From Corallococcus macrosporus DSM 14697 (GTDB lineage Bacteria; Myxococcota; Myxococcia; Myxococcales; Myxococcaceae): DNA of 64,000 nucleotides. Location: assembly GCF_002305895.1 (NCBI RefSeq), contig NZ_CP022203.1, positions 5,924,001 through 5,988,000 on the forward strand, given 5' to 3'. Numbering within the stretch: position 1 is the stretch's first letter; the number at the start of each line of letters is the position of its first letter. This document shows positions 1-64,000 of the stretch, in pieces. A program made the translations under genes and the position numbers. Below the pieces are notes generated by a model. It was not told the origin of the DNA and did no database searches. It worked only from the letters and a program-made list of their open reading frames with translations.

Positions 1-188
1 ACGAAGAGGTCTCCGCCCACGCGCTCGACACCTGGGAGCCGGCGCTCGCCGCCGCGTGCCTGGAAGGGTGGCTGCAAACCCGAACGCCCGCTGAAAAGGA
101 GTCGGGCCCGGTGGCAGTGAAATTTCGAAACCGGTATCGTCGTCTAGCGTTGTTGGACTCTTCCGCCACGCTGCGCGTCGGCGCTTGA
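1..188 (+). CDS. C-terminal fragment of a T6SS gene, probably tssA
   Basis: An open frame enters from the left edge (reading from base 3) and stops at TGA 186-188, giving about 61 residues. It includes WEPALAAACLEGWL and ends RRLALLDSSATLRVGA. The Trp-Pro-Ala-Leu-Ala-Ala helix and the late Leu-Leu-Asp-x-x-x-x-Leu-Arg resemble the C-terminal domain of TssA/ImpA proteins, which coordinate baseplate and sheath assembly. The position directly before tssB, with an 82 bp gap, supports a T6SS role. The fragment is too short to be sure; it could be another T6SS accessory gene. Confidence 0.5.
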   Translation, partial: EEVSAHALDTWEPALAAACLEGWLQTRTPAEKESGPVAVKFRNRYRRLALLDSSATLRVGA

Positions 189-270
189 AGGCCCCCCGTC
201 GTACCGCGGCGAAGCCCTCCCCCATGCGACGCCCGCGTCTTCTACGCAGTTTTCAAGGAGAAAGCCGCAG

Positions 271-765
271 ATGAGCAAAGAGAGTTCCGTCGCCCCGACC
301 GAGCGCGTCAACATCGTCTACAAGCCCGCCACCGGCAATGCGCAGGAGCAGGTGGAGCTGCCGCTGAAGGTGCTGATGCTGGGTGACTTCACGGGGCAGG
401 AAGACGCCCGTCCGCTGGAGCAGCGCGCGCCCATCAACGTGGACAAGGCCAACTTCAACGAGGTCATGGCCCAGCAGAACCTCAAGGTCACGCTGACCGC
501 CGCCGACAAGCTCTCGGCCGACCCGGGCGCCACGATGAACGTGTCGCTCCAGTTCAAGAACCTGAATGACTTCTCGCCCGAGAGCGTCGTCAACCAGGTG
601 CCGGAGCTGAAGAAGCTGCTCGAGCTGCGCAGCGCGCTCAACGCCCTCAAGGGGCCCCTGGGCAACCTGCCGGCGTTCCGCAAGAAGCTCCAGGCCCTGC
701 TCGCCGACGAGGACGGCCGCAAGGCGCTCATCAAGGAACTGGGTCTGACCGAAGAGACCAAGTAG
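271..765 (+). CDS. tssB: T6SS contractile sheath small subunit TssB (VipA)
   Basis: 164 residues, the usual length for TssB. With TssC it forms the cytoplasmic contractile sheath that drives the Hcp tube. The N-terminal part has the family pattern: RVNIVYKPATG, then LPLKVLMLGDFTG around residues 32-45, then an INVDKANFNEVM-like stretch. The C-terminal half is helical and holds the segment that interlocks with TssC. ATG follows a good ribosome binding site (AAGGAG, 256-261). It starts the run tssB-tssC-hcp-tssE-tssF-tssG-tssH, all on the same strand, and is 25 bp from tssC. Identification is secure. Confidence 0.95.
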   Translation: MSKESSVAPTERVNIVYKPATGNAQEQVELPLKVLMLGDFTGQEDARPLEQRAPINVDKANFNEVMAQQNLKVTLTAADKLSADPGATMNVSLQFKNLNDFSPESVVNQVPELKKLLELRSALNALKGPLGNLPAFRKKLQALLADEDGRKALIKELGLTEETK

Positions 766-790
766 CCCTTTCCGGGGGAACCGAATCACC

Positions 791-2275
791 ATGGCCAACG
801 AGACCCAGACCCAGAAGTCCACGGGCGTCGCCAATGACGCCTCGCTGTCCCTGCTCGACGAAATCCTGTCCGAGGCCAAGCTGAAGCCGAAGGACGAGGG
901 TTACGACGTCGCCAAGCGCGGCGTGCAGGCCTTCATCACGGAGATGCTGGCGCCCAACCGCGCCGAGGAGCGCGTGGACAAGGCGCTCGTCGACGCGATG
1001 ATCGCCGAAATCGACAAGCGGCTGTCCGCCCAGGTCAACGAAATCCTCCACGCGCAGGAGTTCCAGAAGCTGGAGTCCTCGTGGCGCTCGCTGAAGTTCA
1101 TGGTGGACCGCACCGACTTCCGCGAGAACACCCGCGTGGAGATGCTCAACGTCTCCAAGGACGACCTCCAGAAGGACTTCGAGGACGCGCCGGAGGTCAC
1201 CAAGAGCGGCCTGTACAAGCTGGTGTACTCCAACGAGTACGGCGTCTTCGGCGGCAAGCCCTACGGCATCATCTCCGCCAACTACGACTTCAACGTGGGC
1301 CCGCAGGACATGGAGCTCTTGCGCAAGTGCGCCTCCGTGGCCGCCATGGCGCACGCGCCCTTCATCGGCAACGCCGCGCCGGAGGTGTTCGGCGAGGAGA
1401 GCTTCCTCAAGCTGCCCGACCTGAAGGACCTCAAGTCCCTCTTCGAGGGTCCGCAGTACGCCCGCTGGCACTCCTTCCGCGAGAGCGAGGACGCGCGCTA
1501 CGTGGGCCTGGCGCTGCCGCGCTTCCTGCTGCGCCTGCCCTACGGTGAGAAGACGGTGCCGGTGAAGGCCTTCAACTTCACCGAGGACGTCGTGGGCCAC
1601 CACGAGCGCTACCTGTGGGGTCACGCCTCCGTGGCCCTCACCAGCCGCGTGGCGGACTCGTTCGCCAAGTTCCGCTGGAGCCCGAACATCATCGGGCCCC
1701 AGTCCGGCGGCGCGGTGGAGAACCTGCCGCTGCACCAGTACGAGGCCATGGGGGAGATCCAGACCAAGATTCCCACCGAGGTCATGCTCACCGAGCGGCG
1801 CGAGTTCGAGCTCTCCGAGGAGGGCTTCATCGGGCTCGTGTTCCGCAAGGACTCCGACAACGCGGCCTTCTTCAGCGCCAACTCCACGCAGAAGCCCAAG
1901 TTCTTCGGCAACACGCCCGAGGGCAAGGCGGCGGAGACCAACTACCGCCTGGGCACGCAGCTTCCCTACATGTTCATCATGACCCGCCTGGCGCACTACA
2001 TCAAAGTGCTCCAGCGCGAGCAGATTGGAAGCTGGAAGGAGAAGTCCGACCTGGAGCGCGAGCTCAACCACTGGCTCAGCCAGTACATCTCCGACATGGA
2101 CGACCCCGCGCCCGCCGTGCGCTCGCGCCGCCCCCTGCGCGCCGCGCGCGTGGTGGTGGAGGACGTGGACGGTCAGCCGGGCTGGTACCGCTGCAGCCTG
2201 CAGGTGCGCCCCCACTTCAAGTACATGGGCGCGTCGTTCACCCTGTCGCTCGTCGGCAAGTTGGACAAGGAGTAG
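791..2275 (+). CDS. tssC: T6SS contractile sheath large subunit TssC (VipB)
   Basis: 494 residues, normal for TssC. It is the large sheath subunit that polymerises with TssB around the Hcp tube and is recycled by TssH after contraction. Visible family features are LESSWRSLKFMVDRTDF (about residue 95), YGVFGGKPYG, the LALPRFLLRLPYG block (about 240) and a C-terminal YRCSLQVRPHFKYMGASF segment typical of the conserved TssC end. It lies 25 bp after tssB, so the two are probably co-translated in fixed ratio. A 119 bp gap with a perfect palindrome separates it from hcp. Confidence 0.96.
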   Translation: MANETQTQKSTGVANDASLSLLDEILSEAKLKPKDEGYDVAKRGVQAFITEMLAPNRAEERVDKALVDAMIAEIDKRLSAQVNEILHAQEFQKLESSWRSLKFMVDRTDFRENTRVEMLNVSKDDLQKDFEDAPEVTKSGLYKLVYSNEYGVFGGKPYGIISANYDFNVGPQDMELLRKCASVAAMAHAPFIGNAAPEVFGEESFLKLPDLKDLKSLFEGPQYARWHSFRESEDARYVGLALPRFLLRLPYGEKTVPVKAFNFTEDVVGHHERYLWGHASVALTSRVADSFAKFRWSPNIIGPQSGGAVENLPLHQYEAMGEIQTKIPTEVMLTERREFELSEEGFIGLVFRKDSDNAAFFSANSTQKPKFFGNTPEGKAAETNYRLGTQLPYMFIMTRLAHYIKVLQREQIGSWKEKSDLERELNHWLSQYISDMDDPAPAVRSRRPLRAARVVVEDVDGQPGWYRCSLQVRPHFKYMGASFTLSLVGKLDKE

Positions 2276-2328
2276 AGCCCGTTTCACCCAGCGTCGGTCG
2301 TTTCAGCTAGTTTAGGGGCTCCAACAAG

Positions 2329-2351
2329 CCCGGGCTCACGGTGAGCCCGGG
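2329..2351 (+). terminator. Perfect GC-rich hairpin between tssC and hcp
   Basis: CCCGGGCTCAC at 2329-2339 and GTGAGCCCGGG at 2341-2351 are perfect complements around one central base, so the RNA can form a 10 bp stem with a 3 nt loop. There is no T run after it. It lies 44 bp before hcp. It could slow transcription out of tssBC, protect the hcp message, or be a DNA operator; the sequence cannot separate these. Confidence 0.5.
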
Positions 2352-2394
2352 TCCACCAGCGCGCGGACGCGCGCAAAGCGAAGAGGTTGAAGTC

Positions 2395-2886
2395 ATGGCT
2401 GAATCAGTACACCTGTACCTGAAGGCGAACGGGACGGACATCAAGGGCGACAGCACGCAGACCAGCCTGGGCCGCGCTGACTCCATCGAGTGCGTGGCCT
2501 ACAGCCAGAAGGTCTTCACCGCTCGCGAGGCCGGCTCCGGTCTGGCGACGGGCCGCCGCCAGTACGAGGGCATCGAAATCACCAAGCGCATCGACAAGGC
2601 GTCGCCGCTGCTGATGAAGGCCCTGTGCGAGAACCAGGTCATCGACGCGACCTTCAAGTTCTTCCGTCCCAACCCGACGGGCGACGGCACCACCGAGCAG
2701 TTCTACACGGTGTCCGTCAAGAAGGCGCGCATCAACGCCATCCAGCAGACGGTGCCGAACTCCTTCGTCCCCGCGAGCACCAACCTGCCCCCGATGGAGA
2801 CCGTCCAGCTGGTGTTCCACACCATCAACTGGACCATCACCAACGGCGGCGTCACGCACGAGGACACCTGGGACACCCAGCGTTGA
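2395..2886 (+). CDS. hcp: T6SS inner tube protein Hcp (TssD)
   Basis: 163 residues from ATG 2395. An upstream in-frame GTG at 2341 would add 18 residues that do not match the family, and GAAGAGG at 2379-2385 fits the ATG. Hcp hexamers stack into the tube that the sheath fires into target cells. Typical features: HLYLKANGTDIKGDS at the start, IECVAYSQKV, a GRRQYEGIEITKRIDKASP stretch, and VQLVFHTINWTI near the C-terminus. It has no signal peptide, as expected for T6SS substrates. It sits between the sheath genes and tssE. Confidence 0.95.
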   Translation: MAESVHLYLKANGTDIKGDSTQTSLGRADSIECVAYSQKVFTAREAGSGLATGRRQYEGIEITKRIDKASPLLMKALCENQVIDATFKFFRPNPTGDGTTEQFYTVSVKKARINAIQQTVPNSFVPASTNLPPMETVQLVFHTINWTITNGGVTHEDTWDTQR

Positions 2887-2968
2887 TGTCCTTCCCTCCA
2901 CCGGCCGTCCGCGCAGCGGGCAACGCGGGCGGCCGGGGGTTGGGATACCCTGTTGCTGAAGAGAACCC

Positions 2969-3364
2969 ATGGGCTCCCGAGGCTTGTTGTCGCGCATCGC
3001 TGAAGGCAACGGCACGCTCGCCCCACCTGGCGACGTCGTTGAATCCATCGCCGAGCACCTGCGCAGCCTGCTCAACACACGCAAGGGGGAGTCCGTGGCG
3101 TCGCCGGGCTACGGCATCCTGGACCTGAACGACGTCGTCCACTCCTACCCGTCGGCGATACCGCGGATGACGCAGTCCATCCGGCAGGCCATCCAGGAGT
3201 TCGAGCCGCGCCTGAAGAGCGTGGTGGTGAATTACAACGCGGATCCGGTGGACCCGACGGCGCTGCGCTTCGACATCACCGCCCAGTTGGCCACCCGGGA
3301 CCGGCGCGGCATGGTGCGCTTCCACACCCAGGTGCATCCAGGCGGGCGCGTGGACCTGTGGTGA
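2969..3364 (+). CDS. tssE: T6SS baseplate subunit TssE (gp25-like)
   Basis: 131 residues with the gp25/lysozyme-like wedge domain. It is a baseplate component that starts sheath polymerisation. Seen in the sequence: VVESIAEHLRSLLNTRKGE, GYGILDLND, then IRQAIQEFEPRLKSVVV. This is the normal order, with the conserved E-P-R-L motif near residue 80. The ATG at 2969 follows GAAGAGAACCC, a moderate ribosome binding site. It is 36 bp ahead of tssF. Confidence 0.93.
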   Translation: MGSRGLLSRIAEGNGTLAPPGDVVESIAEHLRSLLNTRKGESVASPGYGILDLNDVVHSYPSAIPRMTQSIRQAIQEFEPRLKSVVVNYNADPVDPTALRFDITAQLATRDRRGMVRFHTQVHPGGRVDLW

Positions 3365-3400
3365 GCCGGTGAATCCAGGGGTGCGTGGCGGAGGGCGAGG

Positions 3401-5152
3401 ATGTTCAGCAAGTATTACCTGAGCGAGCTGTCGTACCTGCGGGAGATGGGGCGCGCCTTCGGGCTGGCCAACCCCTCCGTCGCGGGCCTGTTGGTGGAGC
3501 GCGGCGCGGACCCGGACGTGGAGCGGCTGCTGGAGGGCTTCGCGTTCCTGGCGGCCCGCATCCGCGAGCGCGTGGACGACGACGTGCCGGAGCTGGTGCA
3601 CGGCCTCACCGAGCTGCTGCTGCCGCACTACCTGCGGCCCCTGCCCGCCTCCACCATCATCGAGTTCACCCCCCACCTGCGCGCGCTGCGCGGCCGCTCG
3701 CGGCTGCCGGCGGGGGCGGAGGTGGCGTCCCAGCCCATTGACGGCACGAGCTGCGTCTTCCGCACCACCACGGACGTGGACCTGCTGCCGGTGCAGCTCA
3801 CCGACGCGCTCCTGGACCGCTCGTCCATCACCGCGCCGGTGCTGCGGCTCTTCTTCCAGACGACGGAGCAGGGCCGCGCGGAGGTGCTGCGCGAGCAGGG
3901 CCTGCGCCTGTTCATCCACGCCGACCTGTCCGCCGCGTCGGTGGTGCTCCTGTGGCTGTTGCGCTACTGCCGTCAGGTGCGCGTGCGCGGCGTGGCCGCG
4001 CAAGGTGAAGGCATCAAGCTGGCGGCGAACGCCATCCAGCCGGTGGGCTTCCACCGCGACTTCAAGCTGCTGCCCTGGCCCCGCGCCAGCGAGGGCTACC
4101 GGCACCTCCAGGAGTACCTGACGCTGCCAGAGAAGTTCCTCTTCTTCGAGGTGCGGGGCCTGGACGCCGCCGCCGGGCTGAAGGAGGACCGCTTCGAGCT
4201 CGCCTTCCACCTGGAGCGTCCGCCGCCCCTGGACGCGCGCATCCACCGGGAGATGTTCCGGCTGCACTGCGCGCCGGTGGTGAACCTCTTCAGCGTGCCG
4301 GCGGACCCCGTCCTCCACCGCGCGCTGGACCGCGAGCACCTGCTGCGCGCGTCCGACCTGCCGCCCAACCACGCGGAGATCTACTCGGTGGACACGGTGA
4401 CGGGCCTGAAGGCGGGGCGCAACGAGCGCCGCGTCTACCGGCCCTTCTACGAGTTCACGCACACGGCGGGCGGGGACGCGGAGCAGGCCTTCTACCGGCT
4501 GCGCCGGGCGCCCTCGCCGCTGGACGAAGGCATCGACACGTACATCACCCTGGAGACGCCGCGGAACGTCGCGCCGGACGTCGCCGGGGAGGAGGCGCTG
4601 TCCATGGACCTGACGTGCACCAACCGCTCGCTGCCCTCGCGGCTGCAGGTGGGGGACCTGACGGCCTCCACGTCCGCCAGTCCCACGCAGGCGAAGTTCA
4701 AGAACATCTCCCCCGTGAGCCGGCCGGCGCGCGCGCCGCTGGGCTCCGAGCTGCACTGGCGGCTGCTGTCGCACCTGGCCATCAACCAGCACTCGCTGGC
4801 GGACGCGGCCGCGCTGCGGCGGCTGATGGACCTGTACAACTTCCACTCGCTCACCGACAACCTGGCGGCGCGCGCCAGCCGCCTGCGCATCAACGCCATC
4901 CGCGCGGTGGAGACGAAGCCGGTGACGCGCTTCCTGGAGGGCGCGCCGCTGCGGGGCCACCGCACGCGGGTGGACCTGGACGAAGAGAACTTCATGGGCG
5001 TGGGGGACTCGTTCCTCTTCGGCTGCGTGCTGGAGGAACTGCTCGCCTCCCACGTCACCATCAACTCCTTCAACGAGCTGAGCATCCGGCTTCACCCCTC
5101 GCAGACGGAGTTCGCGTGGCTTCCGAGGAACGGCACCCAGACGCTCTTGTAG
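3401..5152 (+). CDS. tssF: T6SS baseplate subunit TssF
   Basis: 583 residues, in the usual range for TssF (VasA/ImpG). Two TssF and one TssG form the trifurcated baseplate wedge. The N-terminus FSKYYLSELSYLREMGRAF and the following DPDVERLLEGFAFL are the family signature, and LVHGLTELLLPHYLRPLP lies near residue 70. ATG 3401 is preceded by GGAGGGCGAGG. The last 37 bases overlap tssG in another frame, which suggests coupled translation of the two wedge partners. Confidence 0.95.
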   Translation: MFSKYYLSELSYLREMGRAFGLANPSVAGLLVERGADPDVERLLEGFAFLAARIRERVDDDVPELVHGLTELLLPHYLRPLPASTIIEFTPHLRALRGRSRLPAGAEVASQPIDGTSCVFRTTTDVDLLPVQLTDALLDRSSITAPVLRLFFQTTEQGRAEVLREQGLRLFIHADLSAASVVLLWLLRYCRQVRVRGVAAQGEGIKLAANAIQPVGFHRDFKLLPWPRASEGYRHLQEYLTLPEKFLFFEVRGLDAAAGLKEDRFELAFHLERPPPLDARIHREMFRLHCAPVVNLFSVPADPVLHRALDREHLLRASDLPPNHAEIYSVDTVTGLKAGRNERRVYRPFYEFTHTAGGDAEQAFYRLRRAPSPLDEGIDTYITLETPRNVAPDVAGEEALSMDLTCTNRSLPSRLQVGDLTASTSASPTQAKFKNISPVSRPARAPLGSELHWRLLSHLAINQHSLADAAALRRLMDLYNFHSLTDNLAARASRLRINAIRAVETKPVTRFLEGAPLRGHRTRVDLDEENFMGVGDSFLFGCVLEELLASHVTINSFNELSIRLHPSQTEFAWLPRNGTQTLL

Positions 5153-6159
5153 AGACGGCCCAGAAGCTGGCCGGGCTGGCGCCGCGGGTGGGTTTCTTCC
5201 CGCTGGTGGCGTTCCTGGAGCGGCTGACGTCGCAGGCCACCCGCGTGGGCGGCGCGGGGCCCGTCAACGAGGAGATGATTCGCTTCCGGCATGACCCGTC
5301 CCTGGGCTTCTCCTCCGGGGACGTCACGTCGGTGACGCTGCACCAGGTGCCGGTGCGGGCGGAGGACCCGTACTCGAAGCGGCCGCTCTTCGAGGTGGTG
5401 ACGCGCTTCCTGGGCCTGACGGGCGCGGTGAGCCCCCTGCCGCACTTCATGGCGGAGGAGGTCGCGCAGGAGGACCCGGACCACCCGGTGCGGCGCGAGT
5501 TCCTGGACCTCTTCCACCACCGGCTGCTGTCGCTGCTGTACCGCATTGAATCGAAGTACCGCGTCACCAGCGAGACGGACACGTCCTTCTCGGACCAGTG
5601 GTCCCGGCGCCTGCTGGCGCTGGGGGGCTTCGACACCTACGAGCGGCCCCTGGAAGGGACGCTGCCCACCTGGCGCCTGCTGCGCATCGCCCCGCTGCTG
5701 GCCAGCCGGGCCAGGACGTCCGAGCAACTGGAGGTCGCGCTCGAGGACGTGCTGGGCGAGGACCTGGAGGGCGCGCGCGTGTCGGTGCGCCAGTTCGTGG
5801 GGCGCTGGGTGGACATCGACGCCCGGGCGCGGCTGGGCCACTCCAACCACCAGCTCGGCCGCAACATGCTGCTGGGGGGCCGGGCCTTCGACAGGACGGG
5901 GAAGATTCAAATCCACATCCGGCCGCTGCCGCCGCGCGCCTACAAGCGGCTGATGCAGGAGGGGGACCTGCTGCCCCTGGTGCGGGAGGTGGTGGCGCTC
6001 TTCGTGAGGGACCCCCTGGAGTACGATTTGGAGCTGGGGCTCACCGAGGGCGTGCAGCACCAGTTCCGGCTCTCCAGCAAGGAGCCGAGCCAGCTCGGGC
6101 GGGACACCTGGCTGGGCCTGAGCCAGCAGACGCAACTGAGCGTCCCCGTGGTGAAATGA
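5116..6159 (+). CDS. tssG: T6SS baseplate subunit TssG
   Basis: About 347 residues if it starts at GTG 5116, inside the end of tssF. The open frame runs further upstream, but that part lies wholly inside tssF and has no TssG features. The N-terminal GFFPLVAFLERL, then IRFRHDPSLGF and LTGAVSPLPHFMAEEV, are classic TssG (VasB/ImpH) blocks. The C-terminal LLGGRAFDRTGKIQIHIRPL also fits. It partners TssF in the baseplate wedge. The 37 bp overlap with tssF supports translational coupling. The exact start codon is an inference. Confidence 0.93.
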   Translation: MASEERHPDALVETAQKLAGLAPRVGFFPLVAFLERLTSQATRVGGAGPVNEEMIRFRHDPSLGFSSGDVTSVTLHQVPVRAEDPYSKRPLFEVVTRFLGLTGAVSPLPHFMAEEVAQEDPDHPVRREFLDLFHHRLLSLLYRIESKYRVTSETDTSFSDQWSRRLLALGGFDTYERPLEGTLPTWRLLRIAPLLASRARTSEQLEVALEDVLGEDLEGARVSVRQFVGRWVDIDARARLGHSNHQLGRNMLLGGRAFDRTGKIQIHIRPLPPRAYKRLMQEGDLLPLVREVVALFVRDPLEYDLELGLTEGVQHQFRLSSKEPSQLGRDTWLGLSQQTQLSVPVVK

Positions 6160-6199
6160 AACGCCAGAGCCGGTATACCGTCCACCTTCGCTGTCACTC

Positions 6200-8848
6200 T
6201 TGGGGGCTCCCATTCGCGTCGATCCGAAAGCGCTCGTCCGTCGCCTGACGCCCACCTCTACCCGTCTGCTCGAGGCCGCCGTGGCCCGGGCAAGCGCGGG
6301 ACGGTTCTATGAAATCGTCCCGGAGCACCTGCTGGTGCAGATGCTGGAGCCTGAGGACTCGGACGTCGCGCGCATCCTCCAGCAGTTCGGCGTGGACCGC
6401 CGCCAGCTCCTGGCCAGCATGGAGCGCGCCCTCCAGGGCCTGCGCGCGGGCAACGCCGGCCGCCCCGTCTTCTCCGAGACGCTGTTCCAGTGGTTCGAGG
6501 AGGCGTGGCTGCTGGCCTCCGTGGAGCAGGGCGCCACGCGGCTGCGCTCGGGCCTGCTCTTCACGCAGTTCGTCAGCCGGCGCTCGCGCTACACCGCGGA
6601 GCTGTTCCCGGAGCTGGACGCCATCCGCCGCGACGAGCTGTTGGAATCGCTGGACGTGGTGCTGCGGCCGTCGCCGGAGAACGTGGAGGTCGCCACCGCG
6701 GACGCCGCCGCCAGTGGCGCCGCGGGCGGCGTGGCCGGCAGCCGCGGGGACGAGGCCCTCAAGCGCTTCGCCACGTCCTTCACCGGCCGGGTGCGCGAGG
6801 GGAAGATCGACCCCATCTTCGGCCGGCACCGTGAAATCCGGCAGATGGTGGACATCCTCTCCCGCCGCCGGAAGAACAACCCCATCCTGGTGGGCGAGCC
6901 CGGCGTGGGCAAGACGGCGCTCGTGGAGGGCCTGGCCTGGGCCATTGTCCGGGGCGAGGTGCCCGACGCGCTGAAGAACGTGGAGCTGCTGGGGCTGGAC
7001 CTGGGCCTGCTCCAGGCGGGCGCGGGCGTGCGCGGCGAGTTCGAGAACCGCCTCAAGGCCGTCATCGCCGAGGTGAAGGCCTCCCCCACCCCCATCATCC
7101 TGTTCATCGACGAGGCGCACACCATCATCGGCGCGGGCGGCTCGCAGGGCGGCACGGACGCGTCCAACCTGCTCAAGCCGGCGCTGGCGCGCGGCGAGCT
7201 GCGCACGCTCGCGGCCACCACCTGGGCCGAGTACAAGAAGTACTTCGAGAAGGACGCCGCGCTGGAGCGGCGCTTCCAGCCGGTGAAGGTGGAGGAGCCT
7301 GGCGTGGAGGACGCGGAGCTGATGCTGCGCGGCCTGCGGCCCACCTACGAGGCGGCCCACGGCGTCATCATCCGCGACGAGGCCGTCACCGCCGCGGTGC
7401 ACCTGTCCAGCCGCTACATCTCCGGCCGGCAGCTCCCGGACAAGGCGGTGGACCTGCTCGACACGTCCGCGGCCCGGGTGAAGATTGAGCTGTCCACCCG
7501 GCCCGAGGAGCTGGTGCAGTTGGACCAGGAGATTTCGGCGCTGGAGCGCGAGCGCGACGCGCGCAAGCGCGACCTGGCGGAGAGCACGGGCGGCACGGAT
7601 GCCCAGGCCACGCTGGAGGAGGTGGAGGCGAAGCTGAGCGCCACGGTGGACAGCCGCGCCGCGCTGCACGCGCGCTGGGAGACCGAGCGCACCGCGGTGG
7701 CGGCGCTGCTGGAGGCGCGCAAGGCCCTGCGCGAGGCGCCCGCGGACACGGACACCGCGCCCCTGAAGGCGGCGGTGGACGAAGCGGCGGCGAAGCTGGC
7801 CGCCACGCGCGGCGAGGTGCCGCTGGTGCACGCGGACGTGGACGCGGACATCGTCGCGCGCGTCGTCGCGGGCTGGACGGGCGTGCCCGTGGGGAAGATG
7901 CGCAGCGACCTGCTCGAGTCCGTGCTCAACCTGGAGGACAAGCTCCGGGGCCGGGTGCGCGGCCAGGAGGCGGCGCTGACGAAGGTGGCGGAGATCATCC
8001 GCATCTCCCAGGCGGGCATCCGCAACCCGGACACGCCCATTGGCGTCATGCTCTTCGTGGGCCCCAGCGGCGTGGGCAAGACGGAGACGGCGCTGGCGCT
8101 GGCGGACGCGCTGTACGGCGGCGAGCGCTTCATGACGACGCTCAACATGAGCGAGTTCCAGGAGAAGCACACGGTGAGCCGGCTCATCGGCTCGCCGCCG
8201 GGCTACGTGGGCTATGGCGAGGGCGGCCTGCTGACGGAGGCGGTGCGGCAGCGGCCCTACTCCGTCGTGCTGCTGGACGAGTGCGAGAAGGCCGACCTGG
8301 AGGTGATGAACCTCTTCTACCAGGTGTTCGACAAGGGCTCGCTGACGGACGGCGAGGGCCGCGCGGTGGACTTCAAGAACACCGTGCTCATCCTCACCAG
8401 CAACCTGGGCTCGGACCTGGTGATGCGGATGTTCGAGGACGGCGCGCAGCCCACCTCCGAGGAGGTGCTGTCGGTGATTCGCCCCACGCTCAGCCAGCAC
8501 TTCAAGCCGGCGCTGCTGGCGCGCATGACGGTGGTGCCCTTCGGCCCGGTGCAGCGCGACGTGATGCGCCAGATCGCGGAGATGAAGCTGGCCAAGCTGG
8601 TGGGCCGGCTGCGCGAGGCGCACAACGTGGAGACCACGCTGGCGCCGGAGCTGCTGGACGAGCTGGCGCGCCGGTGCACCGAGTCGGAGATGGGGGCGCG
8701 CAACATGGAGCAGATCCTCCAGGGCTCGCTGATGCCGGCGCTGTCCCGCGAGCTGTTGCAGCACCTGGTGGGCGGCGCGGTGCCCCCGAAGCTGCACGTG
8801 GCCCTGACCGAGACAGGCGACTGGGACCTCCGGTTCGCCGAGGCCTGA
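6200..8848 (+). CDS. tssH: T6SS sheath-recycling ATPase TssH (ClpV)
   Basis: 882 residues, a Hsp100 protein with two AAA+ modules. It extracts TssC and disassembles contracted sheaths in the cytoplasm. Walker A sites are GEPGVGKT (about residue 233) and GPSGVGKT (about 621). The D1 Walker B is ILFIDEAHT and D2 is VVLLDECEKA. The D2 pore loop PPGYVGYGEGG is intact (about 668), and a coiled middle region lies near 430-530. The C-terminus GARNMEQILQGSLMP is typical of ClpV. No in-frame ATG fits, so TTG 6200 is chosen (CTG 6191 is possible) and no clear ribosome binding site is seen. It is the last core T6SS gene here. Confidence 0.93.
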   Translation: MGAPIRVDPKALVRRLTPTSTRLLEAAVARASAGRFYEIVPEHLLVQMLEPEDSDVARILQQFGVDRRQLLASMERALQGLRAGNAGRPVFSETLFQWFEEAWLLASVEQGATRLRSGLLFTQFVSRRSRYTAELFPELDAIRRDELLESLDVVLRPSPENVEVATADAAASGAAGGVAGSRGDEALKRFATSFTGRVREGKIDPIFGRHREIRQMVDILSRRRKNNPILVGEPGVGKTALVEGLAWAIVRGEVPDALKNVELLGLDLGLLQAGAGVRGEFENRLKAVIAEVKASPTPIILFIDEAHTIIGAGGSQGGTDASNLLKPALARGELRTLAATTWAEYKKYFEKDAALERRFQPVKVEEPGVEDAELMLRGLRPTYEAAHGVIIRDEAVTAAVHLSSRYISGRQLPDKAVDLLDTSAARVKIELSTRPEELVQLDQEISALERERDARKRDLAESTGGTDAQATLEEVEAKLSATVDSRAALHARWETERTAVAALLEARKALREAPADTDTAPLKAAVDEAAAKLAATRGEVPLVHADVDADIVARVVAGWTGVPVGKMRSDLLESVLNLEDKLRGRVRGQEAALTKVAEIIRISQAGIRNPDTPIGVMLFVGPSGVGKTETALALADALYGGERFMTTLNMSEFQEKHTVSRLIGSPPGYVGYGEGGLLTEAVRQRPYSVVLLDECEKADLEVMNLFYQVFDKGSLTDGEGRAVDFKNTVLILTSNLGSDLVMRMFEDGAQPTSEEVLSVIRPTLSQHFKPALLARMTVVPFGPVQRDVMRQIAEMKLAKLVGRLREAHNVETTLAPELLDELARRCTESEMGARNMEQILQGSLMPALSRELLQHLVGGAVPPKLHVALTETGDWDLRFAEA

Positions 8849-8856
8849 GAGAACCC

Positions 8857-9891
8857 ATGAAACGAACGCTTCAGGCCTCCGCCGTCGCGCTGTCCCTGCT
8901 GGCCGGCTGCGCCACCGTGCCCAAGCCGTCCATGTGCTTCGCCGAGGCGGGGCCCAACGCGCGCTCCTTCCCCACGCCGGACACCTGGTTCGCGCTGCTG
9001 CTGCATGGCTACGACAAGGACTCCGGCGCCAACCCACGCCCCACCGTGGACTGCGCCGGCGCCCCGGTGTGGTGGCAGGACCCGGCCGCGGACGAGTGCG
9101 TGGAGGCCGGCCCGGACGCCCAGCCCCTGCCTCCGGCGGAGAAGCTCTCCGAGGAGGACCTCGTCCTGGAGACGCTCCAGGCCGGACAGCGGCTCGTGTG
9201 GGTGCAGACGCGGCGCTTCACCAACGGCGAGGCCCTGGGCCCGGTGGCCCTGGTGGAGACCACCGAGCAGGGCTTCCGCGTGGAGGCCCTGGGCTCGCTG
9301 CGCGCCATGGCGAAGAACACGAAGCTGCGGCTGGAGAAGGTGCGCGGCACGCACATCCTGGTGGCGGAGGGCGACGCCTGCACCACCGGGGATGAGGAGG
9401 TCTGCCGCCGGCACGCGCGCATCATGCCGCTGCGCACCAACCGCTTCTTCAGCGAGTCCGTCTCCAACGCGAACCGCGCGTGCCTGGGGGCCGCGTGGTT
9501 CCCGCTGTCGCGCGAGCTGACGTTCGAGCTGCCCAACGGCCTGCGCCGCAGGTTCGAGCTGACGTCCACCCTCACCTTCGCGGAGGAGGGCATCAGCGTG
9601 CAGGAGCAGGTGCAGGTGAGCGACTCGGACCCGGCGCAGCCGGACGTGGCCCCGCGCCTCTACCGCCGCGCCCAGGACACGCGCTCGCTGGAGCTGGCCG
9701 ACAACGCCCTGGTGGGCAACAAGGCGTCACTGTGGTCCCGCATGGTGGAGCAGCAGGTGCGCATCGGCGCCCGCCCGGTGCCAGAGCCGCCCATCTGGGC
9801 CCTGCCCCCGAAGAAGGCGCCCTCGGAGGCCCCCGCCTCGGAGGCCGCCAGCAAGCCGAAGGCCCCTCCCGCGACCTCCAGCGGCCCGTAA
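8857..9891 (+). CDS. T6SS-linked lipoprotein of unknown function
   Basis: 344 residues from ATG 8857, only 8 bp after tssH, so it belongs to the same operon. The N-terminus is a lipoprotein signal: MKRTLQASAVALSLLAGC, with lipobox LAGC and the lipidated Cys at position 18. The mature protein has no family that I recognise. It contains several Cys residues, is rich in Glu/Leu/Val beta-type segments, and ends in an Ala/Pro/Lys tail. It is much longer than TssJ, the usual T6SS lipoprotein, so TssJ identity is unlikely. It may be a periplasmic accessory factor of this T6SS. Confidence 0.7.
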   Translation: MKRTLQASAVALSLLAGCATVPKPSMCFAEAGPNARSFPTPDTWFALLLHGYDKDSGANPRPTVDCAGAPVWWQDPAADECVEAGPDAQPLPPAEKLSEEDLVLETLQAGQRLVWVQTRRFTNGEALGPVALVETTEQGFRVEALGSLRAMAKNTKLRLEKVRGTHILVAEGDACTTGDEEVCRRHARIMPLRTNRFFSESVSNANRACLGAAWFPLSRELTFELPNGLRRRFELTSTLTFAEEGISVQEQVQVSDSDPAQPDVAPRLYRRAQDTRSLELADNALVGNKASLWSRMVEQQVRIGARPVPEPPIWALPPKKAPSEAPASEAASKPKAPPATSSGP

Positions 9892-9919
9892 ATCCAGGAA
9901 CGTCAGGGCCCCGCCCGCG

Positions 9920-9966
9920 GCCCCCGTGAACCTTCGGTTTTCCGAAGTGCTCACGGGGGCTTTTCC
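9920..9966 (+). terminator. Intrinsic terminator closing the T6SS operon
   Basis: GCCCCCGTGA (9920-9929) pairs perfectly with TCACGGGGGC (9951-9960), with an inner CTTCGG/CCGAAG stem, and is followed by TTTTCCTATT. This is a textbook rho-independent terminator 28 bp after the lipoprotein stop. Confidence 0.9.
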
Positions 9967-10041
9967 TATTTGCGGCAAATGCGTCACGACGACAGAGATA
10001 GGGGCGTGGGCCCATGGTGGGCCCCGGAAGGAGCGTCCTGG

Positions 10042-10407
10042 ATGCGAGTCGAAATCCGAGCCCGGAACATCCCCCTCACAGAGACCCTTCGAACCTACAC
10101 CGAGCGCCGCGTGCGCTTCGCCCTGGACCGGCTGTCCGACAGGGTGAGGGACGTGGTCGTCCGGCTGGAGGATGCCAACGGCCCCAAGGGGGGCGTGGAC
10201 CAGGTGTGCCGCGTGGCGCTCCGGCTGGAGCACGGGCGGGAGCTGGCCATCGAGTCCTCGGATACGAACCTGCTGGCGGCCATCGACCGGACGTTGGAGC
10301 GCGCCAGCAACGCCGTCACCCGCGCGGTGGGGCGCGCGCAGCGGCAGGACGGCGCCCGGCTGCGTGACGCGGCCTGGCAGCCCGACGAGGCCGCCGGCCT
10401 GACATGA
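10042..10407 (+). CDS. HPF/RaiA-like ribosome-associated protein
   Basis: 121 residues from ATG 10042, with GGAAGGAG (10026-10033) upstream. An earlier in-frame start at 9970 would add a non-conserved leader. The start MRVEIRARNIPLTETLRTY, and a beta-alpha pattern with RRVRFALDRLSDRVRDVVVRL, fit the S30AE (HPF/RaiA) fold. These proteins bind the small ribosomal subunit and promote hibernation or inhibit translation under stress. It is the short form, lacking the long C-terminal dimerisation domain. It stands alone between a terminator and the thioredoxin-like gene. I do not know which stress controls it. Confidence 0.75.
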   Translation: MRVEIRARNIPLTETLRTYTERRVRFALDRLSDRVRDVVVRLEDANGPKGGVDQVCRVALRLEHGRELAIESSDTNLLAAIDRTLERASNAVTRAVGRAQRQDGARLRDAAWQPDEAAGLT

Positions 10408-10470
10408 TGTGACGCGGGCACGGCCGCCCACCCCGGGCGGCCGCCGCCTGTTCGAAGCAGGAGGAAGCAC

Positions 10471-11022
10471 ATGGAGGGCGGTGCCAGCGCGTTCGCGAGG
10501 TTGAAGGCCGCCTGGGGACGCGCCCGTGAGCGGTGGTGGGTGCGGTGGGGCGTGGACCTGGTGGTGTTCGCCCTGCTGCTCTCAGCGGTGGCGGCGTGGC
10601 AGGCCCGGAACCTTCCTGGCGCGGGAACGCCGGCCCCCGACTTCAGCTATCAGACGCTGGCGGGCGACACCGTGCGGCTGGACTCGCTCCGAGGCAAGCC
10701 GGTGGTGCTGGCCTTCTGGGCCCCCTGGTGCGGCGTCTGCGGCGCGGAGTCCTCCAACCTCTCCCAGTTGCGCAGGCTCGCCGGGGACTCCGCGCACGTG
10801 GTGTCCGTCGCGGTGGCCTACGACGACGAGGAGGCGGTGCGCCGCTTCGTCCGGGAGCACGCGGTGGACTACCCGGTGCTCCTCGGGGACGACGCCATCC
10901 AGTCCGCCTTCCGCGTCAACACCTTCCCCACCGTGTTCTTCCTGTCCAAGGAGGGCCGCGTGGAGCGCGCGGCGGTGGGCTACACCACCCTGGCCGGCCT
11001 GTCCTGGCGGCTGTTGTTGTAG
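10471..11022 (+). CDS. Membrane-anchored TlpA-like thioredoxin
   Basis: 183 residues. One membrane segment lies at about residues 27-43 (VDLVVFALLLSAVAAW), followed by a thioredoxin fold facing the periplasm. The active site is WCGVC (about residues 87-91), in the usual context VVLAFWAPWCGVCGAE, and the cis-Pro is in FPTVFF. The overall shape resembles TlpA/ResA/ScsD disulfide reductases, which deliver reducing power to cytochrome maturation or other periplasmic thiols. The specific partner is unknown. Ribosome binding site AGGAGG lies 6-11 bp before ATG. It converges with the GH16 gene. Confidence 0.82.
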   Translation: MEGGASAFARLKAAWGRARERWWVRWGVDLVVFALLLSAVAAWQARNLPGAGTPAPDFSYQTLAGDTVRLDSLRGKPVVLAFWAPWCGVCGAESSNLSQLRRLAGDSAHVVSVAVAYDDEEAVRRFVREHAVDYPVLLGDDAIQSAFRVNTFPTVFFLSKEGRVERAAVGYTTLAGLSWRLLL

Positions 11023-11044
11023 CCCTGGCTCACGCCGCGCCTAA

Positions 11045-12409
11045 TTAGAGGCGGATGAGCTGCACGTCATCCATGTGGATGAAGTTGGCGGAGTTGCCCG
11101 CCGTGGCGCGGGTGTGGAAGCCCAGCTCCAGGTAGCCGCCCGTGACGCTGATGGCCGGCGTCTCCACCAGCGTCCAGTTGCCGTAGTTGCCCAGGTTGGT
11201 GAAGACGGGCGCGCACTCGCCGCACGTCTTGGCCTGGAGGCGCGCGACGTCGAAGGCCCCGCTCTTCCGCACCCACGCACGGACCCGGTAGTTGCCCGAC
11301 GGCAGGCCGGACTTCGGCTGGTAGGTCCACACCTCGAAGGGGGTGTTGTTGGTCCAGTGCGTCAGGTGGTAGGCGCCCGTGCGGGCTCCGCCGTGCGTCT
11401 CGCTGAAGTCCGCGGCCTCCGTGCCGTTGGGGCTCCAGGTGGCCCAGCCCGTCATGCCATTTTCAAAGCTGGGGTTGGTGAGCGCCGTGGGCGTCGTGGT
11501 GCCCCGGTCGTACCAGCGCACCCACTCCACCTCCATCGTCTTCGTCTGCCCCCAGGGCAGCCCAATCTGGTCCGGGTGCGGGTGGCCGTACCAGTTCCCG
11601 CCCAGGGCGAGGTTGAGGAGGATGTAGTGGTTCTGCTGGAAGGCCGGCTCGTTGTGGTTGAAGACGTTGCCCTGAATCTGCCCGTCCAGGCGGAAGATCA
11701 TCTGGTTCGCCGTCCACTCCACCTCGTAGGTGTGGAAGGCGTCCGCGACGCTGTAGCCGCGGTTGGCGCCGGTGCCCCAGCTCTGCTGCGCGCCATTGGC
11801 GAAATAGTGCGCGGCGGACTTCATCCACGAGGCCTCGTTGGCGTGCCACTCGAGGATGTCGATTTCACCGCTCCGGGGCCAACCGACGTTGGAGATGTTG
11901 GCGCCCAGCGTCCAGAACGCGGGCCACATGCCCCAGCCGGAGGGGACCTTGATGCTGGCCACCAGCTTGCCGTAGCGGCGCTCCACCTTGCCCTTCGAGT
12001 GGATGCGGCCCGAGTAGTACGAGCGCGGCCCATACCCCGTGCAGCGCGAGTCCATGGGCGCGTCCGACGTCCGCTGCGCGGTGAGGATGAGCTTGCCGCC
12101 CGCGACGGTGACGTTCTGCGCGCGGGGGTACTCCAGCTCGCCCGTGCCGAAGTTGCAGTTGCCGGTGACGGGGTCGAAGTTGCTCGTCAGCACCGTCCAG
12201 TGGGCGCCGTTGAGGCTGCTGCCGTTGAAGTCGTCCTGCCACGCCAGGTTCCAGCCCGCGCCCGGGTCATAGGCCCGCTCCCCCTGCTCCTGACTCACCA
12301 GGGGAACGGCTCCCGGCTCGGCGGACTCGGACTCGGGAGAACAGCCACCCAGCAACGTCAGGCTGCTCGCGACCACCAGCATCGAACGCAACGCGGCTCG
12401 TCTGTGCAT
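11045..12409 (-). CDS. GH16 beta-glucanase lipoprotein with carbohydrate-binding tail
   Basis: 454 residues. The signal is of lipoprotein type (SLTLLGGC, Cys about 23). The catalytic domain has the GH16 signature GEIDILEWHANE (about residue 180), whose two glutamates act as nucleophile and acid/base. The context NVGWPRSGEIDILEW and the later WTANQMIFRLDGQ are typical of bacterial laminarinases and beta-1,3(4)-glucanases. Residues from about 305 form a beta-sandwich, NPSFENGMTGW to HMDDVQLIRL, resembling a CBM4/9-type binding module. It probably attacks beta-glucans of fungi or plant debris outside the cell. A hairpin abuts its ribosome binding site. Confidence 0.9.
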   Translation of the reverse strand: MHRRAALRSMLVVASSLTLLGGCSPESESAEPGAVPLVSQEQGERAYDPGAGWNLAWQDDFNGSSLNGAHWTVLTSNFDPVTGNCNFGTGELEYPRAQNVTVAGGKLILTAQRTSDAPMDSRCTGYGPRSYYSGRIHSKGKVERRYGKLVASIKVPSGWGMWPAFWTLGANISNVGWPRSGEIDILEWHANEASWMKSAAHYFANGAQQSWGTGANRGYSVADAFHTYEVEWTANQMIFRLDGQIQGNVFNHNEPAFQQNHYILLNLALGGNWYGHPHPDQIGLPWGQTKTMEVEWVRWYDRGTTTPTALTNPSFENGMTGWATWSPNGTEAADFSETHGGARTGAYHLTHWTNNTPFEVWTYQPKSGLPSGNYRVRAWVRKSGAFDVARLQAKTCGECAPVFTNLGNYGNWTLVETPAISVTGGYLELGFHTRATAGNSANFIHMDDVQLIRL

Positions 12410-12417
12410 GTCTCACT

Positions 12418-12436
12418 CCAGGGGGGTTCCCCCTGG
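12418..12436 (-). promoter_or_regulatory. Leader hairpin next to the GH16 ribosome binding site
   Basis: On the minus strand CCAGGGGG and CCCCCTGG form a perfect 8 bp stem with a 3 nt loop. Its 3' arm runs into the GGAG that should serve as Shine-Dalgarno for the GH16 ATG at 12409. Further upstream, 12469-12481 is a 13 bp palindrome (ATTTCACTGAAAT) in an AT-rich patch, likely part of the promoter or an operator. Confidence 0.5.
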
Positions 12437-12504
12437 GACATAGCCGCCCCCTCCCTCACGTCAAACGGATTTCACTGAAATATAAGATTTTCAAGAATTC
12501 ACGC

Positions 12505-13572
12505 CTAGATGGAGTAGTCCCCCAGGAAGACGGTGGCGCTCCGGACGTCGGCGTGGACGGAGTCGCCCTCCGCCACGCCCAGCGCGTCGAACTCGGAGCG
12601 AGGCACCTCCACCGTGACTTCGTCCCCACTGGGGAGCCGGAGGAACACCTTCACGTAGCCGCCAATGGGCTTGAGCCGCTCGACGCGCCCGGTGGCCGTG
12701 GACGCGCTCGCCGCGCCGGCCAGCGCCTTCTCCAGCTTGATGTCATGGGGGCGGACAAAGGCCTGCACCGGCTCGCCCTCGCGCGCGGCGGCGGGCGCGG
12801 CCATGGACAGCGCGCCCATGGCCGCCCTTCCCGCCTGGACGTGGCCGCGCAGCACGCTGGCGCCGCCGATGAACGAGGCGACGAAGGGAGACGCGGGCCT
12901 GTCGTAGATGTCCGCCGGCGAGCCCGCCTGCGCCACGCGCCCTTCCCCCAGCACCACCACGTGCTGGGAAACCTCCAGGGCCTCCTGCTGGTCGTGCGTC
13001 ACCAGCAGCGTCGTCAACCGCGTGCGCGCATGCAGGTCATGGAGCCACTCCCGCAGCTCCTCGCGAACCCGCGTGTCCAGCGCGCCAAAGGGCTCGTCCA
13101 GCAGCAGCACGCGGGGCTGGATGGCCAGGGCGCGTGCGAACGCCACGCGCTGCCGCTGCCCACCGGAGAGCTGCCCGGGATGGCGGCCGCCCAGGTGCTC
13201 CAGTTGCACCATGCGGAGCATCTCGTCCACGCGGGCCTCGCGCGCGGCCCTGGGCATGCGGCGTATCTCCAGCCCGAAGGCCACGTTCTGCCGCACCGTG
13301 AGGTGCTTGAAGAGCGCGTAGCTCTGGAAGACGACGCCCACGCCGCGCTGCTGCACGGGCATGTGGGTACAGTCCACGCCGTCGATGAGGACCCGGCCTT
13401 CGTCGGGAACCTCCAACCCCGCGATGAGCCGCAGCAGCGTGGACTTGCCGGCGCCGGAGGGCCCCAGCAGCGAGGTGATGGCGCCCGCGGGCGCCTGGAA
13501 GGACACCCCGGAGACGGCGGGGCTTCCGCCTGGACTGAACCGGCGGGCGAGCTGCTCGACGACGATGCTCAT
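12505..13572 (-). CDS. cysA: Sulfate/thiosulfate ABC transporter ATPase CysA
   Basis: 355 residues from ATG 13572 (MSIVVEQLARRFSPGG); the longer open frame upstream overlaps cysW and is discarded. Walker A GPSGAGKS (about 36), Q-loop FQSYALFKHLTV, signature LSGGQRQR and Walker B VLLLDEPFGALD are all intact. A TOBE-type C-terminal domain follows. Length and domain pattern match CysA of the CysTWA-Sbp system, which imports sulfate and thiosulfate. The ATG overlaps the cysW stop in ATGA, so translation is coupled. It is the last gene of the four-gene operon. Confidence 0.93.
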   Translation of the reverse strand: MSIVVEQLARRFSPGGSPAVSGVSFQAPAGAITSLLGPSGAGKSTLLRLIAGLEVPDEGRVLIDGVDCTHMPVQQRGVGVVFQSYALFKHLTVRQNVAFGLEIRRMPRAAREARVDEMLRMVQLEHLGGRHPGQLSGGQRQRVAFARALAIQPRVLLLDEPFGALDTRVREELREWLHDLHARTRLTTLLVTHDQQEALEVSQHVVVLGEGRVAQAGSPADIYDRPASPFVASFIGGASVLRGHVQAGRAAMGALSMAAPAAAREGEPVQAFVRPHDIKLEKALAGAASASTATGRVERLKPIGGYVKVFLRLPSGDEVTVEVPRSEFDALGVAEGDSVHADVRSATVFLGDYSI

Positions 13573-14417
13573 GACGGCTGACTCCTCCACTCCACGAACT
13601 TCTTCACCACCAACGTCACGAGCGCGAGCAGCGTCAGCAGCGACGCCACCGCGAACGCGCCGGCCAGGTCGTACTCGTTGTAGAGAATCTCCGCGTGCAG
13701 CGGCAGCGTGGTCGTCACGCCGCGCACGTGGCCGGACACCACGGACACGGCGCCGAACTCGCCCATCGCGCGGGCGTTGCACAGGATGACGCCGTACAAC
13801 ACGCCCCACTTCACCTTCGGCAACGTGACGCGCAGGAAGGTGCGCCAGCCGCTCGCGCCCAGCGTCAACGCCGCCTCCTCCTCGTCACTGCCCTGGGCCT
13901 CCATCACCGGCAGCACCTCGCGCGCGACGAAGGGGAAGGTGACGAACACCGTGGCCAGGACGATGCCGGGCACGGCGAAGATGACGCGCACGTCATGCTC
14001 CAGCAGCCACGGCCCCAGCCACCCCTGCCGGCCGAAGAGCAGCACGAAGATGAGGCCCGCGATGACGGGAGACACGCTGAAGGGCAGGTCGATGAGCGTC
14101 ATCAACAACGAGCGCCCCCGGAACTGGAACCGCGCGATGAGCCACGACGCCGCCAACCCGAAGACGAGGTTGAAGGGCACGGCGATGGCCGCGGCCAGCA
14201 GCGTCAGCCGCATGGCCGCCAGCGACGCCGGGTGCGTCAGCGCGGCGACATAGGCCTCCCAGCCCTTCTGGAAGGCGAAGGTGAAGACGGCCACCAGTGG
14301 GACGATGAGGAAGACGCCCAGCAGCAACACCGCCGCGCCAATGAGGCCCCAGCGGACGAACGCCGGGCCGCTCAGCCCGCGCGCACGCCGGCGCACGACC
14401 AGGGTGGATGGAGGCAT
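13569..14417 (-). CDS. cysW: Sulfate ABC transporter permease CysW
   Basis: 282 residues from ATG 14417; a GTG at 14426 overlapping the cysT stop (GTGA) is an alternative start. There are about six membrane segments. The conserved permease loop that docks to CysA is seen as EEEAALTLGASGWRTFLRVTLP, the EAA motif. The end YNEYDLAGAFAVASLLTLLALVTL is typical of CysW. Gene order sbp-cysT-cysW-cysA supports the assignment. Confidence 0.92.
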   Translation of the reverse strand: MPPSTLVVRRRARGLSGPAFVRWGLIGAAVLLLGVFLIVPLVAVFTFAFQKGWEAYVAALTHPASLAAMRLTLLAAAIAVPFNLVFGLAASWLIARFQFRGRSLLMTLIDLPFSVSPVIAGLIFVLLFGRQGWLGPWLLEHDVRVIFAVPGIVLATVFVTFPFVAREVLPVMEAQGSDEEEAALTLGASGWRTFLRVTLPKVKWGVLYGVILCNARAMGEFGAVSVVSGHVRGVTTTLPLHAEILYNEYDLAGAFAVASLLTLLALVTLVVKKFVEWRSQPS

Positions 14418-14422
14418 GGCGC

Positions 14423-15265
14423 TCACGCTCCCGGACGGGCTTCCAGCCGGCGTTGGCTCCAGCGATGGAGCAGGTTGACGGCCAGCAACAACGAGAACGA
14501 CGACCCCAGCATGACGATGGCGATGGCCGTCGCGCCCGCGTAGTCGTACTGCTCCAGCCGGGTGATGATGAGCAGCGGCACAATCTCCGTGCGCAGCGGC
14601 ATGTTGCCGGAGATGAAGACCACGGAGCCGTACTCTCCCAGGGCCCGCGCGAAGGCGAGCGTGAAGCCGCTGAGCAGCGCCGGGAAGAGCGCGGGGAGGA
14701 GGACGCGCCGGAACGTCTGCCACGGCGACGCGCCCAGCGTGGCCGCGGCCTCCTCCACGTCCACGTCGATTTCCTCCAGCACGGGTTGCACGGTGCGCAC
14801 CACGAAGGGCAGCCCGATGAACGTCAGCGCGATGGCCACGCCCACGGACGTGTAGGCCACCTTGATGCCCAGCGCCTCCAGGTGCTGGCCGTACCAGCCC
14901 TTCGCGGAGAACAGCGTCGTGAGCGTGAGGCCCGCCACGGCGGTGGGCAGCGCGAAGGGCAGGTCCACCAGGGACTCCAGCACGTCACGGCCGGGGAAGC
15001 GGTAGCGCACCAGCACCCAGGCCACCAGCAGGCCGAAGACGACGTTGGCCAGGGCCGCGGCCAGCGACGCCCCGAAGCTGAGCCGGTACGCGGCCAGCGC
15101 GCGCGGCGTCGTCACGGTGCCCCAGAACTCCTCCCAGCTCAGCGAGAAGGTCCGAAGGAAGAGGCTGGTGAGCGGGATGAGGACGATGAGGCCCAGGGAG
15201 AACCAGCTGAAGCCCAGCGACAGCCGGAACCCCGGGAGCACCCGGTGGCGAGAAGAGCGTGACAT
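14423..15265 (-). CDS. cysT: Sulfate ABC transporter permease CysT (CysU)
   Basis: 280 residues from ATG 15265 (MSRSSRHRVLPGFRLSLG). An in-frame start at 15316 would lie inside sbp and is less likely. It has six predicted membrane spans with LPTAVAGLTLTTLFSAKGW and the EAA loop EEAAATLGASPWQTFRRVLLP. It ends LEQYDYAGATAIAIVMLGSSF, as in CysT proteins. It pairs with CysW to form the transmembrane channel. It lies 10 bp after the sbp stop. Confidence 0.92.
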   Translation of the reverse strand: MSRSSRHRVLPGFRLSLGFSWFSLGLIVLIPLTSLFLRTFSLSWEEFWGTVTTPRALAAYRLSFGASLAAALANVVFGLLVAWVLVRYRFPGRDVLESLVDLPFALPTAVAGLTLTTLFSAKGWYGQHLEALGIKVAYTSVGVAIALTFIGLPFVVRTVQPVLEEIDVDVEEAAATLGASPWQTFRRVLLPALFPALLSGFTLAFARALGEYGSVVFISGNMPLRTEIVPLLIITRLEQYDYAGATAIAIVMLGSSFSLLLAVNLLHRWSQRRLEARPGA

Positions 15266-15275
15266 GGCTGGGGCC

Positions 15276-16322
15276 TCAGTCCGCGCGAGGCGCGTAGATG
15301 CGGTCGAAGACGCCACCGTCGGCGAAGTGCGTGGCCTGCGCCCGCCGCCAGTCGCCCGCGACCTCCGCCAGGGTGAGGCGCTTCAGGGCGGGGAAGCGGG
15401 CCGCGTGCTTCGCGGCCACCGTCTCCGAGCGCGGCCGGAAGTGATGCCGCGCGGCAATCTCCTGGCCCTCCTCCGAATAGAGGTACGCCAGGTATGCCTC
15501 CGCCGCGGCGCGCGTGCCCTTGCGGTCCACGTTGTGGTCCACCACCGCGACGGGCGGCTCGGCGAGGATGCTCACCGAGGGCATGACGACTTCGAACCGG
15601 GCCTCCTCCACCTCGCGGGTGAGGAGGAAGGCCTCGTTCTCCCACGCGAGGAGCACGTCCCCCAGGCCACGCTCCGCGAAGGTGGTGGTGGCGCCTCGCG
15701 CGCCCGAGTCGAGCACGGGCACGTTGCGGAACAGCTTCTCCATGTACGCCTGGGCCCGCGCCTCGCTGCCGCCCTCGCGGCGGAGCGCCTGTCCCCACGC
15801 GGCCAGGTAGTTCCACCGCGCGCCGCCCGAGGTCTTCGGGTTCGGGGTGATGACGGTGACGTCCTCGCGCACCAGGTCATCCCAGTCGCGGATGGCCTTC
15901 GGGTTGCCCTGGCGCACCACGAAGACGATGGTGGACGTGTACGGCGCGCTGTCGTGGGGCAGCCGTGCCTGCCAGTCCGCCGGGACGAGCCGCGCCTTCT
16001 CGTGCAGCATGTCCACGTCGTACGCGAGCGCCAGCGTCACCACGTCCGCCCGAAGCCCTTCGATGACGGACCGGGCCTGCTTGCCGGAGCCGCCGTGGGA
16101 CTGCTGGATGGACACCCGCTGGCCGTGGGTGTCCGCCCAGCGCTTCGCGAAGGCGGCGTTGAGGTCCTCGTAGAGCCCCCGCGTGGGGTCATACGAGACG
16201 TTGAGCAGCGTCAGCGCTCCGTCGGATGACGCCTCACCGGAGGCGCGCGAACAGCCCGCCACGGACAGCAGCAGGGCCAACGGCATCCAGTTCCTGGCGC
16301 GCAACAGCGCGTGACCTTCCAT
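15276..16322 (-). CDS. sbp: Periplasmic sulfate-binding lipoprotein
   Basis: 348 residues from ATG 16322. The N-terminus is a lipoprotein signal ending LLLSVAGC. Family hallmarks are [17 protein letters not shown] at the mature start, [16 protein letters not shown], and [17 protein letters not shown], the sulfate-binding block of Sbp/CysP proteins. It captures sulfate and passes it to CysTWA. It is the first gene of the operon, and its leader carries a terminator-like hairpin. Thiosulfate preference (CysP) cannot be excluded. Confidence 0.92.
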
Positions 16323-16366
16323 GCGGGACCTCGGGGTGAAACAGGGGGCCACGCGAGAAAGTCAAA

Positions 16367-16393
16367 AGCCCACTCCCTCGCGGGCAGTGGGCT
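16367..16393 (-). promoter_or_regulatory. Terminator-like hairpin in the sulfate operon leader
   Basis: In the divergent gap 16323-16613, the minus strand reads AGCCCACT, GCCCGCGAGGG, AGTGGGCT, then TTTTGACTTT. That is a perfect 8 bp stem followed by a U-rich run, 45 bp before sbp. No upstream minus-strand gene needs termination here. A GTGGGC further upstream in the leader (16441-16446) could pair with the 5' arm as an antiterminator. TTGACA (16529-16534, minus) is a possible -35 element. Together these suggest transcription attenuation, perhaps by a riboswitch or leader peptide. No known riboswitch was recognised. Confidence 0.5.
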
Positions 16394-16613
16394 TTCCGGA
16401 AACAACTCAGCCAGGGCGCTCAGGCCACTGGCGGACGGACGCCCACCGCGGATGCCGGACAGCAGCAACACGTCTGGTGGGTCGAGCGCGTCATCAGTCC
16501 CCACACGATGCCCCGGCCCCCGCGTGGCTGTCAACGCAGCCACCCGGCCCCTACACGCCCTCACAGCAAAACTTGAATATCATGATTTCCTCACTCCCTC
16601 CCCCAGGAGCCCC

Positions 16614-19208
16614 ATGCCCCCTCATGCCCGTTCCGCGCTCGCGTTCCTCGCGGCGCCGCTGCTGACACTCCCGTTGATGTCGTCCGTGGAAGCCGCCGCG
16701 GCGGAGCGGCCGTCCCTGGTCAACACCCGCATCACCAACGTCTACGGCGCCAACGGCCACGCCTCCACGTTGGACGGCCGCCTCTTCATCGGCAACGTGC
16801 GCGAGGACCACGCCAACGACCAGACGACGTGGCAGGCGCGGGTGTTCCGCCCGGAGGCGCTCACCTACGACAGCGAGGGGAAGCCCAACTTCGCGGGCAC
16901 CTTCTCCGCGGGCCGCAGCACCTTCGTGCGCAACGGAGAGAACGCGCTGACCTTCTGCTTCCCCAACCCCGCGGCGCCGTACACGCTGTCCGGGGGGCTG
17001 GCCGTGTACACGCCCTTCGTCTTTGACTCGCGGATGTACAACGGCCCCAACGTCTTCCGGCGCCGGCCCATTGAAGTCCGTGTGTCGCAGCCCTTCACCG
17101 TGCAGGCGGACGTCTCGTCGTTCACCACCGGCAACCTGGAGCCGCTCACCACCGTCAGCGGCGCGAGCCTCCGGGGCATCGAGCCGTCGATGACGTCCGA
17201 TGGCCGCCTCTTCGTCTACCAGGGCGGTCCGCAGAACAACGGCACCATCGACTACCTCATGTATTCGTACAACCCGACGCCCTGCGCGGCCTCGGGCTGG
17301 AGCGACCCGCGCCCGCTGTCGATGCTGTTCAATGACCCGAACCCGGACCTGAAGCGCTACCCCCTGGCGTGGCAGCCGCTGAAGGCCGCCACGGGTGAAG
17401 CCTTCGGCAACACCGCCACCGCGAGCACGCTCATCCGTGGCGCCTACGCCTGGGTGGACCACGAGGGCCGCAACGTCCTCTACACGGCGGTGCGCTACAC
17501 GGACGGCGCCCGGCGCGAGGCCGTCAGCCTGATGGGCGCGGACACGAACTTCACCGCGTACCACATCGACGGCGCCATCAACACGGACCGCAGTGACCTG
17601 GCGCACCTCTTCTACTCCAGCCCCATGTGGAACCTGGAGCAGGAGCGGCACCCGTCCCAGAACTTGCCGCCCGGCGCCAGCAACGAGGACCACTACCTCC
17701 CCGCCACCAAGACGCACGACGTGTTCCCGCTCTTCGGCAGCAACACCCAGGACTACAACGAGGTCGACGTCGGTGATTTGACCAGCCCCTTCCAGGTGCT
17801 CTTCCTGCCCATGAATGAATTGGTCAACCGGGCCGGCAACTATGATTTGACGAAGACGCCGGACCTGTCGGGCCACTTCTTCACGGGGACCGTGACGGGC
17901 ACCGCGAGCATCTCCGCCGACAACGCGACGACCCAGCCGCCCTCGGGCTCGCTCTGGGAGCCCCACGGCAAGGGCAAGGCGCTGGTGCTGCCGGGGGGCG
18001 GCGCGCTCACGGTGAACCTCACGGACGCAAGCGGCACCGTCCCCGGCGTGGGCGGCTTCGTGCGCGGCTTCTCCGTGCAGCTCGCCGTGCGCCCTGACGC
18101 GGCCATCAACCAGGGCTGCACGGGCAACCCCTACCGTTACCTCCTGCAGAAGCCCGGCGGGCTGGACCTCATCTACGAGTCCGACCACACCGTCCAGGCC
18201 TCGTTCGTCATCAACGGCCAGCGCGTGCGCCTGGGCCGCGGCCCCGCCCTCCCCCGCGGCGTCTGGACGCACCTGGCCTATACGTGGGACGGCGTCACCG
18301 GCGCCTTCCACGAGTACGTCAACGGCGTGTCCACCGGGCGCGCGCTCCCCGTCGCGCCGGGCACGATGCGCCTGGGCACGGGCACGCTGTCCGTGGGCGC
18401 GGGCGTGACGCTGGACTCGCAGGCCTGCCCCGCCAACGGCGAAGGCTCCTTCCAGGGCGCCATCGACGAGGTCCGGCTGTTCAGCAACGCGCGCTCGAAC
18501 CGGACCGTCTGCATGTCCTCGCACGGCGCGAACTGCAAGGAAGCCGCCATCCAGGGAGACCCCACCGAGGGCCAGTTCGGCATGAGCCAGCAACACCCGG
18601 ACTGCGACAGCCAGCAGGCCCTGGGCACCACGGCGTGCACCGTGTCCATGCACCGCGTCTGCGCGCAGCGCGGAGCCACCCACGCGCTCGACACCACGCG
18701 CAACCTCCTGGAGACGATTCAGCAGCTCGTCGGCAACCGGCCGCCCATCTCGCTCATGGGCGTGCCCGCGAGCGCGGATGCCAACACGGTGAACGTGGCC
18801 TGTGGCCCCATCCAGCATGAGAGCCTGGCCGTCACCTTCGAGGAGCTCGCGCGCAAGCACAGCGGCTGCTCGGATGACCGGGCCGCGCAGTCCACCCACT
18901 GCAGCGCGGCCGCGAAGCGCTGGTGCGGCGAGCGGGGCTGGACCTCGGGCCAGCTCTTCGAGCTCACCACGCGGCCCTGGGTGGCCTGCTTCAACGCGGG
19001 CCTCATCCAGAACGTCCCCCGCGCGCAACTGGGGCCCGCGGCCACCTCGGGCAACCTGACCTCCGCCGCGGCCCGGCTGGAGTTCAGCGCCTGGTGCCAG
19101 CAGCGCGGCTATGGCGCGGGCGTCGTCCAGGAAGTCCCGTCGAGCACGACGGCGGAGGTGCACTGCTTCCACCCCGCCGCGACGGTGCCCTGGCGCTTCA
19201 ACCCCTGA
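16614..19208 (+). CDS. Large secreted protein with a LamG domain
   Basis: 864 residues from ATG 16614, with CAGGAG just upstream; the longer open frame upstream has no ribosome binding site and crosses the sulfate leader. A signal peptide is clear (SALAFLAAPLLTLPLMSS, cut near AAAA). The first 450 residues are not recognised. Residues about 481-619 form a LamG/concanavalin-like sandwich (RGFSVQLAVRPDAA, GVWTHLAYTWDG, GAIDEVRLFSNAR). The C-terminal 240 residues are Cys-rich with repeated C-S-x-x-H/A-x-R-W/V-C-x-x-R-G patterns, likely disulfide-bonded. It may bind sugars outside the cell. No catalytic domain was identified. Confidence 0.8.
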   Translation: MPPHARSALAFLAAPLLTLPLMSSVEAAAAERPSLVNTRITNVYGANGHASTLDGRLFIGNVREDHANDQTTWQARVFRPEALTYDSEGKPNFAGTFSAGRSTFVRNGENALTFCFPNPAAPYTLSGGLAVYTPFVFDSRMYNGPNVFRRRPIEVRVSQPFTVQADVSSFTTGNLEPLTTVSGASLRGIEPSMTSDGRLFVYQGGPQNNGTIDYLMYSYNPTPCAASGWSDPRPLSMLFNDPNPDLKRYPLAWQPLKAATGEAFGNTATASTLIRGAYAWVDHEGRNVLYTAVRYTDGARREAVSLMGADTNFTAYHIDGAINTDRSDLAHLFYSSPMWNLEQERHPSQNLPPGASNEDHYLPATKTHDVFPLFGSNTQDYNEVDVGDLTSPFQVLFLPMNELVNRAGNYDLTKTPDLSGHFFTGTVTGTASISADNATTQPPSGSLWEPHGKGKALVLPGGGALTVNLTDASGTVPGVGGFVRGFSVQLAVRPDAAINQGCTGNPYRYLLQKPGGLDLIYESDHTVQASFVINGQRVRLGRGPALPRGVWTHLAYTWDGVTGAFHEYVNGVSTGRALPVAPGTMRLGTGTLSVGAGVTLDSQACPANGEGSFQGAIDEVRLFSNARSNRTVCMSSHGANCKEAAIQGDPTEGQFGMSQQHPDCDSQQALGTTACTVSMHRVCAQRGATHALDTTRNLLETIQQLVGNRPPISLMGVPASADANTVNVACGPIQHESLAVTFEELARKHSGCSDDRAAQSTHCSAAAKRWCGERGWTSGQLFELTTRPWVACFNAGLIQNVPRAQLGPAATSGNLTSAAARLEFSAWCQQRGYGAGVVQEVPSSTTAEVHCFHPAATVPWRFNP

Positions 19209-19229
19209 CAAATCCGCCGGACTGGACAG

Positions 19230-19256
19230 CCGGCCCCGCGACGTGAGCGGGGCCGG
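19230..19256 (+). terminator. GC-rich hairpin after the LamG gene
   Basis: CCGGCCCCGC (19230-19239) and GCGGGGCCGG (19247-19256) are perfect complements with a 7 nt loop, 21 bp after the LamG stop. There is no T run. It likely separates this gene from the Clp-like operon that starts at 19316. Confidence 0.65.
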
Positions 19257-19315
19257 TCAGCTCCCGAGGGCTCATGCCGTCACGCACGGCACCGCTTTCA
19301 CCCGAGCCCTCACCC

Positions 19316-22300
19316 ATGAACTTCCGTTTTCAATGCTGGTTGCAGCGGCACGTCAGCGGCCGGGTGACGCTCACGCCGCTGGCCCTGCGCCACCTGGCGG
19401 TCCACGCGGACACGCTGGAGGCCGCGGTGGAAGAGCTGACGCTCGCGCTGGACGACCAGCTCTCCCGCGTCCATCCCCGGCGGGTGCCGGAGTTCATCCG
19501 CCCCACCGAGGGGACCCTCCACCCGCTGACCGTCCCCGCGATTCCCGTCTGGGGCGAGACGGAGACCGAGCTCGCGCCGCTGTCGCTGTCCACCGTGGTC
19601 GCCCCCACCCTCCAGTCCTTCGTGGGCCTCCACGCGCCTCGGCTGGAGGCCCACCTGTGGTTCCAGGCCACGGAGCTCCCGGCCGACACCGTGGAGCGGC
19701 TGGCGGAGCGCCTGGACGGGATGTCCGACGCCCTCCGCCTCTCGCTGCGCCCGGATGACGCCGAGTCCCTGATGGACATCGAGGTGCGGGCCACGCCGAC
19801 GGCGCTCGCGGCCCTCACCCCCCGCGAGCTGCACCGCGACCTCCGCCCGCCGCCCCGCCCGCCTGACGCGCCCGCGGAGCCGGATGCCGACGAACGGGAT
19901 GACGACGAAGACGCGCTCGACCAGGACACCTGGGAGCCGCGCCGCCGCTCCCACCCGCGCGACGCAGGGAGCCGTCCCACGACGCCGCCGCCCACGCCCA
20001 CGCTGGACAGCGTCGGCGTGCCCTGGCACCGGCTGGCGCAGGAAGGACAGCTCGACGCGGCCCACGAACAGGACGCCCTGGTGACGCTGCTGCGCACCCG
20101 GCTCGGCGCCAGGGACGCGGAGGCCGTGGTGCTGGTGGGGCCTTCGGGCGTGGGCAAGACGTCGGTGTTGCACGCGCTCGCCCAGGCGCTGCGCGCGCCC
20201 ACCGCGAGCGAGGCCGAGCAGGCCCGCCCCTTCTACTTCCTGGACGGGAGCCGCCTCATCGCTGGCGAGGGCTTCGCGGGGGACTGGCAGCAGCAGGTGC
20301 TGCGCGCCTTCCGGGAAGCCACCGATGCCCGGGCCCTGCTCTCCCTGGGCCACGCCGTGGAGCTGCTGGACGCGGGCAAGAGCGCGCACAGCGATGAGAA
20401 CGTGGCCCAGTTGCTGCTGCCGCTGCTCGCGACGCGCGAGGTGGCCGTCGTGGCCGAGGCCACGGAGGAGACGTGGGCCCAGGTGGAGCGGCGCAACACG
20501 AGCTTCGCCCGGCTCTTCTCCGTGGTGCGCGTCGCGGAGCCCACCCCGGAGGCCCTCACCCGCATCCTCGCGAAGGTGGCGGAGGACGAGGCCACCAGCG
20601 CCCTGGAGGTCCGCGCGGAAGCGCTCGACGAGGCGCGCTTCCTCTGCCGCCGCTTCCTGCCCTACGGCGCCCAGGTGGGCAACGCCGTGGCCTTCCTGCG
20701 CCGGTTGATGGCCTCCAGCGCGCAGGCCTCGCGCCCCGTCGTCACGCGCCTGGAGGCCATCCGGCAGTTCGCCTCCGAGTCAGGCATCCCGGAAGCCCTG
20801 CTCCGCGACGACGTGCCCCTGGACGCGGCGCAGGTGCGCGCCTTCCTCTCCGCCCGCGTGCTGGGCCAGGACGCCGCCGTGGAGCGCTCCGCCTCGGTGG
20901 TCTCCGTCCTCAAGGCGGGCCTGGCGGATGTGCGGCGCCCGCTGGGCGTCCTCCTCTTCGTGGGCCCCACGGGCGTGGGCAAGACGGAGCTGTCCAAGGC
21001 GCTGGCGGAGCTGCTCTTCGGCGCGAAGGAGCGCATGGTCCGCCTGGACATGGGGGAGTACGCCGGCCCGGACGCGCTGCTGCGGCTGTTGGGAGATGGC
21101 GAGACGCCCGGCCACCTCTCCTCGGCGGTGCGCCGTCAGCCCTTCTGCGTCGTACTTCTGGACGAGGTGGAGAAGGCCCACCCCGCCGTGCATGACGCGC
21201 TGCTGGGCGTGCTGGGCGAGGGCCGCCTCACGGACGCCTCCGGCCGCTTCACCGACTTCCGCAACGCGCTCATCATCCTCACCAGCAACCTGGGCGCGGA
21301 CACGCTGCGCGCTCGCGTGGGCTTCGACGCCTCGGGTGGCGCGCCCGACCTGGCCGGCCTCCGCGCGCACTACCTCGCCGAGGTGCAGCGGTTCTTCCGG
21401 CCGGAGCTGTTCAACCGGCTGGATGACGTGGTGGTCTTCTCCCCCCTGCCGGAGGCCTTGCTGCGCCGCCTGGTGGTGCGCGAGGTGGACGCCGTGTGCC
21501 GCCGCCCGGGCCTCTCCCTGCACGACGCGGTGCTGGAGGTGACCCCCGCCGCGCAGGACTGGCTCGCCGTGCGCGGCTTCGACGCGCGCTATGGCGCCCG
21601 GCCGCTGAAGCGCGCCCTGGAGCGGGAGCTGGTGGTGCCCGTCTCCGACTGGCTCGCGGCCCATCCGCGCGGGGGCCCGGCGCGCCTCACGGTCGACGCC
21701 GGTGAGAAGGGGCTGCACCTGCGCGCGGAGAGCGTGGGCGGCGAGGCGGAGGGCGTGGGGCGGGAGGCCATCGAGCGCATCCTGGAGGACGCCGCCACCG
21801 TCCGCGCGGAGGTGCAGCGCTGGAGCCGCTGTCCCCCCATGGTCTCCCTGCGGCGGGGGCTGAGCGTCTTCGACAAGGTCTCCCGCCAGGCCGCCTTCTG
21901 GGAGGAGCGCGAGCTGGCGGAGGCAGACGCTCGCAAGTCTTCGGAGGCGCGCGAGCTGGACAAGGCCCTGCTGGCGTGTGTCCAGCAGGCGGAGGCCATC
22001 GAGGACCTCCTCTTCGAGGCGCACCTGTCGCGCGCCGTGGAGCAGGCGGACTCCCTGCGCCGGGAGGTGCGCCAGTTGAAGGCGACCTTCGAGCGCGTCC
22101 GGGAGCGCATCTACACCTCCCTCTTCCCGCATACGCGCGGCGCGACGCTCTGCCTGGTGCCGGGACGCGGCGCCTGGAGCAAGGTGCGCCTGCTGGCGGC
22201 GGCCTACGAGACGTGGGCCGAGCAGAACGGCCTGGAGAAGAAGCGCTGCCTGCTCACCGTCCCCGCGCGCAAGCCCGGCGAAAAGGGGCCTCGCACGCAG

Positions 22301-22708
22301 CAGCCACCCCAGTGGCGCTGGGCGGACAAGGAGGACCTCGACAAGCTCGAGGTGCAGCCCTTGGCCTACGCGCTCCAGGTCAAGGGAGGCGCGTCGGCGC
22401 TGCGGCTCGCCGGTGAGCACGGGATGCACCGCTTCATCGAGGGCAGTCAGGTTTCAATGGTGCACGCCGACTTCGTGCCCCAGGCGCACGTGCCGGTGAC
22501 GCTCTCCCCCCTGGAGACGCTCCAGCAGCGGCGGCCCCGGAAGGAGATCCGCCAGGTGCGCCTGTCTGGCAGCGGCACCGGCGAGGGCACGCTGTTGGAC
22601 CTCCGCACGGGCGTCCAGCAGCGCTTCGGGCCTGGCGGCCTGACGCTGGAGCCGCTGATGGCGCCGTGGATGCAGTGGCGCGTCTTCAACGGCCAACACG
22701 AGGACTGA
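19316..22708 (+). CDS. Clp-like double AAA+ ATPase with release-factor-2-like C-terminus
   Basis: 1130 residues from ATG 19316 (ATG 19274 is in frame but less likely). Order: a beta/helix N-terminal domain, not a Clp-N repeat; a charged linker (about 180-235); D1 with Walker A GPSGVGKT (about 275) but no D1 Walker B acidic pair (LLSLGHAVEL); D2 with GPTGVGKT (about 549), VVLLDEVEKA and RPELFNRLDD. The GYVGY pore loop is replaced by a short GETPGH. After the sensor, RVGF resembles a ClpP-docking tripeptide. From about 825 it follows RF2: FWEERELAEADA, a helical hairpin, a PCRF-like GEHGMHRF, then LLDLRTGVQQRF, with no GGQ domain. First gene of a three-gene operon; function unknown. Confidence 0.85.
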   Translation: MNFRFQCWLQRHVSGRVTLTPLALRHLAVHADTLEAAVEELTLALDDQLSRVHPRRVPEFIRPTEGTLHPLTVPAIPVWGETETELAPLSLSTVVAPTLQSFVGLHAPRLEAHLWFQATELPADTVERLAERLDGMSDALRLSLRPDDAESLMDIEVRATPTALAALTPRELHRDLRPPPRPPDAPAEPDADERDDDEDALDQDTWEPRRRSHPRDAGSRPTTPPPTPTLDSVGVPWHRLAQEGQLDAAHEQDALVTLLRTRLGARDAEAVVLVGPSGVGKTSVLHALAQALRAPTASEAEQARPFYFLDGSRLIAGEGFAGDWQQQVLRAFREATDARALLSLGHAVELLDAGKSAHSDENVAQLLLPLLATREVAVVAEATEETWAQVERRNTSFARLFSVVRVAEPTPEALTRILAKVAEDEATSALEVRAEALDEARFLCRRFLPYGAQVGNAVAFLRRLMASSAQASRPVVTRLEAIRQFASESGIPEALLRDDVPLDAAQVRAFLSARVLGQDAAVERSASVVSVLKAGLADVRRPLGVLLFVGPTGVGKTELSKALAELLFGAKERMVRLDMGEYAGPDALLRLLGDGETPGHLSSAVRRQPFCVVLLDEVEKAHPAVHDALLGVLGEGRLTDASGRFTDFRNALIILTSNLGADTLRARVGFDASGGAPDLAGLRAHYLAEVQRFFRPELFNRLDDVVVFSPLPEALLRRLVVREVDAVCRRPGLSLHDAVLEVTPAAQDWLAVRGFDARYGARPLKRALERELVVPVSDWLAAHPRGGPARLTVDAGEKGLHLRAESVGGEAEGVGREAIERILEDAATVRAEVQRWSRCPPMVSLRRGLSVFDKVSRQAAFWEERELAEADARKSSEARELDKALLACVQQAEAIEDLLFEAHLSRAVEQADSLRREVRQLKATFERVRERIYTSLFPHTRGATLCLVPGRGAWSKVRLLAAAYETWAEQNGLEKKRCLLTVPARKPGEKGPRTQQPPQWRWADKEDLDKLEVQPLAYALQVKGGASALRLAGEHGMHRFIEGSQVSMVHADFVPQAHVPVTLSPLETLQQRRPRKEIRQVRLSGSGTGEGTLLDLRTGVQQRFGPGGLTLEPLMAPWMQWRVFNGQHED

Positions 22709-22712
22709 CGAC

Positions 22713-25700
22713 ATGGACCTGAGACTTCCCTTCGTGGTGGCGCCGCGCGGCGGCCGGCTCGTGGAGGCGTGGGTGCCCGCCTTCTTCCCCGCGCTGCACA
22801 AGGTGGGGCCCAGCCTCTCCACGCTGCGGGATGAGCTGGCGCTCGCCGTCATGGAGCGCTTCGAACGCGAGCCCGCGTCGCGCCTGGCGCAGTACCAGCT
22901 CCCCCCGCACTTCGCCCTGAAGCAGGTGACCGTCGGCGCGGAGGCCCGCGACCGGGAGAAGGCCCGGAACATCCTCCTCGAAGGCAACATGACGGTGCTG
23001 CTGGAGAAGTGGCCCCGCGACACCTTCTGGGTCGTCACCCCCACCCGCCTGCCCGAGGCGCGCTTCGCGCTGAGCGAACCGGCGGCCCTGCCCCAGGCGC
23101 TCGCGCGCCGGCTGGTGGCGTGGTGCCTGGAGCACGGGCTCGACTCCCTGGACGAACAGTGGACCCAGGGCCGGGAGCGGCTGGAGCTCCTGGAGGTGGA
23201 CGCCTATGCCCCCACCATCCTTCCCCGCACGCCGCCCCGGCCGCGGACGCCGCGCCGCCGCAAGCCGCGCACGCCCGCGAAGGAGGAGACCGCCCCCGAG
23301 ACACCCGAGCAGCGCGAGGCCCGCCGCAACCGCCGCCGCCTGTCGCTGGTGGAGCTGCGCGCCGTGGCCCGGAACCTGAGCCACGGGGCCCGGGACGACA
23401 CCTTGGAGCGCTGCTTCGGCCGCGAGGCGCTGGTGTGCGAGCTGGTGGAGGCGCTCGAAGGCCGCGAGGGCTCCGCGCTGGTGCTGGTGGGCCCGTCGGG
23501 CGCGGGAAAGACGGCGCTCATCCACGAGGCCGTGCGGCGCCTCACCGCCCGGCAGGAAGCCGCGGGCACGCGCCGCGACGTGTGGCGCGTGGACGGCAAC
23601 CAGTTCATCGCGGGGATGATGTACGTGGGCCAGTGGGAGGCCCGTGCCCGCGGCGTGGTGAAGGAGCTGATGGAGGTCGGCGACCTGCTCTACGTGGACG
23701 ACCTGGCGTCGCTCGTCTACGCGGGGCGCACGCGCAATGAGCGCACCAACGTGGCGCAGTTCCTGGAGCCGCACATGGCCCGGGGCGAGCTGACGGTGCT
23801 CGCCGAGTCCACCCCGGAGCGCTTCGAGCGCGTGCGGGAAGAAGCGCCGACGCTCGCGTCCTTGTTCCGCGTCATCCACGTGCCCGCCCTGGACGCGCGC
23901 GCCACGCTGCCCGCGCTGCTGGGAACGCTGCGCGAGTTGGAGGCCGAGAGCGCGGACAGCAGCGTGCGGCTGTCGCCCGTGGCCCTGGAGACCTTGCTGA
24001 CCCTGCAGCAGCGCTTCGTGTCGCACGAGGCGTTTCCGGGGAAGGCGGTCCGCCTGCTGCGCCGGGTCCTCGCCCGCGAAGGCAGCGTGGAGGCCGGCAC
24101 GCGCCGGCTGACGACGGGGGACGTCATCGCGGCGATGCGCGAGCAGACGGGCCTGCCGGACTTCGTCCTGGGCAGCGCCCAGCCGAAGACGCGCGAGGCG
24201 CTGACGTGGGAGCTGGGACGCCAGGTGGCGGGCCAGCCCGAGGCCGTGGCCGCCGTGACGGATGCCATCCTCACGCTCCAGGCCGCGCTCCAGCCCCCCG
24301 ACAAGCCGCTGGCCACCTACCTCTTCGTGGGCCCCACGGGCGTGGGCAAGACGGAGACGGCGAAGGCCCTGGCGCGGACGCTCTTTGGTGGCGAGCAGCG
24401 GCTGGTCCGCTTCGACATGTCGGAGTTCGTCACGTCGGCCAGCATCACCCGGCTGCTCGGCAGGCCCGGCGCGCCGGATGGCGAGCTGACCACGGCCCTG
24501 CGCACCCAGCCCTTCTGCGTGGTGCTGTTCGACGAGGTGGAGAAGGCCCACCCGCGCGTGTTCGACGCCCTCCTCCAGTTCCTCGGCGAGGGGCGCCTCA
24601 CGGATGGCGCGGGCCGCACCGTGGACGCGCGCCAGTCCGTCGTCGTGCTCACCAGCAACCTGGGCGTGCGCGAGGCCGCCGCCCATACCGGCTTCCACCG
24701 CACCGCGGACAGCGCGGAGGCCCACTACCTGTCCGCCGTGCGCGCGTACTTCCGCCCGGAGTTCTTCAACCGGCTGGACCGGGTGGTGCCCTTCCGCCCG
24801 CTGACGCCCGCCGCGCTGCGCGTGGTGGTGGACCACGCGCTCGAAGCCCTCCTGTCTCGCCACGGCATCCGCCGCGGCAACGTCCTGGTGGAGGTGGAGC
24901 CGCGCCTGTTGGACCTGCTGGTGGAGGAGGCCTACGACCCGCGCTACGGCGCCCGGCCCCTCAAGCGCGCGCTGGAGAAGCGCCTGACGCTGCCGCTGGC
25001 CCACCACCTGGTCCGGCGGGGCGCGGACGACCTGGCCCGCGTGGAGCTGCTTCGGGACGGCGACGAGATGCGCGTCTGCGTGGAGCTGCTGGTCAACGCC
25101 CCCGCCTGGCCCCCCGAGCCGCCTGTGTCCTCCTGGACGCTGGCGCAGATCTCCACCGAGCTGACGGCGCTCTCCGCGCGCCTGGAGTCCTTGATGGCGG
25201 CCGCGGAGGCGGCGCGCGCGGCCGGCGCCGAGGGCTCCGTGGAGGAGCGGGAGTTCCTCGAGCGGCTGCACCGGCTGAGGCTCGAGGCCACCGACATCCA
25301 GGAGAACGAGCTGGTGTCGCGCGACTTCGAGGACTCGGAGTCGCGGGTGACCAAGGTGATGCGTCAGGTGACCTCCCACGCCCACCACGTGGGCCATCTG
25401 GGGCTGCGTCACCGCCCCGCCTACCAGGAGCGTCCCCTGCCCGTGTCGCGGGAGGAGCAGCTTCGCCGCTCGCGGCCCCGGGTGCTGTCCCTGCGGGACG
25501 AGGTGGCCTGGACCGAGCACCAGCTCGCGAGCCGGGAGCGCGGCCCCGACGTCATCACCGTGCTGGCGGAAGGACTGGGAGACGCCACGCCCTCCGCCGT
25601 CTGGACCGCGGCCAACTCCCTCCCCACGGCCCTGGCGGAGACCACCGTGTTCCTGGAAGCCGTCCACGCGGACGGGCGCGTCGAGTGGTTCTCGGGCAGT

Positions 25701-26126
25701 GACGAGCGCTCGGACGACCTGGAGCTGCGGCGCGTCGTGGTGCGGCTGTCGGGCCTGGGCCTGCGGGAGGTGCTGGCGCCCCTGCAGGGCTATGCCCTGG
25801 TGGAGCTCGACCAGGGAGCTTCGACGCGGCCGGTGCTGGTGCGTCTGGAGCACCTGGCTGGCGCCGTGACGGACCTGGGCGATGTGGCTCGCGAGGTGGC
25901 GGCGCGGGACGCGCTCCGCGGCGCCGAGCGAGCGGCGCTCAGGGCGGGGACCACGTCAGCCGACGCCCCCCGCTACGTCATCCTGCGAGGCTACGAGGGC
26001 ATCATGTCCTGGAGAGAGGGCCACACCACGACGGAGCTCCTGCACGTCGCCAGCGGAGTCCACCCCACCAAGGCCCACGCCTGGGCGGCACGGGTGCTCC
26101 GAGGCTCCGGCCCGAGGCGCGACTGA
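22713..26126 (+). CDS. Second Clp-like double AAA+ ATPase with long C-terminal extension
   Basis: 1137 residues; ATG 22713 lies 4 bp after the previous stop. The N-terminal domain resembles those of the neighbours (MDLRLPFVVAPRGGR). A Pro/Arg/Lys-rich linker (about 165-200) follows. D1 has GPSGAGKT (about 260) and Walker B LLYVDDLAS, where the glutamate is Asp. D2 has GPTGVGKT (about 540), VVLFDEVEKA and RPEFFNRLDR, but GRPGAPDG in place of the aromatic pore loop, and HTGF after the sensor. Residues about 800-1137 hold a coiled coil and a beta-rich part; PRYVILRGYEGIMSWREG is placed like the C-terminal part of RF2, but the match is weak. Function unknown, presumably partners the flanking ATPases. 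Confidence 0.85.
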   Translation: MDLRLPFVVAPRGGRLVEAWVPAFFPALHKVGPSLSTLRDELALAVMERFEREPASRLAQYQLPPHFALKQVTVGAEARDREKARNILLEGNMTVLLEKWPRDTFWVVTPTRLPEARFALSEPAALPQALARRLVAWCLEHGLDSLDEQWTQGRERLELLEVDAYAPTILPRTPPRPRTPRRRKPRTPAKEETAPETPEQREARRNRRRLSLVELRAVARNLSHGARDDTLERCFGREALVCELVEALEGREGSALVLVGPSGAGKTALIHEAVRRLTARQEAAGTRRDVWRVDGNQFIAGMMYVGQWEARARGVVKELMEVGDLLYVDDLASLVYAGRTRNERTNVAQFLEPHMARGELTVLAESTPERFERVREEAPTLASLFRVIHVPALDARATLPALLGTLRELEAESADSSVRLSPVALETLLTLQQRFVSHEAFPGKAVRLLRRVLAREGSVEAGTRRLTTGDVIAAMREQTGLPDFVLGSAQPKTREALTWELGRQVAGQPEAVAAVTDAILTLQAALQPPDKPLATYLFVGPTGVGKTETAKALARTLFGGEQRLVRFDMSEFVTSASITRLLGRPGAPDGELTTALRTQPFCVVLFDEVEKAHPRVFDALLQFLGEGRLTDGAGRTVDARQSVVVLTSNLGVREAAAHTGFHRTADSAEAHYLSAVRAYFRPEFFNRLDRVVPFRPLTPAALRVVVDHALEALLSRHGIRRGNVLVEVEPRLLDLLVEEAYDPRYGARPLKRALEKRLTLPLAHHLVRRGADDLARVELLRDGDEMRVCVELLVNAPAWPPEPPVSSWTLAQISTELTALSARLESLMAAAEAARAAGAEGSVEEREFLERLHRLRLEATDIQENELVSRDFEDSESRVTKVMRQVTSHAHHVGHLGLRHRPAYQERPLPVSREEQLRRSRPRVLSLRDEVAWTEHQLASRERGPDVITVLAEGLGDATPSAVWTAANSLPTALAETTVFLEAVHADGRVEWFSGSDERSDDLELRRVVVRLSGLGLREVLAPLQGYALVELDQGASTRPVLVRLEHLAGAVTDLGDVAREVAARDALRGAERAALRAGTTSADAPRYVILRGYEGIMSWREGHTTTELLHVASGVHPTKAHAWAARVLRGSGPRRD

Positions 26127-26127
26127 C

Positions 26128-28422
26128 ATGGAAAAGAACGTCCACCTCTTCGTGCGCCACTACCCGGGCGTGGGCGTGGCGGCCCAGGTCCTCACCCACC
26201 CGCACCTGGCGTCCTTCGCGCCCACCCTGGCCGCCGCGCGGCTCGACCTCGCGGCGGTGGTGGGCCGGCTCCTCAAGCGCGGTGAGCTCTGGGACGAGGA
26301 GACGCACTGGAGCGACCTGCGCCAGCGGCGGATGACGCTCACGGTGCGCGCGCTCGACCATGGCCGGATGCTCCCGGTGCCGCTGCGCCTCACGGTGCTC
26401 ACCCATGGCATGAAGTCCCGCGCCAAGGGCAAGGGCGCCACGGAGCGCGAGAAGCTGCGCGTGTGGGTGCCCCGCGTGGGCGTCGAGGGCACGCTGCATG
26501 ACGCGGCGGACCTGGAGCCCTTCGTCGAGGAGCTGGTCCGTCACGAGCTGTACCTGGCGCCCCTGGAGCGCCTTCACGCCCTGGCCTACGTGGGTGAGGA
26601 GCAGGTGGAGACGCTGTCGGTGCCCGCCAGCTTCCGAGACACCCCTCGCGCGCGCGCCACGGAGGTCTCGAAGCAGCCGCGCCGCTTTGCCCCACCGCCG
26701 GGGCTCGCGGAGGCCAGCCGGTGCCTCAACGAGGAGGCGCGCGCCGGGCTGCTGGAGCGGGCCTGGGAGCGGAACGCGGAGGTGTCCCGCCTGGCGGAGG
26801 CCGTCACCGCGAAGGCCCGCGCCAGCGTGCTCCTGGTGGGCCCCGCGTCCGTGGGGAAGACGGCCCTGGTGCATGAGCTGGTGCAGCGCGCGGAGGCGGC
26901 CACCGCGGGCACCCCGCTCCACGGCGTGGAGTTCTACAGCTCGTCGGGCGGGCGCATCATGGCTGGCATGCGCTACCTGGGGCAGTGGCAGGAGCGCGTC
27001 CAGCGCATGGTGGAGGCCCTGCGCGTGCGCCGCGCGGTGCTCCACCTGGACAGCCTGTCGGAGCTGCTGTCCCTGGGCGGCGGTGACACCGGCCTGGACG
27101 TGGCGCGCCACCTGCTCCCCGCGCTGGAGGGCGGTGAGATTTCCCTCGTGCTGGAGGCCACCCCCGAGGACGTGGCCCGCGCGGAGCGGACCCACGGCGC
27201 CTTCCTTCAAGCGCTGCGGCACCTCGCGGTGGCCCCGCTGGCGCCCATGGCCGCGCACGCCGCGCTCCAGCAGGCCGCGCAGCGCGTGGGCCGCGCCCGC
27301 AAGGTGCGCTTCACCCCCGAGTCCCTGGAGCGCGCCAGCGAGCTCACGGAGCGCTTCGGCGACGGGCCTCCGCCGGGCGGCGCCGTGTCACTGCTCCGCG
27401 CCGCCAGCGCGGGCCCCAACGCGGCGGGAGACGTGGACACCGCGTCGGTGACGAGCGCCTTCTGCACTCGCACCGGCTATCCCCGCGAGCTGGTGGACCC
27501 CGCCATCCGGTTGGACCCGGACGCCCTGCTGCGCCGCTTCCGCGAGCGCGTCGTCGGCCAGGACGAAGCCACCCTGCTCCTGCGCAACCTGGTCGTCACC
27601 CTGAAGACGGGGCTGGCCGACCCCACCCGCCCGCTGGGCGCCTTCCTCCTGCTGGGCCCCACGGGCGTGGGCAAGACGGAGTCGGCGCTCGCACTGGCGG
27701 AGTACCTGTTCGCCGACGTCGCCCGGCTGGCGCGCTTCGACATGGCGGAGTACGCCGCGCCCGGGAGCGCCGCGCGACTGGTGGGCGAAGCCGGAGGCCA
27801 GCAAGGCGGGCTCGCCCGGCGGGTGCGCGAACAGCCCTTCGGCGTGGTGCTGCTGGACGAGGTGGAGAAGGCGGACACGGGCGTCCATGACCTGCTGTTG
27901 CAGGTGCTGGGCGAAGGCCGGCTCACGGACGCCACGGGCCGCACCGTCAGCTTCCGCAACACCGTGGTGCTGCTCACCAGCAACCTGGGCGCGGACAGCG
28001 CGGGGCGCGGACTGGGCTTCGGAGCGCGCGGCGTCCAGGAGCAGGCAACGCACTACCTGGGGGCCGCGGCGGCCTTCTTCCGGCCCGAGCTGCTGAACCG
28101 CCTGGACCGGGTGGTGCCGTACCGCGCGCTCACGGAGGACGTCATCGCAGCACTCGCCCGGCGCGCGCTGGAGGCGGCCCTCGCCCGCGAGGGGCTCAGC
28201 CGCCGCGGCGTGAAGGTGACGTTTGGCGAGGACGTGGTGAAGCACCTGGCGCGCACCGGCTTCGACGCGCGCTATGGGGCCAGGCCCCTGAAGCGCGCCG
28301 TGGAGCAACAGGTGGTCGCGCCCCTGGCGCGGTGGCTGGCGGCTCAGGCCACCCGCGCTCCGCCCCAGGTGGTGCTCCGCGTGGGCACCGAGGGGCGGAT
28401 TGCGTTGAGCGGCCTCGAGTGA
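26128..28422 (+). CDS. Third Clp-like double AAA+ ATPase
   Basis: 764 residues from ATG 26128, 1 bp after the previous stop; the upstream open frame lies inside that gene. It has the same N-terminal type (MEKNVHLFVRHYPGVGVA, then a long helix) and two AAA+ modules, without a C-terminal extension. D1 Walker A is GPASVGKT (about 237) and Walker B is VLHLDSLSE, lacking the glutamate. The D1 pore-like loop AGMRYLGQWQER is present. D2 has GPTGVGKT (about 510), VVLLDEVEKA, RPELLNRLDR, GEAGGQQG in place of GYVGY, and GLGFG after the sensor. It ends with the D2 small domain GFDARYGARPLKRAVEQ. It probably forms mixed rings or a relay with the two previous proteins. Confidence 0.87.
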   Translation: MEKNVHLFVRHYPGVGVAAQVLTHPHLASFAPTLAAARLDLAAVVGRLLKRGELWDEETHWSDLRQRRMTLTVRALDHGRMLPVPLRLTVLTHGMKSRAKGKGATEREKLRVWVPRVGVEGTLHDAADLEPFVEELVRHELYLAPLERLHALAYVGEEQVETLSVPASFRDTPRARATEVSKQPRRFAPPPGLAEASRCLNEEARAGLLERAWERNAEVSRLAEAVTAKARASVLLVGPASVGKTALVHELVQRAEAATAGTPLHGVEFYSSSGGRIMAGMRYLGQWQERVQRMVEALRVRRAVLHLDSLSELLSLGGGDTGLDVARHLLPALEGGEISLVLEATPEDVARAERTHGAFLQALRHLAVAPLAPMAAHAALQQAAQRVGRARKVRFTPESLERASELTERFGDGPPPGGAVSLLRAASAGPNAAGDVDTASVTSAFCTRTGYPRELVDPAIRLDPDALLRRFRERVVGQDEATLLLRNLVVTLKTGLADPTRPLGAFLLLGPTGVGKTESALALAEYLFADVARLARFDMAEYAAPGSAARLVGEAGGQQGGLARRVREQPFGVVLLDEVEKADTGVHDLLLQVLGEGRLTDATGRTVSFRNTVVLLTSNLGADSAGRGLGFGARGVQEQATHYLGAAAAFFRPELLNRLDRVVPYRALTEDVIAALARRALEAALAREGLSRRGVKVTFGEDVVKHLARTGFDARYGARPLKRAVEQQVVAPLARWLAAQATRAPPQVVLRVGTEGRIALSGLE

Positions 28423-28435
28423 CGTCCGAGGCCGC
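28409..28435 (+). terminator. Hairpin over the stop of the Clp-like operon
   Basis: GCGGCCTCG (28409-28417) and CGAGGCCGC (28427-28435) form a 9 bp stem whose loop contains the TGA stop. It sits between this operon and the convergent sod gene and could act in both directions. There is no T run. Confidence 0.5.
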
Positions 28436-28476
28436 CCAGGCCAGCGCTTGACGCCGTGCGTGGGCGCGCGGTGCGA

Positions 28477-29058
28477 CTAGCCCTTGAAGTTCTGGGCCAC
28501 GAAGTCCCAGTTCACCAGGTTGTTGAGGAACGTCTCGATGAACTTGGGACGCGCGTTGCGGTAGTCGATGTAGTACGCGTGCTCCCACACGTCGATGGTC
28601 AGCAGGGCCTTCTGGCCGTGCTTCATCGGCAGGTCCGCGTTGCCCGTCTTGGTGACCTTGAGCTTGCCGCCCTCCAGCACCAGCCAGGCCCAGCCCGAGC
28701 CGAACTGCGTGGCCGCGGCGGTGGAGAACTCCTCCTTGAACTTGTCGAAGGAGCCGAAGTCACGGTCGATGGCCGCCGCGAGCTCGCCCGTCGGCTTGCC
28801 GCCGCCAGCGGGCTTCATGCACTGCCAGAAGAAGGTGTGGTTCCACACCTGCGCGGCGTTGTTGAACACGCCACCGTCGCTGCTGAGGATGACCTCCTCC
28901 AGCGACTTGTTCGCCTCCGGCTTGCCGTCCAGGAGCTTGTTCAGGTTGTTGACGTAGGCGGCGTGGTGCTTGTCGTGGTGGAACTCGAGCGTCTCCGCGC
29001 TCATGTGCGGCTGGAGGGCGTCCTTCGCGTACGGCAGTTCAGGCAACGTGAACGGCAT
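28477..29058 (-). CDS. sodB: Iron superoxide dismutase
   Basis: 193 residues, the usual size for Fe/Mn SOD. It converts superoxide to hydrogen peroxide and oxygen in the cytoplasm. Metal ligands are visible: His in LEFHHDKHHAAYVNN, His in VWNHTFFW, and Asp/His in DVWEHAYYIDY. The residues around the active site, AQVWNHTFFWQCM and GSGWAWLV, favour the iron form over manganese. ATG 29058 follows GAAAGGAAACG. It stands alone, convergent with the Clp-like operon and downstream of the flavin reductase gene on the same strand. Confidence 0.95.
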   Translation of the reverse strand: MPFTLPELPYAKDALQPHMSAETLEFHHDKHHAAYVNNLNKLLDGKPEANKSLEEVILSSDGGVFNNAAQVWNHTFFWQCMKPAGGGKPTGELAAAIDRDFGSFDKFKEEFSTAAATQFGSGWAWLVLEGGKLKVTKTGNADLPMKHGQKALLTIDVWEHAYYIDYRNARPKFIETFLNNLVNWDFVAQNFKG

Positions 29059-29091
29059 GGTCGTTTCCTTTCGGAGTGAGAGGCAGGCGCC

Positions 29092-29583
29092 TCAGGTATC
29101 AGACGGCGGCAGCGAGGTCACGGTTCGATATCCCCGCTCCCAATAAAGAAGCGGCTCCTGCCGACGTCCTTCGTGCAGACGTGTGACGCGGCCGACAATC
29201 AGCGTGTGGTCGCCGTGACGGTGCAGGCCATGGACCTGGCAGGACAGCCCCACCAGGCTGTCCCGCACGAAGGCGTCGGCGTCGAAGAGCGCCTCATCCA
29301 GCTCGCCCTTCGCGCACCGCACGGAGATGGAACGTTGGGCGGCGGACAGGATGCTGAGCGTGAAGCGGCCGGTGGCCTCCACCCGCTTCAACGTGCGTGA
29401 CGCCTCCGAGAGCGCCACCACCACCAGCGGCGGCTCCAACGACAACGAGCTGAAGGAACTCACCGTGGTCGCCCGCAGGCCCTCGGCGTCGCGCATCGCC
29501 ACCACGGCCACCCCAGTGGCCCACTGCGCCATGGCGTCCCGGAAGCCCTTCACGTCCACACCCTCTGGCGAGCCTTGCGTCAT
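29092..29583 (-). CDS. Flavin reductase-like FMN-binding protein
   Basis: 163 residues with the flavin reductase (HpaC/RutF-type) split-barrel. Motifs: FRDAMAQWATGVAVVAM at the start, TVSSFSSLSLEPPLVVVAL for FMN binding, and a GDHTLIVGRV region near the C-terminus. Such proteins use NAD(P)H to reduce FMN or FAD for a partner monooxygenase. No such partner is next to it; sodB lies downstream and the molybdenum hydroxylase upstream, 173 bp away. The assignment to the family is good, the physiological role unknown. Confidence 0.85.
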   Translation of the reverse strand: MTQGSPEGVDVKGFRDAMAQWATGVAVVAMRDAEGLRATTVSSFSSLSLEPPLVVVALSEASRTLKRVEATGRFTLSILSAAQRSISVRCAKGELDEALFDADAFVRDSLVGLSCQVHGLHRHGDHTLIVGRVTRLHEGRRQEPLLYWERGYRTVTSLPPSDT

Positions 29584-29756
29584 GCCCTCTGGATACAGGC
29601 GCTCCGCCCACCTGTCATCACAGCTGCCAATGGATTGGCGGGTTGTTGCTCCAATGGCAGGAGCCGGGATTCGCCACGAACGCTGACTCTACATAATTCA
29701 AGCACGGCTCCACGGCACCCGGCGCTTCGCCTCCGGGCACTGGCGCTTCGTGCGGC

Positions 29757-32018
29757 TCAGACGGCGAGCGTGCGCGAGACGGGCAGCTCGCGGATGCGCG
29801 TGCCCGTGAGGGCGAAGATGGCGTTGGTGATGGCGGGCGCCACCGGGGGAACACCGGGCTCGCCAATGCCGCCAGAGGGCAGCTCGCTGGGGACGATGTC
29901 CACGTGAATCTTCCGCGGCGCCTCGCCGATGCGGACCAGCTTGAGGTCGTGGAAGTTCGACTGCTCCGTCACGCCGTTCTTCATGGTGACGGCGCCGTGC
30001 AGCGCGATGCTCATGCCAAAGATGACCGAGCCCTCCATCTGCGAGCGCACGCGCTCCGGATTGAGGATGGTGCCGGCGTCCACCGACACCCACGCCTCGT
30101 CCACGCGGATGCGCCCCTGGTCATCCTTCACCACCGAGGCCACCACGGCCACGTAGCTGAGGAAGCTGCGGTGCGCCGCGAGCCCCAGCGCCCGGCCGTT
30201 CGCCTTTCGCGCGTCCCAGCCGGACATCGCCGTCACGCGCTCGATGACGCCGCGCAGCCGGCCCACGTCCACCGGGTGGTCCTCCACGGACGCGCCGTAG
30301 TTGCGCAGCGCGGTGATGCCCAGCTCCTGGAGCGTCGCCATGCGCGGCGGGCCCAGCAGCTCCAGGCGCATCTCCCGCGCGTCGGTGCCGCGGAGCTGGG
30401 CCAGCTCGTCCACGAACGAGTTCACGGAGAAGGCGTGGAAGATGTTGTAGACGGACCGGAGCCACCCGATGCGCACGTGCGGCGGCGCCTCGCAGGTCTC
30501 CGCCCGGACGTTGGGCACGGCCAGCGCCAGGTCGAGCACGCCCTGCTGGAGGTCCGAGGGGCTGGGCCGCGTCGCCTCACCAAAGGTGGACGCGATGGGG
30601 GGGAAGGCCGTGCGGTGCCGCCACGCAACGACCTTGCCCGACGCATCCAGCCCCGCGGTGAGCTGCTGCGCGCTGACGGAGTGGTAGTAGTCATGCCGGA
30701 CGTCATCCTCGCGCGTCCACTGCACGCGCACCGGCACGCCCGCCTCCTTCGCCAGCCACACCACCTCCGCGATGAAGTCCGCCTTGGACTTGCGGCCGAA
30801 GCCACCGCCCAGGAACGTGACGTGGACCTGGACCTTCTCCTCTGGCAGCTCCGCGGTCGCCGCCGCCACGCCGCGCGCGGCCTGCGGGTGCTGGGTGGGT
30901 GCCCAGACCTCGCAAGTCCCGTTCTCCACCTTCGCCAGGGCCACGGGGGGCTCCATGGGGATGTGGGACTGATGGGGCACGTGGTACTCGGCCTGGACGA
31001 CGCGCGCGGCGGACGCGAGCGCCGCGTCGATGTCACCGACGTTGCGCGCCACCGTCCCCGGCTCGCGAATCGATGCCGTCAACTGCTCCCGGTACGTCTT
31101 CGAATCGTAGGAGGCGTTCGGCCCGTCCTCCCAGGTGATGTCCAGGGCCTCGCGCCCGCGCATCGCCGCCCAGGTGTTCTCCGCGAGCACCGCGACACCG
31201 CCCCAGGACTGGAACGTGTAGGGCGGCTTGGGCGCGGGCAGCTCGATGACCTTCTTCACGCCCGGCACGGCGAGCGCGCGGGTGGCGTCGAAGCGGACCA
31301 CCTTGCCGCCCACGACGGGTGGACGCGCCACCACCGCGATGAGCATGCCGGGCAGGCGGAGGTCGGCCCCGAACACCGCCTGGCCCGTCACGTAGGCCGG
31401 GCCGTCCAGCAGCGGCATGGGCCGGCCCGCCAGGCGCAGCTCGTTCTTGGGCTTGAGCTTGACGTCCTCCACCTTCGGGATGGCCAGCCGGGACGCGTCC
31501 GCCACCAGCTCGCCGAAGCTCAGCGAGCGCTCCCCGTCGCGGAGGAACACCGCGTGCCCTCTCGCCTCGCACGCCTCCGGCTTCACCTTCCAGCGGCGAG
31601 CGGCGGCAGCCACGAGCATCACCCGCGCGGTGGCGCCCATACGGCGGATATCGTCGTACACCCCGCGCACGCTGCTGGAGCCGTCCGTGTTCTGGTCGCC
31701 GTAGATTTTGTCACCGTCGGCCTGGACCACCTTCACCCGGGCCATGTCCGCGCCCAGCTCGTCCGCGATGAGCACCGGCAGCGAGCTGCGCACGCCCTGC
31801 CCCATCTCCGAGCGGGCACAGACGATGGTGACGTCTCCATCCGGCGCCACGTGGACGAAGACGTTCGGGTTCAGCCCCGGCGCGGCCTTCGGTGTGTTCG
31901 CGTCGCTGGCCGCCACGGCCAGGCCGCCGGGGAAGACGCCCAGGGCGAGCCCGCCCACGGACAGGTTCATCCCCTCCAGGAACGAGCGCCGGCTAATCAA
32001 CGTGAGCAGCTTCGTCAT
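29757..32018 (-). CDS. Molybdopterin-binding large subunit, IorB-like hydroxylase
   Basis: 753 residues of the xanthine oxidase family, closest in layout to the beta subunit of isoquinoline 1-oxidoreductase. A twin-arginine signal (ISRRSFLEGMNL, then a hydrophobic stretch) shows export to the periplasm as a folded protein. EMGQGVRSSLPVLIADELG and TFLGGGFGRKSKADF match the two cofactor-binding blocks, and GGIGEPGVPPVAPAITNAI near the C-terminus has the conserved catalytic Glu region. It hydroxylates a heteroaromatic or aldehyde substrate not known here. IorA and a cytochrome lie directly upstream in the same operon. Confidence 0.9.
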   Translation of the reverse strand: MTKLLTLISRRSFLEGMNLSVGGLALGVFPGGLAVAASDANTPKAAPGLNPNVFVHVAPDGDVTIVCARSEMGQGVRSSLPVLIADELGADMARVKVVQADGDKIYGDQNTDGSSSVRGVYDDIRRMGATARVMLVAAAARRWKVKPEACEARGHAVFLRDGERSLSFGELVADASRLAIPKVEDVKLKPKNELRLAGRPMPLLDGPAYVTGQAVFGADLRLPGMLIAVVARPPVVGGKVVRFDATRALAVPGVKKVIELPAPKPPYTFQSWGGVAVLAENTWAAMRGREALDITWEDGPNASYDSKTYREQLTASIREPGTVARNVGDIDAALASAARVVQAEYHVPHQSHIPMEPPVALAKVENGTCEVWAPTQHPQAARGVAAATAELPEEKVQVHVTFLGGGFGRKSKADFIAEVVWLAKEAGVPVRVQWTREDDVRHDYYHSVSAQQLTAGLDASGKVVAWRHRTAFPPIASTFGEATRPSPSDLQQGVLDLALAVPNVRAETCEAPPHVRIGWLRSVYNIFHAFSVNSFVDELAQLRGTDAREMRLELLGPPRMATLQELGITALRNYGASVEDHPVDVGRLRGVIERVTAMSGWDARKANGRALGLAAHRSFLSYVAVVASVVKDDQGRIRVDEAWVSVDAGTILNPERVRSQMEGSVIFGMSIALHGAVTMKNGVTEQSNFHDLKLVRIGEAPRKIHVDIVPSELPSGGIGEPGVPPVAPAITNAIFALTGTRIRELPVSRTLAV

Positions 32019-32028
32019 GGCGACCTCG

Positions 32029-32490
32029 TCACTCCTCGGACAGGCCCGCGGCCTTCTTCACGGCCGAGCGGATTCGCGTGTACGTCCCACACCGGCAGAG
32101 GTTGCCGGCGAGCGACTGGTCAATCTCCTTGTCGGACGGCTGTGGCTTCTTCGCCAGCAGCGCCGCCGCGCACATGATCTGCCCCGTCTGGCAGAACCCG
32201 CACTGCGGCACGCCCAGCTCCACCCAGGCCTTCTGCAGCGGGTGGCTCCCGTCGGGAGACAGGCCCTCGATGGTCGTCACCGCGTGGCCCACCGCGCGGC
32301 GGACGGGCGTCACGCAGGCGCGGACCGGCTGGCCATCCAGGTGGACGGTGCAGGAGCCACACAACGCCTGGCCGCAGCCGTACTTCGTGCCGGTGAGCCC
32401 GAGCACGTCCCGCACCGCCCACAGCAGCGGCATCTCCGGGTCGACGTCCAGCTCCTTCTCCTCACCGTTGATGCGAACGCGAACCGTCAC
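32029..32490 (-). CDS. [2Fe-2S] small subunit, IorA-like
   Basis: 153 residues from GTG 32490, which overlaps the cytochrome stop (GTGA); an earlier in-frame start at 32514 lies within that gene. It holds two [2Fe-2S] clusters: a plant-type site CGQALCGSC (about 39-47), and a second with CGFCQTG and CRCGTY in the C-terminal half. It passes electrons from the molybdopterin subunit. It has no signal of its own and is probably co-exported with the Tat-bearing large subunit. Confidence 0.93.
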
Positions 32491-33140
32491 GGCCGTGCCT
32501 CCTCGCTCGGGCACTCCGAGCCCGTCTCCACCCAGGCCGCGACGATGGCGCCGAACTGCGCCTGCGTCCCCGGAGCGGGCTCACGCCCCGAGCCCGGATT
32601 CCAGCCCCAGGCCACCAGCTCGTCGTGGGCGTTGTGTTCAATCATCTGTTCCGGCGTCTTGCCGCCGTTGCGCTTCAGGTCCTTGAGCTGCTCGCACACC
32701 TCGCGAGGGCTCTTGCCCACCCACGCCATCTCGATGGGCGCCACATGCCACTTCGGCGCGCCGGGGACGCGGGTCAGGTCCTGGTTGCGGTCCTGGTGGC
32801 AGCTCGTGCACTCCATGCCCACCACGCCCTGGTCCTCCGGGCCACGCACCACCGGCGGGTCGTGAAGCTGACCGTCGTCGCCTTGAAGGGGGCTGTCGCC
32901 GGCCGGGTGGCAGTTCGCGCACCGCGGGTGGAAGAAGACGCGGCTGGCCTCCAGGAAGAGCGCGCGGGAGCGCTCCTTCCGGTCCGGGATGGCCGCGAAG
33001 GCCTCCACGGGGCGCAGCGCGTTGGAGGCGACCTCGGGCAGCGCGGGCAGTTGCGCCGCCGCGGCATCGGGCTCCCGCTTACATCCTCCCGCCAGCAGGA
33101 GGACGGAGAGCGAGGCCATGACCGGAAGAGATGGCTGCAT
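32487..33140 (-). CDS. Di-haem cytochrome c-like lipoprotein
   Basis: 217 residues from ATG 33140. A lipoprotein signal ends in LLLAGGC. Two CxxCH haem sites are visible, CANCH (about residue 83) and CTSCH (about 117), so it is likely a di-haem c-type protein anchored in a membrane on the periplasmic side. It starts the operon with the iorA- and iorB-like genes and overlaps iorA by 4 bp. The likely role is electron acceptor of the periplasmic molybdenum hydroxylase. No standard cytochrome family is recognised from the rest of the sequence. Confidence 0.82.
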
Positions 33141-33216
33141 CACGCCAAGGCTCCGGCATGTCCGCGGCAACTACAAGGCGAATGTTCGGGGGCCAGGATG
33201 ACCCGCGCGTGACGGT

Positions 33217-35871
<2,655 letters not shown>

Positions 35872-36060
35872 GGCTGGGCTCCCCGGGGCACCCTTGGCGC
35901 GGGCGCCCACGAATGACGGTTCAGCCCCAACGCTAGGGATGGCCCGGGCGCCCTACCTCGGGCCCAGGGCTGGGGCAGGCGTCCAGGGTGGCCCCCCGTT
36001 GCAGGGGGCGATAACCTGCCGGAAGCGCCGCTCTTTCTACGCCCTCCGGGAGTCCCCGAC

Positions 36061-36495
36061 ATGTCCGAGCAGAAGTCCCGCCTGAAGCGCCCCGTGGAGA
36101 TTCTCCGCGCCGAGATGCTGGCGGACCCAGACACCCAGCGCATCGCGAAGTCCCTGGACATGGAGCTGGAGGCCTACGTCGAGCTGGTCCTCGAATACGC
36201 CCAGAACCCGGACAAGGAGCCGACGCTCATCGTCGCCCCCGACGAGGAGCTGCGCGCCGCCGGCTACAACCCGCCCACCACCAAGGACGTCGCCAACTTC
36301 TTCATCGCCGCCGCCAATGGCGAGCTGGGCATCGGCCCGCCCAAGTCCTATTACACTGGGTTTGAAGGAAAGCAGGAGGACGGCAACAAACCGTCCCTTC
36401 GAGGTGACGAAGGGCAGGAGCCGGTGAAGGTGGACGAGGAGACCAGCCAGAAGCTCCGCCAGCAGGTGCCCAAGGGCGGGCCTGATCGCGTGTAA
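36061..36495 (+). CDS. Conserved-looking hypothetical protein
   Basis: 144 residues, not recognised. It is soluble and acidic, with a helical N-terminal half (LKRPVEILRAEMLADPDTQRIAKSLDM) and a polar, disordered C-terminal tail (GFEGKQEDGN to VPKGGPDRV). ATG 36061 follows a weak site (CTCCGGGAG). No signal peptide, membrane segment or known motif is seen. It is transcribed away from the ClpC-like gene. Codon use is like the neighbours, which supports a real gene. Confidence 0.7.
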   Translation: MSEQKSRLKRPVEILRAEMLADPDTQRIAKSLDMELEAYVELVLEYAQNPDKEPTLIVAPDEELRAAGYNPPTTKDVANFFIAAANGELGIGPPKSYYTGFEGKQEDGNKPSLRGDEGQEPVKVDEETSQKLRQQVPKGGPDRV

Positions 36496-36569
36496 CGCGG
36501 AATTGAAGCAACTTTCGCCCACGCTCCCCGACAATCCGTACATTCACCCCCTTTAAAGAGGTCCTTCAC

Positions 36570-37145
36570 ATGTCCGTTGGCGGCGCAGGTGGTTCGAACG
36601 GTGGCCGTGGCTCGAGTGGCGCGAGCAGTGCTGGTCGGAGCGCGGCGGGCGCGGCGGGCAAGGCGGCGAGCGGTCTGGCGGGCGCGCTGGGCGGCATCGG
36701 CAAGGCGGCGGGTGGGCTCGCGGGCGCGCTGGGCGGCATCGGCAAGGCGGTAGGCGGTCTGGCCAACGCCATCGGCGGTATCGCCGGCAAGCTTGGCAGC
36801 GCGCTCGGCCAGGTCTCCGGCCTCGTCGACAAGGCGATGAGCGCCATCACTGGCCCCCTCAAGGGCATGATTGGCGGTCTGCTGGACAAGATGCCCTTCG
36901 GCATCGGCCAGCTCGCCAAGCCGTTCGTCGACAAGTTCATCGACAACGGACTGGCCATGGTCGCCGGCGGCCCGCTGGGCGGCGTGGCCTCCATGTTCGG
37001 CAAGGCCGGCACCGTGGGCAAGCTGGCGGACATGGTGGAGACGGTCCGCACGGGCGCGAAGACGGTCGGCGACATCGCCGAGGGCCGCTTCAACGCCCAG
37101 CAGATGGCGGCCTTCGCCCAGGCCCAGTTGATGCGCGGTCTGTAG
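36570..37145 (+). CDS. Glycine-zipper-rich small protein
   Basis: 191 residues with an unusual make-up. A Gly/Ser/Ala-rich N-terminus is followed by near-repeats of GLAGALGGIGKA (about residues 32-60), then similar GGLANAIGGIAGKLGSALG segments. These form small-residue (glycine-zipper) helices that can pack in membranes. The C-terminal third is a more ordinary amphipathic helical part (FVDKFIDNGLAM, ADMVETVRTGAKTVGDIAEG). ATG is preceded by AAAGAGG. There is no signal peptide, so export would need another route such as T6SS. A pore-forming or structural role is possible; no family is recognised. Confidence 0.75.
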   Translation: MSVGGAGGSNGGRGSSGASSAGRSAAGAAGKAASGLAGALGGIGKAAGGLAGALGGIGKAVGGLANAIGGIAGKLGSALGQVSGLVDKAMSAITGPLKGMIGGLLDKMPFGIGQLAKPFVDKFIDNGLAMVAGGPLGGVASMFGKAGTVGKLADMVETVRTGAKTVGDIAEGRFNAQQMAAFAQAQLMRGL

Positions 37146-37171
37146 TCCCCCGGCTCGACTGCAGGGCCCCA

Positions 37172-37210
37172 GGGCCGGCTCCCACGTTCCGGGGGCTGGC
37201 CCTTCGTTCG
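37172..37210 (+). terminator. Terminator after the glycine-zipper gene
   Basis: GGGCCGGCTCCC (37172-37183) pairs along its full length, with two G-U pairs, with GGGGGCTGGCCC (37191-37202). It is followed by TTCGTTCGTTC, 27 bp after the stop. Confidence 0.7.
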
Positions 37211-37325
37211 TTCAGGGTCCGTGTGCGCTCGCACCCGGAGTGGCCGCTCGGGGCGCGGGGCCGCTTGTTGCTGGCGGCACTGGCCCGCAGCCGTTAAGGA
37301 GGGCCTCTCCCGCGCCGGCGTCCGC

Positions 37326-38789
37326 ATGCGAACCACACATCGTCCCCTGACCACCCTGGCTCTGGCCTTGAGCCTCTTCATGGCCGCCTTGGAGGCCACC
37401 GTCGTCTCCACGGCCATGCCCACGGTGGTAGGCGAGCTGGGCGGCATCCAGCACTACGCGTGGGTCTTCACCGCGTACATGCTGTCCTCCACCATCACCG
37501 TGCCCATCTACGGGAAGCTGGCGGACCTCTACGGCCGCAAGCCCGTGCTGCTGTTCGGCATCGGGTTGTTCCTGGTGGGCTCCATCGCCAGCGGCCTGTC
37601 CACGTCCATGGCCATGTTGATCGCCTTCCGCACGCTCCAGGGGCTGGGCGCGGGGGCCATGCAGCCGGTGGCGCTCACCGTCATCGGGGACCTCTACACG
37701 CTGGAGGAGCGCGCGAAGGTCCAGGGCGCGTTCAGCGCGGTGTGGGGCATCGCCGGGCTGATTGGCCCCATCACCGGTGGCTTCATCGTGAAGTACCTCA
37801 CCTGGCACTGGGTCTTCTTCATCAACATCCCGGTGGGCGTGGGCTGCGCCGTCCTGCTGATGAGCTACTTCCACGAGCGCGTGGAGCGCAAGCCCCAGCG
37901 GCTGGACTACGCGGGCGCGACGCTGCTCACCGGCTGGGTGGTGGCGTTGCTCGTCGGCGTGCAGGGCGTGGGGATGAATCTGTGGAGCCTGCCCGTGGCG
38001 GCCGTGCTGCTCGCCGCCTTCGTCGCGGTGGAGCGTAAGGCGCCCGAGCCCATCATCCCCATGTCCATCTTCAAGGTGCCCGCCATCGTCATCTCCTCCA
38101 TCGCGGGGGCCCTCTTCTCCGCGGCGATGTTCGGCGCCACCACGTACGTGCCGCTCTTCGTCCAGGGCGTGCTGGGTGGCACGCCCACCGAGGCGGGCGG
38201 GATGATCACCCCCATGATTGTCGGCTGGCCGGCGGCGGCCGTGGTGGCCGGCAGGCTGCTGCTCAAGACGGGCTTCCGTCCGCTCATCGTGGGCGGGCTG
38301 GGCCTCACGGTGGTGGGCACGGGGCTGATGGCGCTGCTGTTGGGGCCTCAGGCGCCCAGGCTGGTGCCGGAGGTGGCCATGGGCCTGTTCGGCATCGGCA
38401 TGGGCTTCGCGTCCACCGCGCTGCTCATCGCCGTGCAGACCAGCGTCGGCTGGGAGCTGCGCGGCGTGGCCACCGCCAGCAACATGTTCTTCCGCACCAT
38501 CGGCGGCGCCATCGGCGTGGGGCTGATGGGCGGCGTCATGGTGTCGCAGCTCCTCAAGGACCCGTCGGTGCCGATTTCGGCCGCCAACGCCTTGATGAGC
38601 CCCGACCACGGCCAGGACCTGCCCAAGGAGCTGCTGGCGACGCTGAGCGGTGCGCTGGGCACCGGGCTGAGCATCAACTTCTGGTTGATTTGCGCCTTCA
38701 CGGTGGCCGCGTTCGCCGCGGGCCTGTTCTTCCCGAAGGTGGCCCGCACCGCGACGGTGTCCACCTCCGACGTGGCGGCGCCGCACTGA
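37326..38789 (+). CDS. MFS drug exporter, DHA2 (EmrB/QacA) family
   Basis: 487 residues from ATG 37326, which gives the usual N-terminus LTTLALALSLFMAALEATVVSTAMPTVVGEL; the frame is open further upstream without a good start. The D-E-T-like motif in TM1 is varied (LEATVVSTA). Loop 2-3 has the MFS motif GKLADLYGRKP, and TM5 has the exporter motif C (GIAGLIGPITGGFI). About 13-14 membrane segments are predicted, which places it in the DHA2 family. It would export hydrophobic compounds using the proton gradient; the substrate is unknown. It stands alone, convergent with the GH6 gene. Confidence 0.9.
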   Translation: MRTTHRPLTTLALALSLFMAALEATVVSTAMPTVVGELGGIQHYAWVFTAYMLSSTITVPIYGKLADLYGRKPVLLFGIGLFLVGSIASGLSTSMAMLIAFRTLQGLGAGAMQPVALTVIGDLYTLEERAKVQGAFSAVWGIAGLIGPITGGFIVKYLTWHWVFFINIPVGVGCAVLLMSYFHERVERKPQRLDYAGATLLTGWVVALLVGVQGVGMNLWSLPVAAVLLAAFVAVERKAPEPIIPMSIFKVPAIVISSIAGALFSAAMFGATTYVPLFVQGVLGGTPTEAGGMITPMIVGWPAAAVVAGRLLLKTGFRPLIVGGLGLTVVGTGLMALLLGPQAPRLVPEVAMGLFGIGMGFASTALLIAVQTSVGWELRGVATASNMFFRTIGGAIGVGLMGGVMVSQLLKDPSVPISAANALMSPDHGQDLPKELLATLSGALGTGLSINFWLICAFTVAAFAAGLFFPKVARTATVSTSDVAAPH

Positions 38790-38805
38790 CGTCGTGCGGC
38801 GCCGC
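38775..38805 (+). terminator. Bidirectional hairpin between MFS and GH6 genes
   Basis: GCGGCGCCGCAC (38775-38786) and GTGCGGCGCCGC (38794-38805) are perfect 12 bp complements, with the MFS stop codon in the loop. It lies between convergent genes and lacks a T run. Confidence 0.6.
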
Positions 38806-38814
38806 TGACGTCGC

Positions 38815-40290
38815 TCAGAGTCCGTCAATCATCCGGAGGGCCACGTCCGGCATGAACGTCCCGGCCGGCGTGTTCGGCGCGACGCCGCACTGGCCGTCGG
38901 AGTCTCCGGGGACCTTTATCCACAGGGTCAGCTCCGCGCCGCCGACGCCCACCTGGTTCGTCGTGCCAATCCTCCGGCCAGCGGGGTTGCACCACTCGCC
39001 GTTGGAGCCATTCCCGTTTCGACTGGTGTCCACCACGAAGGGCCTGGTGTAGCCGTACCGGCTGCTCAGCGACGCGTTGACGGAGCCCGCGTACGAGGCC
39101 GACTGCGCGGTGGTGTAGAAGTTCGACACGTTGAGCGCGAAGCCGCGCACGTTGCGCACGCCCATGGTGTCCAGCCGCTGGGCCATGACGTCCGCGTTGA
39201 TCCACAGCGCGTTGCCCGCGTCCAGGTAGGCCCACGTGTTCGGCGCGCGGTCCCTGAGCTGCTCGGTGGCGTAGCGAATCAGGCTGATGCGCGTCTGGCG
39301 CTCGGCGTCGTTCGCCAGGCAGTCGAGCTGCGCGACGGCGTCTGGCTCGATGATGACGACGGCGGGGCGGTTGCCAATGGCGGCGGCGAAGGACGAAATC
39401 CACGTCCGGTACGCCTCGGGCGACCCCGCGCCCCCGCCCGAGTGGCTGCCGCAGTCCCGGCCCGGGATGTTGTACGCCACCAGCACCGGCAGCTTGTCCG
39501 CCGCGTCCGCCGCCCCGACGAAGCTGGACACCGCCGTGGTGATGTCTCCACTCCACGCGGCGAACCAGCGCGCGGCCATGTTGTTCGTGATGGAGGCCTG
39601 GATGCGCACCGCGCGCGAGTCCCCGCTGTTGGCCCGGACCCAGTTGGCCGGGTTGGAGTTCGGGTCGATGTAGAAGCCGCTCGTCATCGCCAGCGGCCCG
39701 CCGCCGCCACCGTCCTCCGTGGTCAGGGAGACGTCATCGATGAACGCGCTGAAGCCGGTGGCGCGCCCGCCCAGTTGGAAGGTGACCTGCCCCGCCTGCG
39801 TCGCCAGGGACGAGGTGAAGGGGAACGTGAAGCGGCGCGCTGTCCCATCCAGCGTGATTTGCCGCTCCAACGGCGCGGTGTACGGCGGGCTCTCCAACTG
39901 CACCGTCACGCGCGCCGTCGTGCTCACCGACGCGGACGCGGTGAAGGACAGCGTGTAGGCCCGGCCGTTCACCAGCGGGATGCCGCTCTGGCCAATCAGC
40001 GCGTCCCAGGGGTTGGCCGTCCCCCCGCCCACGTCCACGCGCAGCCGGGCGTTCTCCACGCGGGACGCCGTGTTGACGCCGCTCCACCAGGGAGCGACGG
40101 TGCCGCCGCTGAAGGTGCCATTGGAGACGAGCTCGGTGAGCGCGTCCGCGCGGGTGCCGAGCGCCTCCGAGTCCACCGGCGCGGGGGGCTCCGAGGAACC
40201 ACAGGCAGTGGCGAGCGCCGCCGCGAGCATCAGCGCGGCTGGGGCAGTGAAACGGCGGGACAGCGAACCGGCGAAGTCACGAAGTCGCAC
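38815..40290 (-). CDS. GH6 cellulase lipoprotein with N-terminal binding module
   Basis: 491 residues from GTG 40290, which follows GGGAGGAAAG; the longer open frame lacks a ribosome binding site. A lipoprotein-type signal ends LAAALATACGSS. Residues about 55-200 form a carbohydrate-binding sandwich (SNGTFSGGTVAPWW to FSAFIDDVSL). The GH6 catalytic domain follows: KLPVLVAYNIPGRDCGSHSGGG with the catalytic Asp region, VVIIEPDAVAQLDCL, TWAYLDAGNALW, FVVDTSRNGNGS and LTLWIKVPGDSDGQC. GH6 enzymes cleave cellulose with inversion. With the GH16 gene this suggests external polysaccharide use. Confidence 0.92.
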   Translation of the reverse strand: MRLRDFAGSLSRRFTAPAALMLAAALATACGSSEPPAPVDSEALGTRADALTELVSNGTFSGGTVAPWWSGVNTASRVENARLRVDVGGGTANPWDALIGQSGIPLVNGRAYTLSFTASASVSTTARVTVQLESPPYTAPLERQITLDGTARRFTFPFTSSLATQAGQVTFQLGGRATGFSAFIDDVSLTTEDGGGGGPLAMTSGFYIDPNSNPANWVRANSGDSRAVRIQASITNNMAARWFAAWSGDITTAVSSFVGAADAADKLPVLVAYNIPGRDCGSHSGGGAGSPEAYRTWISSFAAAIGNRPAVVIIEPDAVAQLDCLANDAERQTRISLIRYATEQLRDRAPNTWAYLDAGNALWINADVMAQRLDTMGVRNVRGFALNVSNFYTTAQSASYAGSVNASLSSRYGYTRPFVVDTSRNGNGSNGEWCNPAGRRIGTTNQVGVGGAELTLWIKVPGDSDGQCGVAPNTPAGTFMPDVALRMIDGL

Positions 40291-40419
40291 GAAGCCTTTC
40301 CTCCCGCCCGCGCGAGGACGCGGGCTGTGTCGAGTGCGTGGCCCGTGGGTGGCCCCGCGAGCACGCGAGGCCACGTTTGCACGTTTTTCCTGTTTTTCAG
40401 CGCCTCAAGTCGCCCCCAC

Positions 40420-42093
40420 TCACCGAAGTGCGCGCAGATGAACAGGTGGAACCCGGTACTCAGCGGCCTGCTCCACCACGCGGCCCAGGCGGAGCAACAG
40501 GTGCTCCTCGTAGGGACGGCCCGTGAGCTGGATGCCCACGGGAAGCCCCTCCTCGTCGAAGCCGGCGGGTACGGACAGGGAGGGGAACCCCGTCAGGTTG
40601 GCCAGGCGCACGAAGCGCATCAGCGCGTCAACCACGGGCAGGTTCGACTCGCCGTCCGGGAGCGCCGCCTCCGGGATGAGGGGCGCCGTGGTGGCCGTCG
40701 TGGGCGTGACGAGGACCTCCACGTCGGCCATCTGCGCCAGCAGCTCTCGCGTCAGGCGGTGCCGGTGCCGCAGCGCATGCACCAGGTCCGTGGCGCGGAA
40801 GTGCCGGCCAATGGCCAGGTTGGTGCGCGTGTCGAGCCCGAAGTCCGACAGGTGCGCCTTCACGTATGGCTGCATGGACTCGGACATCTCGCTCAGGATG
40901 ATGCAGCTATGGGTCCACAGGACCGCGTTGAGGTCCGGTGGCGGAATCTCCACCACCCGGGCGCCCGCCGCCGTCAGCGCGGCCACGGCCTCCTTGCAGC
41001 GCGCGACGACGTCCGCGTCCGCGTCCTCGAAGTAGTCCCAGCAGATGCCCAGCCGCACGCCGCTCAGGTTGTCATCCCCGTAGCCCGACAGGTGATGCGG
41101 CGACTGCCCCTGGGAGACGAGGTCCTGTCCGTCCGGCCCCGCGAGCAGCGCATACGCCGCGGCGACGTCGTCCACGGTGAGGCCCATGGGGCCCACGTGG
41201 CCCACGTTCCAGCACAGCGGAGGGACGCCCGTCTCCGGGATGCGGCCCCACGTCGCCTTGAGCCCCACGATGCCGCACAGGGCCGCGGGGATGCGGATGG
41301 AGCCACCGCCATCCGCGCCGATGCTCAAGGGGCACAGGCCCGCGGCCACGGCGGCGGCGGAGGCGCTGGAGCTGCCCCCGGTGATTCGGCCCGTGTCCCA
41401 GGGGTTGCGCGCGGCGCCGTGGTGGGGATTCAACCCGATGGGGTTGATGCCAATCTCGTTCATGTTGGCCTTGCCGAGGATGATGGCGCCCGCGGCCTTG
41501 AGCCGGGCCGCCACCGTCGAGTCCGCGGTGGCCACCTGGGTGCGGAACCGCGTGCCCAGCGTGGTGGGGAACCCGGCCAGGTCGACCTCGTCCTTCAGCA
41601 CCACGGGGATTCCATCGAGCACGCTGAGCGGCCGGCCGGCCCGCAGGCGCTCGGCAGACGCCTCCGCGGCCCGGTGCACCTCGTCCGGCTTGCGGGCGAC
41701 GAACAGGCCCATCCGCTGCTTCCCGCTGTCCAGCCGGGAGATGGCGTCATGAATCCGGCTCACGACGGCCACGGGGTCCGTGGCCCCCTCGCGGTAGGCG
41801 CGCAGATAGGCCGCGACGCTCTCACGCTCCGGAGGACTGGCGGACGCGGCGATGGCCCGCGCGGCCTGCTCCGTGGGGGGCTGCGGCTCCGCAGGGGCCG
41901 AGCCTTGCGGCAAGGGGAACTGGAGCGGCGGCGCATCACCGGCGGGGAGCTCGCGCCAGCGCTCGATGCCGCTGTCCCGCGTCAGCTTGTCCAGCATCAC
42001 CGACCCGACGCCGCTCTCGAGCGCGTTCACGAAAGCCTTGAGCGCCATGCCGGACATGCGGGGCGCCTTCACCGGGTTGCGTTGGTAGGTCAT
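40420..42093 (-). CDS. Amidase-signature hydrolase
   Basis: 557 residues with the amidase signature fold. The Ser-cisSer-Lys triad is visible: Lys in IPVVLKDEVDL, cis-Ser in GADGGGSIRIPAAL, and nucleophile region ITGGSSSASAAAVAAG just before it. A 120-residue N-terminal extension precedes the domain (PPTEQAARAIAASASP). It hydrolyses an amide bond; the substrate is unknown, and GatA identity is unlikely because no gatB/gatC neighbours exist. The group II intron ends about 2 bp before its ATG (42093), so its original promoter and ribosome binding site are now on the other side of the intron or supplied by it. Confidence 0.88.
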   Translation of the reverse strand: MTYQRNPVKAPRMSGMALKAFVNALESGVGSVMLDKLTRDSGIERWRELPAGDAPPLQFPLPQGSAPAEPQPPTEQAARAIAASASPPERESVAAYLRAYREGATDPVAVVSRIHDAISRLDSGKQRMGLFVARKPDEVHRAAEASAERLRAGRPLSVLDGIPVVLKDEVDLAGFPTTLGTRFRTQVATADSTVAARLKAAGAIILGKANMNEIGINPIGLNPHHGAARNPWDTGRITGGSSSASAAAVAAGLCPLSIGADGGGSIRIPAALCGIVGLKATWGRIPETGVPPLCWNVGHVGPMGLTVDDVAAAYALLAGPDGQDLVSQGQSPHHLSGYGDDNLSGVRLGICWDYFEDADADVVARCKEAVAALTAAGARVVEIPPPDLNAVLWTHSCIILSEMSESMQPYVKAHLSDFGLDTRTNLAIGRHFRATDLVHALRHRHRLTRELLAQMADVEVLVTPTTATTAPLIPEAALPDGESNLPVVDALMRFVRLANLTGFPSLSVPAGFDEEGLPVGIQLTGRPYEEHLLLRLGRVVEQAAEYRVPPVHLRALR

Positions 42094-42117
42094 TGGTAGA
42101 GGGGTGGCGCGGTACCG

Positions 42118-43551
42118 TCAGCGGCCCGTTTCCACCCTCCTCCTTTCAAACCGTACGTGCGGTTTTCCCGCATACGGCTTAACGAGAGTGTTGTCGTGCA
42201 GCATGCACGGTTTCGGGTAGCGAATCGTCCCATGCAACCGGTGCAGGCCTCTTTCCCAGAACCACGCTCGATTCCATGCGTCCGCCTGGCCGGCCCGCAG
42301 CTTCCTGCCTCTGCGTTTCACCATGAACTGGTGCAGCCGCCGGAAGACGTAGGAGTCGAGTTGATTGAACTTTCGGGCCGCGTTCCCGGTGCGGAAGTAG
42401 TTGCCCCATCCTCGCAACACCGGGTTCAGGCCGCCGATGATTTCTCGGACATCCTTCACCCCGTGCCGCTGTCGGCTCGTCAGCTCCTTCACCCGAGCCC
42501 TCACCCGCTTCATGCTCCGCGCTGACGGCCACCGCTGGAGGTAGTAGCGGCGCACTCCCCGCTGCTGCCACAGCTTGCCCGACATGCGCTTGTGCAGGTG
42601 ACAGCCCAGAAAGTCGAAGCCTTCCTTGCCCTCGGTGAGTTCCACTCGCCGCGTCTTCTCCGGGTGCAGTTGCAGCTTCAGCCTCCCGAAGATGATGCGC
42701 ACCCTTCGTTCGGCCTCCTCGGCAGCTTCGCGGCCTTTGCACAGCACCACGAAGTCATCCGCGTAGCGCACCAGCTCGCCCACCTGCGCGCACTGCCGCT
42801 GCCACACGCTGTCGAAGAAGTGCAGGTAGATGTTGGAGAGCAGCGGGGAAATCACTCCCCCCTGCGGTGTCCCCGAGACCGTCTCGGAGTACCGGCCCTC
42901 CTCCACCACTCCCGCACTCAGCCACTGCCTCAGCAGCTTGAGCACCCTCCGGTCCGACACCCGCCGCTCCACCCGCTCCATCAGCAGCTCATGGTCGATG
43001 CTGCCGAAGTAGTCGCGGATGTCCGCGTCGAGCACGTGGTGACACCCGGCATTGACTGCCTCCCGGATGCGCTCCAGGGCCTGCACCGCGCTTCGACGTG
43101 GCCGGAAGCCATACGACGACGGAAGAAAATCCGCCTCGAAGACAGGCTCCAGCACCAGCTTCACCGCCATCTGCACGATACGGTCCTGCACCGTCGGAAT
43201 GCCCAGCGGCCTGAGTTTCCCGTCCGCCTTGGGAATGAACCGCCTGAGCACCGCGGGCGGTTTGTAGGTTCCTGCTCGCAGTACCTCGCCCAGCTCCTGC
43301 ACCAGCCGCTGTGCGCCGTACTGCTCCACCGCCGCCAGCGTGACTGAATCCACGCCGGCAGCGCCCTTGTTGCGTCGGACCCGCTGCCATGCTTCCCACA
43401 GGACGTCACTCCGGTGGACTCGGTCATACAGCGCATGGAAACGGCGCTCCCGGCACCGCTTGGCTGCCACGAAGAGCTTGCGCTGGAGTTGTCGAACTTT
43501 GTCGGTGGACTCTGGCCCACCGGGGGGATTGGAGCCTTCTTGGCGGCTCAT
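42118..43551 (-). CDS. ltrA: Group II intron reverse transcriptase/maturase
   Basis: 477 residues from ATG 43551 (AGCGAGGGC upstream); the open frame further 5' crosses the intron RNA domains. RT blocks are intact: RRNKGAAGVDSVTL, RRFIPKADGKLRPLGIPTVQDR, SSYGFRPRRSAVQAL, DADIRDYFGSIDHELL, SGTPQGGVISPLLSNIYLH and the active site RYADDFVVL (about 260). The maturase domain X follows (LNPVLRGWGNYFRTGNAARKF). There is no HNH endonuclease after it. The enzyme helps splicing and copies the intron RNA during retromobility. The last codons overlap intron domain V. Confidence 0.93.
   Translation of the reverse strand: MSRQEGSNPPGGPESTDKVRQLQRKLFVAAKRCRERRFHALYDRVHRSDVLWEAWQRVRRNKGAAGVDSVTLAAVEQYGAQRLVQELGEVLRAGTYKPPAVLRRFIPKADGKLRPLGIPTVQDRIVQMAVKLVLEPVFEADFLPSSYGFRPRRSAVQALERIREAVNAGCHHVLDADIRDYFGSIDHELLMERVERRVSDRRVLKLLRQWLSAGVVEEGRYSETVSGTPQGGVISPLLSNIYLHFFDSVWQRQCAQVGELVRYADDFVVLCKGREAAEEAERRVRIIFGRLKLQLHPEKTRRVELTEGKEGFDFLGCHLHKRMSGKLWQQRGVRRYYLQRWPSARSMKRVRARVKELTSRQRHGVKDVREIIGGLNPVLRGWGNYFRTGNAARKFNQLDSYVFRRLHQFMVKRRGRKLRAGQADAWNRAWFWERGLHRLHGTIRYPKPCMLHDNTLVKPYAGKPHVRFERRRVETGR
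42148..42181 (-). ncRNA. Group II intron domain V
   Basis: The minus strand contains AAGCCGTATGCGG, GAAA and ACCGCACGTACGGTTT. This has the standard domain V hairpin with the AGC triad, a GNRA-type loop and the conserved GUACGG 3' arm. It is the catalytic centre of the intron. Unusually it lies inside the end of the maturase reading frame. Confidence 0.85.
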
Positions 43552-44145
43552 GCCCTCGCTCTTACCTCCCGCCCAAGCACCACCCAAGCAGGGGCCCTTC
43601 CCTCCGGGCGCGTTGTCTTGCACGCCCCTCGCCGGTACTACGGCCCCCTCGGACTCCCGCTGCGCTCCCCACGCTTTCACCTTCGGCTTATACGCGGGGC
43701 CCTGCCGCGACGACGGCCGCGCAGACGGGTCTCTCCTGTTCCCCACCAGACCTTGAGCACGTGCCACGCCCCATACCCCGGGGAGCCCCGCTGCTTCCCA
43801 TCCGGACTCGTCCGCAGCGGACCTGGCCTTCGCCGCGACATGCTCGGCTCGGCGCTCCCATTGTGTATCTGTCGAGGCGGCAGGCTTCACTTGATGTTGC
43901 GGCCCGCGCTCTTGCTCCCTCCCGAATGGAGGCTTTTGACGCCCCGCTGTGGCCTGCCGCCTCTCGGCGGTCGGCTGGGGCCTGCTACCGGGCACTCCGG
44001 TGTCTACCCGGACGGGACTTTCACCCGCCGGTCTGGTGGAGCATGGACGTGCTCCTCTTGCTCGTCCTTCAGGACGCACCATGGCGCCGCAGCCTATCCC
44101 CGAGCTGGCGGTATCGCATGAGCGATGACGCCCTCCCTGCCCTCG

Positions 44146-45243
44146 TCACGCAGCGGCGCGCGCCTCGTACCGCGCGTCCGGGACAGCCGCCGCGATGCGC
44201 CGCAGGAAAGGCTCGGGCGCGACGAATCGCTCCAGGTGAACGACGCCGCCAGGACCGTGACGGGGAGCGGTGAGCAGCGCCCGAGCCACCTCCGCCGCGA
44301 CCCGGCCCGTCATCGCGGCCTCGCGCCGGCCTTGAAGGGAGGCCATCTGCGTCACGGGCCTGCCCCCGATGTGGCCCTCCGCCTTCGCGAGCACCGAGCA
44401 CGCGTCCGAACCCGCGTGGGCCCGAAGCGCCAGCCAGGTCATGGCCCGCCGAAAAAGCGGCCACCGCAGAAGCCGCCCCAGCCCCCATCGGACGGAGAGC
44501 GCGGCCAGCGTGGTCAACCCAGGTGGGTCGAAGCACAGCCACGTCGACACGGTGGGAACGGACAAGGTCCGAGCGACGGTCCGCTGGTCCGGGAAGTTGA
44601 ACCGCCAGGCGCGGCGCGGCCTCGCCTCCCCGGGAAAGTGGACCCACTGGCCCTCCTGGAACCCATGGACACGGTGGAGCTGTCCCTGCCGGTAGACGTC
44701 GAACGGAGCGGCGAGGTTCTCCAGCGTCCAGGCGATGGCCGCCGCGCCGTGTGTGTCGCCGCCGCCCAGCAGCACGAAGAGGTCCAGCTGCTCCACGGAG
44801 TCGAGCGAGGCCACCGCCCGAGCCGCGAGCACCTGGGTGAGCCCGGGAGCCACGCCCACACTGAGCACGGCGGTGCTCCCTGTGTGGGCCGCGAGGGGCG
44901 ACAGTTGCTCGAAGGCGGCCAGGGACGCCTGGGACGCCGTCACGTCCACGTAGTCGATACCTGAGCGCAGGCAGTGCTCGACGAACGACGGACGCTGCTG
45001 GTCCAGGCACATCACCACCAGCGCGACCCCTGCCAGGTGCGCCACGGCGTCAGGCGCGGTGACATCGAGCGCCCGCGCTCGGGTCCCCGCCCCCGTGTGC
45101 CTCGAGAGCGCCTCCGCCCGGTCCAAGCTCCGCCCCGCCACCACCACGCGGCCGGGGAAGGCGGGCGCCAGGATGCGAACGACCTCCTGCCCTACCTGCC
45201 CGTAGCCGCCCACCACGAGGATGTCCCCTGCCCTACGCTCCAT
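44146..45243 (-). CDS. Saccharopine dehydrogenase-like NAD(P)-binding protein
   Basis: 365 residues from ATG 45243, with GGGGTGAGG just upstream (GTG 45246 also possible). The N-terminal Rossmann fold begins ILVVGGYGQVGQEVVRIL, then VVVAGRSLDRAEAL, which suits NADP binding. The middle has DYVDVTASQASLAAFEQL and SVGVAPGLTQVLAARAV, as in saccharopine dehydrogenase-like proteins of unknown substrate. The C-terminal half lacks markers of lysine-pathway enzymes. It is divergent from the LysR gene, which may control it. The intron lies 66 bp after its stop. Confidence 0.8.
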   Translation of the reverse strand: MERRAGDILVVGGYGQVGQEVVRILAPAFPGRVVVAGRSLDRAEALSRHTGAGTRARALDVTAPDAVAHLAGVALVVMCLDQQRPSFVEHCLRSGIDYVDVTASQASLAAFEQLSPLAAHTGSTAVLSVGVAPGLTQVLAARAVASLDSVEQLDLFVLLGGGDTHGAAAIAWTLENLAAPFDVYRQGQLHRVHGFQEGQWVHFPGEARPRRAWRFNFPDQRTVARTLSVPTVSTWLCFDPPGLTTLAALSVRWGLGRLLRWPLFRRAMTWLALRAHAGSDACSVLAKAEGHIGGRPVTQMASLQGRREAAMTGRVAAEVARALLTAPRHGPGGVVHLERFVAPEPFLRRIAAAVPDARYEARAAA

Positions 45244-45346
45244 CACGGCCTCACCCCTGCGTTTGCGCGTTCGAGTGGTTATTGCCGCCTGTCACGGTGG
45301 AATGCGACCGAAGCCCATGAACATCATCTGTGCGGACCGCGCATCA

Positions 45347-46231
45347 ATGCCCTCGCTCTCGAACATCGAAGCCTTCGTCCGCGCCGCCGAGCAGGGTGAC
45401 TTCACCCGGGCGGCGCGGAAGCTCCAGCTCACCGCCTCCGCCGTGAGCCGGCGCATTGCCCGTCTGGAGGAGGAGCTGGGCGTCGTGCTCTTCCAGCGGA
45501 CGACCCGGGCCATGCAGCTCACCGAGGACGGCCGTGCGTTCTACTCGCGCTGCCAGCACATCCTCGGAGAGTTGGAGGCCGCGAAGGAGTCGCTCTCCCG
45601 CTCCCGGCACCGGCCCGTGGGGGTGCTCCGGGTGAACGCACCCCAGGCCATTGGCCAGTTGGTCCTCATGCCGGCGCTGCCCCGCTTCCTCGCCGCGCAT
45701 CCCGGCGTCGAGCTGCGGCTGACCCTCCGCGACGAGGTGGTGGACCCCATCACCGAAGGCGCCGACGTGCTCCTTCGGATGGGCGCCTTGGAGGACTCGC
45801 GGCTGGTGGCTCGAAAGCTGGGGACCACGCGACTGCTCGCCTGTGCCGCCCCCGCGTACCTGCGACGCCACGGCCTGCCGGAGACCGCGGCGGACCTGAG
45901 CCGGCACAATTGCCTGGGGTTCCTCCGGGGCGACACGCCCGCGGCGTGGTTGCTGCAGGACGGAAGCTCCCCGGCGCGCACCGAGCCCCGAGGCAACTTC
46001 CACACGAACCAGGGTGCCACCTTGCGCGACGCGGCCGTGCTCGGCCTGGGCATCGCGATGCTCTTCGACTTCATGGTGGCCCGTGAGCTGGAATCCGGCG
46101 CGCTCGTCCCCGTCCTTGACGCGCAGACGGGTGCCCCCCGCCCCATCCACGCGCTGTACCCACGTGGAAGGCACCTGTCCTCCCGCGTTCGCGTCTTCCT
46201 CGACTTCGTGGCTACGCTCTTTCCCCGGTGA
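45347..46231 (+). CDS. LysR-family transcriptional regulator
   Basis: 294 residues from ATG 45347 (MPSLSNIEAFVRAAEQGDF), where LysR proteins normally begin; ATG 45317 would add 10 residues. The winged helix FTRAARKLQLTASAVSRRIARLEEELG is clear, then RTTRAMQLTEDGRAFY. The effector domain starts near residue 90 (GVLRVNAPQAIGQLVLMPALPRF) with the usual two-lobe pattern. It is divergent from the saccharopine dehydrogenase-like gene with a gap of about 100 bp, the usual arrangement for a LysR regulator and its target. Confidence 0.92.
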   Translation: MPSLSNIEAFVRAAEQGDFTRAARKLQLTASAVSRRIARLEEELGVVLFQRTTRAMQLTEDGRAFYSRCQHILGELEAAKESLSRSRHRPVGVLRVNAPQAIGQLVLMPALPRFLAAHPGVELRLTLRDEVVDPITEGADVLLRMGALEDSRLVARKLGTTRLLACAAPAYLRRHGLPETAADLSRHNCLGFLRGDTPAAWLLQDGSSPARTEPRGNFHTNQGATLRDAAVLGLGIAMLFDFMVARELESGALVPVLDAQTGAPRPIHALYPRGRHLSSRVRVFLDFVATLFPR

Positions 46232-46278
46232 GGGGGAATGGCGTGGCGGGTCCGGCGTTCGCGAAGGAGAGGAGCTTC

Positions 46279-48234
46279 ATGCACAGGGCAGATGGAGCAC
46301 GGCGCGGTTCAATCGACACCGTCCTGCGCGAGCGGTTCGGACTGACGGACTTCCGCCCCGGCCAGCGTGAGGTCATCGAGGCCCTGCTCGGTCCGCGGGC
46401 CGCTGCGCTCGCGGTGTTCCCCACGGGCGGTGGCAAGTCGCTCTGCTATCAGCTTCCGGCGCTGCTGCTGGAAGGCATCACCGTGGTCGTCTCGCCGCTG
46501 ATCGCGTTGATGAAGGACCAGATTGATGCCCTGACGCGGCAGGGCATCCGCGCCGCACGGCTGGACGCCTCGCTGTCGGTGGATGAGTCCCGCGAAGTCA
46601 CGCAGGCGCTGCGCGAGGGCTCGCTCAAGCTGCTCTACGTGGCGCCCGAGCGCTTCAACAACGAGCGCTTCACCGCCTTGCTCCGAGCGCTGCGCATCGC
46701 CCTGTTCGCGGTGGACGAGGCGCACTGCGTCTCGGAATGGGGCCACAACTTCCGGCCAGACTACCTGAAGCTGGCGCAGGCGGCGCGAGCGCTGTCCGCC
46801 GAGCGCATCCTGGCGCTCACCGCCACGGCGACGCCCTCCGTCGTGCGGGACATCTGCCAGGGCTTCGGCATCCCGGAGGAGAACGCGGTCGTCACGGGCT
46901 TCTACCGGCGAAACCTCGCGCTGGAGACCACTCCGGTGCACGCCGAGGACCGGGATGCGCTGCTCCTGGAGCGGCTGAACTCCCGCGAGCCCGGGCCGAC
47001 CATCGTCTACGTCACGCAGCAGAAGACGGCCGAGCGCGTGGCCGCGTTCCTCTCCACGGAAGGACTCCCCACCAACGCCTACCACGCGGGCCTGGAGTCC
47101 GACGTCCGTGAGCGGGTGCAGGAGGAATGGATGGCCTCCACGAACGGCATCGTCGTGGCGACCATCGCGTTTGGAATGGGCATCGACAAGGCGGACGTGC
47201 GGGCCGTGTATCACTACAACCTGCCAAAGGGCCTGGAGAGCTACAGCCAGGAGATCGGGCGCGCCGGGCGTGATGGCGCGCCGTCGGTGGTGGAGCTCTT
47301 CGCGTGTCCTGACGACGTCTCCAGTCTGGAGAACTTCGCGTTCGGCGATACCCCCACGCCCGAAGCGCTTCAAGGACTGGTCACGGAGTTGCTTGGACAG
47401 GGCCCCGAGCTGAGCGTTGACCTGTTCGCCTTGTCCAGCCGGCATGACGTGCGGCAGCTCGTGCTACGTACGGCGCTGACGTACCTGGAGCTCGAAGGCG
47501 TGCTGCGGCAGGGCACGCCGTACTACGCGGGTTACAAGGTGCAGCCGCTCGTGTCTCTGGATGCGCTCGTGGGGCGGTTCCAGGGTGAGCGGGTGCAGTT
47601 CCTGCGGGACGTGTTCGCGCAGGCGAAGAAGGGGCGCACCTGGTACTCGCTCGACCCGGCGGAGGTCGCGGGCTCGCTCCGGCAGCCCCGTGAGCGGGTG
47701 GTTCGTGCGCTCGAGTATCTCGAAGAGCAAGGGCTCGTGCTGCTCCAGGTCTCCGACCCACGGCAGCGCTTCACGCGGCTGCGGCGCCAGGAGGACCCCA
47801 AGGCCCTCACGGACCTCCTCGACCGGCGCTTCCAGCAGCGAGAGGCCCAGGAGGTCGCGCGCGTCCAGGACGTCCTGAGGCTCGTCACGCACAAGGGGTG
47901 CCAGAGCAACGCGTTGGTCGCCCACTTCGGTCAGCAGCGGGAGCAGCCGTGCGGGCACTGCACCTTCTGCCGGACCGGCGAGGCCCAGGTGCTTCCCGCC
48001 GTGCGTCGGAAACCCGCGCTGCCAGCGGGCCTGGACGTGGTGGCCTTCCGGGCCCTGGCGGCGAAGCATCCCGAGGCGCTCGGGCAGCCGAGGCAGGCCG
48101 CGAGGTTCCTGTGTGGGTTGAGCAGCCCCGCGCTCACGCGGGCGAAGCTCGGGGGACACGCGCTGTTCGGCGCACTGGAGGGCTGGCCCTTCGTGGAGGT
48201 GCTGGACTTCTGTTGCGGCCAGCCCGTGACGTGA
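46279..48234 (+). CDS. recQ: RecQ-family DNA helicase
   Basis: 651 residues from ATG 46279 (GAAGGAGAGGAG upstream). Superfamily 2 motifs are complete: FRPGQREVIEALL, Walker A FPTGGGKSLCYQLPA, DEAH box VDEAHCVSEWGHNFRPDY, LALTATATPSV, then TIVYVTQQKTAERVA, VATIAFGMGIDKADVRAVYHYN and EIGRAGRDG. The C-terminal part is a winged-helix region with a Cys cluster (GCQSN to CGHCTFC) like the RecQ zinc site, then a tail without a clear HRDC domain. It unwinds DNA 3' to 5' in repair and recombination. It may be a second RecQ paralogue. Confidence 0.9.
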   Translation: MHRADGARRGSIDTVLRERFGLTDFRPGQREVIEALLGPRAAALAVFPTGGGKSLCYQLPALLLEGITVVVSPLIALMKDQIDALTRQGIRAARLDASLSVDESREVTQALREGSLKLLYVAPERFNNERFTALLRALRIALFAVDEAHCVSEWGHNFRPDYLKLAQAARALSAERILALTATATPSVVRDICQGFGIPEENAVVTGFYRRNLALETTPVHAEDRDALLLERLNSREPGPTIVYVTQQKTAERVAAFLSTEGLPTNAYHAGLESDVRERVQEEWMASTNGIVVATIAFGMGIDKADVRAVYHYNLPKGLESYSQEIGRAGRDGAPSVVELFACPDDVSSLENFAFGDTPTPEALQGLVTELLGQGPELSVDLFALSSRHDVRQLVLRTALTYLELEGVLRQGTPYYAGYKVQPLVSLDALVGRFQGERVQFLRDVFAQAKKGRTWYSLDPAEVAGSLRQPRERVVRALEYLEEQGLVLLQVSDPRQRFTRLRRQEDPKALTDLLDRRFQQREAQEVARVQDVLRLVTHKGCQSNALVAHFGQQREQPCGHCTFCRTGEAQVLPAVRRKPALPAGLDVVAFRALAAKHPEALGQPRQAARFLCGLSSPALTRAKLGGHALFGALEGWPFVEVLDFCCGQPVT

Positions 48235-48240
48235 GGACCC

Positions 48241-49197
48241 TCATCCCTTGTCGAGCACGCCCGCGCGGTAGTCCTCGAAGGCCTGCTGGATCTCCGCGCG
48301 GGTGTTCATGACGAAGGGGCCGTACTGGACGATGGGCTCACGCAGGGGCCGGGCCGCGGCGATGAGCAGCTCGCTCCGGCGGTTCCGGGCGCGCACGCGG
48401 AGCCGGCTGCCCGGGCCGAGCAGCGCCAGCGAGCCTTCGCGCACCGGCTTCGACGCATCCTCGGGCCCCAGGTCCACCTCGCCCGAGGACACGAAAGCGA
48501 AGGCGGTGTGGTCCGAAGGGGTATCGAGTTCGAACGGTCGGTCGTCCTCGAGCGACAGGGTCAGCAGGAGCGGCTGGGTGGGCCGCTCACGCACGGGACC
48601 CTGGAGCCCGTTCATATGGCCCGCGATGACGCGCGCGCGGCTGCCGGCTGGGCTCAACCGCTCCTCCGCGAGCTGCGCGGGCGTGTGGTCCTGATAGGCC
48701 GGCGGGCACAGCTTCTCCTTCGCGGGGAGGTTGAGCCAGAGCTGGAAGCCGGACATGAGGCCCTGCACCTGCTCCGGCATCTCCGAGTGGATGATGCCGC
48801 GCCCCGCGGTCATCCACTGTGAGCCGCCTCCGGCGATGAGCCCGCTGTTGCCACGGCTGTCCCGGTGCCGCATCCGCCCGTCGAGCATGACGGTGACGGT
48901 CTCGAAGCCCCGGTGGGGGTGACTGGGGAAGCCGCGGATGTAGGCCCCGGGGTCATCTGAGTGGAACCGGTCCAGCATGAGGAACGGGTCGAGGTTCCGC
49001 AGCGCGGGCTGGCCGATGACCCGCGTCAAGCGGACCCCTGCCCCATCCGTCGCAGGGATGCCCTCCAGGGTCTGCACCACGTTCCGGTGTGACGTCAGGA
49101 GAACGGCTGGGGACTCCGAGCGCCGGCACCCCACGGCCGTGGCGGCCACGAGCAGGCCGGACTGGAGGAGGAAGCGGCGGCGGGAGGTGGCGTTCAT
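48241..49197 (-). CDS. Pirin-family protein with export signal
   Basis: 318 residues from ATG 49197. It starts with a twin-arginine-like signal (SRRRFLLQSGLLVAATAVGC) that also offers a lipobox-type Cys, unusual because most pirins are cytoplasmic. The pirin N-terminal cupin has its metal-binding histidines in GFPSHPHRGFETVTVMLDG, then HRDSRGN and ITAGRGI/HSEMP-like segments. A second cupin (DHTAFAFVSSGEVDLG) and a PFVMNTRAEIQQAFEDYRAG tail complete the family pattern. Some pirins oxidise flavonols; the role here is unknown. It is the last clearly chromosomal gene before the phage-like element. Confidence 0.88.
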   Translation of the reverse strand: MNATSRRRFLLQSGLLVAATAVGCRRSESPAVLLTSHRNVVQTLEGIPATDGAGVRLTRVIGQPALRNLDPFLMLDRFHSDDPGAYIRGFPSHPHRGFETVTVMLDGRMRHRDSRGNSGLIAGGGSQWMTAGRGIIHSEMPEQVQGLMSGFQLWLNLPAKEKLCPPAYQDHTPAQLAEERLSPAGSRARVIAGHMNGLQGPVRERPTQPLLLTLSLEDDRPFELDTPSDHTAFAFVSSGEVDLGPEDASKPVREGSLALLGPGSRLRVRARNRRSELLIAAARPLREPIVQYGPFVMNTRAEIQQAFEDYRAGVLDKG

Positions 49198-49293
49198 GAG
49201 GACCTTGCCGGAAACCGGGTGCGCGCCCCCGAGCCTCCCCCGGGAAGCGTCCGGAGTCCATGCACGCCGGGAGAGGCGTCTCTGGCCAGGGCC

Positions 49294-50466
49294 ATGGAAA
49301 ACCTCACAGCACAGCCCGACGTCGAGTCCCTCTTGCTCCGTCCTGCCCAGGCCGACCTGCGCCGCTGCCGGGCAACCTCGATGGGCGGCGCCGCGGCCCC
49401 GCGGTTCCATCGAGCGGCACCGAGCCCAAACGCTCCTCACGGGAGCCCACTGTCGGCAGGCGGCATTCCCTTCACCGGGTTCATCGACCTAGTAGACGCT
49501 CGACGGCTCGCCTCTGACGGCGTCCTCCGCATCACCGACCACAAGTTCACCAGCAACGTCGCGACGAATGCCGCGAGCGCTGAGCAGCTCGCCGACGCCG
49601 ACACCGAACCGGGCTTGCAGATGGTCGGCTATGGCGCGTGGGCACTCGGCCAGGTTGAGCGCTTCCCAGGGCTGCGCACGCTGGAGCTTGAACACCTCTA
49701 CTACCAGACCCGGGGACAGCGCCTTGCCGCGTCCGTCGTCGCAACGGTGCCCGCCGAGCACGTCGCGCACGAGTGGCAGACAAAGGTCGAGCCCCAGGTC
49801 GAAGCGATGAAGGAGCACGCGCAAGCCGCCCGAGCTTCCGAGGTGCCCGCGAACTACGGCCCCGCCTGCGGCAAGTACGGCGGATGTCCGTTCATGGCGA
49901 AGTGCCTCACAGGAGAGAACAAGACGATGTCCCTGCGTGACAAGCTGTTCAACAAGGCTTCCGAGTCCGCCCCCCTTACCGTTGCCGCGGTCGAGCGCAA
50001 CGCCCCGGAGCTGCCCGCCGTTCTTCCCCCGGACGCGCCCACACCTACGCCCGTGCAGACGGCTCCGGAGGTCGCCCAGGCCACGGAGCAGCCCGCGCCG
50101 AAGCGTCGCGGTCGCCCTCGCAAGGCGGCCGAGTCCGAGCAGCCCAAGGGCGAAATGCGCGTGCTCTTCGTCGACTGCATCCCGACGACCTTCGACGGAC
50201 CGACGCCCGAGTCGCTTACGAACTACGTCGACACCATGCATCGCAAGGTGGCCGAAGCGGGCGGCGTCGACGACGTGCGCTTCGCGGGCTCCGACTCGGC
50301 GCTCGGGTTCGGCAAGTGGCGCGGGGCGCTGGCCATGGCTGCGCGCGCCGAGCTGCCCGCTCCCGGCAGCTACGTCGCGCTCGGGGTCGCCCAGTCGGAG
50401 CTGATGCAGGTCATCGTCGAAGCGCTCGAACCGGCTTTCGACATGGTCGTTCGCGGCACTCGGTAA
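49294..50466 (+). CDS. PD-(D/E)XK-like nuclease, N-terminus probably damaged
   Basis: 390 residues if started at ATG 49294, but the first 60 residues look non-coding. From GGIPFTGFIDLVDARR onward it fits a RecB/Cas4-like nuclease: D-x-V, then RITDHKFTSN (the D-x-K of the active site), a Gln/Tyr helix LQMVGYGAWALGQ, and a later Cys cluster CGKYGGCPFMAKC that could hold an iron-sulfur cluster. A Pro/Ala linker with an AT-hook-like KRRGRPRKA (about 270) precedes a C-terminal unknown domain. Another frame upstream (ending EPTVG) would join the conserved part after a shift near 49455, so a frameshift or truncation is likely. Confidence 0.6.
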   Translation: MENLTAQPDVESLLLRPAQADLRRCRATSMGGAAAPRFHRAAPSPNAPHGSPLSAGGIPFTGFIDLVDARRLASDGVLRITDHKFTSNVATNAASAEQLADADTEPGLQMVGYGAWALGQVERFPGLRTLELEHLYYQTRGQRLAASVVATVPAEHVAHEWQTKVEPQVEAMKEHAQAARASEVPANYGPACGKYGGCPFMAKCLTGENKTMSLRDKLFNKASESAPLTVAAVERNAPELPAVLPPDAPTPTPVQTAPEVAQATEQPAPKRRGRPRKAAESEQPKGEMRVLFVDCIPTTFDGPTPESLTNYVDTMHRKVAEAGGVDDVRFAGSDSALGFGKWRGALAMAARAELPAPGSYVALGVAQSELMQVIVEALEPAFDMVVRGTR

Positions 50467-50469
50467 CTT

Positions 50470-50997
50470 TTACCACCGCCACCACGTCTCCTTAGACAGC
50501 GGATTGTCCCAGGTCGGCATGCTTTTGGGCTGCGTCCCCCTGGGTATGGCAAGCGACGCCCAGTAGTCGGCTGGCTTCATGAGAGCAACCCCTTGCGCTC
50601 GCGAGGCCAGCCGTCCGCAGAAGTCTTTATCATACGTCAAGAGGACGTCGAATCCCAAATCCTCCGCCTCAGCAAGTATCCGACAGTCACTCAGACCAGA
50701 ATGAAAAGGCTTCAATTCCAGAAACCTTGCCTCAACCCTCGACTGATTGCGCACGGGCTCCTGAAAGAAGTGGACCCGGTTGAAGCTCGCATGAAGCTCC
50801 AAACGCTCGGCCTTGCGAATTGCTCGATACTCGTCAACGACCTTCTGAGTCAGCAGGTATTTGTCGCGATAGAGCCAGCATCGCACGAGCGTTCTTCCTA
50901 CTTCCAAAATGTCCTCAGCGAGGTCGACTCTCTCGTCGAGCACATCAAGCAGATACGAGAAGCACTGCGAATCAAGTCCAACGCGTCTCTCTTCCAT
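50470..50997 (-). CDS. PIN-domain-like protein
   Basis: 175 residues from ATG 50997, with AGGAG upstream. Its acidic residues fall as in PIN nucleases: GLDSQCF (Asp9), VVDEYRAI, SDCRILAEAEDLGFDVLLTYDKDF (two Asp sites). PIN domains cut RNA, for example as VapC toxins. No antitoxin gene is seen directly beside it. Its base composition is clearly more AT-rich than the flanking replication genes and it lies on the opposite strand between the nuclease and helicase, which suggests cargo acquired separately. The C-terminal 30 residues are Trp/Pro-rich and unrecognised. Confidence 0.72.
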   Translation of the reverse strand: MEERRVGLDSQCFSYLLDVLDERVDLAEDILEVGRTLVRCWLYRDKYLLTQKVVDEYRAIRKAERLELHASFNRVHFFQEPVRNQSRVEARFLELKPFHSGLSDCRILAEAEDLGFDVLLTYDKDFCGRLASRAQGVALMKPADYWASLAIPRGTQPKSMPTWDNPLSKETWWRW

Positions 50998-51026
50998 GGC
51001 GCCGCGCACTCCTGATTGATCTTGTT

Positions 51027-52919
51027 ATGAAGTTGCTGGCAACACTCTATTCGCGCTCCTCTGGCACTACAAATACGCCTCCTCCGGCAAAACTTGTCGG
51101 CGACCGTTCGACTATCGCCAAGGGGCAGCCCGTAGGTTGGTCTCCCGACCTCGCACGGGTGCTCAGCCTTCCGCGCCGCGACCTCGCGAGCACCTACGCC
51201 GATGCCGACTTCGCCGCGCTGGAAGCCGCGCTGCGTGCCCCTGCCGACACGCGTTGCACTTGCGGGACGCTCGGGAAGCGGTGCCCGTCCGCGTTGCTCC
51301 CCATCCAGCGGCTCGCCCTCTTGGAAGCCGCGCGCACGGGTGGCGGGCTCTTTCCCATCGGCGTGGGGCACGGGAAGACGCTGGTCGACCTCCTGCTGCC
51401 GCTCGTCGTGCCCGGGTGCAAGGTCGCCGTCCTACTCCTGCCGTCCAACCTCCGCGCTCAGCTCATCGAGGTCGACTGGCAGTTCTACGGCGGGCACTGG
51501 CGCTTGCCCAACCTCGCTGGCGGCAGGTGGTTCCGCCCCGGCCTGCCTGTCCTTCACGTCATCACCTACGAGAAGTTTTCGACCCAGGAAGGCACCGACC
51601 TTCTGACGCGCATCCGGCCCGACCTCATCATCTGCGACGAAGCGCACAAGCTGAAGGACCGGAAGAGCGCCCGCACCGGCCGGTTCCTTCGCTACCTGGA
51701 GCTGAACCCCGAAACGCGTCTCGTGGCCCAGTCGGGCACGCTGGCGACGAGAACGGTCAAGGACTACGCCCACCTCGCGGAGTACGCGCTGCGTGACGGC
51801 AGTCCGCTTCCGTTGAAGCAGCACGTCGTCGAAGAGTGGGCGTCGGCGCTGGACCCCGGAACTACCGTCGCCCCTCCGGGCGCACTTCTTCAGCTCGTTG
51901 ACCCGACGCACTCACTTGCCCCCTTTGAAGGGGAGACCGAAGCCGACCGTGAGCGCCGCCGCGTGCGTGACGCCTATCGTCGGTGGCGCAACGCAACGCC
52001 GGGTGTCGTGGCCACGGACGAAAGCGCCGTCGGCATGCCGCTCGTCATTCGCACGCGTGACCCTGGGCAGGTCCCTGACGAGCTGCTCGCCCACATTCAG
52101 ACGGCACTCGGCGGGCAACGCCCCGACGGCGAAGAGTTCGTCGACGAGCTGCAACGCGTCGTCTGTGCGCGGCAGCTCGCGAGCGGCTTCTTCCACCGCT
52201 GGCGCTACCCCGACGTCCAGGGCATTCCCCAGGACCCCGAGCTGATCGTTCGGTGGTTCGCGCGTCGGCAGGAGTTCAACCGGGAGCTGCGCGAGCGCCT
52301 CAAGCGCCCCGCCGAGCATCTCGACTCACCAGGGTTGCTGATGCGCGCCGCGATTCGTGCGCACCAGTCCCCGCCCTACGACGGGGAACTGCCGACTTGG
52401 CGCGCGATGTCGTGGCCCTCGTGGGCTGAGATTCACAAACGCATTGTCCACGTCACCGAAGCTGTGTGGCTCTCCGACTTCATCGTGCGTGACGCGGCGA
52501 AGTGGGCCATGCGCAAGGGGCAGCCGGGAATCGTCTGGGTTGAGTTCCCGGAGCTTGGCCAGCGCATCGCGAAGGCGGCAGGTCTGCCCTTTTATGGCGG
52601 CGGCCCGGAAGCGTCGGCGACCATCATTCGGGAGAGTGGGAAGCGGTCCATCGTCGCTTCGCTTCGTGCCCACGGGACTGGCAAGAACCTGACGATGTTC
52701 TCGCGGATGCTGTTCGTGAATCCACCGGCCGACGGCGCTGCGTGGGAACAGGCCATTGGCCGGTGTCACCGTCAGGGACAGCGCGCCGACGAAGTCGAGG
52801 TGGAGCTGTACCAGCACACCGACGAGCTTGTCGGGGCCTTCCAGAAGGCCCGCGACTTCGCCCGGTTCATCGAGCAGACCGACGGCACGCCGCAAAAGCT
52901 GTGCTTCGCAGCACCTTAA
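51027..52919 (+). CDS. SNF2-like phage helicase
   Basis: 630 residues from ATG 51027; the open frame further upstream overlaps the minus-strand PIN gene. The N-terminus has a short Cys segment (TRCTCGTLGKRC). Helicase motifs: Walker A FPIGVGHGKTLV (about 112), Walker B box IICDEAHKLKD (about 200), QSGTLATRT (motif III), FVNPPADGAAWEQAIGRCHRQGQ (motifs V-VI, about 575). This is the SNF2 type found in phage replication modules. It probably opens the template or remodels protein-DNA complexes. There is no visible ribosome binding site for the chosen ATG, so the start is uncertain. Confidence 0.85.
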   Translation: MKLLATLYSRSSGTTNTPPPAKLVGDRSTIAKGQPVGWSPDLARVLSLPRRDLASTYADADFAALEAALRAPADTRCTCGTLGKRCPSALLPIQRLALLEAARTGGGLFPIGVGHGKTLVDLLLPLVVPGCKVAVLLLPSNLRAQLIEVDWQFYGGHWRLPNLAGGRWFRPGLPVLHVITYEKFSTQEGTDLLTRIRPDLIICDEAHKLKDRKSARTGRFLRYLELNPETRLVAQSGTLATRTVKDYAHLAEYALRDGSPLPLKQHVVEEWASALDPGTTVAPPGALLQLVDPTHSLAPFEGETEADRERRRVRDAYRRWRNATPGVVATDESAVGMPLVIRTRDPGQVPDELLAHIQTALGGQRPDGEEFVDELQRVVCARQLASGFFHRWRYPDVQGIPQDPELIVRWFARRQEFNRELRERLKRPAEHLDSPGLLMRAAIRAHQSPPYDGELPTWRAMSWPSWAEIHKRIVHVTEAVWLSDFIVRDAAKWAMRKGQPGIVWVEFPELGQRIAKAAGLPFYGGGPEASATIIRESGKRSIVASLRAHGTGKNLTMFSRMLFVNPPADGAAWEQAIGRCHRQGQRADEVEVELYQHTDELVGAFQKARDFARFIEQTDGTPQKLCFAAP

Positions 52920-53009
52920 TGATCAGCATGCCAGCGGGTAGCGACGTCCCACAACAATTGCGCTGCCCGCGACTCTTGAACTATCGAATTCAAATCACGC
53001 CAAACATCA

Positions 53010-53324
53010 TCATGTCTGACAGTGACCACGGAAGCATTTTCCGCGGACAGGCTTAGGAGGAGGAGTCACAATCAGGTATCGAACACATGCAGAGCCGTCG
53101 GGCAGCGCGGAGACCCTCTTGCCGCAGTCGCAGTCAATCGCGTCGCACTTCTCAACATCAATCACAGACCAGTCAGGCCTTACCTTGGCGCCCCTTCTTC
53201 CACACGCCTTCTCGCAAGCGGCATTGGCATCCCGCGTCCAGTTCGGATCTGCTTCATCTGCCCAGGCAGGTGAGGTCACGAAGAGGCTTGAAATCACCAC
53301 GATTGTTGCGAAGGATTTTTTCAT
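53010..53324 (-). CDS. Small secreted Cys-rich protein
   Basis: 104 residues from ATG 53324. A clear signal peptide (KKSFATIVVISSLFVTSPAWA, cut after AWA) is followed by a mature domain of about 80 residues with eight cysteines (CEKAC, KCDAIDCDCGK, SACV, KCFRGHC), consistent with several disulfides or metal binding. No family is recognised. It is on the strand opposite the replication genes and more AT-rich, like the PIN gene, so it is probably host-changing cargo of the element. Its start faces the gap with palindromic sites at 53433-53465. Confidence 0.68.
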   Translation of the reverse strand: MKKSFATIVVISSLFVTSPAWADEADPNWTRDANAACEKACGRRGAKVRPDWSVIDVEKCDAIDCDCGKRVSALPDGSACVRYLIVTPPPKPVRGKCFRGHCQT

Positions 53325-53432
53325 GAGTGTGCCCAGGGAAAGTGCTCGCAACTACATTGCAGTAATGGTGCCGTCCTGGCCACTGTGGCGTCAAGAGGGA
53401 GAAACGGACGGGCCGCACCCAGGCAGTTCGCT

Positions 53433-53465
53433 CTGACGCGTCAGAAAAAGAAACTGACACGTCAA
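53433..53465. promoter_or_regulatory. Paired palindromes, candidate operators
   Basis: CTGACGCGTCAG (53433-53444) is a perfect palindrome. TGACACGTCA (53455-53464) repeats the same TGAC/GTCA arms. The centres are 21 bp apart, two helical turns. They lie in the 279 bp gap between the divergent Cys-rich gene (53324) and the replication gene at 53604. This is the layout of a repressor or activator control region. Confidence 0.5.
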
Positions 53466-53530
53466 CGCGGCCCAGCGAACAGCCGCATCGCACTCTTGCC
53501 CGACGCTATTTGTCCCTGAGCCACTCCCAG

Positions 53531-53546
53531 AATCCGCACGCATTTA
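53531..53546 (+). repeat. 16-nt leader repeat, copy 1
   Basis: AATCCGCACGCATTTA lies 58 bp before the gene at 53604. A copy with one change is at 56239-56254, before the next small gene. A hairpin follows it (GTCAGCG 53553-53559 with CGCTGAC 53568-53574). Confidence 0.5.
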
Positions 53547-53603
53547 CGTGGGGTCAGCGCACTTCGCCGCTGACGCAACCCAAGCCGAAGGGCCCACGTA
53601 ACC

Positions 53604-54134
53604 ATGAACAACGCACTAACGAAGATTGCCACCGCGCAGGCTGCGGCTGGCGGACGCTACCCGCGCTTCGGTCGCTACCTGCTCGAAGTCGAGGTCATCC
53701 GCACGAAGGAGGGCTTCAAGGGCGACTCGGCCATCGCCGAGCTGAAGGTTCGCGAGTCCGAGCCCCTCTCGGGTGGCGAGACTCCGAGCCGACCGGGCGA
53801 GACGGTCGACTACGTCGAGAACCTGAGCGACCAGAAGAAGGGGGGCGGCGGACGCTTCAAGTCCTTCCTGATGACGCTCGTGGGGGCCGACGAATACGAG
53901 TTCGCCAACCCGGCCGCGCTGAAGAAGTTCTTCGACGAGCGGCAGGCGGGTACGCACCTCCTGATTCGCTGCGAGGTCTTCCCGAAGCAGCTCCCCGCGA
54001 GGGAGGGCCACGCCGGGAAGGTCATCAGCGGCTATCGCTGGTCGCACGTCGAGCTGAACAACGAGCAGCTCGCCCAGGCCGAGCACGCGCGCAAGGCGAG
54101 CAAGCTCCCCGCGCTCACCGACGCCCTCGCCTGA
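53604..54134 (+). CDS. Probable phage ssDNA-binding replication protein
   Basis: 176 residues. No catalytic motif is seen. It has alternating beta strands (GRYLLEVEVIRTKEG, SAIAELKVRESEPL, GTHLLIRCEVF) that suit an OB-like fold, a basic Gly-rich segment KKGGGGRFKSFLMTLVG (about 85-100), and a helical tail. Position and length match the small DNA-binding proteins found between helicase and polymerase in phage replication modules. The molecular role is therefore inferred from context. It lies 83 bp before the polymerase gene. Confidence 0.6.
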   Translation: MNNALTKIATAQAAAGGRYPRFGRYLLEVEVIRTKEGFKGDSAIAELKVRESEPLSGGETPSRPGETVDYVENLSDQKKGGGGRFKSFLMTLVGADEYEFANPAALKKFFDERQAGTHLLIRCEVFPKQLPAREGHAGKVISGYRWSHVELNNEQLAQAEHARKASKLPALTDALA

Positions 54135-54217
54135 AACTGGGCGGCGACTGACGGCGCGCTTCCGTCGGCGGCTGGCCCACGACACGGGCCGCTTTCCCAT
54201 TCCCAAAGGCAGCCTTC

Positions 54218-56227
54218 ATGAATGTCTGGTCCTTCGACACGGAAACGTGGCTGATTCAGCCCGGCTTGCTCGCGCCCCCCCTCGTGTGCGGCAGCGTCGC
54301 GGCGGCAGCTCCAGGCAGTGAACGACTGCTCGACAAGGCTCAAGCCCGGCAGTTCTTTCGCGAGGCCATCACCTCACCTGACACGCACCTTGTCGGCGCA
54401 AACCTCGCCTACGACTTGGGCGTCATGGCGGCGGATGACCCGAACCTTGTGGCGCCCATCTTCGCGGCGCTCGAAGCGGGCCGCCTGCATTGCGTCCAGA
54501 TTCGCGAAGCCCTTATCGACATCGCGCGGGGGCTCTACGGCGTGGACCCGTCGACAGGCCGGAAGCTCGACGATGACGAAGGCGCCCGCTACCCGCTCGC
54601 GCTTCTCGTGCAGCGCTACCTGGGCCTCGACATCAGCGAGGACAAGAGAAATCCGAAGGCTTGGCGCCTGCGCTACGCGGAACTCGACGGCGTGCCTGTC
54701 GAGCGCTGGCCGACGGAAGCCGCTGCGTACCCGAAGCGAGATGCCCGCTACACGCTCGACGTCTTCTTCCGGCAGGAGGCCGTCGCCAGCGACACGCCCA
54801 ACGGCGGCAACCTGCACGCCGAAGCTGACCAGATGCGCGCCGCCTTCGCGCTCCACCTCGCTTCCATCTGGGGACTCAGAACGAACGGTGACTCGGTCGC
54901 CGTGCTGCGGGAGCGGGTGGAACGGGAGTGGGGAGAGAACCGGGCCAAGTTCCAGGCCGCAGGCATCTACCGGGCCGACGGCTCGAAGGACTCGAAGCGC
55001 CTCGCGGCGCTCGTGACTGCCGCCTATGACGGGCAGCCGCCCATTACCGCGCCCAGCAACCGATTCCCCGACGGCCAGGTCGCGACCGACCGTGACACGC
55101 TGATTGGTTCGGGCGACGCGCTGCTCGAAGACTTGGGCAAGAGCGGGCGCGTCGACAAGTACAAGTCGACTTACCTGGACGTCGTCGAAGCGGGCACCTC
55201 GCTCCCCATCAATCCGCGCTTCAACGTGCTCGTCAGCACCACGCGCGTTTCGAGCGACTACCAGCAGCTCCCGCAGAAGGGCGGCATCCGGGAGGTCCAC
55301 GAGGCCCGCCCCGGCTTCGTCTACTGCTCGGTCGACTACGGCGGGCTTGAGCTTCGCACCATGGCTCAGCGGGCCATCTGGGAACTCGGATTCTCGAAGA
55401 TGGCCGAAGCGTTGAACAGTGGGCTCGACGTCCACACCCTTGCCGCGGCCGAATTCCTCGGGGCGAGCTACGACGAGCTGCTTCCGAAGGTGAAGGCGAA
55501 AGAGCCCCTCGCGGTCGCCTTCCGTCAGCTCGCGAAGATTCTCAACTTCGGCAAGGGCGGCGGGATGACTGGCGGCTCGCTCGTCTACAACGCTCGTGCG
55601 AAGGACCGGGTTTCCTTCTGCCTGCTGGCAAAGCGCGCAGACGTCTGCGGTGTCGAGCGCGTCGTCATCACCGTGCAGCGCAAGCCGAAGATGGTCTGCC
55701 GGGCCTGCGTCGAAGTCGCGAAGGAACTGGACACGAAGTGGCTCAACGCGTGGCCTGAGCAGCGCGAGCTACAGCAGCGGGCGAAGTCGAGCACCTACGG
55801 GGGCGGATTTGCCGACGTGATGATTCCGGGCGCGAACATCCTGCGCGGCGGGTGCGGCTATACGCAGATTCTCAACACGCCATTCCAGGGGCTCGGCGCT
55901 GTCGGGTGCAAGCTCGCCATGTGGCGCGTCAGCCGCGAGATGTACGTCGACCGGCGCTCGCCGCTCTACGGCTCGCGGCTCGTCCTCATGGTGCATGACG
56001 AGCTGATTAGCGAGCTGCTCGCCAATGACGCCCAGCGGATGCACGACGCAGCCGAGCGCAAGGCGTACCTGATGCGCGAGGCGATGAAGGAGACGACTCC
56101 CGACCTGGCACCGGCAATCGAAGCCGAGCCCGCGCTGTCTCGCATCATGTCGAAGGACGTCGCCACCGTGCGCGGCAACTCGGGGCGGCTGCTCGTCTGG
56201 GAGCCACCCACAAAACGCGCTGCCTGA
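54218..56227 (+). CDS. Phage family A DNA polymerase
   Basis: 669 residues. The N-terminus has a 3'-5' exonuclease fold: SFDTETW (D7, E9), VGANLAYDLGVM, and YPKRDARYTLDV. The polymerase domain has motif A YCSVDYGGLELRTMAQ (about 370), motif B RQLAKILNFGKGGG (about 430) and motif C LMVHDEL (about 590). All catalytic acids are present, so it should be active. Between motifs B and C there is an insertion with Cys residues (SFCLLAKRADVC and VCRAC) that could bind zinc. It would replicate the element. Its gene lies in the main strand run of the module. Confidence 0.92.
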   Translation: MNVWSFDTETWLIQPGLLAPPLVCGSVAAAAPGSERLLDKAQARQFFREAITSPDTHLVGANLAYDLGVMAADDPNLVAPIFAALEAGRLHCVQIREALIDIARGLYGVDPSTGRKLDDDEGARYPLALLVQRYLGLDISEDKRNPKAWRLRYAELDGVPVERWPTEAAAYPKRDARYTLDVFFRQEAVASDTPNGGNLHAEADQMRAAFALHLASIWGLRTNGDSVAVLRERVEREWGENRAKFQAAGIYRADGSKDSKRLAALVTAAYDGQPPITAPSNRFPDGQVATDRDTLIGSGDALLEDLGKSGRVDKYKSTYLDVVEAGTSLPINPRFNVLVSTTRVSSDYQQLPQKGGIREVHEARPGFVYCSVDYGGLELRTMAQRAIWELGFSKMAEALNSGLDVHTLAAAEFLGASYDELLPKVKAKEPLAVAFRQLAKILNFGKGGGMTGGSLVYNARAKDRVSFCLLAKRADVCGVERVVITVQRKPKMVCRACVEVAKELDTKWLNAWPEQRELQQRAKSSTYGGGFADVMIPGANILRGGCGYTQILNTPFQGLGAVGCKLAMWRVSREMYVDRRSPLYGSRLVLMVHDELISELLANDAQRMHDAAERKAYLMREAMKETTPDLAPAIEAEPALSRIMSKDVATVRGNSGRLLVWEPPTKRAA

Positions 56228-56238
56228 ACCACGGCCGA

Positions 56239-56254
56239 AATCCGCACCCATTTA
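56239..56254 (+). repeat. 16-nt leader repeat, copy 2
   Basis: AATCCGCACCCATTTA matches copy 1 at 53531-53546 at 15 of 16 positions. It lies 33 bp before the small gene at 56288. CCCATTCCCTAA follows at 56264-56275; CCCATTCCCAAA occurs at 54196-54207 before the polymerase gene. These could be phage promoter or translation signals. Confidence 0.5.
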
Positions 56255-56287
56255 GGGAGCACACCCATTCCCTAACAGGTGCAACGC

Positions 56288-56461
56288 ATGGCCAAGACAA
56301 TCGACGCGCTCGAACAGCTCCCGCCCGTTCTCTGCCCGTATCTCGACGCGGACCTCGACGACGCGGTCGCCGTTGATGTCGCCGACTTCCACGAGCTGCG
56401 CTTGCTGTCCGCGCTGGAAGGTGGAGCGGCCTCCCGTCATCTCCTGGTGGCGGCCCGCTGA
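56288..56461 (+). CDS. Small hypothetical protein coupled to the resolvase gene
   Basis: 57 residues: acidic (YLDADLDDAVAVDVADF), with a Leu-rich helical C-terminus. Its TGA stop shares a base with the ATG of the next gene (TGATG at 56459-56463), so the two are translationally coupled. This, and the 16-nt repeat before it, support a real gene. ACAGGTG is only a weak ribosome binding site. The function is unknown. Confidence 0.55.
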   Translation: MAKTIDALEQLPPVLCPYLDADLDDAVAVDVADFHELRLLSALEGGAASRHLLVAAR

Positions 56462-57021
56462 TGCTGACGACTCGAAATCTACTCGTGGCGCTCGATCCAG
56501 GGCTTCGCGAGTGCGGCGTCGCCGTCTTCGACCTGGACTCGGGCGAGCTGCTCGCGGCGGGCATGCCCACGAATCCCGAGCGGAAAGCCCGTGGGCTCGC
56601 GGCATGGTCGCGCATGGCGGGAGCAGTCGCCGCGTTCGTTTCGTCGTTCCTGGAGCCTCTCAGGGCCGCTGGCGTGGCTGTTTCCGTCACCGTCGCGGGC
56701 GAGTGCCCCCAGGTCTACACGGCCGGGAAGAGCAAGGGCGACCCGAACGACCTGATTGAACTTGCGGGCGTCGTCGGCCGAGTTGCTGGTGGGCTCGGCG
56801 CGGCGAGTGAGCGCAGCTTCCTACCGCGCGAGTGGAAGGAGACGCTCGACGGTGACGTCATGGTCGAGCGCATCAAAGCGCGCCTCGGTGAGCGCCCCCA
56901 TGAACACCTGCGGGTGCAACTCCCGCGCGCTCAGGACAAGCACCACAACGTTTGGGATGCCGTCGGCATCGGCCTTCACGTCGTCGGCCGACTCGCGCCC
57001 CGGAAAGTCTTCCCGAGGTAG
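56461..57021 (+). CDS. RuvC-like Holliday junction resolvase
   Basis: 186 residues with an RNase H-type fold. Acidic residues stand at ALDPGLRECGVAVFDL (Asp11), VAGECPQVY (Glu) and HHNVWDAVGIGLHVVGR (Asp near 170), which is the RuvC layout. The enzyme would cut branched DNA formed during replication or recombination of the element. It lies between the 57-residue gene and the excisionase, 2 bp before the latter. Family-level assignment is good; nuclease activity is inferred. Confidence 0.8.
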   Translation: MLTTRNLLVALDPGLRECGVAVFDLDSGELLAAGMPTNPERKARGLAAWSRMAGAVAAFVSSFLEPLRAAGVAVSVTVAGECPQVYTAGKSKGDPNDLIELAGVVGRVAGGLGAASERSFLPREWKETLDGDVMVERIKARLGERPHEHLRVQLPRAQDKHHNVWDAVGIGLHVVGRLAPRKVFPR

Positions 57022-57023
57022 TC

Positions 57024-57266
57024 ATGCCTGATAACCATGAAGGCCCCCCCGAGTTCCTGACGGTCGATGAGGCCACAGCACTTCTGCGCGTGAACCGGAA
57101 GACGCTCTACGAGTCGATTCGGCTGGGACAACTCCCAGGCGTCGTTCGCGTCGGAAAAGCGCTGCGCATTCGACGGGAGTCCATCGTAACGTCGCCCTCG
57201 GGAAAGGGCCGCGATTCTGCGCTTAGCACTACTGCGTCAGGGGTAGGCCGAAGGGGGAGTGGGTGA
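57024..57266 (+). CDS. Excisionase-like helix-turn-helix protein, 3' end replaced by an IS
   Basis: 80 residues as it now reads; the last 13 come from the insertion sequence. The winged helix FLTVDEATALLRVNRKTLYESIRLGQLPGVVRVGKALRIRRESI... is typical of MerR-type excisionases and recombination directionality factors. Joining the two sides of the IS and keeping one TTAG gives an end SALRSRR and a TGA that overlaps the integrase ATG (ATGA). The original gene was therefore coupled to int. The DNA-binding part is complete, so it may still work. Confidence 0.75.
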   Translation: MPDNHEGPPEFLTVDEATALLRVNRKTLYESIRLGQLPGVVRVGKALRIRRESIVTSPSGKGRDSALSTTASGVGRRGSG

Positions 57267-57330
57267 TGGAGGGCTGGGCTGGCAGGTCATGGTTGCATCT
57301 GCCACCAGCGGCCCCACTCATGAAGGAGAT

Positions 57331-58548
57331 ATGGACACCTTCATGAACGCCGCTGCGGTGCAGCGGCTTGAGAGGTACTTCCAGCAAATTGGCGAGGTGC
57401 TGGGCGAGGAGAGCCGACGCGGCTCGTTCGCCCTCTACGCCATGGGCCTGCTGGGCGAGGGGGAGCGCAAGAGCGTGGAGCCCATCGCCGCCCGGGCGTG
57501 TCCGGACCCCGAGCGGGTGGATGCCATGCACCAGCGACTGTTGCACTTCGCGGTGGACTCGAGGTGGAGCGACCGGGAGGTGCGGCGCCAGGCGGCGCGG
57601 TACGCGCTGGAGGCGATGACGCGGCGGGAGTCGGTGGAGGCGTGGATTGTGGACGACACGGGCTTCCTCAAGCAGGGCAAGCACTCGGTGGGTGTCCAGC
57701 GGCAGTACACCGGCTCGGCGGGGAAGGTGGCCAACTGCCAGATTGGCGTCAGCCTCAGCGTGGCCACGCGTACCGAGCACCTGCCCCTCGACTTCGAGCT
57801 GTACCTCCCTGAGTGCTGGGCCAACGACGAGGCGCGCCGCCGCGAGGCCCGAATTCCCGCCGAGGTTTCCTTCCAAACCAAGCCTCAACTGGCGCTGCGA
57901 ATGATTGAGCGGGCCGTGGTGGACGGCGTGGCGCCAGGAGTCCTCCTGGCGGACAGCGCCTACGGCAACTCCAGCGACTTCCGTGCGCGCCTTCGCGCGC
58001 TGGGCTTGCATTACGCCGTCGCGGTGGCTGCGCAAACGGGCGTCCGCCTCCTGGACGCGAAGGGCCGTCCTCGAAAGGACGCGCAAAGCGTTTCAGACCT
58101 GGCCTGGCGCATTCATGAACGAGGCGGCTTCCGACGGTGCACCTGGCGCCAGGGCACGCAAGACGCCTTGTCAGCACGCTTTGCCCTGCGCCGCGTCGTC
58201 GCCGCGGGCGTCCCCCAGCGCGAGCAGGAGCCCCTGACGTTGCTCATTGAATGGCGAGACGGCGAGCCCGAGCCCGCCAACTACTTCCTGATTTCCCTGC
58301 CAGAAGGACGAACGAAGCGGCAGCTCATCCGCCTAGTGATGCAGCGATGGAGAACCGAGCGCGTCTACGAAGACCTCAAGGGGGAGTTGGGGCTGGACCA
58401 TTACGAAGGCCGCCGCTACCCCGGCTGGCATCACCACGTCTCCGTCGCGCTGTGCTGCTACGCTTTCCTCGTGGCCGAACGCACGCGGCGTTTTCCCCCC
58501 TCGGCCCGAAGGGCGGCTGAAGCCCACGCGCAGCCCCTCTCGGCCTGA
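57331..58548 (+). CDS. IS701-family transposase, frameshifted near its end
   Basis: 405 residues from ATG 57331, with GAAGGAGAT just upstream. Typical DDE-type IS701 blocks: AWIVDDTGFLKQGKHSVGV (first Asp), GSAGKVANCQIGVSLS, VLLADSAYGNSSDF (second Asp), and RWRTERVYEDLKGELGLDHYEGR with the catalytic Glu. The frame ends early at 58548. The usual C-terminal segment continues in the +1 frame to 58701, and the switch falls at a T4C6 run (58491-58500). So the gene is either inactive by one extra base or relies on frameshifting. Confidence 0.9.
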   Translation: MDTFMNAAAVQRLERYFQQIGEVLGEESRRGSFALYAMGLLGEGERKSVEPIAARACPDPERVDAMHQRLLHFAVDSRWSDREVRRQAARYALEAMTRRESVEAWIVDDTGFLKQGKHSVGVQRQYTGSAGKVANCQIGVSLSVATRTEHLPLDFELYLPECWANDEARRREARIPAEVSFQTKPQLALRMIERAVVDGVAPGVLLADSAYGNSSDFRARLRALGLHYAVAVAAQTGVRLLDAKGRPRKDAQSVSDLAWRIHERGGFRRCTWRQGTQDALSARFALRRVVAAGVPQREQEPLTLLIEWRDGEPEPANYFLISLPEGRTKRQLIRLVMQRWRTERVYEDLKGELGLDHYEGRRYPGWHHHVSVALCCYAFLVAERTRRFPPSARRAAEAHAQPLSA

Positions 58549-58701
58549 GCGCCACTTCCACGACAGCTTCATCACCGCACGACTCGCGATGGCGCGGGTG
58601 ATTGCCACCTGGATGCCGCGCTGTCCCACCTGCCACCGCGCCAACCAGCACCGCACCTCTCGTCGCCTGCTCGGCCTCCCCGTCCACCCCTCGGGCCCCT
58701 G
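58544..58701 (+). pseudogene. Out-of-frame C-terminal tail of the transposase
   Basis: In the frame one base on from the transposase, the sequence reads ERHFHDSFITARLAMARVI and then WMPRCPTCHRANQH, stopping at TGA 58699-58701 inside the right inverted repeat. This is the C-terminal segment expected for IS701-type transposases and is now cut off from the main frame. Confidence 0.75.
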
Positions 58702-58725
58702 ACGCAGTAGTGTTAGGAGTCGACG

Positions 58726-59946
58726 ATGAGCGCCAGGTTGCGGAAGTGGACGACGAAGGAAGGAAAGTCTGAGGAGGCGTGGCAAGTGGACTTCGTGTTT
58801 CAGCACGCGGACGGACGGAAACAGCGAGTCGTGAAGTTCTCGCCCGTCCAGACCCGTCGGGGTGCTGAGCAGTACGAACGCGAGCTGCGAAGCGCCTTGC
58901 TCAACGGGACTTTCGGAAAGGAGCAGTGCGGCGAGGAGAGCCCCATCACGATTGCGGACTTCACCCCGCGACTCCTCACCTACAGCGAGAACAACAACAA
59001 GCACTCAAGCGTCGACAGCAAACGACAGATTCTCAGAGATCATATCCTCCCATTCTTCGGGAAGGTGGCGCTCGCGAACATCGGCTTGGCCGAAATCGAA
59101 GACTTCAAGGCGCACATGCGCAAGAAGAAGTCGGCAGCTCACAAGCGGCAGGACTCCGCGTCAAAGCGAGCCATCCGGAAGCGGCAGCGTAGCGAGCCCA
59201 AGCCCCTGAGCCTGAAGACCATCAACAACGTGCTGACCGTGCTTCACAAGCTCCTGACGCTGGCAGAAGAGCATGGGGTCATCCGGCAGGCGCCGCGCGT
59301 AAAGCCCTTCGGGAAGCTACCGAAGCCTCCCTTCGACTTCCTGAGCTTTGAAGAAGCGGATCAGCTTCTCGCCGTCGCTGAGCCCGAATGGCGCACGTTG
59401 CTGCGCGTCGCCATCAAGACGGGGCTTCGGCAGGGGGAGCTGATCGGGCTCCAGTGGCACGACCTGACCCTGACGCGGGGCCTGCTTCACGTTCGCAGGA
59501 CCATTTGGCGCGGGATAGAGGGTTTGCCGAAGGGTGGGCGTGAACGGACGGTCGACCTGCCCGCCTCCGTGGTTGATGCGCTCAACGCCCACCGGCACCG
59601 TCGGGGGCGGTTCGTCTTCTGTCAGGAGGACGGGCAGCCACTCACCAAGGGCAAGATGGCGGCACCGCTGGGTCGCGCCCTCCGGGCGGCGGGCATCACC
59701 CGCGAAGTGGGGCAAATCGGCTGGCACGATCTGCGCCATACCTACGGCAGCCATCTCGCGATGAGGGGTGTCCCGCTGAAGGTGATTCAGGAGCTGATGG
59801 GGCACGCGACCATCGAAATGACGAATCGCTACGCCCACCTGAGCCCCGACACTCGGAGAGAGGCAGTCGCCGTTTTGGACCGGCCTCTCGCTCTGCCGTG
59901 CGACATACGTGCAACATGGAAGGAGGCCGCTCCTAACCACACGTAA
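58726..59946 (+). CDS. int: Tyrosine recombinase (phage integrase)
   Basis: 406 residues. The N-terminal part is an AP2-like arm-binding domain (RLRKWTTKEGKSEEAWQVDF), then a helical core-binding domain (ITIADFTPRLLTYSENN, VLTVLHKLLTLAEEHGV). Catalytic residues: Arg in IKTGLRQGELIGLQW (about 235), HDLRHTYGSHLAMRG (His/Arg, about 334-337), GHATIEMTNRYAHLSP with the nucleophile Tyr (about 369). It ends 16 bp from the tRNA-Leu 3' end, the usual place for the attachment site. It was coupled to xis before the IS insertion. Confidence 0.93.
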   Translation: MSARLRKWTTKEGKSEEAWQVDFVFQHADGRKQRVVKFSPVQTRRGAEQYERELRSALLNGTFGKEQCGEESPITIADFTPRLLTYSENNNKHSSVDSKRQILRDHILPFFGKVALANIGLAEIEDFKAHMRKKKSAAHKRQDSASKRAIRKRQRSEPKPLSLKTINNVLTVLHKLLTLAEEHGVIRQAPRVKPFGKLPKPPFDFLSFEEADQLLAVAEPEWRTLLRVAIKTGLRQGELIGLQWHDLTLTRGLLHVRRTIWRGIEGLPKGGRERTVDLPASVVDALNAHRHRRGRFVFCQEDGQPLTKGKMAAPLGRALRAAGITREVGQIGWHDLRHTYGSHLAMRGVPLKVIQELMGHATIEMTNRYAHLSPDTRREAVAVLDRPLALPCDIRATWKEAAPNHT

Positions 59947-59962
59947 TCACTGAACAATTCAA

Positions 59963-60048
59963 TGCACGAGCCGGGGATCGAACCCGGACGGCCCTTACGG
60001 GCCAGCGGATTTTAAGTCCGCTGCGTCTGCCAGTTCCGCCACTCGTGC
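59963..60048 (-). tRNA. tRNA-Leu (anticodon UAA)
   Basis: 86 nt on the minus strand. Acceptor arms GCACGAG (60048-60042) and CTCGTGC (59970-59964) pair perfectly. The anticodon stem GCGGA/TCCGC encloses CTTAAAA, giving TAA. A long variable arm (GGCCCGTAAGGGCC) shows a class II tRNA. The T-arm has GGTTCGATCC. No CCA is encoded. The integrase gene abuts its 3' end. Confidence 0.95.
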
Positions 60049-60358
60049 CCTGCTGCGAGCAGCACCCTACAGGGGCTGTCCTGCCTCCTGCAAAGGCCTC
60101 GTGCAGGCCCCGGCTCCCCCCCTTGCCGTCGGGAACCCAAGCAGGCCTGGGCGCCCATTCCGCGCCTTGGGAGCGCCCAGGCCCCTTCCCGGAGCCCCAG
60201 AGGGATGCGCCAACCCCTCAAGAGTGTTGAAGAATCCAGGACCCTGGGTCGGATTCACCGTCTGGGCGGCCGGTTCCGGGCCCCTTCTCTTCACAGTTCG
60301 ACGGCCGGGATGTGCTCCACCGTCGCATCCCGCCTGACCCTGTTATAAAGCGCCCCCC
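60049..60358. other. Gene-free gap between tRNA-Leu and ffh
   Basis: 310 bp without a convincing gene. It should hold the tRNA-Leu promoter (minus) and the ffh promoter (plus). A hairpin GAATCC/GGATTC with a CCAGG/CCCTGG centre lies at about 60233-60257, and a TTATAA box at 60343-60348 is only 11 bp before the ffh ATG. No clear -35 partner is seen. Confidence 0.4.
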
Positions 60359-62005
60359 ATGCTCGAGACCGTAACCAAGGGCTTCCGCGCCGCCAAGAAC
60401 CGCCTCGCCGGCAAGAGCGAGCTCACCCCGGAGCTGGTCGACGAGTCGCTGCGCGACATCCGCGTCTCCCTGCTCGAGGCCGACGTCGCCTTCGACGTCG
60501 TGAAGAAGTTTGTCGCCCGCGTCCGCGAGAAGTCCGTGGGCGAGTTGGTGCAGACAACCGTCACCGACACGGCTGGCCAGAAGCGCAAGGTCAGCCCCAT
60601 GGACCACTTCATCAAGATCTGCCACGACGAGCTGGAGGCCCTCATGGGGCCCGTCGACACCAGCTTGAAGCTGAAGCCCCAGGGCCAGCTCTCCGGCATC
60701 ATGATGGTGGGCCTCCAGGGCTCCGGTAAGACGACCACCACCGGAAAGCTCGCCAGCCGGCTCCTCCAGGAAGGGCGCAAGCCCCTGCTCGTCGCCGCCG
60801 ACATCTACCGCCCCGCCGCCGTGGACCAGCTCAAGGTCCTGGGCGACCGGCTCAAGGTCCCCGTCTACCACGAGCCCGGCATCCAGCCTCCCGAGCTCGC
60901 CAGGCGGGGCTACGCCGCCGCGCGCGAGCAGAAGTGCGACGTGGTGCTCATCGACACCGCCGGCCGGCTCGCCATCGACGAGGCGCTGATGGCCGAGCTG
61001 GAGTCCATCAAGGGCAACGTCCAGCCGGACAACATCCTGCTGGTGTGCGACGCGATGATTGGTCAGGACGCCGTGCGCACCGCGGCCGAGTTCGACCGGC
61101 GGCTGACGCTGGACGGCTTCATCCTCACCAAGCTGGACGGTGACGCCCGCGGCGGCGCCGCGCTGTCCATCAAGGAAGTCACGGGCAAGCCCATCAAGTT
61201 CCTCGGCATGGGCGAGTCCATGGACAAGCTGGAGGAGTTCCGTCCGGCGGGCCTCGCGGGCCGCATCCTCGGGTTCGGCGACATCGTCGGCCTGATGAAG
61301 GACTTCGAGAAGGTCGTCGACGAGAAGAAGGCCGAGGAGGACGCGAAGAAGCTCCTCTCCGGCCAGTTCACGATGAAGGACTTCGTCGAGCAGATCCGCA
61401 TGGTCCGGAAGATGGGACCGCTCAAGGACCTGCTGGAGAAGTTCCCCCTCTTCGGCGACCTCACCGAGCACCTCAACCCGGACGAGAAGGAGCTCACGAA
61501 GATCGAGTCGATGTACGACTCGATGACGGCGAAGGAGCGCCTGCGCCCGGACACCGTCAACAACAGCCGCATCAACCGCATCGCCAAGGGCAGCGGCCGC
61601 AAGGTCGAAGAGGTCAAGGAGCTGCTCCAGAAGTTCGGGATGATGCAGCAGGTGATGGGCACCATCGGGCAGAACCCGGGCCTGCTGGGCCGCATCCCCG
61701 GCTTCAAGCAGTTGGGTCAGCTGTCGCAGATGAAGAACATGGACCTCTCCAGCATGTTCGGCGGTGACCCGAAGATGATGGAGAAGATGATGAGCGGCGG
61801 TATGCCCGGCATGGGCATGCCCATGCAGCTTCCGCAGATTGCGCCCGGCTACACGCCGCCCATGGGCCAGGCCGCCATGGCCAAGGCCCGGCTGATGGGC
61901 TACGCCCCGCCCTCCGCCGCCGGCAAGAGCGAGGACCGCGACGCCATCAAGGAGCGCCGCAAGCGGGAGAAGGAGAACAAGAAGAAGAACCGGAAGAAGA
62001 AGTAG
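60359..62005 (+). CDS. ffh: Signal recognition particle GTPase Ffh
   Basis: 548 residues, longer than the usual 450 because of a C-terminal extension. N domain: LDESLRDIRVSLLEADV-type helices. G domain: GLQGSGKTTTTGKLA (G1, about 120), VAADIYRPAAVDQL, LIDTAGRL (G3), TKLDGDARGGAALS (G4) and LGMGESMDKLEEF. The M domain with many methionines begins near residue 330 (TMKDFVEQIRMVRKMGPL, SGRKVEEVKELLQKFGMM). The tail has MPGMGMPMQ and a Lys/Arg-rich end (KKKNRKKK). It binds 4.5S RNA and delivers membrane proteins to FtsY. Essential chromosomal gene. Confidence 0.96.
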   Translation: MLETVTKGFRAAKNRLAGKSELTPELVDESLRDIRVSLLEADVAFDVVKKFVARVREKSVGELVQTTVTDTAGQKRKVSPMDHFIKICHDELEALMGPVDTSLKLKPQGQLSGIMMVGLQGSGKTTTTGKLASRLLQEGRKPLLVAADIYRPAAVDQLKVLGDRLKVPVYHEPGIQPPELARRGYAAAREQKCDVVLIDTAGRLAIDEALMAELESIKGNVQPDNILLVCDAMIGQDAVRTAAEFDRRLTLDGFILTKLDGDARGGAALSIKEVTGKPIKFLGMGESMDKLEEFRPAGLAGRILGFGDIVGLMKDFEKVVDEKKAEEDAKKLLSGQFTMKDFVEQIRMVRKMGPLKDLLEKFPLFGDLTEHLNPDEKELTKIESMYDSMTAKERLRPDTVNNSRINRIAKGSGRKVEEVKELLQKFGMMQQVMGTIGQNPGLLGRIPGFKQLGQLSQMKNMDLSSMFGGDPKMMEKMMSGGMPGMGMPMQLPQIAPGYTPPMGQAAMAKARLMGYAPPSAAGKSEDRDAIKERRKREKENKKKNRKKK

Positions 62006-62028
62006 GCCCCTCGCGGCCCCGGTGCCCA

Positions 62029-62073
62029 CGCCCGCCTCCCGCATCCGTGCTGGGAGTGCGGGCGTTCGTGTTT
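62029..62073 (+). terminator. Terminator after ffh
   Basis: CGCCCGC-CTCCC (62029-62040) pairs with GGGAG-T-GCGGGCG (62053-62064), with one bulged T, and is followed by TTCGTGTTT. It lies 23 bp after the ffh stop. Confidence 0.75.
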
Positions 62074-62244
62074 CTGCACTGGGGTCCTGCAAGCGAGACT
62101 CCCGTCTCGACTGGTCCATGGTCGAGGCAGAGCGCTCCCTTGCCCTCATCTCGCAAGAAGAGGCAGAAGAGAAGCGGCCGCCTCACATCCCGGCCACCAT
62201 TCCGAGCGCCCAAGCTCGGAACGGTTCTTGCGGTGAGCAACGGC

Positions 62245-63600
62245 ATGCACCATCGACGACGCCTTTTTCCCCTGTTGTTCGTCTTCTCCGCAGCAACGGC
62301 ATGCATCAACGTTCCGGAGGTCGAGTCGCCCCCGAACAGGCCCGACGCGGATGCTGGCTCGACGTCCGATGCAGGCTCCGAGGAGGTTCAGCCACTCACC
62401 TTGCTCGACACATTGCCCGCTGCTGGGTCGACGCAAGTCTCACTCGAAATGCTGCCCGTGCTTACGTTCTCAAGACCTATCGAAGCGGACTCATTGAGCT
62501 TCGTCATCCAGCCCTCGGTGACACTGGCCCGAATCGAGTGGGCCAATCAGGGAGCAACGGCCATTTTGCATCCCTGGTCGCGGCTAAGTGAGAACACAAC
62601 CTACACAGTCACCGTCGATGCCAAGGACCTTGATGGTCACCCCCTGACAGGAACACGCTCCTTTACGTTCACCACAACGGGCCCCGCCCCCGACACAACT
62701 GCGCCCACCATCCTCAACACGACGCCCGGCCATGCTGCCATCGGCGTGCCCCGTGACGCGGTCATCGAAATTCTCTTCTCTGAGCCCATGGAAAGGACCT
62801 CGGTCCAAACCGCCTTCGCCATCACATCGCCCGCTGGCCAAAATTCCGGAAACTTCTCCTGGAATGAAGCCGACACGGTGATGACCTACACGCTGCCTAT
62901 CACCGCGGCGTATGGCACCACTCTGTCCTGGCAAATTTCCGCTCTTGCCAAGGACAAAGCAGGCAACTTTCTGACAGAGGCCAATCACCGAGAATTCAGG
63001 GTCGTTCGCCAAGGCTCAATGGTACTGCCCATTGTTTACGCGATGAGTGGCAGCATCACGACCTCTGACGTGCCAGACTCCCACTACCGGAATTACGCTA
63101 TCTACCAGATTGAGCGCATCGGAGATAACAGCGCCAATCAAAGCAGTCGGCTCTTCCTCGGGTTCAAGCTCGACGCATTGCCTTCGGTTCTCATCCGAAT
63201 CAACCAGTCGACAATCAGGTGGTGGGCCACCAATCAACTAGGCCAGCCATTCGAAAAGCTTGGGCCGCTCCTGATGGAGCCTGTAGACGTGGGCGAGTAC
63301 CTACCCCAGACGTCCGTCGAAGAGCCTGATAGCCCAGTACTCACTGCAGCTTACAACGCGCAACCACGAGCCACCGGTCTCACCATTACTGCGGCAGAGA
63401 CTGGCTTGCCGGGACAGTTCGACGTCACGCCATACGTGGCACAAGACTGGGCAGACCGGGTGGAACGAAACCATAACTCCCAGTTCCGTCTCCGTTTCGC
63501 CCGAGAAACCGATAACAACGACGATACAGACGAACTACGTTCAAGCTCAGGCACGTATCCCACTCTGGCTGAGCTAGAGGTCGTCTACGAATATCCGTGA
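62245..63600 (+). CDS. Secreted Ig-like (Big_5) protein with DNRLRE-like C-terminus
   Basis: 451 residues from ATG 62245 (GTG 62233 also possible). The N-terminus is a signal sequence, probably of lipoprotein type (LFVFSAATACIN), followed by an Asp/Ser-rich spacer. Two bacterial Ig-like domains follow: LLDTLPAAGSTQVSLEMLPV to TGTRSFTFTTT, and ILNTTPGHAAIGVPRDAV to HREFRV. The C-terminal half (SSRLFLGFKLDALP, QFDVTPYVAQDWADR, TYPTLAELEVVYEYP) resembles the DNRLRE-type beta-sandwich of cell-surface proteins. It probably works at the cell surface. Base composition is less GC-rich than its neighbours, hinting at transfer or relaxed selection. Confidence 0.78.
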   Translation: MHHRRRLFPLLFVFSAATACINVPEVESPPNRPDADAGSTSDAGSEEVQPLTLLDTLPAAGSTQVSLEMLPVLTFSRPIEADSLSFVIQPSVTLARIEWANQGATAILHPWSRLSENTTYTVTVDAKDLDGHPLTGTRSFTFTTTGPAPDTTAPTILNTTPGHAAIGVPRDAVIEILFSEPMERTSVQTAFAITSPAGQNSGNFSWNEADTVMTYTLPITAAYGTTLSWQISALAKDKAGNFLTEANHREFRVVRQGSMVLPIVYAMSGSITTSDVPDSHYRNYAIYQIERIGDNSANQSSRLFLGFKLDALPSVLIRINQSTIRWWATNQLGQPFEKLGPLLMEPVDVGEYLPQTSVEEPDSPVLTAAYNAQPRATGLTITAAETGLPGQFDVTPYVAQDWADRVERNHNSQFRLRFARETDNNDDTDELRSSSGTYPTLAELEVVYEYP

Positions 63601-63612
63601 CATAATGAATGG

Positions 63613-63638
63613 GGCGAGCCGTGAGTGGGCGGCTCGCC
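63613..63638. terminator. Hairpin between convergent genes
   Basis: GGCGAGCCG (63613-63621) and CGGCTCGCC (63630-63638) form a perfect 9 bp stem with an 8 nt loop, between the Ig-like gene and the convergent partial gene. There is no T run. Confidence 0.6.
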
Positions 63639-63659
63639 TAACGGCGCCCACCGGAGTCA

Positions 63660-64000
63660 CTATTCCTGTCGTTTGGGAACCACGAGGCCCTGGCTCAGGC
63701 GCTTTAGCACTCGCTGTTTCTGGCGCCGCTTGTAGGCCTCGTGAGCATTGTCGCCGCGCTCGTTGAGCCGCGCGGTCTCCTCGTCGACAATCTGAAACTC
63801 GACCAGCGAGATGATGATACGCCCCTTGCGCTGCCGGGTGTCTTCTTCTGGCAAGGGAAGGTAGGCATCCATTCGCATGGGTAGGTCCACCACGAAGTTG
63901 AGCGCGCGGTAGGTATTGCCCGAAAAGGCGTTCCCCCCAGCGATCTCTCGGTCCTCGTAATCACGGTCCAAATGGAGTCGCGGGATGTACTGCTCGAAGT
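63660..64000 (-). CDS. C-terminal part of an unrecognised conserved-looking gene
   Basis: The frame is open from the right window edge to a stop at 63660-63662, giving about 112 residues of a longer protein. It includes YIPRLHLDRDYEDREIAGGN, TYRALNFVVDLPMRMDAYLP, RIIISLVEFQIVDEETARLN and a basic tail (KRRQKQRVLKRLSQG). It looks soluble and well folded with beta strands, but no family is recognised. The internal TTG at 63971 is not the true start, because the frame continues upstream beyond the window. Confidence 0.7.
   Translation of the reverse strand, partial: FEQYIPRLHLDRDYEDREIAGGNAFSGNTYRALNFVVDLPMRMDAYLPLPEEDTRQRKGRIIISLVEFQIVDEETARLNERGDNAHEAYKRRQKQRVLKRLSQGLVVPKRQE

Follow-up and report, generated by a model that had tools for sequence, protein, structure and literature searches.

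The operon and its neighbourhood

The window analysed here, by which we mean the whole stretch of 64,000 nucleotides, covers positions 5,924,001-5,988,000 of the single-contig 8.97 Mb genome of Corallococcus macrosporus DSM 14697, and its relatives belong to Myxococcus, Corallococcus, and Archangium. Three genes for Clp-like ATPases follow one another on the forward strand:

19274..22708, forward strand: P0001, the first Clp-like ATPase of the operon (ORF of 1144 aa)
22713..26126, forward strand: P0002, the second Clp-like ATPase (1137 aa)
26128..28422, forward strand: P0004, the third Clp-like ATPase (764 aa), without a release factor (RF) tail

P0001, P0002, and P0004, separated by gaps of 4 and 1 bp, are one compact operon, and their order is constant in every locus long enough to show it. 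The likely start codon of P0001, judged from a distant ortholog, is ATG 19316. Downstream of the operon lie genes for a superoxide dismutase (SOD), a flavin reductase, and a molybdopterin oxidoreductase. A very stable hairpin (CCGGCCCCGC ... GCGGGGCCGG; folding z-score -3.8) is located just 5' of the operon start at 19209-19315 (+); it has no T-run and may be either a leader element or the terminator of the preceding gene. Elsewhere in the window, an ORF at 9970-10407 (+) resembles, by eye only, the hibernation factor HPF/RaiA (S30AE-type N-terminus), and a group II intron reverse transcriptase/maturase (RVT_1 and GIIM) is encoded at 42118-44082 (-).

A type VI secretion system (T6SS) lies 10 kb upstream of the operon:

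271-8848, forward strand: T6SS cluster with TssB, TssC, Hcp, TssE, TssF, an ORF at the TssG position, and a Clp ATPase at the ClpV position

This proximity would fit an operon that supplies accessory ATPases to the secretion system. However, five genomes from three genera (G027, G092, G093, G141, and G143) keep the tails described below and have no VipB match, so the T6SS is not a required partner, and among the Corallococcus-like g31 genomes VipB was found in 16/16 and the operon in 7/16. A T6SS role is thus largely refuted, and we give it almost no weight.

Anatomy of the ATPase motor

P0001 is ordered as an N-domain, AAA D1, AAA D2, and an RF2-derived tail. Its Pfam matches (AAA_2, AAA, and ClpB_D2-small) reach residue 794, and the N-terminal domains of P0001, P0002, and P0004 (19316-19843, 22713-23220, and 26128-26700) gave no significant Pfam match. 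The motor of P0001 consists of two modules:

20036..20713, forward strand: AAA+ module D1 of P0001, with Walker A retained and LGHA instead of DE in a degenerate Walker B
20771..21709, forward strand: AAA+ module D2 and D2-small domain of P0001, catalytic motifs intact, VGF loop

Two AAA modules followed by a D2-small domain place these proteins in the Hsp100/Clp group. The Walker A and B motifs, Arg finger, and sensor 2 of D2 are essentially invariant in P0001, P0002, P0004, and P0005, a paralog encoded elsewhere in the genome, while the D1 Walker B motif is degenerate across the four families (LGHA, VDDL, LDSL, and IRDL). Judging from these motifs, D2 would hydrolyse ATP and D1 would act mostly as a nucleotide-binding scaffold. 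The aromatic D2 pore loop GYVG is replaced; P0002 and P0004 retain an aromatic pore loop in D1. An [LIVMT]GF tripeptide aligns with the IGF of the ClpA of this genome, and its ClpB/ClpC-type proteins have none. It reads VGF in nearly all P0001 proteins, LGF in P0004, TGF in P0002, and mostly MGF, IGF, or LGF in P0005. The tripeptide, a candidate for docking, stands where ClpA docks ClpP, but TGF in P0002 departs from the classic motif.

Like ClpA, ClpB, and ClpC, these ATPases have two AAA modules with ClpB_D2-small and the D2 catalytic motifs, and a GF loop lies at the IGF position of ClpA. Unlike them, they show no Pfam match to Clp_N, their alignment has no insert of M-domain length, their D1 Walker B is degenerate, the D2 GYVG is absent, and RF tails are attached. 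Their scores against the NCBIfam Clp models were far below every Clp equivalog cut-off. On these features we would file P0001 neither as a canonical Clp unfoldase, because of its D1 Walker B and D2 pore loop, nor as a release factor, because GGQ and SPF are absent.

An RF2-derived tail on P0001

The C-terminal 330 residues of P0001 (window 21713-22705) form the RF2-derived domain. A sequence-only reading of this DNA had proposed an RF2-like tail at 21790-22640, fused to a Clp-like ATPase and lacking the piece that carries GGQ and reads stop codons. The strings that it quoted (FWEERELAEADA, AAAYETWAEQNG, GEHGMHRF, EIRQVRL, and LLDLRTGVQQRF) are all found in ORF 19274-22708, and an RF-like part does lie in the proposed interval, with slightly wider limits of about 21749-22699. 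Its elements, in order, are as follows:

21749..22126, forward strand: RF2 domain-1-like helical domain (tail residues 13-138), from the AlphaFold2 model, structure alignment, and conservation
22139..22477, forward strand: PCRF-like core of the RF2 codon-recognition domain (alpha/beta, tail residues 143-255), with E-x-G-M-H-R-F at 22415-22435
22478..22543, forward strand: poorly conserved junction of ~22 residues, which replaces the roughly 95-residue GGQ domain
22544..22699, forward strand: C-terminal RF2-like strands and final helix, with EIRQVRL (IRSYVL in RF2) and LLDLRTGVQQRF (DLRTGVE in RF2)

An AlphaFold2 model of the tail, whose input alignment held the 39 orthologs only and no RF, reached a pLDDT of 87.6 and a pTM of 0.82. 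When this model was compared with the PDB by Foldseek, ranks 1-46 were all RF2, RF1, mtRF1, or PrfH, with RF2 the best (E 1.5e-10); the fold is that of release factors and not an unrelated one. VIA-align superposed 255 residues on RF2 (Z 17.7, rmsd 6.2), including residues 18-138 on RF2 domain 1, and the core alone fitted with an rmsd of 2.5 over 139 residues.

The evidence from sequence is fainter in the window copy than in its relatives. Pfam gave no PCRF or other match for the last 330 residues of this P0001, and phmmer found nothing for them in the PDB, so the signal needed orthologs or structure. The PCRF match that had been suggested as a check was obtained in 29/39 orthologous tails searched singly (best E 2.3e-8, some over the Pfam cut-off), with the GGQ domain absent. 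Profile-profile comparison of the 39 tails with RF2 gave E 6.6e-5 and a second colinear segment at E 0.002, and comparison with the P0005 tail gave E 3.3e-6 and a second colinear segment, containing DLRTG, at E 0.021; reversed-profile controls scored E 0.13-0.44. The codon-recognition (PCRF) fold with E-x-G-x-H-R and the C-terminal DLRTG strand is present in the P0001 tail, and 39/39 tails retain GxHR and DxRT. One further match to the tail (G039/L045) was discarded as an amidohydrolase-like chance match.

A tail in decay, or a coincidental likeness to release factors, might be suggested by the missing PCRF match in the window copy and by a rough dN/dS of 0.31-0.69 for the tail among close and moderately close relatives. 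Against this, the P0001 frame is full-length and open in 27/27 genus members, about 55 tail positions show at least 97% identity, and the model, Foldseek, and PCRF matches point to release factors only; this explanation is refuted, and its chance is negligible. We therefore have next to no doubt that a Clp ATPase is fused here to an RF2-derived tail from which RF parts have been deleted.

What the tail has lost

In bacterial release factors, a helical domain that interacts with GTPases precedes a stop-codon domain, and the GGQ domain sits within the latter as an insert (PMC6514570); the P0001 tail, as modelled, is this layout with the inserted domain removed. It shares with RF2 (prfB) the common fold of helical domain 1, codon-recognition core, and C-terminal DLRTG strand with helix, and differs from it in being joined to an AAA+ ATPase and in the deletions. 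GGQ was found in 0/39 P0001 tails and 0/26 P0002 tails, compared with 10/10 RF2 controls. SPF, PxT, and the GG[TD]E helix tip were each found in 0/39 P0001 tails, with SPF in 10/10 of the RF2 controls; where this loop should join two strands, at 22442-22447, there is a two-residue turn in place of SPF. Both missing pieces named by the sequence-only reading are thus indeed gone.

In release factors the decoding site is touched by the SPF loop and by the helix tip GG[TD]E. Without GGQ, the tails are expected, on established RF chemistry, to be unable to release peptides. Codon reading appears very unlikely, and binding to the ribosome in the manner of a normal RF is unlikely because both of these decoding contacts are gone as well.

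A second tail, a paralog, and their distribution

Two observations go beyond the sequence-only reading, namely an RF-fold tail on P0002 and a clearer fusion, P0005, elsewhere in the genome:

25137..26123, forward strand (25068-26123 as modelled): RF-fold tail of P0002, a fold match more diverged than that of P0001
genome 1774222-1777044 (L012:4223-7045), reverse strand: P0005, stand-alone Clp-like ATPase with an RF2-like tail (951-aa frame)

The AlphaFold2 model of the P0002 tail, built as for P0001, had a pLDDT of 84.4. Foldseek ranks 1-42 were all release factors (best E 1.1e-5), and VIA gave Z 11.2 against RF2 (1gqe), with two designed three-helix bundles scoring above it that match only the helices of the tail. 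A comparison with RF2 by sequence gave no signal (E 0.04-0.3), and the homology of this tail is therefore argued from its fold and its position as a sister.

P0005 was found in a search of the genome with Pfam PCRF, which returned RF1, RF2, and, passing the cut-off with E 1.4e-16, this third locus. From the P0005 set, rows with GGQ or SPF were removed as true RF2s (nine in the deeper set); the cleaned tails matched the RF2 profile over 242 columns (E 1e-17). GGQ occurs in 0/56 of them, a count made on a set already purged of rows with GGQ or SPF, and the P0005 tail itself has neither motif. In the alignment that still included the nine RF2s, P0005 lacks the ISPFDA loop of RF2, a helical stretch of 22 residues, and part of the GGQ loop. 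Its gene neighbourhood showed nothing informative. In the AAA tree, P0001, P0002, and P0004 group together with support of 94/93; the branches are long, and the tree is compatible both with a single fusion event shared by P0005 and with a separate one (AU p 0.19). For experiments, P0005 would be a suitable second starting point.

The P0001 tail is present in 27/27 genus members and, together with the P0002 tail, in the same 39 genomes from five genera of the order; outside the genus the distribution of the operon is patchy. P0005 occurs in most of the Myxococcaceae genomes searched and in one genome of a neighbouring family. Among the genomes searched, all these fusions are confined to Myxococcaceae and that one neighbouring family, and the other genomes of the phylum had separate RFs only. 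Two long frames outside Myxococcaceae (G156 and G185) proved to be genuine RF2s, which contain GGQ and lack an AAA module. Record BNCN01000002.1 ('Comamonas sp. KCTC 72670', L183) holds a Myxococcus-type P0005 with 90% identity and is probably mislabelled.

Chloramphenicol response of the operon in Myxococcus xanthus

In M. xanthus, MXAN_4823-4825 were up-regulated 6- to 12-fold after 8 h of chloramphenicol (log2FC 3.57/2.67/2.61) and remained raised in chloramphenicol-adapted cells (log2FC 1.47/2.17/1.92; PMC6617876). Their assignment as the orthologous operon rests on synteny: in our genome only these three Clp-like genes are adjacent and are then followed by SOD, flavin reductase, and molybdopterin oxidoreductase. 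IorB is MXAN_4829, at the molybdopterin oxidoreductase position (PMC3222651). The next Clp gene in order is MXAN_4832 in M. xanthus and 33217-35910 in the window, and genome G023 (locus L107) shows this gene order. Because chloramphenicol changed 1920 genes at 8 h and 481 in adapted cells (PMC6617876), the induction is not specific; it supports a role in translation and does not prove one.

Possible function of the tailed ATPases

Conservation within the P0001 tail peaks in the helical domain (0.69), with 0.37-0.63 in the remainder (core 0.56-0.63; core insert and GGQ junction lowest, 0.37-0.42). The role of this domain in release factors is interaction with GTPases (PMC6514570). In two diverged orthologs, G092 and G093 (L222:2853-4010 and L221:6870-8027), the core insert contains an L7/L12-CTD-like piece (E 1.4e-5, just below the cut-off, and 0.034), and a similar piece was seen, by eye only, in G027; it may hint weakly at a further link to the factor-binding stalk.

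Because the helical domain is the most conserved part and chloramphenicol induces the operon, we favour, with a probability of about 0.5, a Clp-type ring that acts under translation stress and that the RF helical domain directs to translation factors or to the factor site of the ribosome. P0001 and P0002, double-AAA ATPases of the Hsp100/Clp type whose C-termini are the RF2 fold minus the GGQ domain, the SPF loop, and the decoding helix tip, would assemble with the tail-less P0004, probably as a mixed ring. The tails, which would release no peptide and probably read no codon, most likely tether this ring to the factor-binding region of the ribosome or to translation factors via the helical domain. 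The tethered ATPase would then remodel or extract something when translation stalls and possibly hand it over to ClpP via the [LIVMT]GF loops. That the D2 GYVG loop is lost speaks against ordinary threading into ClpP, and the tails follow D2 on the putative ClpP-docking side and could exclude ClpP.

Targeting of the ribosome without release, as suggested by the sequence-only reading, is plausible, with chances that we judge to be even, but caution is needed, as no known decoding contact has survived. Since the known contacts of release factors with the decoding and peptidyl-transferase centres are all lost, the fold may serve a non-ribosomal use, and the main rival is that it was co-opted off the ribosome as a protein-protein module, either a substrate adaptor or a ring-assembly domain. 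The loss of all three RF motifs that touch rRNA or mRNA, a P0002 tail so diverged that the fold alone remains, and a core less conserved than the helical domain would suit such a module, but induction by a ribosome inhibitor (PMC6617876) and the greatest conservation in the domain that meets translational GTPases in release factors (PMC6514570) speak for translation. We regard this rival as a serious contender, clearly short of even odds.

The tail could also be a plug or competitor in the A site or factor-binding region, pausing or protecting ribosomes as in hibernation until the ATPase removes it. An RF layout without GGQ, comparable to catalytically inactive Dom34 and baeRF-1 (PMC6514570), and the chloramphenicol induction (PMC6617876) agree with this, whereas the SPF loop and helix tip of the decoding centre are lost, and the operon has no conserved hibernation-factor neighbour, the HPF-like gene of the window lying outside it. 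We consider such a plug improbable.

Relation to known systems and significance

PrfH (RFH) is likewise an RF derivative minus a domain, but the reverse of the P0001 tail, having lost the helical domain and kept GGQ (PMC6514570). Vms1-Cdc48, in which an RF-like protein is teamed with an AAA+ motor, and Dom34, an RF paralog without the catalytic Gln that is used in rescue, are analogies only; Vms1 and Dom34 belong to the unrelated aeRF-1 superfamily, are separate polypeptides, and have no sequence relation to the P0001 tail. Our favoured ring might be a covalent bacterial counterpart of such an RF-like adaptor with its AAA+ motor, in which GGQ-less RF2 domains aim a mixed Clp-type ring at stalled ribosomes or bound factors, to be remodelled or fed to ClpP under translation stress; we hold this fuller reading tentatively, at a little under even chances. 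To our knowledge, no factor for rescue or quality control in bacteria combines the fold of a release factor with an unfoldase.

The architecture of an RF-tailed Clp ATPase appears to be undescribed, as no description of it was found in the open literature searched. The term 'Clp' is absent from a release-factor census (PMC6514570), which centres on the peptidyl-hydrolase (GGQ) domain, the part deleted here, and would therefore probably overlook them. If the tails do bind ribosomes, these ATPases would represent a new bacterial way to apply ATP-driven force to stalled translation, and M. xanthus, whose operon has a documented chloramphenicol response, allows a direct test.
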